Shown: positions 1-25,264 of the stretch, in pieces
Numbering within the stretch: the stretch's first letter is position 1
How the letters are laid out: every line of letters begins with the position of its first letter
Virus record (IMG/VR): IMGVR_UViG_3300025769_000770
Coordinates: 1-25,264 of that record
DNA: 25,264 nucleotides
DNA from: a virus
Strand: one strand, 5' to 3'
Program-made: the position numbers and the translations under genes
The notes under the pieces: generated by a model
The model's database searches: none
What the model was told of the DNA's origin: nothing
What the model saw: the letters and a program-made list of their open reading frames with translations, nothing else

Positions 1-966
1 ATAAGAGCGAAGTTAAAATCTCAAGAAGTGAATCGCTCCACTTCCAACACAGGCGGAGACAACGCCATCTACCCACACTGGAACATAGCAGAAGGATCAG
101 AAGCAGTGGTCAGGTTCCTACCAGACAAGGACGAGACCAACACATTCTTCTGGACTGAGAGGAACATGATCAAGTTACCGTTCGCGGGCATCAAGGGTCA
201 GACCGACTCTAGACCAGTGACAGTGCAGGTACCGTGCATGGAGATGTATGGCAAGACTTGTCCAGTGCTCACAGAAGTGAGACCGTGGTTCAAAGACAAG
301 AGCATGGAAGACATGGGCAGAAAATACTGGAAAAAGAAAAGTTACATTTTCCAAGGATTTGTCACAACTAATCCGTTAGCGGAAGACACGACACCTGAGA
401 ATCCGATCAGAAGATTCATCATCGGACCTCAGATCTTCAACATAATCAGAGGGGCACTGATGGATCCAGAGATGGAGGAAATGCCAACTGACTACTTGAA
501 GGGTGTTGACTTCAGGATCACCAAGACCACAAAAGGTGGTTACGCTGACTACTCAACATCAAAATGGTCAAGAAGGGAAAGACCGTTGGACGAGGCTGAA
601 AGAGCCGCGATCGACACACACGGGTTACACAACCTGGGTGACTTCAGACCAAAAGAGCCAACCGAGGCAGAGGTCAAGATAATCAAAGAATTATTCGAGA
701 AATCTGTTGAAGGTGAGGCATATGATCTCGAACAGTACGGACAGTACTTCAGACCAGCGGGAGTGGCTTACAATAAACCACAGACACCTGTTGCGGAAGC
801 ACCAGCGACCACGACGGCAACTGCATCTGAACCTGCTCCAGCAGTGAGTCAAACTGCACCAGCACCACAACCAGAGGCGGCCCCGGCAACGGCGGCACCC
901 GCGGGTGACAGTGCCAAGAGGGCGGAAGACATACTGAAACTGATCAGATCAAGACAAGCGAAATAA
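1..966 (+). CDS. 32: Single-stranded DNA binding protein gp32, 5' end cut by the window
   Basis: This is a T4 gp32-like protein, which coats single-stranded DNA and organises replication and recombination proteins on it. The frame is open from base 1 and continues through a GTG at 28, so the true start lies upstream and that GTG should not be taken as the start. Visible signs are an AIYPHWNI-type opening of the OB-fold core, a run of aromatic and basic residues (FFWTERNMIKLPF), and a cysteine pair in CMEMYGKTCPVL that could be half of the gp32 zinc site. After the core comes a long Ala/Pro/Thr-rich linker and a short basic end (AKRAEDILKLIRSRQAK). T4 gp32 instead ends in an acidic tail. It lies 12 bases before the next gene, in the recombination block. 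Family call is confident; the zinc ligands are inferred. Confidence 0.9.
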   Translation: MRAKLKSQEVNRSTSNTGGDNAIYPHWNIAEGSEAVVRFLPDKDETNTFFWTERNMIKLPFAGIKGQTDSRPVTVQVPCMEMYGKTCPVLTEVRPWFKDKSMEDMGRKYWKKKSYIFQGFVTTNPLAEDTTPENPIRRFIIGPQIFNIIRGALMDPEMEEMPTDYLKGVDFRITKTTKGGYADYSTSKWSRRERPLDEAERAAIDTHGLHNLGDFRPKEPTEAEVKIIKELFEKSVEGEAYDLEQYGQYFRPAGVAYNKPQTPVAEAPATTTATASEPAPAVSQTAPAPQPEAAPATAAPAGDSAKRAEDILKLIRSRQAK

Positions 967-978
967 TCTGACAAAAAA

Positions 979-1800
979 ATGCTATACGAGATAGACGGAA
1001 AACCCGCTTTCCGTATAGATCTTTATGATCACGCCGTTGCCTATAAATGGAAAAACTTAATTGAATCCATTTATGTCGGCGACGGCGAGGACATAGATCA
1101 TAAGAGAAGTTTTTTTTCATTATGGCAAGAAAGTGAAATACAACTTCTGTTGTTAGAAACAATAAAAAAAATAAATTCCTTTTTGAAAAAGGATTTTATA
1201 AGCATACCCAAAAACATCAACTGGAAAGATCAAAAGTTTTACAATAACCTCCACATGAAATTTGAAACATTATCAGGAGAATTTGATAACCCTACAAAAC
1301 TTATGAAAATTGCTCCTATGGACATCAAAGAAAGTGTTCGAGATCTAAATTATTGTGTACACGTCTTAGAACAAAGATCATTTGGACGTATTGAAAAAAA
1401 GTTGCCTATTCAATGGACAAAGAAAAGAAACTTAACCTTAAGAGAAAAACTTACTGATGATGAATACGAGTTAATCCAGTTTCATCAAACAAAAAATAAA
1501 GTTTATCTATCTTACAACGAGCTTGGAAAGTCTTATATTGATCTGTACAAAGACAATCTGCCCATAGACTACGCGGCAACAAAAAATAATCATTACATTG
1601 GGGCTGATATCTTTATCTCACTGCAGAATAAAAAAAATATTTTTCCTATAGGTTTTTTCAAATGGGCAAATGAAAATAAAATAGATCCATATGAAAAGAA
1701 ACATGGTATTGGATTAATAGAAATTGGTAAAGTAGAACTTATTGACATTGACCATTTGACAAAAGACAGCAAGATAGATATAATACTAGAAAGGAAATAA
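979..1800 (+). CDS. Conserved-looking hypothetical protein, AT-rich gene
   Basis: I do not recognise the family of this 273-aa protein. It starts at an ATG after a short A-rich leader and ends 3 bases before uvsX, so it is probably co-transcribed with gp32 and uvsX. It looks soluble, with no signal peptide or membrane segment. The sequence mixes Lys/Asn/Ile-rich stretches with aromatic segments such as YNNLHMKFETLSGEFDNPTK and NNHYIGADIFISLQ. The DNA is clearly richer in A/T than gp32 or uvsX on either side, with many ATT, TTT and AAA codons. That could mean a different origin or simply weaker codon selection. Its place between two recombination genes hints at a DNA-related role, but nothing in the sequence proves one. 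Confidence 0.8.
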   Translation: MLYEIDGKPAFRIDLYDHAVAYKWKNLIESIYVGDGEDIDHKRSFFSLWQESEIQLLLLETIKKINSFLKKDFISIPKNINWKDQKFYNNLHMKFETLSGEFDNPTKLMKIAPMDIKESVRDLNYCVHVLEQRSFGRIEKKLPIQWTKKRNLTLREKLTDDEYELIQFHQTKNKVYLSYNELGKSYIDLYKDNLPIDYAATKNNHYIGADIFISLQNKKNIFPIGFFKWANENKIDPYEKKHGIGLIEIGKVELIDIDHLTKDSKIDIILERK

Positions 1801-1803
1801 AAA

Positions 1804-2910
1804 ATGACAAAAGTGTTTGACGCAACAAAATTCAGAAAAAGCATAACAAAATCAATACAGGGGCTGGGCATAGGATTCAGCGATCCCACAGACTGGATCA
1901 GTACAGGAAACTATGCGCTGAACTATCTAATGACGAGTGATTTCAATAAAGGAATACCATTAGGTAAGGTCACGGTACTTGCAGGAGAATCGGGTGCAGG
2001 TAAATCATACATAGCATCAGGAAACATAATCAAGAACGCACAAGCGCAGGGCATCTTTGTGATCTTGATAGACACAGAGAACGCACTTGACGAGACATGG
2101 CTACAGGCACTGGGCGTTGACACGTCAGAAGAAAAACTCCTAAAATTAAGCATGTCAATGGTGGACGACGTGGCAAAGACCATATCCGAATTCATGAAAG
2201 GCTACAAGGAACAACACGCTGATAACAAAGAAGGTGCTCCCAAAGTTCTTTTCGTGATAGACAGTTTGGGCATGATGCTGACGCCAACGGATGTTAACCA
2301 ATTCGAAGCGGGAGACATGAAAGGTGACCTTGGTAGGAAGCCAAAGGCTCTCACCGCACTTGTCAGGAACTGTGTAAACATGTTTGGAAGTTGGAACGTG
2401 GGACTGATAGCCACAAACCACACCTATGCATCACAGGACATGTTTGATCCAGATGATAAGATATCCGGTGGGCAGGGTTTCATATATGCCAGTTCTATCG
2501 TGATAGCAATGAAGAAATTGAAGCTCAAAGAAGACGAGAAAGGCAACAAGATATCAGAGGTAAGGGGTATCAGGGCGGCGTGTAAGGTAATGAAGACCAG
2601 ATATGCCAAACCATTCGAGGGTGTACAAGTCAAGATCCCTTATGACACGGGAATGGATCCGTACAGTGGACTGGTTGACCTATTCGAGAAGAAGGGAATA
2701 TTGGTACAGACCGGAAACAGGCTGAAATACGTAGACCCACAGGGCAAGGAACACATAGACTTCAGGAAAGCCTGGACCGGTGATAAATTAGATATGATAA
2801 TGGCGAACTTCAAAGAAAGCACAGAAGCGAAAGTGGAAAGTGTGGAAGAATCACCAAAATCAAAGGCAAAAAAAACCCAAACCAAGGAAGAGGAAACTGA
2901 AGAGCAATGA
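1804..2910 (+). CDS. uvsX: UvsX RecA-like recombinase
   Basis: UvsX is the T4-type RecA/Rad51 homologue. It forms filaments on single-stranded DNA displaced from gp32 and catalyses strand invasion for recombination-dependent replication and repair. The 368-aa length is near that of T4 UvsX. Walker A is GESGAGKS at residues 61-68. A Walker B-like strand, VLFVIDSLGMM, lies at about 148-158, and the ISGGQGFIYASS segment resembles the RecA L2 region. The C-terminal 30 or so residues are a Lys/Glu-rich charged tail. The stop overlaps the next start by ATGA, implying translational coupling to the small protein and the UvsY-like protein downstream. The assignment is secure at family level. Confidence 0.95.
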   Translation: MTKVFDATKFRKSITKSIQGLGIGFSDPTDWISTGNYALNYLMTSDFNKGIPLGKVTVLAGESGAGKSYIASGNIIKNAQAQGIFVILIDTENALDETWLQALGVDTSEEKLLKLSMSMVDDVAKTISEFMKGYKEQHADNKEGAPKVLFVIDSLGMMLTPTDVNQFEAGDMKGDLGRKPKALTALVRNCVNMFGSWNVGLIATNHTYASQDMFDPDDKISGGQGFIYASSIVIAMKKLKLKEDEKGNKISEVRGIRAACKVMKTRYAKPFEGVQVKIPYDTGMDPYSGLVDLFEKKGILVQTGNRLKYVDPQGKEHIDFRKAWTGDKLDMIMANFKESTEAKVESVEESPKSKAKKTQTKEEETEEQ

Positions 2911-3140
2911 TTGATTTCACACACGAAGACATAGAGAGATTATGGAACTCGATCACACATTACGTGCCTGAGAGATCCAAAATGGATGCGGCCATAGACT
3001 TCATAAAGAGTCTCGAAGACATCGGCATTGAAGTCGATGAGATAAAAGCATCAGCAGAATATGATCCCAAACTCGAGGAAGCCATCAACACAGTGTTTGA
3101 AAAAGAGGACGATGTAGAAGAATACACCGAGGACGAATGA
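2907..3140 (+). CDS. Small acidic hypothetical protein after uvsX
   Basis: This 77-aa protein is strongly acidic, with many Glu/Asp residues and an acidic end (EKEDDVEEYTEDE). It shows no cysteine motif, membrane segment or signal. Both its start and stop use ATGA overlaps, joining it to uvsX before it and the UvsY-like gene after it, so the three are almost certainly translated as one unit. I do not recognise the family. A small acidic partner of UvsX or of the mediator protein would fit the position, but that is inference from context alone. Confidence 0.75.
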   Translation: MIDFTHEDIERLWNSITHYVPERSKMDAAIDFIKSLEDIGIEVDEIKASAEYDPKLEEAINTVFEKEDDVEEYTEDE

Positions 3141-3598
3141 TCAACTGGTACAGTGAAGTAAGTAGGAGCCTGGCAAAGATACCAGACTGCGTGGCCTACT
3201 TCGACAAGGAACTGTTGGAAGCCAGGAAGCAGTGCAAGATCTACGGCAACCTTGAAAGGGCAAGTGCGGCATTACCCGGAATTGTGGAAGAGAGATTCAG
3301 CCAACTGCAACAGTTAGAAGCGATACTGGAATACCTAAACATAGAACTGAGGAGATTAAGATCAAAAACATTCCGCAAATTCCTGGAGAACTACAACAGG
3401 GCACTGTCCAGCCGAGACGCTGAGAAGTACGTTGACGGTGAAGATGACGTGGTCGACTTAACCAAAATTGTAAACGACTTCGCACTGTTGCGTAACCAAT
3501 GGCTGGGAATAACAAAAGGACTTGATCAGAAGCAATGGCAGATAACCAACATCGTCAAACTGAGGGTGGCGGGAATGGAAGATGCTGACATTAAATAG
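3137..3598 (+). CDS. UvsY-like recombination mediator (tentative)
   Basis: T4 UvsY is a 137-aa protein that loads UvsX onto gp32-coated single-stranded DNA. This 153-aa protein has similar size and alpha-helical character. Its C-terminal half, about residues 85-150, can be lined up by eye with T4 UvsY: a Tyr/Arg-rich helix, then DVVDLTKIVNDFALLRNQWLG followed by a helix ending in IVKLRVAGMED, against UvsY's DVLKVDTSLQYWGILLDF and a helix ending in IQDMRAFEAG. The N-terminal half is a charged coiled-coil-like helix (residues 50-80). It sits in an ATGA-coupled run after uvsX, which suits a mediator. The match is weak, so a lineage-specific protein in the same place is possible. Confidence 0.5.
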   Translation: MINWYSEVSRSLAKIPDCVAYFDKELLEARKQCKIYGNLERASAALPGIVEERFSQLQQLEAILEYLNIELRRLRSKTFRKFLENYNRALSSRDAEKYVDGEDDVVDLTKIVNDFALLRNQWLGITKGLDQKQWQITNIVKLRVAGMEDADIK

Positions 3599-4145
3599 AT
3601 ACGATCTTATTTCATTCCTACCTAAAAATTCACACGTAATAGAAATAGGTGTCGACAAGGGCGACTTTTCAAAACACATTTTAAAAAAATCAAATCCAAA
3701 AAAAATATTTCTTATTGATCCGTGGATCGAGATGCTCGACATTCAAAACGTAAATGAAAGTCATAGTAAAAAATACAACATGGTAAAAGAAATCTTTTCA
3801 AAAGATCCCCGTGTAGTAATTTTGAAAAAATCAAGTGTTGAGGCTTTGACTGACATTGAAGATAGATCTATAGATTGGGTTTACATCGACGGTGACCACA
3901 AATACGAATCTTGCCTCGCAGATCTACAAAATTACGCAAATAAAATAAAAGACGACGGATACATCTGCGGACACGATTGGGTAACAAGACCAAAAAAAGG
4001 GTTTGGTGTAAATCAAGCAGTTGAAGACTTTATAAAAAAATCGGGTTTTGTTTTGTGTGGATTAACCAACGAAGAAAATTTTAAATCCTACGTCATAGCA
4101 AAAAATAAATCAGCAAAAGAAAAATTTTTAAATGAAATCAAATAG
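3582..4145 (+). CDS. Class I SAM-dependent methyltransferase (Methyltransf_24 type)
   Basis: This 187-aa protein has a Rossmann-type methyltransferase fold. Motif I is VIEIGVDKGDF at residues 19-29, which would bind S-adenosylmethionine. The acidic end of strand two is in FLIDPW (43-48), and a metal- or substrate-linked WVYIDGDHKY segment lies at 99-108, followed by GYICGHDW. That IDGDH signature is typical of the small methyltransferases found in sugar and surface-polysaccharide clusters. The start overlaps the end of the UvsY-like gene by 17 bases and the stop overlaps the HAD gene by 14. The DNA is very A/T-rich compared with uvsX, suggesting a separate origin. The substrate is unknown; a sugar is inferred from the glycosyltransferase neighbours. 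Confidence 0.85.
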   Translation: MLTLNRYDLISFLPKNSHVIEIGVDKGDFSKHILKKSNPKKIFLIDPWIEMLDIQNVNESHSKKYNMVKEIFSKDPRVVILKKSSVEALTDIEDRSIDWVYIDGDHKYESCLADLQNYANKIKDDGYICGHDWVTRPKKGFGVNQAVEDFIKKSGFVLCGLTNEENFKSYVIAKNKSAKEKFLNEIK

Positions 4146-4755
4146 AATAATACTTACAGATGTAGACGGAGTGCTTCTTGAATGGGAACATCATTTCACT
4201 AAGTGGATGTTGCAGAAATCCTACTTTGACGACGATGGCAATAGATACTATCCACACAGACTCTTGCCAAACAAACAAGACGAATACGAGATGGCGAAGA
4301 GGTTTGGTTTAACCAAGGATGAGATTCGTGCTCTTATAAGAGAGTTCAACCGTAGTGCCTGGATGGGAACACAGAAGCCCATGTTAGGATCGCAGACCTG
4401 GGTCAAGTTGTTGGCCGCGGAAGGATGGACGTTCATACCCATAACATCACAGACGTCAGACATACCAGCACAGGAGTTGCGTAAGCGGAGACTGGGCGAA
4501 CTGTTTGGGGATCACGTGTTCACAAATTACCATATCCTGGGCACGGGTGCGGACAAAGATTCAGCATTAGCGGAATTCCACGATACCGGGCTGTATTGGG
4601 TCGAGGACAAGCCAAACAACGCTGTAGCCGGGCTCAAATACGGTTTAAAGCCTATATTATTTGACCATTCATACAATAAAGACTTCGAACATCCAGATAT
4701 CATACGAGTAAATAATTGGCAGGAAATACACAAATTATTATCGGGAAGATCATGA
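4132..4755 (+). CDS. HAD-superfamily phosphatase-like hydrolase
   Basis: HAD enzymes hydrolyse phosphate esters through an aspartyl-phosphate intermediate. Motif I is visible as LTDVDGVLL, with the nucleophile Asp10 and general acid Asp12. Motif II is probably the Ser/Thr in PITSQTS (103-108), motif III Lys142, and motif IV the acidic pair Glu158-Asp159 in YWVEDKPNNA. Between motifs I and II lies a helical cap of about 85 residues. The 207-aa length suits small phage HAD hydrolases such as nucleotide or sugar phosphatases. It overlaps the upstream methyltransferase by 14 bases and the downstream glycosyltransferase by ATGA. The substrate could be a nucleotide or an activated-sugar precursor; the sequence does not decide. 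Confidence 0.75.
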   Translation: MKSNRIILTDVDGVLLEWEHHFTKWMLQKSYFDDDGNRYYPHRLLPNKQDEYEMAKRFGLTKDEIRALIREFNRSAWMGTQKPMLGSQTWVKLLAAEGWTFIPITSQTSDIPAQELRKRRLGELFGDHVFTNYHILGTGADKDSALAEFHDTGLYWVEDKPNNAVAGLKYGLKPILFDHSYNKDFEHPDIIRVNNWQEIHKLLSGRS

Positions 4756-5429
4756 AAGTTTACGTAGGTTGGGACAGCAGGGAGGACATAGCGTACCAAG
4801 TTTGCGAGCATTCGATCAAACGCAGAGATCCTGCCGCGGAAGTACATCCACTAAAACAGAACGAGATGCGACAGCAGGGAATCTACACCAGAGACGTAGA
4901 TAAACTGGCATCAACGGAATTCACCTTCACTAGATTCTTCGTGCCTTACCTGAACGATTTCAAAGGATGGGCGGTGTTCTGTGACTGCGACTTCGTGTGG
5001 AAAATACCCGCGAAAGAACTGGAACAGTACTGCGATGACTCCAAGGCCGTGGTGTGCGTACAACACGACTACACACCAGAGGACGGATCCATCAAAATGG
5101 ACGGTCAGATACAGACAGCATACCCTAGGAAGAACTGGAGTAGTATGGTTCTGTGGAACTGCGGTCACGAGAGCAACAAGATGCTGACTCCCGAATTCCT
5201 AAACAAACAGACACCAAAGTTTCTACACAGGTTCTCGTGGTTAGAGGATTCGGAAATTGGTTCACTGCCGCATGCTTACAACTGGTTGGTAGGATGGTAC
5301 AAGGAACCTAAGGATGGTGTCCCAAAGATACTTCACTACACAGAGGGTGGACCATGGTTTGACGGCTACCGAGATTGCGAATACTCCGATGATTGGAAGA
5401 AGGAGGTAATAAACTTATTCAGCGCATGA
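4752..5429 (+). CDS. Glycosyltransferase, GT-A/GT8-like
   Basis: This 225-aa protein resembles small GT-A-fold glycosyltransferases. It opens with MKVYVGWDSREDIAYQV, like many GT8-type proteins. It then has a TRFFVPYL segment (60-67) and an acidic FCDCDF motif whose Asp78-Cys-Asp80 is in the place of the metal- and nucleotide-sugar-binding DxD. The late KILHYTEGGPW segment resembles the conserved C-terminal His region of such enzymes. I chose the ATG at 4752 rather than the in-frame one 36 bases upstream because it gives an ATGA overlap with the previous stop and puts the first beta strand at the N-terminus. The donor sugar and acceptor cannot be read from the sequence. Confidence 0.8.
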   Translation: MKVYVGWDSREDIAYQVCEHSIKRRDPAAEVHPLKQNEMRQQGIYTRDVDKLASTEFTFTRFFVPYLNDFKGWAVFCDCDFVWKIPAKELEQYCDDSKAVVCVQHDYTPEDGSIKMDGQIQTAYPRKNWSSMVLWNCGHESNKMLTPEFLNKQTPKFLHRFSWLEDSEIGSLPHAYNWLVGWYKEPKDGVPKILHYTEGGPWFDGYRDCEYSDDWKKEVINLFSA

Positions 5430-5953
5430 TAAATCTATCAGAACTCAACAAAAAATTTAATACCGACAAGGGAGGTAAGCACTGTTATCTACAGAAATAC
5501 TATCAACCAACATTTTTACCCTTGAGGGAATCCACTAGGAAACTCTTAGAGATAGGTGTATACGAAGGAGCGTCGATAAGATTATGGAGAGAATTTTTTA
5601 TAAACTCTGAGATCTATGCAATGGAAATACTACAGAAAAGGGCGGGCATGTTTAATAACGATGACAAAGTTCATCTCACAATTGGCAGTTCGATTGACAA
5701 AAAGTCTTATCAAAATATACCAGAGGACCTTGACATTGTAATCGATGACGGTTCACACAAACCCGAGGATCAGTATAACACATTCAAAGTCGCTTATGAG
5801 TACCTCAAACAGGGAGGTGTGTATGTGATCGAGGATGTAAGAGACATATCTAGGTTGCAGGAACTACTGGAATCTTACAAGCACAAGACAACGATACACG
5901 ATTTCAGACAGTATGGCGAACCAGACACCGTGATTTTTGAAATTATAAAATAA
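5426..5953 (+). CDS. SAM-dependent methyltransferase, TylF/macrocin O-methyltransferase-like
   Basis: This 175-aa protein has SAM motif I as LLEIGVYEGASIRLW (40-54), an acidic AMEI segment (65-68), and the metal-site-like VIDDGSHKPEDQYNTF (105-120), followed by GGVYVIEDVRD. The DDGSH signature is shared with sugar O-methyltransferases of the macrocin type and related cephalosporin-hydroxylase-like proteins. The N-terminal LNKKFNTDKG resembles the start of that family. The ATG at 5426 gives an ATGA overlap with the glycosyltransferase and is preferred to the in-frame ATG at 5393, which would add 11 residues inside the previous gene. It is the last plus-strand gene before a convergent junction of only 14 bases, where I see no obvious terminator. 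Confidence 0.85.
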   Translation: MINLSELNKKFNTDKGGKHCYLQKYYQPTFLPLRESTRKLLEIGVYEGASIRLWREFFINSEIYAMEILQKRAGMFNNDDKVHLTIGSSIDKKSYQNIPEDLDIVIDDGSHKPEDQYNTFKVAYEYLKQGGVYVIEDVRDISRLQELLESYKHKTTIHDFRQYGEPDTVIFEIIK

Positions 5954-5967
5954 TCGGATGTATCAAA

Positions 5968-6666
5968 TCAGATAGAATTAAAAAGTTTCTTGGCTTCATT
6001 CAACATACCATAATTTGATTGAAATTTTTTTTGACCACTAGCGTGCCCAAAGTAACATTTAATACCATTCTTCTTGTTATATCTCCAATCCATTTTTTCC
6101 ACCCCAACGCCAGACTCAAGCATGGCATAAATTAATTGCTCGTTGTCATCTCCCCTGAGATTACGATAATCTAGATGGGGTTTCATTGTTTCAACAGCAC
6201 ATTGATTCAGCATAAACACACCAGCATTAAATCTATCTCGTTGGAGGACAGCGGGATCAAACTTTTCAAGACACGTGTCTATGGCACGATCCTTGTGATA
6301 TGCCATCGTGTTTTTATTTGCTATCCTATCGTGCACAGGTTTGAAAGTTTCCAACGAAGGGTATTCCTCAAAAACATTGGGAGAATTGGGCCACACAATT
6401 ACATCAGTATCGAGATATAGTATATGATCGTACTGCCTCCACCATGCCTCATTAAAAAAAAGGTCAAATCTTTCAAATGTGGGGTGTATCCAGTTTATTT
6501 TAGGAGACGTACACAACTTGTAATCAACACCAATTTTTTCAGCATATTGTCTTACAGATTTTGTAGAGAATATATAAAGTTCTTCATTAACTCCTATTTG
6601 ATTGTAATCAGGGTTGGCATAACCATCTGTCGAAATAAAAAACTGGACTATTAGACATCGAGCCAT
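5968..6666 (-). CDS. Glycosyltransferase with DTD motif, minus strand
   Basis: This 232-aa protein looks like a GT-A-fold enzyme. A LYLDTDVIVWPN segment holds Asp86-Thr-Asp88, the DxD motif that would bind metal and nucleotide sugar. Before it lie a YAEKIGVDYKLC segment and a run of aromatic residues (FERFDLFFNEAWW). After it comes a HxG-type segment near the C-terminus (KCYFGHASGQKKF), a region that often touches the nucleotide. The start codon directly abuts the stop of the capsule-like gene upstream on the same strand, so the two form a minus-strand operon. The gene is A/T-rich. It resembles the plus-strand DxD enzymes in the island only at motif level. Confidence 0.8.
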   Translation of the reverse strand: MARCLIVQFFISTDGYANPDYNQIGVNEELYIFSTKSVRQYAEKIGVDYKLCTSPKINWIHPTFERFDLFFNEAWWRQYDHILYLDTDVIVWPNSPNVFEEYPSLETFKPVHDRIANKNTMAYHKDRAIDTCLEKFDPAVLQRDRFNAGVFMLNQCAVETMKPHLDYRNLRGDDNEQLIYAMLESGVGVEKMDWRYNKKNGIKCYFGHASGQKKFQSNYGMLNEAKKLFNSI

Positions 6667-7479
6667 TTATAATATTCCTTTGTCCATTAGTATCTCAACT
6701 GCTGTTCCGTTCTCGAACTCCTCGGGTGTGAACTGTTGGTAAGCCAGGCTGTACAGCCACGGTTCTGGCTCTCCGTAGTAAGGGTTCTCTATGTCTGATA
6801 GCTCTGTGCTTGCCACGTCCGTCGCAAAACTTTTCTCATGACAGAATACCGGAATCCCTTGGCACGTGGCCTCCACTGCCGCTATGGAACAACTGGTAAC
6901 CACACACCAGGCCTCCTTGAGGTCCTCAGATAGGGGTACCTTGGCCTCGCTTGGTCCTGACGTACCCCTGCCCCTAGGCTTGTGTCGAAGTCGGATTGGT
7001 CTGTCTGTGTATCTCTTGATTTGTTCTATGGTTTCGTTGGTCCAGTTTGGTCTATCTAGGTAGTCGTGCATGCCCACACTACTGGGACAAACCAAAATGT
7101 ATTTGCCGGTGAAGTTAGGAGCCTTGATCTTGATTCCAAATTTTTCAAATCTATCTGCCTTGCAGTTTTTCAAGTAAGGCACATGTATAGCATTCCTGCA
7201 GACACGCCAATAATGATTGTTTGGTCTTAAATTACTGTTGTCAAATCTCCCAAAGTAGGGAGTGTCAGTGAACCAGAAGTTATGATTTCGTGCTTCCAAT
7301 TTCTTCACCATTTCTCTGTTGTTGCCAACGAATCCCCAGAACATGCTGTTGTTCACCGGATCTGTTTCTACAGCGTTGTTTAACTTTGTGACCTGATCTG
7401 GCCAGGATCGTTCAACGCCATTGAACACTTCCCATGCTTTACTTTTTTTATTATTAAATGGTGCGTAGATGGTAAGCAT
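6667..7479 (-). CDS. Capsule-synthesis-like glycosyltransferase family, copy A
   Basis: This 270-aa protein is one of four related proteins in the island. The shared core is a TDRPIRLRHKP segment (158-168), then an AWCVVTSCSIAAVEATCQGIPVFC segment (190-213), an Asp-Ile-Glu-Asn-Pro segment (229-233) and a SLAYQQFTPEEFENGTA segment (244-260). A cryptic Ser/Asn-rich motif followed by an Ala/Glu helix and GIPVF is what capsule polysaccharide synthesis (KpsS-like) and CDP-glycerol transferase-like GT-B enzymes show in the nucleotide-binding half. Copies A and B also share a weaker N-terminal half with an FTDTPYFG / MDHGYFT segment. A Shine-Dalgarno-like AGGA lies 8 bases upstream of the ATG. Family function is inferred; activity is not shown. 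Confidence 0.75.
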   Translation of the reverse strand: MLTIYAPFNNKKSKAWEVFNGVERSWPDQVTKLNNAVETDPVNNSMFWGFVGNNREMVKKLEARNHNFWFTDTPYFGRFDNSNLRPNNHYWRVCRNAIHVPYLKNCKADRFEKFGIKIKAPNFTGKYILVCPSSVGMHDYLDRPNWTNETIEQIKRYTDRPIRLRHKPRGRGTSGPSEAKVPLSEDLKEAWCVVTSCSIAAVEATCQGIPVFCHEKSFATDVASTELSDIENPYYGEPEPWLYSLAYQQFTPEEFENGTAVEILMDKGIL

Positions 7480-7585
7480 CTAAAAGGTCCTTTGGTTGTT
7501 GCGCAAGTATCTTGCTGGTAAATGTTTCTACTGCGTCTTTAAAACGTGGTGTAAGAAAATTATGACAGTTTGAAAATAATAACAT
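7454..7585 (-). CDS. Possible 43-aa protein upstream of copy A
   Basis: A short open frame on the minus strand begins at an ATG (complement of 7583-7585) and ends at a TAA (complement of 7454-7456), overlapping the start of copy A by 26 bases in another frame. The product begins MLLFSNCHNFLTPRF and continues with a helical KDAVETFTSKILAQQPKDLLDAY segment, which looks protein-like rather than random. If real, it would couple translation into copy A and fill nearly all of the space between the divergent genes. There is no strong ribosome binding site. It could also be a remnant of a longer gene, or chance. Confidence 0.4.
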   Translation of the reverse strand: MLLFSNCHNFLTPRFKDAVETFTSKILAQQPKDLLDAYHLRTI

Positions 7586-7607
7586 AAAGGTTATTTTACA
7601 GTATAAT
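7579..7607 (+). promoter_or_regulatory. Possible sigma70-type promoter before the GT61 gene
   Basis: TATAAT lies at 7602-7607. With a 17-base spacer, the -35 position reads ATAACA (7579-7584), which matches TTGACA at four of six positions. The -10 box ends only 7 bases before the ATG at 7615, so transcription would begin at or next to the start codon and give a nearly leaderless mRNA. It sits between divergent genes, where a promoter is needed. The complementary strand also has a TATACT here that could serve the minus genes. Confidence 0.4.
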
Positions 7608-7614
7608 TATTCAT

Positions 7615-8697
7615 ATGCCAACAGTAAAGAACATCGATTCTATACAATATTTTCTCAACAGGTTTCCTACCATAGACAGTGGATATGATTACACCGTCAA
7701 TTATCACAGTGCCGCAGAATCAAAATTCACATCGTTGCCTACCTTTGTGGCAGAGTTTTTTGACTGCAGGATTCACGCCTGCCCTTTATTGATAACAAAT
7801 GAGGATCATATGATAACGGATCATGTTTGGAACCTTACGCATCAGAGAAAACACAAACCCCAAAAGACCCACGGGTTATGGCGAGAGTGGAGCGACACCC
7901 TCGATATAAATCTACCCAGTGTTTCGAGAAGGTTCAATGAGACATATACCTATGTATGGTTACCTATAGATGAGGAGAGCGCCAACAACCCATGGCATGT
8001 ATGGATAGATGTAATCTCTAAATTCCGACTGGTGCAAAGAAGATGGTCCATGGACTTCACCAAATATGTTTTTGTGTTATCAAACGAAAGTACATATTTT
8101 ACAAAAGTGTTGGAAGATTTTTTTCCTGATCTAAAGTACATGGTAGTGCCAACAAGGGAAGTTTGGCAATTCAAACACCTTATAGTACCCAGCCTGAGTA
8201 ATCACACAGACGGAGTCATAACGCCTCATTTACCCCCGTGGATACGGAAGTTGAAAAACAAAATGAAGGTCAACTCTGAAAGAAAAAGAAAGATTTTTAT
8301 TTCTCGAGATGACGCGAAATCCAGGAAACTCCTCAATGCAGAAAAATTACTGATGGCGCTCAAGGGGTGGGAAACGGTGACCCTACAATCGCTAACAATC
8401 CGAGAACAAGTCAAATGCTTCTCAGAGGCCTCACATATAATTTCAACACACGGTGCTGGACTTACAAATTTGCTTTGGTGTGAACCTGGAACAAAGGTGA
8501 TAGAAATACAGGACATCAAAATGATTGATAAGAAAGTTTATCCAGTCCTGTCTCATCATCTACGTATAAATCACAAGGTCCATGTGGCGAAAACAGTGCC
8601 AATAAAATTAAACGGACCAAAACCAACGGGAACAAAAAAATGGCAGATGGTGGATTTTGAAGTTGACGTTCCTAGCCTGATGGATGACTTAGATTAG
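7615..8697 (+). CDS. GT61 (DUF563) glycosyltransferase
   Basis: This 360-aa protein carries the hallmark of the DUF563/GT61 family: RKIFISRDDAKSRKLLN (225-241), then a helix with TIREQVKCFSEASHIIS, and HGAGLTNLLWCEPGTKVIEI (279-298). In known members such as plant xylan xylosyl- and arabinosyltransferases and bacterial surface-polysaccharide enzymes, this C-terminal region is the GT-B nucleotide-sugar half. No membrane segment is visible, so it should be a cytoplasmic enzyme of the infected cell. It is the first gene of a plus-strand run to 13038. The gene is somewhat A/T-rich in its first half. Donor and acceptor are unknown, but the family call is firm. Confidence 0.9.
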   Translation: MPTVKNIDSIQYFLNRFPTIDSGYDYTVNYHSAAESKFTSLPTFVAEFFDCRIHACPLLITNEDHMITDHVWNLTHQRKHKPQKTHGLWREWSDTLDINLPSVSRRFNETYTYVWLPIDEESANNPWHVWIDVISKFRLVQRRWSMDFTKYVFVLSNESTYFTKVLEDFFPDLKYMVVPTREVWQFKHLIVPSLSNHTDGVITPHLPPWIRKLKNKMKVNSERKRKIFISRDDAKSRKLLNAEKLLMALKGWETVTLQSLTIREQVKCFSEASHIISTHGAGLTNLLWCEPGTKVIEIQDIKMIDKKVYPVLSHHLRINHKVHVAKTVPIKLNGPKPTGTKKWQMVDFEVDVPSLMDDLD

Positions 8698-8699
8698 AT

Positions 8700-9530
8700 A
8701 TGGCAAGTGAAAAACCAATTGCAGGAATACACACAACCAAACCACGGACACAGAGGTACGTTGACGCATTTGTAAAAGGCACACCAGGTACACATAAAAT
8801 CTATCATTTCAGAGATGTAAAACAACTGCCCGACGAGAATCTAACAATGTATGGAATACTTGCGGGTTCCGGAGAGCTTTACAAACGGTGCCAGGAAGAA
8901 CACAGGGATTTCTATTACATGGATCACGGCTACTTCACAAACGCCCATGACCATCCACACTGGCTGAGGATAACAAAGAACAAACACTGCCAAAACAAAC
9001 TACACGACGTACCAACAGACAGGTACGATAAGTATTTCAAGCAGGACATAAAACCATGGAATACGGACGGAAGCAAGATCCTGGTTTTACCGCCCACCAA
9101 TGCCATAGCAAATTTCTTCGGAATTGAAAACTGGTTAGAGCACACTCTGAATACATTAAGAAAGAACACAGACCGTACAATAGATATACGTGAAAAACCA
9201 TACAACCCAACAGTAAAAGTCGACCACATGGGAGCCACGGTCAAGGTGGATCGACCGACCAAACACCAGGGCAATATAAATTGGAATGACTATTACGCTA
9301 CTGTCACATATAATTCCAACACCATGGTGGCGAGTTTGGCAAACGGTGTTCCTGTTTTCTGTGATCCAATAAACAGTGCGGCGTCACCGATATCAGAAAC
9401 GGATTTCTCCAGGATAGAGACACCTAAATACGGAGACAGGATTGCTCTATTCAGCAGTCTAGCGTATAATAACTGGAGTTTGGAAGAAATGGCCAACGGC
9501 ACGGCGTGGAGGATGTTGAATGAGAGTTGA
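8700..9530 (+). CDS. Capsule-synthesis-like glycosyltransferase family, copy B
   Basis: This 276-aa protein is the closest relative of copy A by eye. It shares NTDRTIDIREKP (156-167), YYATVTYNSNTMVASLANGVPVFC (198-221), an FSRIETPKYGDR segment (236-247) and SLAYNNWSLEEMANGTAWRML (253-273). The two also match weakly over the N-terminal half (a DHGYF segment at 75-79, a PTDRYDKYF segment at 106-113, and KILVLPPTNA at 127-136). In B the Ser/His seen in other copies before the helix is replaced by YNSNT. It starts 2 bases after the GT61 stop and its end overlaps copy C by 11 bases, so it is within one transcript. Confidence 0.75.
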   Translation: MASEKPIAGIHTTKPRTQRYVDAFVKGTPGTHKIYHFRDVKQLPDENLTMYGILAGSGELYKRCQEEHRDFYYMDHGYFTNAHDHPHWLRITKNKHCQNKLHDVPTDRYDKYFKQDIKPWNTDGSKILVLPPTNAIANFFGIENWLEHTLNTLRKNTDRTIDIREKPYNPTVKVDHMGATVKVDRPTKHQGNINWNDYYATVTYNSNTMVASLANGVPVFCDPINSAASPISETDFSRIETPKYGDRIALFSSLAYNNWSLEEMANGTAWRMLNES

Positions 9531-10506
9531 GATATTCCGTAGAACAGTCAAGGACAGGAGGAAAGGCAACAGTTGGGAACTGCTGTACCATCTCAAAGAG
9601 GGAATCGAGTCAGCGGGTGACGAAGCCGTGATCGTCAATGAGCACATGACTGGTGAGACAAGGCCGGGCGAGATGGAGCCAACGGCGGACATGGCGGCCA
9701 TGTTTGGTTACGGTGGTGACAAGCAGATGCACCACACCAAGGGCAGGAGAAGGATTCTGGCCAACAAATGCCGTGAGAAGAAAATACCACTGATAACATT
9801 TGATGGCGGATTGCTGTCAAGTTTTGGAAACGTTTCCACATCATCAGAACATCATTTCAGAGTTTCCTTGTACACCCCCATGAACGATGGTGACTTCCTA
9901 TCAGATAATTCTCCAAACGATCGTTGGGAGATGATGAAGAAAAAATTCAAGGTACGATACGAACCGTGGAGGAAATCAGAACAAGGCGACCCCATACTGT
10001 TCGTCCTACAACCCAAAGATAATTGGAGCATGAACGAACTCGACCCAATAGCGTGGTTCAATGGGGTCTATGAAAAACTGCGACCCGCCACTGACCGCCC
10101 CTTCATAGTTAGGCCGCATCCAAATCACGTGGCCAGCATAGTGGAAAGGAGGAACGAGTTGCCAGAGGACATCGAACTACAATACACACAGAAGCACTTC
10201 GGTGGTGATGAGAAAAAGCACTACAGATTCAACTTCCAAGAGGTTATAACTAACTGCCATGCTGTTGTTACTCACAATTCTACTGCCAGCGTCGACTCTT
10301 GCGTTCGTGGAATACCTACCTTTTGTACCTCAGATCTTGCACTTTGTTGGCCTGTAGCGAACAAGGACCTCAACAACATCGAGACCCCAGAACGACCAGA
10401 CAGGACACAGTGGCTCAACGATCTGGGATACAAGATGTGGAGCATTAATGAGATAAAGGACGGCACTGTGTACAAAAGATTCAAAACAAAACTAGGACTA
10501 GAATGA
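9520..10506 (+). CDS. Capsule-synthesis-like glycosyltransferase family, copy C
   Basis: This 328-aa protein is the longest copy. Its N-terminal domain is different from A and B: it starts MRVEIFRRTVKDRRKGNSWELL and includes an LITFDGGLLSSFG segment (91-103), which could be a GT-B N-terminal domain. The shared C-terminal core is ATDRPFIVRPHPN (190-202), AVVTHNSTASVDSCVRGIPTFC (248-269), a LNNIETPERPDRTQW segment (284-298) and LGYKMWSINEIKDGTVYKRF (302-321). The RPHPN and THNST motifs make this the clearest link to KpsS/CDP-glycerol-transferase-like GT-B proteins. It overlaps copy B by 11 bases and the next glycosyltransferase by ATGA. Confidence 0.78.
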   Translation: MRVEIFRRTVKDRRKGNSWELLYHLKEGIESAGDEAVIVNEHMTGETRPGEMEPTADMAAMFGYGGDKQMHHTKGRRRILANKCREKKIPLITFDGGLLSSFGNVSTSSEHHFRVSLYTPMNDGDFLSDNSPNDRWEMMKKKFKVRYEPWRKSEQGDPILFVLQPKDNWSMNELDPIAWFNGVYEKLRPATDRPFIVRPHPNHVASIVERRNELPEDIELQYTQKHFGGDEKKHYRFNFQEVITNCHAVVTHNSTASVDSCVRGIPTFCTSDLALCWPVANKDLNNIETPERPDRTQWLNDLGYKMWSINEIKDGTVYKRFKTKLGLE

Positions 10507-11423
10507 CATCATTGACCGTCGTAACTACGTTCCCACCAAACCGCTGGACGGCATATGCCCGTAGGATGCTAGAAAGTCACATTGAGTTCTGGCCCGATGA
10601 CGTGGAAATACATGCCTACTACGAGCAATACAGACCCGACATGGCAGATAAAAAGATTAAATTCATAAACATAGAAGAGGTTAATCCAGACCTGGTCAGT
10701 TTCAAACAGCGCCACAAAGATGACCCGGTTGCCAATGGTGAAACACAGGAAGTACCAGATGGTGTGAGGAGGAATCCAGCGGCTGGATCCAATGATCGGG
10801 GCAAGGGATCATATCTATGGGACGCTGTAAGATTTTCACACAAGACTTTCGCAGTTGACCATGCGATTAAAAATAGCAAAACTGATTATGTTCTATGGTT
10901 GGACGCTGATACCTATACATTCAGAAAGATCACTAAAAAATTTGTCACAGATCTTTTGCCTAGCGACAAACTATTAAACTTCCTGGGAAGGGGTGACAAA
11001 TACCCAGAATGTGGATGGGTTTGCTACAACACCCGACATCCTAAAATTAGAGAGTTCATGCGGTACTGGACGGACATGTACAGGAACGACACAATCTTCA
11101 ACGAGTTAGAGTGGCACGACAGTTACCTGTTCTGGCAGTGCGTTAAAAGAATTGCACCCAATGACGGAGTCGACATAGGCAAAGGTGCTGGAGTTAAAGG
11201 CCATCACGTCTTCATAAACAGTGTACTTGGGAGTTACATTGATCACATGAAGGGCAAAAGGAAAATCAAAGGAAAAAGTAGTAAGAGTGATCTACGCGGA
11301 GATCGAAACGAGGACTATTGGAAAGGTGTGGAGAATTATGATCCTTTTGGTGGTGTCGAGTTCGATCCTAAACAAGCCGCCGACATAATAAGCAAAACGG
11401 ATAAAGGTATTCAAGGAAACTGA
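10503..11423 (+). CDS. Glycosyltransferase with DAD motif
   Basis: This 306-aa protein has a GT-A-like layout. It opens with SLTVVTTFPPNRWTAYARRML, a first strand and helix in which the nucleotide would sit. Next is an HAIKNSKTDYVLWLDADTYTF segment whose Asp134-Ala-Asp136 is the DxD-type motif. A substrate-side segment, FLGRGDKYPECGWVCYNTRHP, follows, then an EWHDSYLFWQC segment that may supply the catalytic acid. Near the C-terminus is a GVKGHHVFINSVLGSY segment, like the conserved late His of such enzymes. The C-terminal 50 residues are Lys-rich and probably flexible. It lies between copies C and D and overlaps both (ATGA and TGATG), so it is co-translated with them. Confidence 0.8.
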   Translation: MTSLTVVTTFPPNRWTAYARRMLESHIEFWPDDVEIHAYYEQYRPDMADKKIKFINIEEVNPDLVSFKQRHKDDPVANGETQEVPDGVRRNPAAGSNDRGKGSYLWDAVRFSHKTFAVDHAIKNSKTDYVLWLDADTYTFRKITKKFVTDLLPSDKLLNFLGRGDKYPECGWVCYNTRHPKIREFMRYWTDMYRNDTIFNELEWHDSYLFWQCVKRIAPNDGVDIGKGAGVKGHHVFINSVLGSYIDHMKGKRKIKGKSSKSDLRGDRNEDYWKGVENYDPFGGVEFDPKQAADIISKTDKGIQGN

Positions 11424-12295
11424 TGAAACTGGAAGTTTGGACTGAACACGGGCCACTGAACTCAAAACCCATATTCGATGCTTTCATACAAAGCCTCCGC
11501 GATGCCGGGGATCAAGTGTACTTGAACAGATCGGCCGACGCAGACGTGGCTGTTATATGGAGTGTGCTGTGGCGTGGAAGGATGCAGGGATACAAAAAGA
11601 TATGGGACGAGTATAGATCACGAGGCAAACCCGTGATAGTGATAGAGGTAGGCGGACTGAGGAGGAATCAAAGTTTCAAGATAGGCATAAATGGCATAAA
11701 CCGTGATGCTGATTTCGCCGACCAGGAATTCGATGACAAGAGATGGCCGCTGTTCAATCTCACACTCCGACCATGGAAACCATCGGGAGAACTGATCGTA
11801 ATTTGTGGGCAACATGACTCTTCGGAACAATGGCGTGGCATGCCCAAGATGGAGAACTGGATCAGACAGCAGATAACGAACATAAGGAAATACACCACAC
11901 GTCCGATCTTGGTCAGACCTCATCCACGCAACCAGATATCGTTCAACGAAAAGGATTTTGAAAACGTAAAAGTCAGGATGCCTAAACGTGACCACAGGAC
12001 CTACGATGACACAGACTTCAGGGCAACACTGGGGAGGACCTGGGCCGTGGTCAACCATTCTAGCAACCCCGCCATGGAAGCGGTCATACGAGGCATACCG
12101 GTTTTCGTGTCGGCATCGAGCCTGTGCCATGATGTGGGGAACACGGAGATCAGTGACATCAACAGTCCCGCCATGCCCAACAGGATCACATGGGCACAGC
12201 GTTTGGCATACACTGAATGGTTCGAAGATGAGATAAGAATGGGACTGCCATGGCAGAGGATAAAGAAAAGGTTAGAGGAGAGATACCTGCGATGA
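11423..12295 (+). CDS. Capsule-synthesis-like glycosyltransferase family, copy D
   Basis: This 290-aa protein shares the family core: YTTRPILVRPHPRN (157-170), AVVNHSSNPAMEAVIRGIPVFV (208-229), ISDINSPAMPNRITW (243-257) and RLAYTEWFEDEIRMGLPWQRI (260-280). Its N-terminal domain begins MKLEVWTEHGPLNSKPIFDAF and contains DVAVIWSVLWRGRMQGYKKIW and VIVIEVGGLRRNQ, a plausible Rossmann-like half that differs from A and B and partly recalls C. The NHSSN stretch and RPHP motif are the most standard capsule-synthase-like forms of the four copies. It overlaps its upstream neighbour by one base (TGATG) and the next gene by ATGA. Confidence 0.78.
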   Translation: MKLEVWTEHGPLNSKPIFDAFIQSLRDAGDQVYLNRSADADVAVIWSVLWRGRMQGYKKIWDEYRSRGKPVIVIEVGGLRRNQSFKIGINGINRDADFADQEFDDKRWPLFNLTLRPWKPSGELIVICGQHDSSEQWRGMPKMENWIRQQITNIRKYTTRPILVRPHPRNQISFNEKDFENVKVRMPKRDHRTYDDTDFRATLGRTWAVVNHSSNPAMEAVIRGIPVFVSASSLCHDVGNTEISDINSPAMPNRITWAQRLAYTEWFEDEIRMGLPWQRIKKRLEERYLR

Positions 12296-13038
12296 AAGAA
12301 GTGAAGACAGGGCGGAGGAACGAGATACAACCCATAGAATGGCAACCTTACCGAGGCGAGACCATAATCCTCAACACCATCATCCGGAAAGGTCAAAGGA
12401 TACAAGAGACGGCATTCTACGAGGACAAGGTCAAGGCTGTGCCTCGTGGCAATGCCTACTGCATAGGAAATGGCCCGTCACGGAAAGGTTTCGACCTAGA
12501 CAAACTTAAACCCACGGGCCAGACATATGGTTGCAACGCACTGTACAGGGATTTCATGCCAGACTTCATATTCAGCGTGGACACAAAGATGACCGTCAAA
12601 ATGTGTGAGGACGAGGTTGGATTGACAACCATACACTACGCACCATCGTTGGAGGTGAACAGGAAGCAGAACAGAGGCATGCTACATCTAATACCACACA
12701 ACCCACACTGGATCTCAGGCAATGCCGCGTTCTGGACAGCGGGTGTTCATGGACACAAGAACATCTATCTCATAGGTTACGACTTCAGAGAATACGGCAA
12801 GGGACAACTCAACAATATCTACCAAGACACAGAATGCTATGGTGAGAGACACGGAGGAGACATATTCGAGGGTTGGTTAGGGACCTTTAGAAAGATGTTG
12901 AAAATGAGGCCTTACGTGAACTACACCATCGTTCACGACAACCCCCCGGATTTCCTAAATCATCTGCAGACAGGAGTGGACCTAGGCAACAGCAAGATTA
13001 TTAGTTACAGTGAGTTCAAAAAGGTTTTAACACCTTGA
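12292..13038 (+). CDS. DUF115/GT42-like protein (possible sialyltransferase-type enzyme)
   Basis: This 248-aa protein has a glycine-rich CIGNGPSRKGFDLDKLKP segment (57-74), followed by GCNALYRDFMPDFIFSVD. Later comes ISGNAAFWTAGVHGHKNIYLIGYDFREYG (141-169). The same order, GNGPSL then an Asn near a short helix, then SGxxxxxxAxxxGxxxIYLxGxDF, is what I recall for the Campylobacter Cst-II type GT42 sialyltransferases and the DUF115 family. It fits a glycan island. I chose the ATG at 12292 because it gives an ATGA overlap with copy D; an in-frame ATG 42 bases earlier would add 14 residues inside copy D. The stop overlaps the convergent SprT-like gene by 12 bases. The sugar donor is unknown. Confidence 0.6.
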   Translation: MKEVKTGRRNEIQPIEWQPYRGETIILNTIIRKGQRIQETAFYEDKVKAVPRGNAYCIGNGPSRKGFDLDKLKPTGQTYGCNALYRDFMPDFIFSVDTKMTVKMCEDEVGLTTIHYAPSLEVNRKQNRGMLHLIPHNPHWISGNAAFWTAGVHGHKNIYLIGYDFREYGKGQLNNIYQDTECYGERHGGDIFEGWLGTFRKMLKMRPYVNYTIVHDNPPDFLNHLQTGVDLGNSKIISYSEFKKVLTP

Positions 13039-13503
13039 TAGGCCTAAACCGGCAAGCCTAAATTTATTCTTCCAAGCAAAAAAGTTCTTATTATGATTGC
13101 TATAGGGATCCTTCAACCAAGTCATCTGATACAGGTGTACCATCTCGTGTGCTAGTGTTTCAACGAAATCCTTCCAAGTGGGAAATTTACAGTGTAGTTC
13201 TATGTAGAATTCAACATCAATGTGATAGGGTATGACCCTCTGGTCGAACTTGCCTTTTGGTGTTTTCCTGTTGTCCCAATTGGCCACGCATCTACCCCAG
13301 TCCTTGTGCAGTTTCTTGACACGCAACGGCACGGATGGTAATCTACCGTTGAACAACCCACGATTCAATGTCCTGAACCAATGATACAACTGCTCTTGTG
13401 TGGGCTTGAACCCTTTGGTGTTCTTGTATCTGGTAATTGTGTTTTCCAACTTAATTTTCAGTTGTTTTCTCACATTCACGGTTTTGTTTTTCGTTTTTTT
13501 CAT
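13027..13503 (-). CDS. SprT-like zinc metalloprotease
   Basis: This 158-aa protein has the zinc-protease motif HEMVH (119-123) inside ETLAHEMVHLYQM, with a third ligand probably in NHNKNFFAWKNKF. An upstream WGRCVANWDNRK segment (69-80) and an HIDVEFYIELH segment match the SprT-like fold. Related SprT/Spartan proteins bind DNA and can cleave DNA-protein crosslinks, and short SprT-like proteins are frequent in phage genomes. I take the ATG at 13503 as start; a TTG 18 bases upstream would add six residues. The N-terminus is rich in Lys (KKTKNKTVNVRKQLKIKLE), suggesting DNA contact. It runs against the island, and its 5' end borders the divergent sigma70 promoter. Confidence 0.85.
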   Translation of the reverse strand: MKKTKNKTVNVRKQLKIKLENTITRYKNTKGFKPTQEQLYHWFRTLNRGLFNGRLPSVPLRVKKLHKDWGRCVANWDNRKTPKGKFDQRVIPYHIDVEFYIELHCKFPTWKDFVETLAHEMVHLYQMTWLKDPYSNHNKNFFAWKNKFRLAGLGLSRC

Positions 13504-13505
13504 GG

Positions 13506-13533
13506 TTGACAGTATTACCAATTGTGCTATAAT
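13506..13533 (+). promoter_or_regulatory. Perfect-consensus sigma70 promoter for the replication operon
   Basis: TTGACA at 13506-13511 and TATAAT at 13528-13533 both match the sigma70 consensus exactly, with a 16-base spacer. The start of transcription would be near 13540, leaving a leader of about 28 bases before the ATG at 13568. The leader has a weak AGG Shine-Dalgarno at 13558-13560. It lies in the only gap between the SprT-like gene and the plus-strand operon. A host-polymerase promoter of this quality suits early transcription of replication genes. Confidence 0.8.
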
Positions 13534-13567
13534 ATACTAATAATTATCTAAATTACCAGGTATCAAA

Positions 13568-14902
13568 ATGCAGTCAGATTTGCCAAAAACCATAAACGAA
13601 GCACTCAAAATACTAGCATATAATGATTATTTTTGGCCGGATCATCGTGCGACCCATATAAACCCCCATCCCAAGGACAGGGAAACAGTGAGATCACTAG
13701 CAGAATCGCAGTATGCTTGGACAGAGAAACAGGCACGCTTAGCCGTGGTCATCCTTAAGCGTTACCTTTCCAAGTTCCAGGCACACCATATGGATATAAA
13801 GTCTTTGCTGGATAATCCTGTGTATGAGGATGACTTCAGGGTGATAAGTTTTGACAAGAGCATAGAGAAATACACAGACGAGGATGGTGTGGACAAGATC
13901 GAACTGAGATTCCCATATGACAAGAAGATAATACAACTGATACGTTGCCTCAAGGACAAACGTGACCTGCCAGGCATGTATGCCCTTTACGCCGGAGAGG
14001 ACAAGAAATGGACGTTCATCCACACCGACGTGACCGCATACTACCTCACGCTGATAGCGGTGCGTTATGATTTCAAATTCGTCACACCCGAACTGTTGGA
14101 CGACTTTGATGCCGTAAGGAAACAGATAGTGGGACACAGGCAACCCACCGCCAGACAAATAGAGGATGAGATAATAATAGACAATGCCCCAGAGTCACTA
14201 ACAGAACACTGGGCAGAATACATTTCAAGACTGCCTTTGCTACAGCAAGTGGACAGCCTAAAGAACTTTGCGATTTCACCTAAGGGCATATCTGTGTCCT
14301 CAAATTCTAAATTGGCTGGTCGCATAGCACACCATCCCTACCATAAACTGTGGATCAACTCATTAGCCCACACCAAGAAGGAAGTTGTACAAGCATTGGT
14401 AGAACTGGATGCCTTCCCTTTGCTGATGCCTTGTCACAGCGACGTTCATGAGGAACAGGAGATAAGGGAATTCTGGGATTGGTTGAAGATTTTCGAATCG
14501 CACGGCATTGACATGATGAAACAGTGTGCCTGGGGATTTGATCTCAAGGAACCTGTATACAGGAAAGAAGACAGAGGTTACAGTGCAAGGACAACTGTTA
14601 TAGATGACAAGAAGCCCAGGGAGTTCTTTGAGAATCTCTACGAACTGCACCAGATGAGCAAACAATTCAAGTTCATAGATGAGACCACAAAGATAATTTT
14701 CGTCAGGAACAGGATACCACGTGCCTTGATCAAGAGCAAGGTAAAACCACGGGCTTCCTTGATAGCACTGGGTGGTGGATACTATGCCACTGGCACGGAC
14801 AATCTCAAAAGACTGCTTGAAAATCTTCCAAAAAAGTTGTATTATAGTGATCACCAACCCAGCAGTTGGGATTGGCATGATCACGTGATAGAACAGGTAT
14901 AG
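13568..14902 (+). CDS. Conserved-looking protein with possible HARP-like domain, upstream of UvsW
   Basis: I do not recognise the full family of this 444-aa protein. One stretch, residues about 110-172, resembles the HARP domain of SMARCAL1-type annealing helicases: ELRFPYDKKIIQLIRCLKD, then an aromatic WTFIHTDVTAYYLTL and FKFVTP. That domain has a YxxxxIxxxK strand-helix and an aromatic W/F/P tail. No Walker A or DEAD/DEAH motif is visible, so this is not a helicase by itself. The C-terminal part ends with an LYYSDHQPSSWDWHDHVIEQV segment. It stops one base before the ATG of UvsW and is transcribed with it from the promoter at 13506. A partner of UvsW is plausible but inferred. Confidence 0.75.
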   Translation: MQSDLPKTINEALKILAYNDYFWPDHRATHINPHPKDRETVRSLAESQYAWTEKQARLAVVILKRYLSKFQAHHMDIKSLLDNPVYEDDFRVISFDKSIEKYTDEDGVDKIELRFPYDKKIIQLIRCLKDKRDLPGMYALYAGEDKKWTFIHTDVTAYYLTLIAVRYDFKFVTPELLDDFDAVRKQIVGHRQPTARQIEDEIIIDNAPESLTEHWAEYISRLPLLQQVDSLKNFAISPKGISVSSNSKLAGRIAHHPYHKLWINSLAHTKKEVVQALVELDAFPLLMPCHSDVHEEQEIREFWDWLKIFESHGIDMMKQCAWGFDLKEPVYRKEDRGYSARTTVIDDKKPREFFENLYELHQMSKQFKFIDETTKIIFVRNRIPRALIKSKVKPRASLIALGGGYYATGTDNLKRLLENLPKKLYYSDHQPSSWDWHDHVIEQV

Positions 14903-14903
14903 A

Positions 14904-16367
14904 ATGAGTAGTTGTAAACTAGTAATCAAAGACGAAGTGAATGTGAAGTTCGAGAACCTCAGTCTCGAGTGGAGGAAGAGACTATCCAACAAGTTCAAAT
15001 ACGAGATACCATACGCGAGGCATCTACCCGCGGTTAAACTGGGTAGGTGGGATGGCAAGGTCAGTTTCTTTGGTCTTGGAGGAACAACATACCTAAACCT
15101 CGTAGACCAGATACTGCCCATACTGGAGGATGGCGGGGTGTACGTGGATTTCGAGGATCACAGGGAACAGCACAACTTCGAGTTCAAGGCAGTAGACAAG
15201 GACTACCTAGCACACATTACATGGCCCCACAACCATCCATGTGCTGGACAACCAATACAACTCAGAGACTATCAGGTTGAGACCATAAACAAGTTCATCG
15301 AGAATCCACAGTGCATACAGGAGATAGCCACAGGAGCCGGTAAGACCATAATCACCGCGGCGTTGTGTCAACTGGTGGAACCCTACGGCAGGACACTGAC
15401 CATCGTACCCAACAAGAGTTTGGTCACACAGACCGAAGAAGACTTCCTGGCGTGTAATCTAGACGTTGGTGTGTACTATGGTGACAGAAAGGAACTGGGT
15501 AGATTCAACACCATAGCAACCTGGCAAAGTCTTAACGTACTAGAAAAAAAAGCAAAGGACGAACACACAACAGAATTCTTAGAAGCTATACAGGGCATTA
15601 ACACAATAATCATAGATGAGGTTCACATGGCCAAAGCCGACGTGTTGAAGAGATTGCTTACAGGACCATTCGCACACTGTGGCATACGTTGGGGACTGAC
15701 AGGCACCGTGCCAAAGGCAGACTACGAATTTATGGGTTTGAAATGTAGCATAGGTGAGGTGGCCAACAGGATACAGGCTAGTGAACTCCAAGATAAAGGA
15801 GTGTTGGCCAATTGCCACGTCAATGTACTACAGACACAGGATCACCCACAGTTCAAGACCTACGGTGAGGAGTTAAAATGGCTCACAACCGATGATACTA
15901 GAATGACGTGGGTGTCGCGTACAATCGAAAGCATAGCGACGTCGGGCAACACACTGATACTCGTAGACAGGATATCCGCCGGAGAGATCTTGGAGAAGAA
16001 AATCAAGGATGCGGTGTTCGTGTCCGGAGCAACCAAAAACACAGATAGGAAGGAACAATACGATGAAGTATCTACTGCTACAAATAAGGTTATCATTGCC
16101 ACATATGGAGTTGCCGCTGTTGGCATTAACATTCCTAGGATTTTCAATCTTGTTCTCATAGAACCTGGTAAGTCATTTGTTAGGGTGATACAGAGCATAG
16201 GACGTGGGATCAGGAAAGCGGAAGACAAGGACAGTGTGCAGATCTGGGACATTACCAGCAGTTGCAAGTTTGCAAAAAGACATCTAGGGGCAAGGAAAAA
16301 GTTTTACAAAGAGGCCAATTACCCGTATAATATAGAAAAGATAGATTATGAAAATCCTTACACTTGA
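14904..16367 (+). CDS. uvsW: UvsW-type superfamily 2 helicase
   Basis: T4 UvsW is an SF2 ATPase that unwinds R-loops and branched DNA, drives fork regression and controls origin use late in infection. This 487-aa protein carries the motifs in order: an N-terminal domain with RWDGKVSFFGLGG (48-60), Q-motif-like QLRDYQVETINKF (119-131), Walker A ATGAGKT (142-148), DEVH (238-241), LTGT (265-268), the AAVGINIPR segment (404-412) and motif VI QSIGRGIRK (430-438). The N-terminal WDGK segment is characteristic of UvsW. The last 20 bases overlap the next gene. It is the second gene of the promoter-13506 operon. Confidence 0.93.
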   Translation: MSSCKLVIKDEVNVKFENLSLEWRKRLSNKFKYEIPYARHLPAVKLGRWDGKVSFFGLGGTTYLNLVDQILPILEDGGVYVDFEDHREQHNFEFKAVDKDYLAHITWPHNHPCAGQPIQLRDYQVETINKFIENPQCIQEIATGAGKTIITAALCQLVEPYGRTLTIVPNKSLVTQTEEDFLACNLDVGVYYGDRKELGRFNTIATWQSLNVLEKKAKDEHTTEFLEAIQGINTIIIDEVHMAKADVLKRLLTGPFAHCGIRWGLTGTVPKADYEFMGLKCSIGEVANRIQASELQDKGVLANCHVNVLQTQDHPQFKTYGEELKWLTTDDTRMTWVSRTIESIATSGNTLILVDRISAGEILEKKIKDAVFVSGATKNTDRKEQYDEVSTATNKVIIATYGVAAVGINIPRIFNLVLIEPGKSFVRVIQSIGRGIRKAEDKDSVQIWDITSSCKFAKRHLGARKKFYKEANYPYNIEKIDYENPYT

Positions 16368-16851
16368 TGACAGGACCTACAAACTGGAAAAGATACCTGA
16401 ATGGGTAGATGAGAAATTGAGATTTGCGGTATTGGACAATTCTGACCCCAACAATCCAGACTTCTTCTACATACCTTTGATATTCCTAGAAAGTTTCAAC
16501 GCACCAGCGGCGGTGTTAGAAATAGGAGATCACAAGATCAAGATGCCACTGGACTGGAAAATGCTGATAGGAGAGGCGGGACAATCAGAGATGCATGTGC
16601 TACCAATAACCAGTCTCAATGACAGAGGATTTGATGCATTCACGTTCAATCCTTTATCAAGCACCAAACCAGAATTCATGCCCATAGATGTGGTCGACAT
16701 TTATACTGAAGTAAAATGGTACTTCCCAAAGATCAAGTCAGGACAGATGTTAGCGGTGCCACTGACTAACGGACGTAGACCTATGTGTGCCTATTTTGTT
16801 AAAGATATATCTCGACAGTGCGAGCAGGTAGACTATGGCTCAGTCTGGTAG
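16348..16851 (+). CDS. Hypothetical protein after uvsW
   Basis: This 167-aa protein has no motif I can name. It reads as a compact soluble alpha/beta protein, with several aromatic and proline residues (FFYIPLIFLESFNAP, WKMLIGEAGQSEMHVLPI). It starts with a short strand, MKILTLDDRTYKLEKI. It overlaps uvsW by 20 bases and the next gene by 17, a spacing shared by several junctions here, and so is part of one translationally linked operon. Context suggests a role around replication or recombination, but the sequence shows none. Confidence 0.78.
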   Translation: MKILTLDDRTYKLEKIPEWVDEKLRFAVLDNSDPNNPDFFYIPLIFLESFNAPAAVLEIGDHKIKMPLDWKMLIGEAGQSEMHVLPITSLNDRGFDAFTFNPLSSTKPEFMPIDVVDIYTEVKWYFPKIKSGQMLAVPLTNGRRPMCAYFVKDISRQCEQVDYGSVW

Positions 16852-17068
16852 ACGAACTATAACCATAGACGCACCTGTTTTAATAACCAGCAACAAGATC
16901 GCAGTGTGGATGGACGAGCATTGGATGAGAGATTTCTTTGATTGGTTAAGGAAAAATAAATTCAAGATTTCGGCTATGAATCACCAGCAAAAGAAAATAA
17001 AATTAACTTTCGTAGATGCCAAGGAGTGCACTATGTTTGGATTAAAATATGCCAGCAAAAAAAAGTAA
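16835..17068 (+). CDS. Small hypothetical protein
   Basis: This 77-aa protein is rich in Lys and aromatic residues, with a WMDEHWMRDFFDWLRKNKFKI segment that should form an amphipathic helix, followed by KIKLTFVDAKECTMF. It ends with a basic tail, ASKKK. It overlaps the upstream gene by 17 bases and gp62 by 20, so it is a real operon member by context. No family is recognised. A small protein directly before the clamp-loader subunit could be an interaction partner, which is inference. Confidence 0.65.
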   Translation: MAQSGRRTITIDAPVLITSNKIAVWMDEHWMRDFFDWLRKNKFKISAMNHQQKKIKLTFVDAKECTMFGLKYASKKK

Positions 17069-17507
17069 CACAAAGAAATTTTTTGATCTCAGGAACGGGT
17101 TGAAGGCCGTGGACTTCAGGAACAAAGACTACTATGACAGGATAGACGACAAAGAGAAATCTTTGTACAGCCCTTACATGTTGATGAGATATGTGTCCAG
17201 CTGTTCGTCAAAAGATCAATTCTACGTGGAACACTACGTGGAGATGGTGAACGAGTGCGTGAACAAACACTGTTTCACCCTGGGCAAACACAAGAAACTG
17301 TTATGGATACTGACCGCCATGTGTGGCGCATTACAACAGCAGTTTCATCCATGGATAAAACCCATGAAACGTGTGCCAAACAAATCGTTGAAGAAATTAC
17401 AGGAGATCTATCCCACTTGGAAAGAGACCGATCTCGAGACACTGGACAAAGTGATAACTGACAGGGAACTAGAGGAGCTGATAGAAGCACATGGCATCGA
17501 CAAATAA
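17049..17507 (+). CDS. 62: Clamp-loader small subunit, gp62-like
   Basis: T4 gp62 is the small subunit that with four gp44 subunits loads the gp45 sliding clamp. This 152-aa protein matches the short form of marine T4-like phages: after a basic N-terminus comes an EKSLYSPYMLMRYVSS segment (53-68), in the place of the YNPFMVNRSLSY-like motif. It then continues with VEHYVEMVNECVN, a KKLLWILTAMCG segment, and a KPMKRVPNKSLKKLQEIYP stretch that ends in helices with basic and acidic residues. It overlaps neighbours by 20 and 17 bases. gp44, gp45 and gp43 are not in this window. The call rests on motif likeness and operon context. Confidence 0.65.
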   Translation: MPAKKSNTKKFFDLRNGLKAVDFRNKDYYDRIDDKEKSLYSPYMLMRYVSSCSSKDQFYVEHYVEMVNECVNKHCFTLGKHKKLLWILTAMCGALQQQFHPWIKPMKRVPNKSLKKLQEIYPTWKETDLETLDKVITDRELEELIEAHGIDK

Positions 17508-18174
17508 ATGCACCTACTGTAGCAAGGAGTTTGCCAAGGAGAGGACTTTACAGGTACACCTATGCGAACCAAAGAGGAGATACCTACAGCGAGATGAGAA
17601 GTGGGTGGTCAACGCATTCATGGTGTTCCAGAGGTTCTACAAGATACACCAACACAACGCCAAGGACAGGACCTATGATGACTTCGTCAAGAGTCCCTAC
17701 TACAACGCTTTTGTGAAATTTGGTAGATACATCATGCACATCAACCCTTTGTATCCAGACAAGTACATAGACTTCGTGTTGAAATCAAAGATCAAACTAG
17801 ACCACTGGGCCAGGGATGATCTGTACGAGGAGTATCTGATCGAAACACTGAAGACGGAACCCGTGGAGGCCGCGCTTCAGCGTAGCATAGCCACAATGAT
17901 GGACTGGGCCACGGAACAACACGCACAGTGGTCCGACTACTTCAGATTGGTCAACACCAACAGGGCAGTGCAACACATACAGCAGGGCGCCATCAGTCCA
18001 TGGCTGTTGCTAGGTTGCGAAGCAGGCAAGAAAATGTTAAAATCATTCAACGACGAACAACTACAGATGATAGAAAGATTCATAAACCCAAGTTTTTGGC
18101 CCAGCAAGTTGAAGAGCTATCCGGCCGACCTCATGCTGGTCAAGGAAACAGCCAAGGAGGCCAAAATTGTCTAA
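17491..18174 (+). CDS. Zinc-finger-like hypothetical protein
   Basis: This 227-aa protein begins with a zinc-finger-like pattern, Cys7-X2-Cys10-X12-His23-X-Cys25, in CTYCSKEFAKERTLQVHLC. The spacing CxxC...HxC is not the classic C2H2 HxxxH, so zinc binding is plausible but unproved. The rest is an alpha-helical domain with many aromatic residues (WVVNAFMVFQRFYKIHQHN, MDWATEQHAQWSDYFRLV). I know no function. It sits between gp62 and the mini DnaE-like gene and overlaps gp62 by 17 bases. DNA binding through the finger would suit the operon. Confidence 0.7.
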   Translation: MASTNKCTYCSKEFAKERTLQVHLCEPKRRYLQRDEKWVVNAFMVFQRFYKIHQHNAKDRTYDDFVKSPYYNAFVKFGRYIMHINPLYPDKYIDFVLKSKIKLDHWARDDLYEEYLIETLKTEPVEAALQRSIATMMDWATEQHAQWSDYFRLVNTNRAVQHIQQGAISPWLLLGCEAGKKMLKSFNDEQLQMIERFINPSFWPSKLKSYPADLMLVKETAKEAKIV

Positions 18175-18400
18175 GATTGATCTAGAGATAGCGGACAGTT
18201 TGGATTTCGAAGACGGAGATTGTGCAGTGGTCATAAAAGAAGATGGATCGATCGGAAGGGTAATAATGCCGGACATAAACAGAAATGTTTTGGAATCGGA
18301 AGGATACAGGAAACTTTTAGACGTGTTGGAAGTCTTACAGCCAGGATCACGTGACAAAATGATACAACACGCCGAAAAGGGAAAAGGGAGTATGCACTGA
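18167..18400 (+). CDS. Small hypothetical protein with TTG start
   Basis: This 77-aa protein begins at TTG (18167), overlapping the previous stop by 8 bases, with no in-frame ATG near. The product starts SKIDLEIADSLDFEDGDCAVVIKEDGS and continues to GRVIMPDINRNVLESEGYRKLLDVLEVLQPGSR, a neat alpha/beta-like sequence. Its stop and the next start share one base (TGATG). The family is not recognised. Its fixed place directly before the mini DnaE-like gene hints at a linked role. Confidence 0.65.
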   Translation: MSKIDLEIADSLDFEDGDCAVVIKEDGSIGRVIMPDINRNVLESEGYRKLLDVLEVLQPGSRDKMIQHAEKGKGSMH

Positions 18401-18990
18401 TGCCTGATGTGGACATAGATTTCTTTGACAGAGACGGGGTGTTGAAACTTTTCAAGCATACGCCGGCATCGATAATCAAAGACGGCAAGACCGAGAAACA
18501 CAAGACGGGGGTATACTTCCATGCGGTGCCTGAACATCCTGTGACAGGAAACTCCTCGTTGGATTACAAGAAAGCCGAGAATCGAGGTTACTTCAAGATC
18601 GACATGCTGAATGTAAACATATACAAGGAAGTGAAATCAGAACAGGAACTTGTGGAACTCATGATACAGGAGCCCGACTGGGACATGCTAAAGGATCCAA
18701 AGACTGTGGAGAACCTGTTCCACCTTAACGGACACTTCAACATAGTTTCCAAACTAGAGCCAAAGAACATCGAACAACTGGCCGCCGTGTTGGCCATAAT
18801 ACGTCCCGCTAAGAGGCACTTGATGTACAAGGACTGGCAGGACATAATGAAGGAAGTGTGGACAAAGCCCACAGACGGATCCTACTTCTTCAAGAAATCA
18901 CACGCCATAGCCTACGCACAGGCAATTGTGGTACAGATGAATCTGATCACCAGAGCTAAATATAGTTTTGATGCTACATCAAAAAACTAA
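18400..18990 (+). CDS. Miniature DnaE-like protein (196 aa)
   Basis: The protein begins MPDVDIDF, the palm motif of bacterial replicative polymerase DnaE. Later segments follow the order of DnaE motifs: a DYKKAENRGYFKIDML stretch (55-70), where Asp68 aligns with the third catalytic Asp of DnaE; an LEPKNIEQLAAVLAIIRP stretch (119-136) like the LxPxxxxDLxALxALxRP of DnaE; and FFKKSHAIAYA (163-173) like its FNKSHAAAYA. All three carboxylates (Asp3, Asp5, Asp68) are present, yet the protein is less than a fifth of normal DnaE length (about 1,100 aa). PHP, fingers, beta-binding and OB regions are missing. It could be a reduced polymerase, a clamp or primer-related accessory, or a non-catalytic relic. 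Similar short proteins may occur in related marine phages. Confidence 0.7.
   Translation: MPDVDIDFFDRDGVLKLFKHTPASIIKDGKTEKHKTGVYFHAVPEHPVTGNSSLDYKKAENRGYFKIDMLNVNIYKEVKSEQELVELMIQEPDWDMLKDPKTVENLFHLNGHFNIVSKLEPKNIEQLAAVLAIIRPAKRHLMYKDWQDIMKEVWTKPTDGSYFFKKSHAIAYAQAIVVQMNLITRAKYSFDATSKN
18966..18984. repeat. Perfect 8-bp inverted repeat (hairpin) covering a start codon
   Basis: TTTTGATG (18966-18973) and CATCAAAA (18977-18984) are exact reverse complements separated by CTA. In RNA they could form a short A/U-rich hairpin at the end of the mini DnaE-like gene. The ATG of the 51-aa ORF (18971-18973) lies inside the left arm. There is no U tract after the stem on either strand, so it is a poor classical terminator. 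It may instead regulate that start codon or protect the mRNA end. Confidence 0.45.
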
Positions 18991-19126
18991 AAAAAAGACA
19001 CCCAAACATATTAGTAAAAAACATCGCAGTTCAATTCACTCCGAGCACAGATCATATCAGCCAAACAACACGTTGACCAAGTACGTGGAAAGAGTGAACG
19101 GTATAAACTGTACTGAAAAAAACTAA
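18971..19126 (+). CDS. Possible 51-aa basic protein
   Basis: An open frame from ATG at 18971 to TAA at 19124-19126 encodes 51 residues. It starts MLHQKTKKKTPKHISKKHRS and ends KYVERVNGINCTEKN, and is rich in Lys, His and Ser. It overlaps the mini DnaE-like gene by 20 bases, the same style of overlap seen elsewhere here, and touches the end of the convergent minus-strand gene. No Shine-Dalgarno is obvious, and its start lies in the hairpin. A strongly basic short protein could bind nucleic acid. It is not recognised and may be chance. Confidence 0.45.
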   Translation: MLHQKTKKKTPKHISKKHRSSIHSEHRSYQPNNTLTKYVERVNGINCTEKN

Positions 19127-19497
19127 ACGGGTTTACGGACCAACTGTATTGTTCTACGTTTGACACGTTTCTTGGATATGTCTAGTAAACGAACAGTGGG
19201 GCCTTCTTGGATTTCAACATCCTTTGCATTCAAAGTTACCAAAGTTGAACGGAAATATCGGAAGTCTCCTTTGAGAAAAATATTGATTGGTAACTTTCGA
19301 TTTGATTCGTGCCACCAAGTTTCTCCGCATTTGAGAAAATGTATCTTTTCTTGCTGTAGAATCAGTTTGCCATAATCATAGAAACTGATCACATTCGCAT
19401 CCTCGTTCTGGATTATGCCAACATATTCGAGATCACCCTTCCGGATCAGGCTTAGAAAGGGAAATTTATCCCTCAGGGTTTGAAAAATCTCGTTCAT
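19123..19497 (-). CDS. Hypothetical protein, minus strand
   Basis: This 124-aa protein has an LRKGDLEYVGIIQNEDANVISFYDYGKL-like beta-rich N-terminal half (my reading of residues 18-45), a GETWWHESNRKLPINIFLKGDFRYF segment and a basic end (ISKKRVKRRTIQLVRKPV). The paired tryptophans, Pro and basic tail suggest a small folded protein that may bind nucleic acid, though no domain is recognised. The ATG start is at 19497; its 5' end borders the late promoter for the virion-type gene, on the other strand. It is the only minus-strand gene between the two replication clusters. Confidence 0.75.
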   Translation of the reverse strand: MNEIFQTLRDKFPFLSLIRKGDLEYVGIIQNEDANVISFYDYGKLILQQEKIHFLKCGETWWHESNRKLPINIFLKGDFRYFRSTLVTLNAKDVEIQEGPTVRLLDISKKRVKRRTIQLVRKPV

Positions 19498-19505
19498 TCT
19501 ATATC

Positions 19506-19513
19506 TATAAATA
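19506..19513 (+). promoter_or_regulatory. T4-type late promoter TATAAATA
   Basis: TATAAATA is the exact consensus -10 box of T4 late promoters, recognised by the gp55 sigma factor with the sliding clamp. It lies 16 bases before the ATG of the virion-type gene at 19530, so the start of transcription would be near 19519. No matching -35 box is expected for late promoters. It is the only exact plus-strand copy I found in the gaps between genes here. Confidence 0.75.
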
Positions 19514-19529
19514 CTGTTAAATATGTACT

Positions 19530-20333
19530 ATGCAAACAGTCTCAAGGTATTTACTGAATCAATTGGTAATAGCCTACATAAATGGTTATCACGGGAGGAA
19601 CTCCAAAGTGTACGATAGACGCCTTACATTACACAGGGGTGTGAACAATCCCATCACTTTCACGTTCAAGAACGAGGACCAAAAGGCCCAAGATATAACG
19701 GCCAAGACCTACGAGTTCAACATGATAGATACTGAAAGCAAGAAAGCGGTGCTGACAAAGACACTGACCATACTTGACGACGGATCGACTGTGAGCTCTA
19801 GAGGTGATGCGAGCTGTACGATAACTGAGGGCGATCTATTACCCCTAGATGCCAAATTCTACAATTTTTCCGTAAAAGAAGTCAAATCAGACGGAAGTAG
19901 GGAAGTCACATACGCCGACACAGGATATGCCGCGGCGGGAACCGTGGAGCTGTTAGATGGAGCATATCCGGAGTTCGTGGCAAGCACAGCAGTTACCAGT
20001 TTCACGTCAGCACAAGGACCATTAACATACACCTCGGGATCCATTGACGCAAGACCAGGCATAAACAACAACAAGGCCTTGCACACCATTGCCGTTTACA
20101 CCAAGAATTTTTCCGGGAGTATGAGGGTACAGGGAACAATGAGTTCAACACCAGGAGCCGGAGACTGGTTTGATATCACAATGGACGGCGAAGCAAGTGC
20201 TACCAATACGTTCACAAATTCCACAACTGTTACCAACTACAACTTCACAGGCGTATACCACAACATCAGATTTACATGGGGCAACGATTCAGGTAATACC
20301 GGCCTGATTGACAAAATACTCTACAGACAGTAA
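19530..20333 (+). CDS. Virion-type beta-rich protein (baseplate or tail-associated)
   Basis: This 267-aa protein is rich in Ser, Thr, Gly and Asn, with repeated beta-strand patterns, as in phage tail, fibre or baseplate proteins. The first part, DRRLTLHRGVNNPITFTFKNEDQKA and later ITEGDLLPLDAKFYNFSVKEV, resembles N-terminal beta-sandwich domains of baseplate proteins. The C-terminal part, with FSGSMRVQGTMSSTPGAGDWFDI and VYHNIRFTWGNDSGNTG, looks like a second beta-sandwich, possibly carbohydrate binding. Its exact late promoter supports a structural role, although it lies among replication genes. The precise part of the virion cannot be told. Confidence 0.7.
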   Translation: MQTVSRYLLNQLVIAYINGYHGRNSKVYDRRLTLHRGVNNPITFTFKNEDQKAQDITAKTYEFNMIDTESKKAVLTKTLTILDDGSTVSSRGDASCTITEGDLLPLDAKFYNFSVKEVKSDGSREVTYADTGYAAAGTVELLDGAYPEFVASTAVTSFTSAQGPLTYTSGSIDARPGINNNKALHTIAVYTKNFSGSMRVQGTMSSTPGAGDWFDITMDGEASATNTFTNSTTVTNYNFTGVYHNIRFTWGNDSGNTGLIDKILYRQ

Positions 20334-20343
20334 AATATAGTTT

Positions 20344-21357
20344 ATGAACCTGATCCAGAACACAATTCTGACTAGCCTACCTGCGAACAAGAAAAAGACA
20401 CCCAGTGGGTGGATCAGTTTCAACGCACCTTGTTGTGTGTACAATGGCGAGACAGCAGACAAGAAGAAACGTGGCGGCATTATGACCAGCGCTGATGGTA
20501 CTATAAGTTATCACTGTTTCAACTGCGGCTTCAAGACCAGTTACGTGATTGGTCGTAAACTGACTTACAAGATGAGGCAGTTCATGAGCTACATAGGAAT
20601 ACCCGAAGACACAATCAAGAAATTGGCCATAGAGGCCATGCGTGAAGAAGAAAGTGACATCAAGTACGAGAAGAAAAAATTTGTCACCTTCAAGAAGAAA
20701 TCACTGCCAAAGAACACACACAAACTGGACGTGTGGTTGGAGAAGTATGTGGCCAATGATTTAACCGAACAGCAATGGAGGAAGATCGACGGACTACTGA
20801 AATATATCGAGGGCAGAGGTATCGGCGCCGACTGGTATGACTTCATGTACTCGCCTGACAAGATGTGGGACATACATCAGAGACTGTTGATCCCATTTTA
20901 CTGGAAGGGAGAAGTGGTCGGATACACAGGTCGGGTGTTCGAGGAATCACGTGCCGTCAAGTACTACACAGACGTGTGGCCGGGTTACGTGTTCAACATG
21001 GACGCACAGGACTGGACGAGGAAGTTCGTGTTGGTCACCGAAGGACCGTTCGATGCCATAGCCGTTTCTGGTGTGAGCATCTTGGGATCAGAGGTAAATG
21101 AAACACAAAAAGAATTGATAGACGGCTTAGGAAGACAGGTGATCGTGGTGCCCGACAGGGATGCACCAGGACAGAAACTAGTGGACCAGGCCACCGAGTT
21201 TGGGTGGAGCGTGGCATTTCCAGAATGGGACAAAACGGTTGGCGACGTGGCGGATGCTGTGTTAAAATATGGTAGACTGTTTACTATTCAATCAATACTG
21301 AAGACCACGGAATCAAGTAAACTAAAAATAGATTTAAAGAGAAGGATGTATGGCTGA
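20344..21357 (+). CDS. 61: DNA primase gp61-like
   Basis: T4 gp61 makes RNA primers with the gp41 helicase. This 337-aa protein has an N-terminal zinc-ribbon-like region: a Cys pair at 30-31 and Cys58-X2-Cys61 in YHCFNCGFKTSY. The central part contains YIEGRGIGADWYDF and GYTGRVFE, as in DnaG-type primases. A TOPRIM core follows, VLVTEGPFDAIAV (229-241) with the acidic Glu233, then VIVVPDRDAPGQ (266-277) with Asp271 and Asp273. The stop overlaps the gp41 start by 8 bases, which suits the primosome pair. The zinc ligands are read from pattern only. Confidence 0.9.
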   Translation: MNLIQNTILTSLPANKKKTPSGWISFNAPCCVYNGETADKKKRGGIMTSADGTISYHCFNCGFKTSYVIGRKLTYKMRQFMSYIGIPEDTIKKLAIEAMREEESDIKYEKKKFVTFKKKSLPKNTHKLDVWLEKYVANDLTEQQWRKIDGLLKYIEGRGIGADWYDFMYSPDKMWDIHQRLLIPFYWKGEVVGYTGRVFEESRAVKYYTDVWPGYVFNMDAQDWTRKFVLVTEGPFDAIAVSGVSILGSEVNETQKELIDGLGRQVIVVPDRDAPGQKLVDQATEFGWSVAFPEWDKTVGDVADAVLKYGRLFTIQSILKTTESSKLKIDLKRRMYG

Positions 21358-22789
21358 ATACACATTTGATGTACAGAAACTTTATATAGAGATGCTACTA
21401 GCAGATGCGGAATCATTTGCTAGGGCACAGAACATATTCAAGCCCGAGTCGTTTGATCGTAAACTACAACCCATAGCCAAGTTCGTCAAGGACTACATGG
21501 ACGAGTACAAGGTCATGCCAGATGTGGAACAGGTCAATGCCAAGCACGACATCAAACTGAAGTCGGCAAAGGACCTGGATCCAAGCCATTTCAATTGGTT
21601 GCTGGACGAGTTCGAGACATTCTCGAGACACAAGGCACTGGAACAAGCGATACTACAATCCGCAGACCTGTTGGAGAAGGGCGACTACGCTCCCGTCGAG
21701 GACATGGTCAAGGAAGCGGTCAACGTGGGACTGACCAGAGACCTTGGCACAGACTACTTTGAGGATCCCAAGGGAAGACTTGAGGCCCTCAAGGACAACA
21801 ACGGACAGATCAGCACTGGCTGGCAGAACCTAGACAAGAAACTGTTTGGCGGTTTCAACCGCGGAGAACTGAACATCTTTGCTGGTGGATCAGGCGCAGG
21901 AAAGAGTTTGTTCCTACAGAATCTTGCGGTGAACTGGGCACAGGCTGGTCTGAACGTTTGTTACATATCATTCGAGTTGAGTGAACAACTGACAGCGATG
22001 AGACTGGACGCAATGATGACCAACATTCCGACCAAACGGGTTTTTCCAGAGATAGACAACGTGGAGATGAAGGTCAAGATGTTGGCCAAGAAGTCTGGAC
22101 TGCTACAGATCAAATACCTGCCAAGTGGTAGCAACGTGCTGGACGTAAGGACGTATCTCAAGGAGCTGGAGCTCAAATCAAAGAAGAAGATAGACTGTAT
22201 CTTGATCGACTACCTGGATCTCATGATGCCCAAGAGCAAGAAGATATCCCCAGCGGACTTATTCATCAAGGACAAGTACGTGTCTGAGGAACTAAGGAAC
22301 TTGGTCGTGGAGAAACAGTGTGTGTTGGCCACAGCATCACAGTTGAACAGGGCATCTGTTGAGGAGATAGAGTTCGATCACAGCCACATATCAGGCGGAC
22401 TGTCCAAGATACAGACAGCAGACAACGTGATAGGTATATTCACATCGAGGGCAATGAAGGAACGTGGTAGGTATCAGATACAGTTCATGAAGACCAGATC
22501 CAGTTCGGGAGTGGGACAGAAGGTTGATCTGGAGTTTGATGTGGACAGTCTAAGGATAAGAGACCTAGCGGATGATCCGGAATACAAACAGTTTGACAAG
22601 CAGAGGAGCACCATATACGATAACCTCAAGAAGACATCTAAGGTAACAGGCGATGGAACACCCAAAGATGCCAGAGACGATGTGCCAGACCCCACCAAAG
22701 GCGACACGATAGGCAAAGTCAAGGCCACAGTGGAAGGCGGCAAACTGAGACAACTGCTCAACGAGTTACACTCAGATGAAGAACAGTAA
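21350..22789 (+). CDS. 41: Replicative helicase gp41-like (DnaB family)
   Basis: gp41 is the hexameric 5'-to-3' replicative helicase that unwinds the fork and works with gp61. The 479-aa protein has an N-terminal helical domain (1-140), then STGWQNLDKKLFGGFNRGELNIFAG, Walker A GGSGAGKS (179-186), YISFELSEQ (205-213), Walker B IDCILIDYLDLM (281-292), an ASQLNR segment and an HISGGLSKIQTADNVIGIF segment, as in RecA-fold DnaB proteins. The C-terminal tail is Lys/Asp-rich and flexible. It follows gp61 with an 8-base overlap and overlaps nth by 14 bases. Confidence 0.93.
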   Translation: MAEYTFDVQKLYIEMLLADAESFARAQNIFKPESFDRKLQPIAKFVKDYMDEYKVMPDVEQVNAKHDIKLKSAKDLDPSHFNWLLDEFETFSRHKALEQAILQSADLLEKGDYAPVEDMVKEAVNVGLTRDLGTDYFEDPKGRLEALKDNNGQISTGWQNLDKKLFGGFNRGELNIFAGGSGAGKSLFLQNLAVNWAQAGLNVCYISFELSEQLTAMRLDAMMTNIPTKRVFPEIDNVEMKVKMLAKKSGLLQIKYLPSGSNVLDVRTYLKELELKSKKKIDCILIDYLDLMMPKSKKISPADLFIKDKYVSEELRNLVVEKQCVLATASQLNRASVEEIEFDHSHISGGLSKIQTADNVIGIFTSRAMKERGRYQIQFMKTRSSSGVGQKVDLEFDVDSLRIRDLADDPEYKQFDKQRSTIYDNLKKTSKVTGDGTPKDARDDVPDPTKGDTIGKVKATVEGGKLRQLLNELHSDEEQ

Positions 22790-23459
22790 CGACATAGAAC
22801 ACATCTATGAGAAGTTGAGTGCTCTATATCCAAACTACTCAAACAAGAAACCCAAGGCAAAGATACACTCAAAAGCATACACCAGTCTCGTAGGCGTGAT
22901 GCTGTCAGCACAGAGTCAGGACAAGAGAACCGCGGTGGCTTGTAGGCAACTATTCGCACTGGCAGACACACCCGAGGACATGTTGAAACTCACACAGGAA
23001 GAGATCATAGAGGCCATCCGACCCGCAGGACTGTTCAACGCCAAGTCAAAGAACATACTAGCGACCAGCAAGATGCTTTTGGATAAGTTTGACGGACGTG
23101 TGCCCAGCACCCAGAAAGAACTGATGACACTACCCGGTGTGGGTCGTAAGAGCTCTGACATCGTTATGAGGTTCGTTTTTGGGGAACCACACATAGCGGT
23201 GGACACACACGTGTTCAGGATGTTGTGGAGACTGGGCTGGGCGGATTCATTAGACGAGGGCAAGGCCTCCATAACAGTCAACAACACCACACCCGGCAAG
23301 TACAAGTACGGTGCCCACATGTGGTTAATAACACACGCCAAGTTGGTGTGTAGATCTAGATCACCGTTGTGTGATCAATGTGTGATCAGAGCCGTGTGTG
23401 ACCAGAGGAACATAGACACTCCAAAGAATCGACTGCGTCAAAAAATCGCCACTTCATAA
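22776..23459 (+). CDS. nth: Endonuclease III-like DNA glycosylase/AP lyase
   Basis: Endonuclease III removes oxidised pyrimidines and cleaves at abasic sites. This 227-aa protein has the helix-hairpin-helix LPGVGRKSSDIV (119-130) with the catalytic Lys125, and VDTHV (142-146) with catalytic Asp143. The iron-sulphur cluster spacing Cys192-X6-Cys199-X2-Cys202-X5-Cys208 is exactly that of E. coli Nth. An earlier LVGVMLSAQSQDK segment (38-50) also matches. The length is close to the E. coli enzyme's. It overlaps gp41 by 14 bases, so it is made with the primosome. All key residues are present. Confidence 0.95.
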   Translation: MKNSNDIEHIYEKLSALYPNYSNKKPKAKIHSKAYTSLVGVMLSAQSQDKRTAVACRQLFALADTPEDMLKLTQEEIIEAIRPAGLFNAKSKNILATSKMLLDKFDGRVPSTQKELMTLPGVGRKSSDIVMRFVFGEPHIAVDTHVFRMLWRLGWADSLDEGKASITVNNTTPGKYKYGAHMWLITHAKLVCRSRSPLCDQCVIRAVCDQRNIDTPKNRLRQKIATS

Positions 23460-23467
23460 TCTGCGCA

Positions 23468-23475
23468 GATAAATA
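23468..23475 (+). promoter_or_regulatory. Possible weak late promoter GATAAATA
   Basis: GATAAATA differs from the T4 late -10 box TATAAATA at one position. It lies in the 60-base gap between nth and the DnaE-like gene, 44 bases before the ATG. A promoter here would let the polymerase gene be expressed apart from the operon. The gap otherwise shows nothing I can name. One mismatch in a very conserved box keeps this uncertain. Confidence 0.25.
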
Positions 23476-23519
23476 TTCCTGCTCAAGGCAATAACAGGCA
23501 AACTTAAAAGCATAGGCAA

Positions 23520-25211
23520 ATGAAAGACAAGGAACTGAACGACATAACAAGGCTGTACGATAGATTCATCAGGCAATGTCCAGGCACAGAAGAATACACG
23601 CATAGGCTAGCCGAGGAGACTCGCATCATCCTTCAACTACGTTTCGTAGACTACTTCATACAAATATGTGACATCATAGCAATGACCCGAGACATACCAC
23701 ACATGACACGTGGTAGCGCTGGATCGTCATTGGTCTGTTACCTATTGGGCATAACGGATGTGGACCCAGTGGAGTGGGACATACCAGTGGCTAGATTCCT
23801 CAACCCCAATCGAGACGACCTTCCCGATGTGGACATAGATTTTCCCCACCACAAACAGGAAGAGGTCATGAAGAGGATCTTCAAGAAGTGGCCGGGACGC
23901 AGTGCTAGGATATCCAACTACGTGCTCTACAAGGATAAGTCAGCGCGACGTGAAGCGGCCAAGCGACTTGGAGTCAAGGGCAACCTACCCCGCAGGTTCA
24001 CATACGATTCGTTAGGCATCGACACAAAGGAGGCCAAACGTATCGAAAACAAACTGAAAGGCAAGAAGAGATGCATATCAAAACACTGCGGAGGAATACT
24101 GATGTTTCAAAGACAACTACCAAAAAGCCTGTTCACGGCGGAGAACCAAATACTGCTAGACAAGAACGAAGTAGAGGACCTAGAACACCTGAAGGTGGAT
24201 ATTTTAGCCAATCGTGGTTTGTCACAACTCATAGAGATAGACCCCACGCGGAAACTGACGGACTATCCCGAAGAGGATTCCGCTACTTCGGAACTTTTGT
24301 GCAGGGGGGACGTGCTGGGAGTGACACAGGCAGAGAGTCCGGCCATGCGGAGACTGTTCAGGGCGATAAAACCAAAGAGTGTTAGGGACTGTGTGTTCGG
24401 GACGGCACTGATAAGGCCAGTGGCAGTGTCCGGACGCAGGAAGGCGACCATGTTCCATGACTGGAGCAAGGAACGTATGAGTGACAGCATAGTGTACGAG
24501 GATGATGCCATAGATAGGATCGCAGAAGTGCTGGGCATAGACAAGTACGAAGCGGACATGTACAGACGTGCATTCGCAAAGAAGAACGAAGAAAGGATCA
24601 TGGAGTTTATATCGAGACTCGGTGACCATCCACGCAAGGACGAGATCATAACAATGCTACAGTCGTTATCTGGGTTTGGATTGTGCAGGGCACACGCTGT
24701 GAACCTGGGCAGACTGATATGGGCACTAGCATACCAAAAAGCACACAACAAAGAAAAATTCTGGCAGTCTTGCTTGAAGCACTGCCAAGGATCATACAAG
24801 CGTTGGGTTTACAGGACTGAGGCAAAGCGTGTGGGCATAGAAGTTGTCACACCTAGCAAGTCAGACAAGTGGGACACACCGGAATTCCAATACAGGAAGT
24901 ACGGTTGGTGGAGCCAGGAAGATTTCATGCCAGGAATGTATGTCAGAGAGTTGTACTTGGACAAGGTCGAATTCGCAGGTATGATAGCCAATGGCAGAGT
25001 ATTCAGGGGGGACAAGGGAAGATACGTGACATTCCTCACGTTGGGTGTGGGTAACGGACAATACATCGATGTCACTATAAAACGAGCGTTTGCGTATAGC
25101 GATCATGATGTCGTTTGGGGACAGGGAACAATAAGACATTCTAACAATTCTGATTTTGTGGAATGCTTTGACTCAAAAGGATTCAGATTAGAGAAATATA
25201 TTTCTAATTGA
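23520..25211 (+). CDS. DnaE-type DNA polymerase core without PHP domain
   Basis: This 563-aa protein matches bacterial DNA polymerase III alpha from about one third in. Visible are TRGSAGSSLVCYLLGITDVDP (63-83), like GRGSGAGSLVAY; ARFLNPNRDDLPDVDIDF (91-108), holding catalytic Asp103 and Asp105; HLKVDILANRGLSQL (223-237), with the third Asp227; GDVLGVTQAESPAMRRLF (263-280); and SGFGLCRAHAVNLGRL (384-399), like the NKSHAAAY region. A later EFAGMIANGRVF segment (484-495) resembles the OB domain. The PHP domain is absent, so the protein is about half normal size. It is a candidate polymerase that may work with a clamp. A relic or repair role is also possible. Confidence 0.85.
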   Translation: MKDKELNDITRLYDRFIRQCPGTEEYTHRLAEETRIILQLRFVDYFIQICDIIAMTRDIPHMTRGSAGSSLVCYLLGITDVDPVEWDIPVARFLNPNRDDLPDVDIDFPHHKQEEVMKRIFKKWPGRSARISNYVLYKDKSARREAAKRLGVKGNLPRRFTYDSLGIDTKEAKRIENKLKGKKRCISKHCGGILMFQRQLPKSLFTAENQILLDKNEVEDLEHLKVDILANRGLSQLIEIDPTRKLTDYPEEDSATSELLCRGDVLGVTQAESPAMRRLFRAIKPKSVRDCVFGTALIRPVAVSGRRKATMFHDWSKERMSDSIVYEDDAIDRIAEVLGIDKYEADMYRRAFAKKNEERIMEFISRLGDHPRKDEIITMLQSLSGFGLCRAHAVNLGRLIWALAYQKAHNKEKFWQSCLKHCQGSYKRWVYRTEAKRVGIEVVTPSKSDKWDTPEFQYRKYGWWSQEDFMPGMYVRELYLDKVEFAGMIANGRVFRGDKGRYVTFLTLGVGNGQYIDVTIKRAFAYSDHDVVWGQGTIRHSNNSDFVECFDSKGFRLEKYISN

Positions 25212-25234
25212 AGGTCTAATTAAATACACACATA

Positions 25235-25264
25235 ATGATTTTGATAGCACACAGAGGTAATGTG
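25235..25264 (+). CDS. Possible start of a further gene (3' end outside window)
   Basis: An ATG at 25235 opens a frame reading MILIAHRGNV to the window's end. IAHRGN near an N-terminus is typical of glycerophosphodiester phosphodiesterase-like proteins, in which the His starts the active site. Ten codons are too few to be sure. The 23 bases between it and the DnaE-like stop are A/T-rich. Confidence 0.35.
   Translation, partial: MILIAHRGNV

Follow-up and report, generated by a model that had tools for sequence, protein, structure and literature searches.

Old KpsC-like glycosyltransferase paralogues with differing catalytic motifs in the glycan island of a marine phage lineage

Why a marine virus of bacteria should carry several diverged versions of one glycosyltransferase-like gene is the question raised by IMG/VR record IMGVR_UViG_3300025769_000770, of which positions 1-25,264 (25,264 nt, the whole stretch analysed and hereafter the window) were available. 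A sequence-only reading had recognised four copies – A, B, C and D – and took them for products of duplication whose acceptor or donor domains were then swapped, so that a glycan could be varied combinatorially. All four open reading frames are intact where that reading placed them, but the count was incomplete: longer sister contigs contain a fifth family member, copy E, ~13-28 kb downstream and just past the right edge of the window. The virus carries four, probably five, family copies. Those in the window and their neighbours are as follows.

3582..4145, plus strand: second Methyltransf_24-type methyltransferase, the left border of the island (PF13578 3.7e-15)
4716..5429, plus strand: D-x-D-containing phrog_28018 protein (8.7e-56; function unassigned in phrog)
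5393..5953, plus strand: Methyltransf_24-type methyltransferase (PF13578 2.3e-8; phrog_21658)
5968..6666, minus strand: GT8-like protein, adjoining A on its strand (PF01501 8.2e-4, under cut-off; phrog_28746 2e-23)
6667..7479, minus strand: copy A, 270 aa, KP-type (R-H-K-P; nucleotide-loop motif S-x-A-A-V-E-A)
7615..8697, plus strand: GT61 glycosyltransferase between A and B (Pfam PF04577 1.8e-24)
8700..9530, plus strand: copy B, 276 aa, KP-type (R-E-K-P; without Q..D)
9520..10506, plus strand: copy C, 328 aa, HP-type (R-P-H-P)
10503..11423, plus strand: GT2-like (GT-A) protein between C and D (PF00535 0.0089, under cut-off)
11423..12295, plus strand: copy D, 290 aa, HP-type (R-P-H-P)
12250..13038, plus strand: phrog_30607 protein (1.8e-22), overlapping the end of D and marking the end of the island

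That A, B, C and D belong to a single protein family is evident from direct comparison. Single-comparison BLASTP E-values are 6e-28 (A-B), 4e-19 (A-D), 6e-25 (C-D) and 3e-18 (B-C), and all pairs of C-terminal halves lie 18-38 SD above shuffles (z-scores from 300 shuffles per pair). The N-terminal halves differ, with A and B closest, exactly as first described: z is 10.9 for A-B, a borderline 4.1 for C-D (score 44, the best shuffle reaching 45) and 2.2 for B-C, and A-C, A-D and B-D are at chance level. The C-terminal motif order from which the family had been recognised – TDRP.x.R.xP, V-T/N..S....E/D....G.P.F, I-x-x-P, L.Y...E..G – holds in 63 relatives. An HMM of A-D matched 803 ORFs, spread over 237 loci and scoring 32.8 bits or more; the profile of the E/ct7 set matched that of the A-D set at E = 1.1e-58, the row of phage ct7QV12 being common to both; and A-E together with the Mosig, Ccr and ct7QV12 relatives show full-length mutual profile similarity and common invariant columns. 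With the ct7QV12 protein as query against genome contigs no match was obtained, but a family profile did give matches there.

Existing Pfam families are approached from below. DUF6716 (PF20471, putative glycosyltransferase) matches 25 of the 63 members weakly; in the window A, C and D score about 12 bits against a cut-off of 27, on the nucleotide-loop motif, and the Pfam search gave no match in B. Capsule_synth (PF05159) gave none in A-D, 17.5 bits in E (cut-off 20) and weak matches in three of eight E/ct7-type members. Among the scores listed, no member reaches the curated cut-off of either. A sequence-profile search of solved structures with two family profiles returned nothing relevant.

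Predicted structure points to KpsC. Models of A and C, built from alignments without rows from phage records, both have KpsC as top PDB match in Foldseek (AlphaFold model of A: pLDDT 90, E = 2.7e-7, TM about 0.5; AF2 model of C: pLDDT 87, E = 4.8e-8, TM 0.51), and these models have the KpsC-type GT-B fold of the retaining beta-Kdo transferases (GT99/GT107/GT140), as far as prediction goes, with TM-scores to KpsC of only about 0.4-0.5. The next-best structural matches of C are the WbbB GT99 domain and KrkA GT140, likewise retaining Kdo transferases (9YFX, 5FA0, 8CSx). When phage profiles were aligned by hhalign with KpsC (the annotated record of E. coli Nissle), the Q..D region came into register, as did RPHP with K/R-x-HP and the S..EA..G motifs of the two sides, at Prob 40-79% versus 0.5-1.4% for two unrelated window proteins. 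Comparison with two further families had been suggested. KpsS of Nissle gave a weak hhalign match, on the nucleotide loop, whereas TagF-like (CDP-glycerol glycerophosphotransferase) proteins are absent from the best 50 PDB matches listed for the A and C models and from the Pfam matches. KpsS and KpsS1 (a GT118 pseudaminyltransferase) belong to the same superfamily as the phage copies, with no close sequence relation. "Capsule-synthesis-like", the original description of A-D, is correct at superfamily level, given the top structural match, the motif register and the sub-threshold PF05159 score of E; nor did anything indicate C-terminal halves lacking a common fold, the result that had been named as fatal to the family.

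The resemblance to KpsC has clear limits. KpsC (GT107; PDB 6MGB/6MGC/6MGD, 8FUW/8FUX) is a dual-module retaining beta-Kdo transferase, whereas the phage copies are single modules of 270-330 aa, similar to it in sequence at the profile level only, and their island, unlike KpsC loci, is without capsule-export neighbours. Common to both are the GT-B fold (best structural match of the A and C models), the (K/R)XHP CMP motif (phage copies C, D and E), an acidic EDGF-like loop (D/E-x-G-Y/L in the phage) and the S..EA..G nucleotide loop; WbbB and KrkA share the KpsC hallmarks with the phage copies, but are larger and have a confirmed Asp nucleophile (D232, D193), which A-D lack in the canonical place. 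The conserved C-terminal and diverged N-terminal halves fit the finding that the acceptor specificity of KpsC resides in its N-domain (PMC10148158).

It is in the catalytic motifs that the copies part company. QXXXD, with its catalytic Asp nucleophile, occurs in none of A-D: A and B are without both Q and D (A has no Q..D at that position), C carries an invariant L-Q-P-K/S-D-N-W-S-M that yields QxxD (QPKDN) instead, and D has G-Q-H-x-x-S-x-Q-W, with Q retained and Ser at the nucleophile position. The motif is present only in copy E, in ct7QV12-type and in Aestuariivirga relatives; QKVGDASL of E aligns on QVEDDASI of KpsC-C. The CMP-binding motif (K/R)XHP is RPHP in C and D (all aligned orthologues) and in E, which keeps both motifs. 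A and B have R-x-K-P in its place, leaving the KP-type copies devoid of Q, D and His. None of A-D qualifies as a proven Kdo transferase. We suggest, tentatively, that the chemistry of the KpsC superfamily could be split within one phage genome: E might employ Asp-nucleophile, CMP-dependent double displacement, C and D might keep the CMP site only, and A and B – His replaced by Lys, nucleophile lost – might differ in both donor and mechanism. In that case HP and KP would constitute an undescribed glycosyltransferase family or family pair, mainly phage-borne and often in adjacent HP+KP pairs. The double-displacement mechanism of retaining Kdo transferases has been described as so far unique among glycosyltransferases (PMC12887879) and their evolutionary origin has been called unclear (PMC10148158); a single phage lineage whose catalytic motifs are complete in some members, partial in others and replaced in the rest would supply natural intermediates for testing its gain or loss.

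Relatives occur elsewhere, in smaller numbers. In the Pelagibacter myophage Mosig EXVC030M, gene 00185 is the orthologue of A and gene 00187 that of B, and no HP-type copy turned up there beside these two KP-type ones; Caulobacter phage CcrSC carries an HP-type and a KP-type gene (gp170/gp171), and phage ct7QV12 has a copy with full QXXXD and RPHP. All are unannotated or hypothetical, and those of the Pelagibacter and Caulobacter phages would gain testable functions. These phages have one or two copies, not four or five, in different neighbourhoods. Family members adjoin a tail-fibre gene in CcrSC, follow terminase and head-tail adaptor genes in locus L262, and in locus L263 have a head-tail adaptor gene on one side and a tape-measure gene on the other. 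This siting in structural modules we counted for a virion acceptor; the surroundings of the island in the present lineage, replication/recombination genes and not structural genes, were counted against one, a virion target not being indicated there. An HP-type gene is directly followed by a KP-type gene in CcrSC gp170/171, L262:3776-5376 and L263:5674-7259, the two partners falling in opposite halves of the tree. An Aestuariivirga chromosomal relative is close to a GT8 gene.

The island itself is rich in sugar-modifying functions. Sister contigs keep the GT61 gene (cluster 3, 73 members; no match when its protein was searched against isolated phages) and the GT2-like gene (cluster 2, 74 members), and add FkbM methyltransferases, an epimerase/GDP-Man dehydratase, a DegT aminotransferase, a 2OG oxygenase and an Asn synthase. 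Transmembrane export, flippase and polymerase proteins were sought in the island and none was found, transmembrane proteins being almost absent, which points to phage glycan assembly without export machinery. In 14 sister contigs, all fragments, a search for CMP-sugar synthetase (PF02348) found none; this, the missing QXXXD of A-D and the TM-scores were counted against the explanation favoured below.

How did the copies arise, and do they act separately? Conserved C-halves beside diverged N-halves would suit recent duplication with exchange of domains. Domain swapping is rejected, however, because trees of the N- and C-halves agree: both return one set of orthogroups, divide most deeply at the same point (N 91.9/98, C 78.6/82) and place Mosig's two copies alike, as sisters of A and of B. 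Of 80 sister contigs, 66 have the order A(-) B C D and the remainder are cut or fragmentary; purifying selection is strong (dN/dS 0.05-0.07). The survey of copy number in sister phages that the sequence-only reading proposed thus gives four copies in fixed order, with E added in longer contigs. A-D are old, separate orthogroups – ancient paralogues – and combinatorial variation through exchanged domains is scarcely credible, such variation as exists lying in the accessory genes between A-D, the part that differs from phage to phage. An early idea that B is a rare accessory gene (three matches) was also dropped: peptide patterns had missed B orthologues. Alternatively, the KP-type copies, lacking Q, D and His, could be non-catalytic partners that aid acceptor binding in heteromers with HP-type copies, for instance B with C, whose genes overlap by 11 bp; the recurrent HP-to-KP pairs would suit this. 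We consider it unlikely, for the copies found in Mosig are all KP-type, the gp170-type partner is without Asp too, and R-x-K-P, preserved in A and almost so in B at dN/dS of about 0.05-0.07, is consistent with a functioning nucleotide-binding site.

Our preferred reading, to which we give a probability of roughly 0.6, is that A-D and E are single-module GT-B KpsC-like glycosyltransferases, distinct enzymes of one fixed glycan-assembly island, whose acceptor is most likely a cytoplasmic virion protein. It builds on homology, predicted fold, orthogroups, synteny, purifying selection and motif states, from which we infer activity, donors, order of addition and acceptor. As members of the KpsC-like (retaining ulosonic-acid transferase) superfamily, the copies would work alongside the GT61, GT2-like and GT8-like proteins and the methyltransferases. 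The conserved C-terminal Rossmann domain would bind the nucleotide of the activated sugar, and the diverged N-terminal domain would recognise the acceptor. That sugar would presumably be a CMP-ulosonic acid in the RPHP types (C, D and E); the RxKP types (A and B) probably differ in donor or in how the phosphate is bound. CMP-nonulosonic acids other than Kdo can serve as donors, as KpsS/KpsS1 GT118 demonstrates (PMC12887879). Each copy may add one sugar through one linkage, in sequence, so that the toolkit probably builds one defined chain, not a shuffled or variable one. The main rival acceptor is the host surface: using host lipid-linked precursors during infection, the island may alter LPS O-chain or capsule and block superinfection by competing phages. 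Such a role has been proposed for pelagimyophage glycosyltransferases (PMC7029224), and Mosig, with its A and B orthologues, infects Pelagibacter; KpsC-type enzymes normally work on surface-glycan precursors (PMC10148158); and the adjoining replication genes and the Aestuariivirga relative agree with it. It is possible though doubtful, given the structural-module setting of the CcrSC, L262 and L263 relatives and an island without initiating lipid-carrier transferase, flippase, polymerase or exporter. Glycosylation of the phage's own DNA against restriction, a T4-like hypermodification, is very improbable: the island does lie among T4-like replication genes, and DNA glucosyltransferases are encoded by T4-like phages (PMC6024577), but the fold matches a capsule enzyme, the accessory FkbM, epimerase and aminotransferase genes suggest oligosaccharide synthesis, and no thymidylate-synthase/dCMP-hydroxymethylase family gene was found in the 14 fragmentary sister contigs.

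Two observations concern other proteins of the island. The protein at 12250..13038 has weak MptE-like (PF01973 0.047) and sialyltransferase (phrog_4603 alpha-2,3-sialyltransferase 0.026) likeness, and the phrog_28018 protein has a homologue at L262:12067-12774 (6.4e-49), an archaeal-MAG phage locus with four tandem family members.

The four glycosyltransferase-family reading frames of the window are all intact (KP-type copies carry R-x-K-P, HP-type copies RPHP):

6667-7479, minus strand: copy A, KP-type
8700-9530, plus strand: copy B, KP-type
9520-10506, plus strand: copy C, HP-type
11423-12295, plus strand: copy D, HP-type

Their kinship is evident from BLASTP (E-values of 6e-28 for A-B, 6e-25 for C-D, 4e-19 for A-D and 3e-18 for B-C). 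With the proteins cut where the C-terminal Rossmann domain begins, and each pair set against 300 shuffles, the C-terminal halves proved similar in all six pairs (z = 18-38); the N-terminal halves gave z = 10.9 for A-B, a borderline 4.1 for C-D and 2.2 for B-C, with the remaining pairs at chance. The sequence-only reading had described the halves in this way, including A and B as the closest, and was exact.

That reading went on to propose duplication and domain swapping as a combinatorial way to vary a glycan, and here our data speak against both the swapping and the variation. An HMM built from A-D recovered 803 reading frames at 237 loci (not a count of phages: some contigs have overlapping loci), which at 40% identity form four large orthogroups corresponding to A, B, C and D, plus five singletons; the B orthogroup splits into subgroups at 50-60% identity. 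The arrangement A(-) B(+) C(+) D(+) is present in 66 of 80 contigs picked solely for carrying C, a choice that biases the counts toward intact islands. Of the other 14, the cases listed have either only a fragment of the absent gene or C close to a contig end: six contigs without D stop 0-2.7 kb past C, the C-D gap being 0.9-5.6 kb. Spacing between A and B also differs (62 bp or 1.2-2.8 kb).

Separate trees of the N- and C-terminal halves each recover all orthogroups and share the same deepest split – C, D and the genes of phages ct7QV12 and CcrSC (gp170, HP-type) versus A, B, two genes of the Pelagibacter phage Mosig and CcrSC gp171 (KP-type) – with SH-aLRT/bootstrap support of 91.9/98 (N-half), 78.6/82 (C-half) and 87.1/98 (whole protein). 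In both trees Mosig_00185 groups with A and Mosig_00187 with B. The A/B split is thus older than the parting of, or gene exchange between, this lineage and the Pelagibacter phage, and within each gene the two halves have stayed together. Median dN/dS is low, 0.05-0.07 in every group (approximate, with pairs of dS up to 2). Together these results argue against swapping and against diversification.

A and C were modelled with AlphaFold (pLDDT 90 and 87, respectively); both models have two domains and are GT-B-like. For both, the best PDB match is KpsC, a retaining Kdo transferase of capsule synthesis, followed by WbbB and KrkA; named BFVD matches include a 'capsule polysaccharide biosynthesis protein' of Tetraselmis virus 1. 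Enzymes of this type are marked by QXXXD, bearing the covalent nucleophile, and the CMP motif (K/R)XHP (PMC10148158, PMC12887879). Both are kept in copy E, a fifth member found on sister contigs, and in ct7QV12-type relatives, whereas C combines RPHP with an invariant QP(K/S)DN and D combines it with GQHxxS; A shows PSS alongside R-x-K-P, and B shows PPT or PPS together with, in most rows, R-E-K-P. Against E. coli Nissle KpsC, hhalign places the phage motifs in register (E 'QKVGDASLRG' on 'QVEDDASIKT', RPHP on KPHP) at probabilities of 40-79%, moderate because the templates hold only one or two sequences, as against 0.5-1.4% for unrelated window proteins. Given these matches and a sub-threshold Capsule_synth match of E, we place A-E in the KpsC-like superfamily. 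We do not assign A-D to GT99, GT107 or GT140, since the nucleophile motif, when checked, was absent. The phage family appears to be new: the proteins scanned had no match above curated cut-offs in PHROGs, Pfam or NCBIfam, nor did the papers found, subscription literature excepted, describe it.

In KpsC the N-domain holds acceptor choice (PMC10148158), which explains a conserved C-half and a diverged N-half without swapping. Probably these are fixed enzymes that build a multi-linkage glycan stepwise on a cytoplasmic acceptor, each with an N-domain of its own for the acceptor and a C-domain common to all for the donor. Our first choice of acceptor would be a virion protein, because relatives are located among virion genes. 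In CcrSC, a Caulobacter phage, they lie among tail fibre genes. In an alphaproteobacterial MAG contig (JAGXRD010000102) the order is portal, head protein, head-tail adaptor and two tandem copies, with the tape measure later; the copies, at 5674-7259 of locus L263, are an adjacent HP-type and KP-type gene. A Methanoperedens MAG contig (JAHFDG010000019), apparently from a phage or a provirus placed within an archaeal bin, carries terminase, head-tail adaptor and then four tandem copies (L262:3776-7238). An HP-type copy directly followed by a KP-type copy recurs in all three elements, with members in matching tree halves. In ct7QV12 the family gene (L236:4792-5613, MW202713) is unannotated; its tblastn label, 'putative pyridoxal phosphate-dependent enzyme', arises only from its 22-bp overlap with the gene that follows.

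The main rival is that the island modifies the host surface, as already proposed for pelagimyophages (PMC7029224). The island contains no flippase, polymerase or exporter and, by a crude hydropathy scan, practically no transmembrane proteins. Modification of DNA by the island is unlikely. Neither a CMP-sugar synthetase nor a dCMP hydroxymethylase was found in the sister contigs, weak absences given that all are fragments. Possibly A and B are non-catalytic partners, a role weakened by Mosig, in which two KP-type copies were found and no HP-type. Conserved partners of the glycosyltransferases in the island are GT61, GT2-like and phrog_30607 proteins; in sister phages the variable ones comprise FkbM methyltransferases, an epimerase/GDP-mannose dehydratase-type enzyme, a glutamine-dependent Asn synthase, a DegT aminotransferase and a 2OG-Fe(II) oxygenase.

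Copy E occurs in 5 of the 14 longer sister contigs searched, 12.6-28 kb beyond D, and is absent from at least two with more than 20 kb beyond D (G006 and G009). In L244 and L245 it lies ~2.2 kb past a 563-aa reading frame, the length of the window's terminal polymerase gene (end 25211), and we therefore expect E just outside the window in this phage. Flanking E are a DUF6071 protein and methyltransferases; genes of UDP-glucose dehydrogenase and epimerase type lie ~4-6 kb off, and two radical-SAM genes adjoin E (L244:6930-9016). DUF6071 (PF19547) proteins, at L244:4946-5734 beside E and, below cut-off, at L084:5403-6065, recur next to E and, encoded on the minus strand, in the A-B interval of many sister phages; they may be functional partners. 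L256 and L257 (NZHE01000027/28, 'Rickettsiales bacterium MED657' MAG), nearly alike in gene layout and with one E orthologue each, are probably phage sequences that ended up in a bacterial MAG through binning.

The window (44% G+C) is a 25-kb T4-like phage fragment encoding single-strand binding protein, UvsX, UvsY-like and SprT-like proteins, helicases and primase (both judged from sequence) and PolIII-alpha-type polymerase pieces. By UvsX it is nearest to the very large phages Phosso of Sinorhizobium (68%) and Atu_ph07 of Agrobacterium (67%), which, on this one gene, may be true relatives of the whole phage. A-D occupy a ~9 kb island flanked by uvsY and helicases, with short gene overlaps (B/C 11, C/GT2-like 4, GT2-like/D 1 and D/next 46 bases). 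The PolIII-alpha (DnaE)-type pieces (18400-18990 and 23520-25211), each with a PDVDIDF-type motif, sit inside an otherwise T4-like replication module and suggest a split or duplicated replicative polymerase replacing T4 gp43. Between them, at 22776-23459, is a reading frame that resembles an Endonuclease III-like (HhH-GPD) DNA glycosylase, by sequence alone.

Follow-up and report, generated by a model that had tools for sequence, protein, structure and literature searches.

A split, minimal Pol III alpha has been described, as a prediction, for the group 2.2 jumbo phages (Iyer et al. 2021, PMC7824862), and the CBB paper had earlier noted a 172-aa truncated alpha (PMC5259590). We read the two halves of the 2021 description as phrog_11127 (N-half) and phrog_11778 (C-half). 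An experimental test of the split enzyme was not found in the literature searched, outside which most subscription journals lie.

Here, we analyzed a 25,264-nt stretch of DNA from an uncultured phage (the window), in which an ORF of 196 aa (18400 to 18990, + strand) encodes a protein of the C-half family. The protein shares with the split Pol III alpha of 2021 its family, split point, conserved residues and phages, and given that description it is not unexplained, as a sequence-only reading of the window had thought it might be. The window differs in being a fragment of an uncultured phage, in having kin in which neither an N-half nor a family B polymerase was seen, and in that part of these kin add a second, unsplit mini-DnaE. 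New here are these kin contigs without N-half or family B polymerase, some of them with a complete PHP-less DnaE and none known to be complete.

Like E. coli Pol III alpha, the C-half has the motif order, the catalytic aspartates and the fold of the C-terminal palm and fingers. Unlike it, the C-half lacks the PHP domain and the GRGS segment and stops after the fingers, so that the full-DnaE combination of PHP domain and GRGS segment in one chain is absent (ORF, Pfam), and it measures 196 residues against 1160 (5fku). It also resembles a 563-aa mini-DnaE encoded in the window, and the relative of that protein in LR756508.1, in having a C-family palm and fingers and no PHP domain, but the mini-DnaE carries both an RGSAGSS motif and the catalytic triad in one chain, and its profile similarity to the C-half is weak (hhalign probability 77.7%).

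Conservation and fold of the C-half

The ORF starts with ATG and the protein reads MPDVDIDF...GYFKIDML...LEPKNIEQLAAVLAIIRP...YFFKKSHAIAYA. Its length and the succession of its four DnaE motif blocks are those that the sequence-only reading had given. It belongs to phrog_11778, 'DNA polymerase' (PHROGs, E 2.8e-67, residues 3-187). Conservation in related phages, also claimed before, was confirmed: tblastn found relatives in 63 of 50,697 GenBank phage records, each with at least 80% query coverage, and at least 569 stretches in IMG/VR encode one. The 60 listed of the 63 GenBank matches show 35-55% identity, in genomes mostly of 280-490 kb, and many C-half relatives are labeled merely 'hypothetical protein' or 'putative membrane protein' in GenBank. 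The family is under purifying selection, with pN of 0.04-0.34 against pS of 0.62-0.98 in 15 comparisons, synonymous sites being near saturation. One homologue of 138 aa (L371, 941-1384) spans query residues 1-184 and thus has an internal deletion.

In bacterial and archaeal genomes (genome_contigs), two C-half loci were confirmed among the matches listed, from at least 592 pattern matches. Both (L454 and L455) sit in contigs filed under archaeal MAGs and are probably mis-binned phage DNA; a cellular origin of the C-half was rejected on this basis.

The three aspartates previously picked out as catalytic all lie where they had been placed. D3 and D5, the metal-binding aspartates of PDVDIDF (codons D3-V4-D5, 18406 to 18414, + strand as for all residues below), were present in all 143 rows covering them, and D7 was as invariant (143/143). 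K66 and the third catalytic aspartate D68 (K66-I67-D68, 18595 to 18603) were found in 146 of 146 rows, as were R135, P136 and K138 of IIRPAK (R135-P136-A137-K138, 18802 to 18813) and H168 of the fingers motif KKSHAIAYA (residues 165-173, 18892 to 18918). H34 (18499 to 18501), which aligns by hhalign with the HCGG histidine of the 563-aa DnaE, was likewise invariant (146/146).

The 146-row alignment omits two sequences shorter than 150 aa, L371 and the 85-aa L372, and presumably comprises 145 distinct sequences, the window sequence being contained twice. Because of this double entry, and because many rows closely resemble the window, the fairer count is that of 51 representatives below 85% identity, in which D3, D5 and D7 were kept in 49/49 and K66, D68, R135, P136, K138 and H168 in 51/51. 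The invariance extends to C-halves that share as little as 35% identity with the window. Orthologues that have lost the aspartates, which would have spoken against the sequence-only reading, did not appear in any covering row.

The structure model of the C-half (41 sequences) reached a pLDDT of 90.9 and a pTM of 0.83. In VIA-align, its 14 best rows were Pol III alpha or PolC (Z 6.0-9.0), followed by a row at Z 3.5; two of the 14, 9qrn and 9qpc, are titled just 'DNA polymerase', and we infer that they are PolC. Against residues 401-793 of E. coli alpha, whose catalytic residues we take to be D401, D403 and D555, the model aligned over 193 residues (Z 9.0, rmsd 4.7), and against 2hpi 461-850 with Z 8.5. 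Foldseek was weaker (best E 1.4e-3), its 13 best rows being of the Pol III alpha/PolC family. When the C-half profile was compared with PDB sequences, Pol III alpha chains filled the first 9 rows (best E 3.2e-4). A single-sequence search of the PDB with the 196-aa protein gave no polymerase, chance matches to triosephosphate isomerase alone, and the Pfam finger domain scored 15.7 bits against a cut-off of 22, beside one unrelated weak match. Therefore, the link of the C-half to solved DnaE is visible by profiles and structure only.

The fold, the PDB profile search and the phrog_11778 match agree, far beyond what chance would give, on the DnaE ancestry that had been proposed from the motifs, and the model resembles Pol III alpha/PolC rather than a fold unrelated to the DnaE palm. 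The accompanying statement that little else than the triad is kept was too strong: since E. coli alpha can be aligned with 193 of the model's 196 residues, a compressed core of C-terminal palm and fingers is kept, with the chain starting at the metal motif.

A separate N-half in relatives

In DnaE, the segment ahead of the metal motif holds GRGS, which contacts the triphosphate; in pol beta-type nucleotidyltransferases, a glycine-serine phosphate-binding motif stands upstream of DxD in the same chain. The GRGS-bearing palm segment is absent from the 196-aa chain, in which M1 alone precedes PDVDIDF. In Atu_ph07, the N-half is a separate 177-aa protein (phrog_11127, E 3.6e-71) that ends in ...DLDFSEFLE and is encoded 182 kb from the C-half of the same phage. 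Sharanji, a phage listed with E. coli K-12 MG1655 as host, likewise has both a C-half and an N-half.

An N-half profile search, which took in 13 of the 63 GenBank C-half records, found a separate N-half gene in all 13, at 11-224 kb from the C-half by subtraction of coordinates. Additionally, the 60 N-half records listed include 57 of the 60 listed for the C-half. The other three are PP728206 (109 kb), OQ508956 and OQ508957, and the profile recovered the N-half of OQ508956 although it is outside the N-half list. With the window protein as query, a C-half was found in 11 of 31 N-half contigs; 4 of the 11 N-half contigs of at least 190 kb gave no match to this single-sequence query, which distant C-halves may escape.

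The N-half model (mean pLDDT 74.7) is good for residues 67-177 only. All 11 rows that it matched are Pol III alpha, the best being M. tuberculosis 303-413 (Z 12.4), and E. coli alpha 270-393 was matched with Z 11.4. As the N-half corresponds to E. coli 270-393 and the C-half to 401-793, the two proteins together cover the palm end to end, and the cut falls between 393 and 401. What the window encodes is a conserved catalytic half-polymerase, known in kind, whose presumed partner is known in relatives. Taken together, these results suggest that the 196-aa protein probably belongs to a split minimal Pol III alpha of the C-family, as its C-terminal half that binds the metals, with the N-half being a separate protein in relatives.

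We propose that the N-half and C-half chains assemble in trans, where the N-half would grip the triphosphate and the C-half would bind the metals and the template. The assembled halves may serve as a small auxiliary polymerase beside the T4-type replisome (gp32, UvsX/Y/W, gp41 and gp61). For the phage of the window itself, our assumption is that the N-half gene sits beyond the ends of the fragment, or that the N-half was replaced.

The window yielded no separate N-half, and the mini-DnaE gene was the only match there. The 49 kin contigs, of which none is known to be complete, did not yield one either, the mini-DnaE gene being matched in 20 of them; G015, the 50th record of this search and its positive control, was detected. 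Among three large contigs, G011 (91 kb, one of the 49), G140 (86 kb) and G139 (183 kb), a 150-sequence profile found no N-half and matched mini-DnaE genes only, with the next best match at E 0.65, and all three carry a complete PHP-less DnaE. As a control, the N-half profile without near copies recovered 13/13 GenBank N-halves at E 2.1e-17 or better, plus that of G015. The copies of Atu_ph07 and G015 had been removed from this profile, and for the other 12 the nearest training sequence was 33-54% identical. Given the distances between the halves in the GenBank relatives, a 91-kb contig is too short to exclude an N-half.

Each of the 11 GenBank records searched for a family B polymerase has one, and 10 of the 11 also have a C-half; the profile recovered 6/6 in a leave-one-out control. 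No such polymerase was found in the window, in the 21 kin contigs searched, all fragments, or in G139, G140 and G011 (best E 1.6). In G139, PHROGs scans of 30 of the 57 ORFs of at least 330 aa and Pfam scans of 10 stretches, of which 7 were also in the PHROGs set, named no other polymerase. G139 carries genes for a terminase, tail sheath, tail tube and ribonucleotide reductase; terminal repeats were not found in it. Its tail sheath protein is long, at 1131 aa (L542, 13878-17270, - strand).

The identity to the window, for the DnaE and the C-half respectively, is 95% and 90% in G011, 71% and 54% in G140, and 64% and 47% in G139. Because the C-half of G139 is less like the window's than that of Atu_ph07 is (55%), G139 speaks for the mini-DnaE-bearing phages more than for the window.

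Gene neighborhood of the C-half

The upstream end of the gene block is a UvsW-type helicase (14904 to 16367; + strand here and below unless noted), and the 25 best listed of its 3,044 matches are in the same large phages as those of the C-half. It is followed by phrog_11279 (16348 to 16851), which is kept in close relatives, a 77-aa ORF, a phrog_11758-like gene (17049 to 17507), kept in most close relatives compared, and phrog_11058 (17491 to 18174), in which Pfam gives a weak, sub-threshold C2H2-like zinc finger. A further 77-aa ORF (18167 to 18400) overlaps the start of the C-half by one base (TGATG). Behind the C-half lie a 124-aa gene on the - strand (19123 to 19497), a 267-aa gene (19530 to 20333), a gp61-like DNA primase (20344 to 21357) and a gp41/DnaB-like replicative helicase (21350 to 22789). 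The intervening small genes are mostly the same in close IMG/VR relatives, and the three PHROG genes between UvsW and the C-half (16348 to 18174) are possible partners. Outside this block, 13027-13521 (- strand) encodes a SprT-like metallopeptidase (Pfam E 6.4e-8).

The order of UvsW, C-half, primase region and gp41-type helicase is kept in 10 of 13 GenBank relatives (RaK2, PBECO4, BF, XaC1, PHA46, Atu_ph07, Phosso, PA5oct, SCTP-2 and a Vibrio phage). In XacN1 and RAS14, no primase or helicase label was found within 3 kb downstream of the C-half, and in Slicko01, UvsW was not seen within the stretch read. A minus-strand gene of about 108-170 aa, matched by place and size, follows the C-half in all 13, with one extra gene between them in XacN1 and RAS14. 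The place of the 267-aa gene, matched by place, holds an annotated (virion) structural protein in 8 of 13.

Behind the helicase, an endonuclease III-like HhH-GPD protein (22776 to 23459) and the PHP-less mini-DnaE (23520 to 25211) make up a variable module (22776-25211), and several close relatives have other genes there.

The mini-DnaE and possible alternative roles of the C-half

The RGSAGSS, DxD, third Asp, RP and His of the mini-DnaE are conserved in 67-69 of the 69 rows aligned. Of 24 C-half loci whose downstream sequence extends for 6.5 kb or more, 19 lack the mini-DnaE in the sequence available, including loci whose C-halves are 95-97% identical to the window's; it is therefore no obligate partner of the C-half, and this candidate was ruled out. 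It occurs without a C-half in LR756508.1 (W03, 484 kb) and G138 (118 kb). We compared 28 core columns of the C-half, defined from the C-halves of N-half-bearing phages, and found them kept in 826/832 cells with a mini-DnaE nearby (the 30-row set probably holds the window sequence twice) and in 364/364 without one. One constraint therefore applies to the C-half in every setting, which points to the same job with an N-half still to be found, or to replacement of the N-half in part of these phages.

From these kin contigs, a scenario can be drawn that we hold to be rather unlikely: in some uncultured phages, the T4-type replisome would have lost its family B polymerase and N-half and would run on the unsplit, PHP-less mini-DnaE, with the C-half persisting under unchanged constraint as a trans partner of the mini-DnaE or of another protein. 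Another alternative, which we consider unlikely, is that the C-half of the mini-DnaE phages has lost its N-half and works with the 563-aa mini-DnaE, either receiving GRGS in trans or acting as a subunit. G139 fits such a pairing, with its C-half and mini-DnaE 3.6 kb apart and neither an N-half nor a family B polymerase found, but G139 is distant from the window in both proteins. Of 34 mini-DnaE loci with 6.5 kb or more of upstream sequence, 33 have a C-half there, yet the reverse fails in most C-half loci, and the mini-DnaE, with motifs complete by themselves, also occurs where no C-half does. Further, the 83 distinct N-half-bearing records, which include many fragments, gave no strong mini-DnaE match; in one search the weak matches (best E 4.4e-6) fell in N-half-sized ORFs, and a second search, which had no positive control, gave none at 1e-10. 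This non-co-occurrence may reflect lineage rather than function, and the C-half core is kept alike with and without the mini-DnaE.

A non-catalytic accessory protein or pseudo-polymerase, in which the fold is used for binding, would suit a family with no known activity and such uninformative labels. Loss of some catalytic residues would then be expected, but they are invariant over the whole identity range, and we regard this reading as very unlikely. A standalone minimal nucleotidyltransferase is highly improbable, even though all catalytic aspartates, K66, R135 and the H168 of KKSHA are retained, as the chain has no GRGS segment and a co-occurring separate protein in relatives carries it; for the same reason, the pared-down, self-sufficient enzyme of the sequence-only reading is unlikely, and the protein is probably not a shrunken polymerase working alone.

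If the split-polymerase reading is true, a palm divided between the segment for the triphosphate and the segment for the metals, with the two genes as much as hundreds of kb apart, would be an unusual enzyme design. Such a split palm would offer a natural way to ask what a minimal C-family polymerase is, and the abundant, strongly conserved C-half family offers cases on which the pairing of N-half and C-half could be put to the test.
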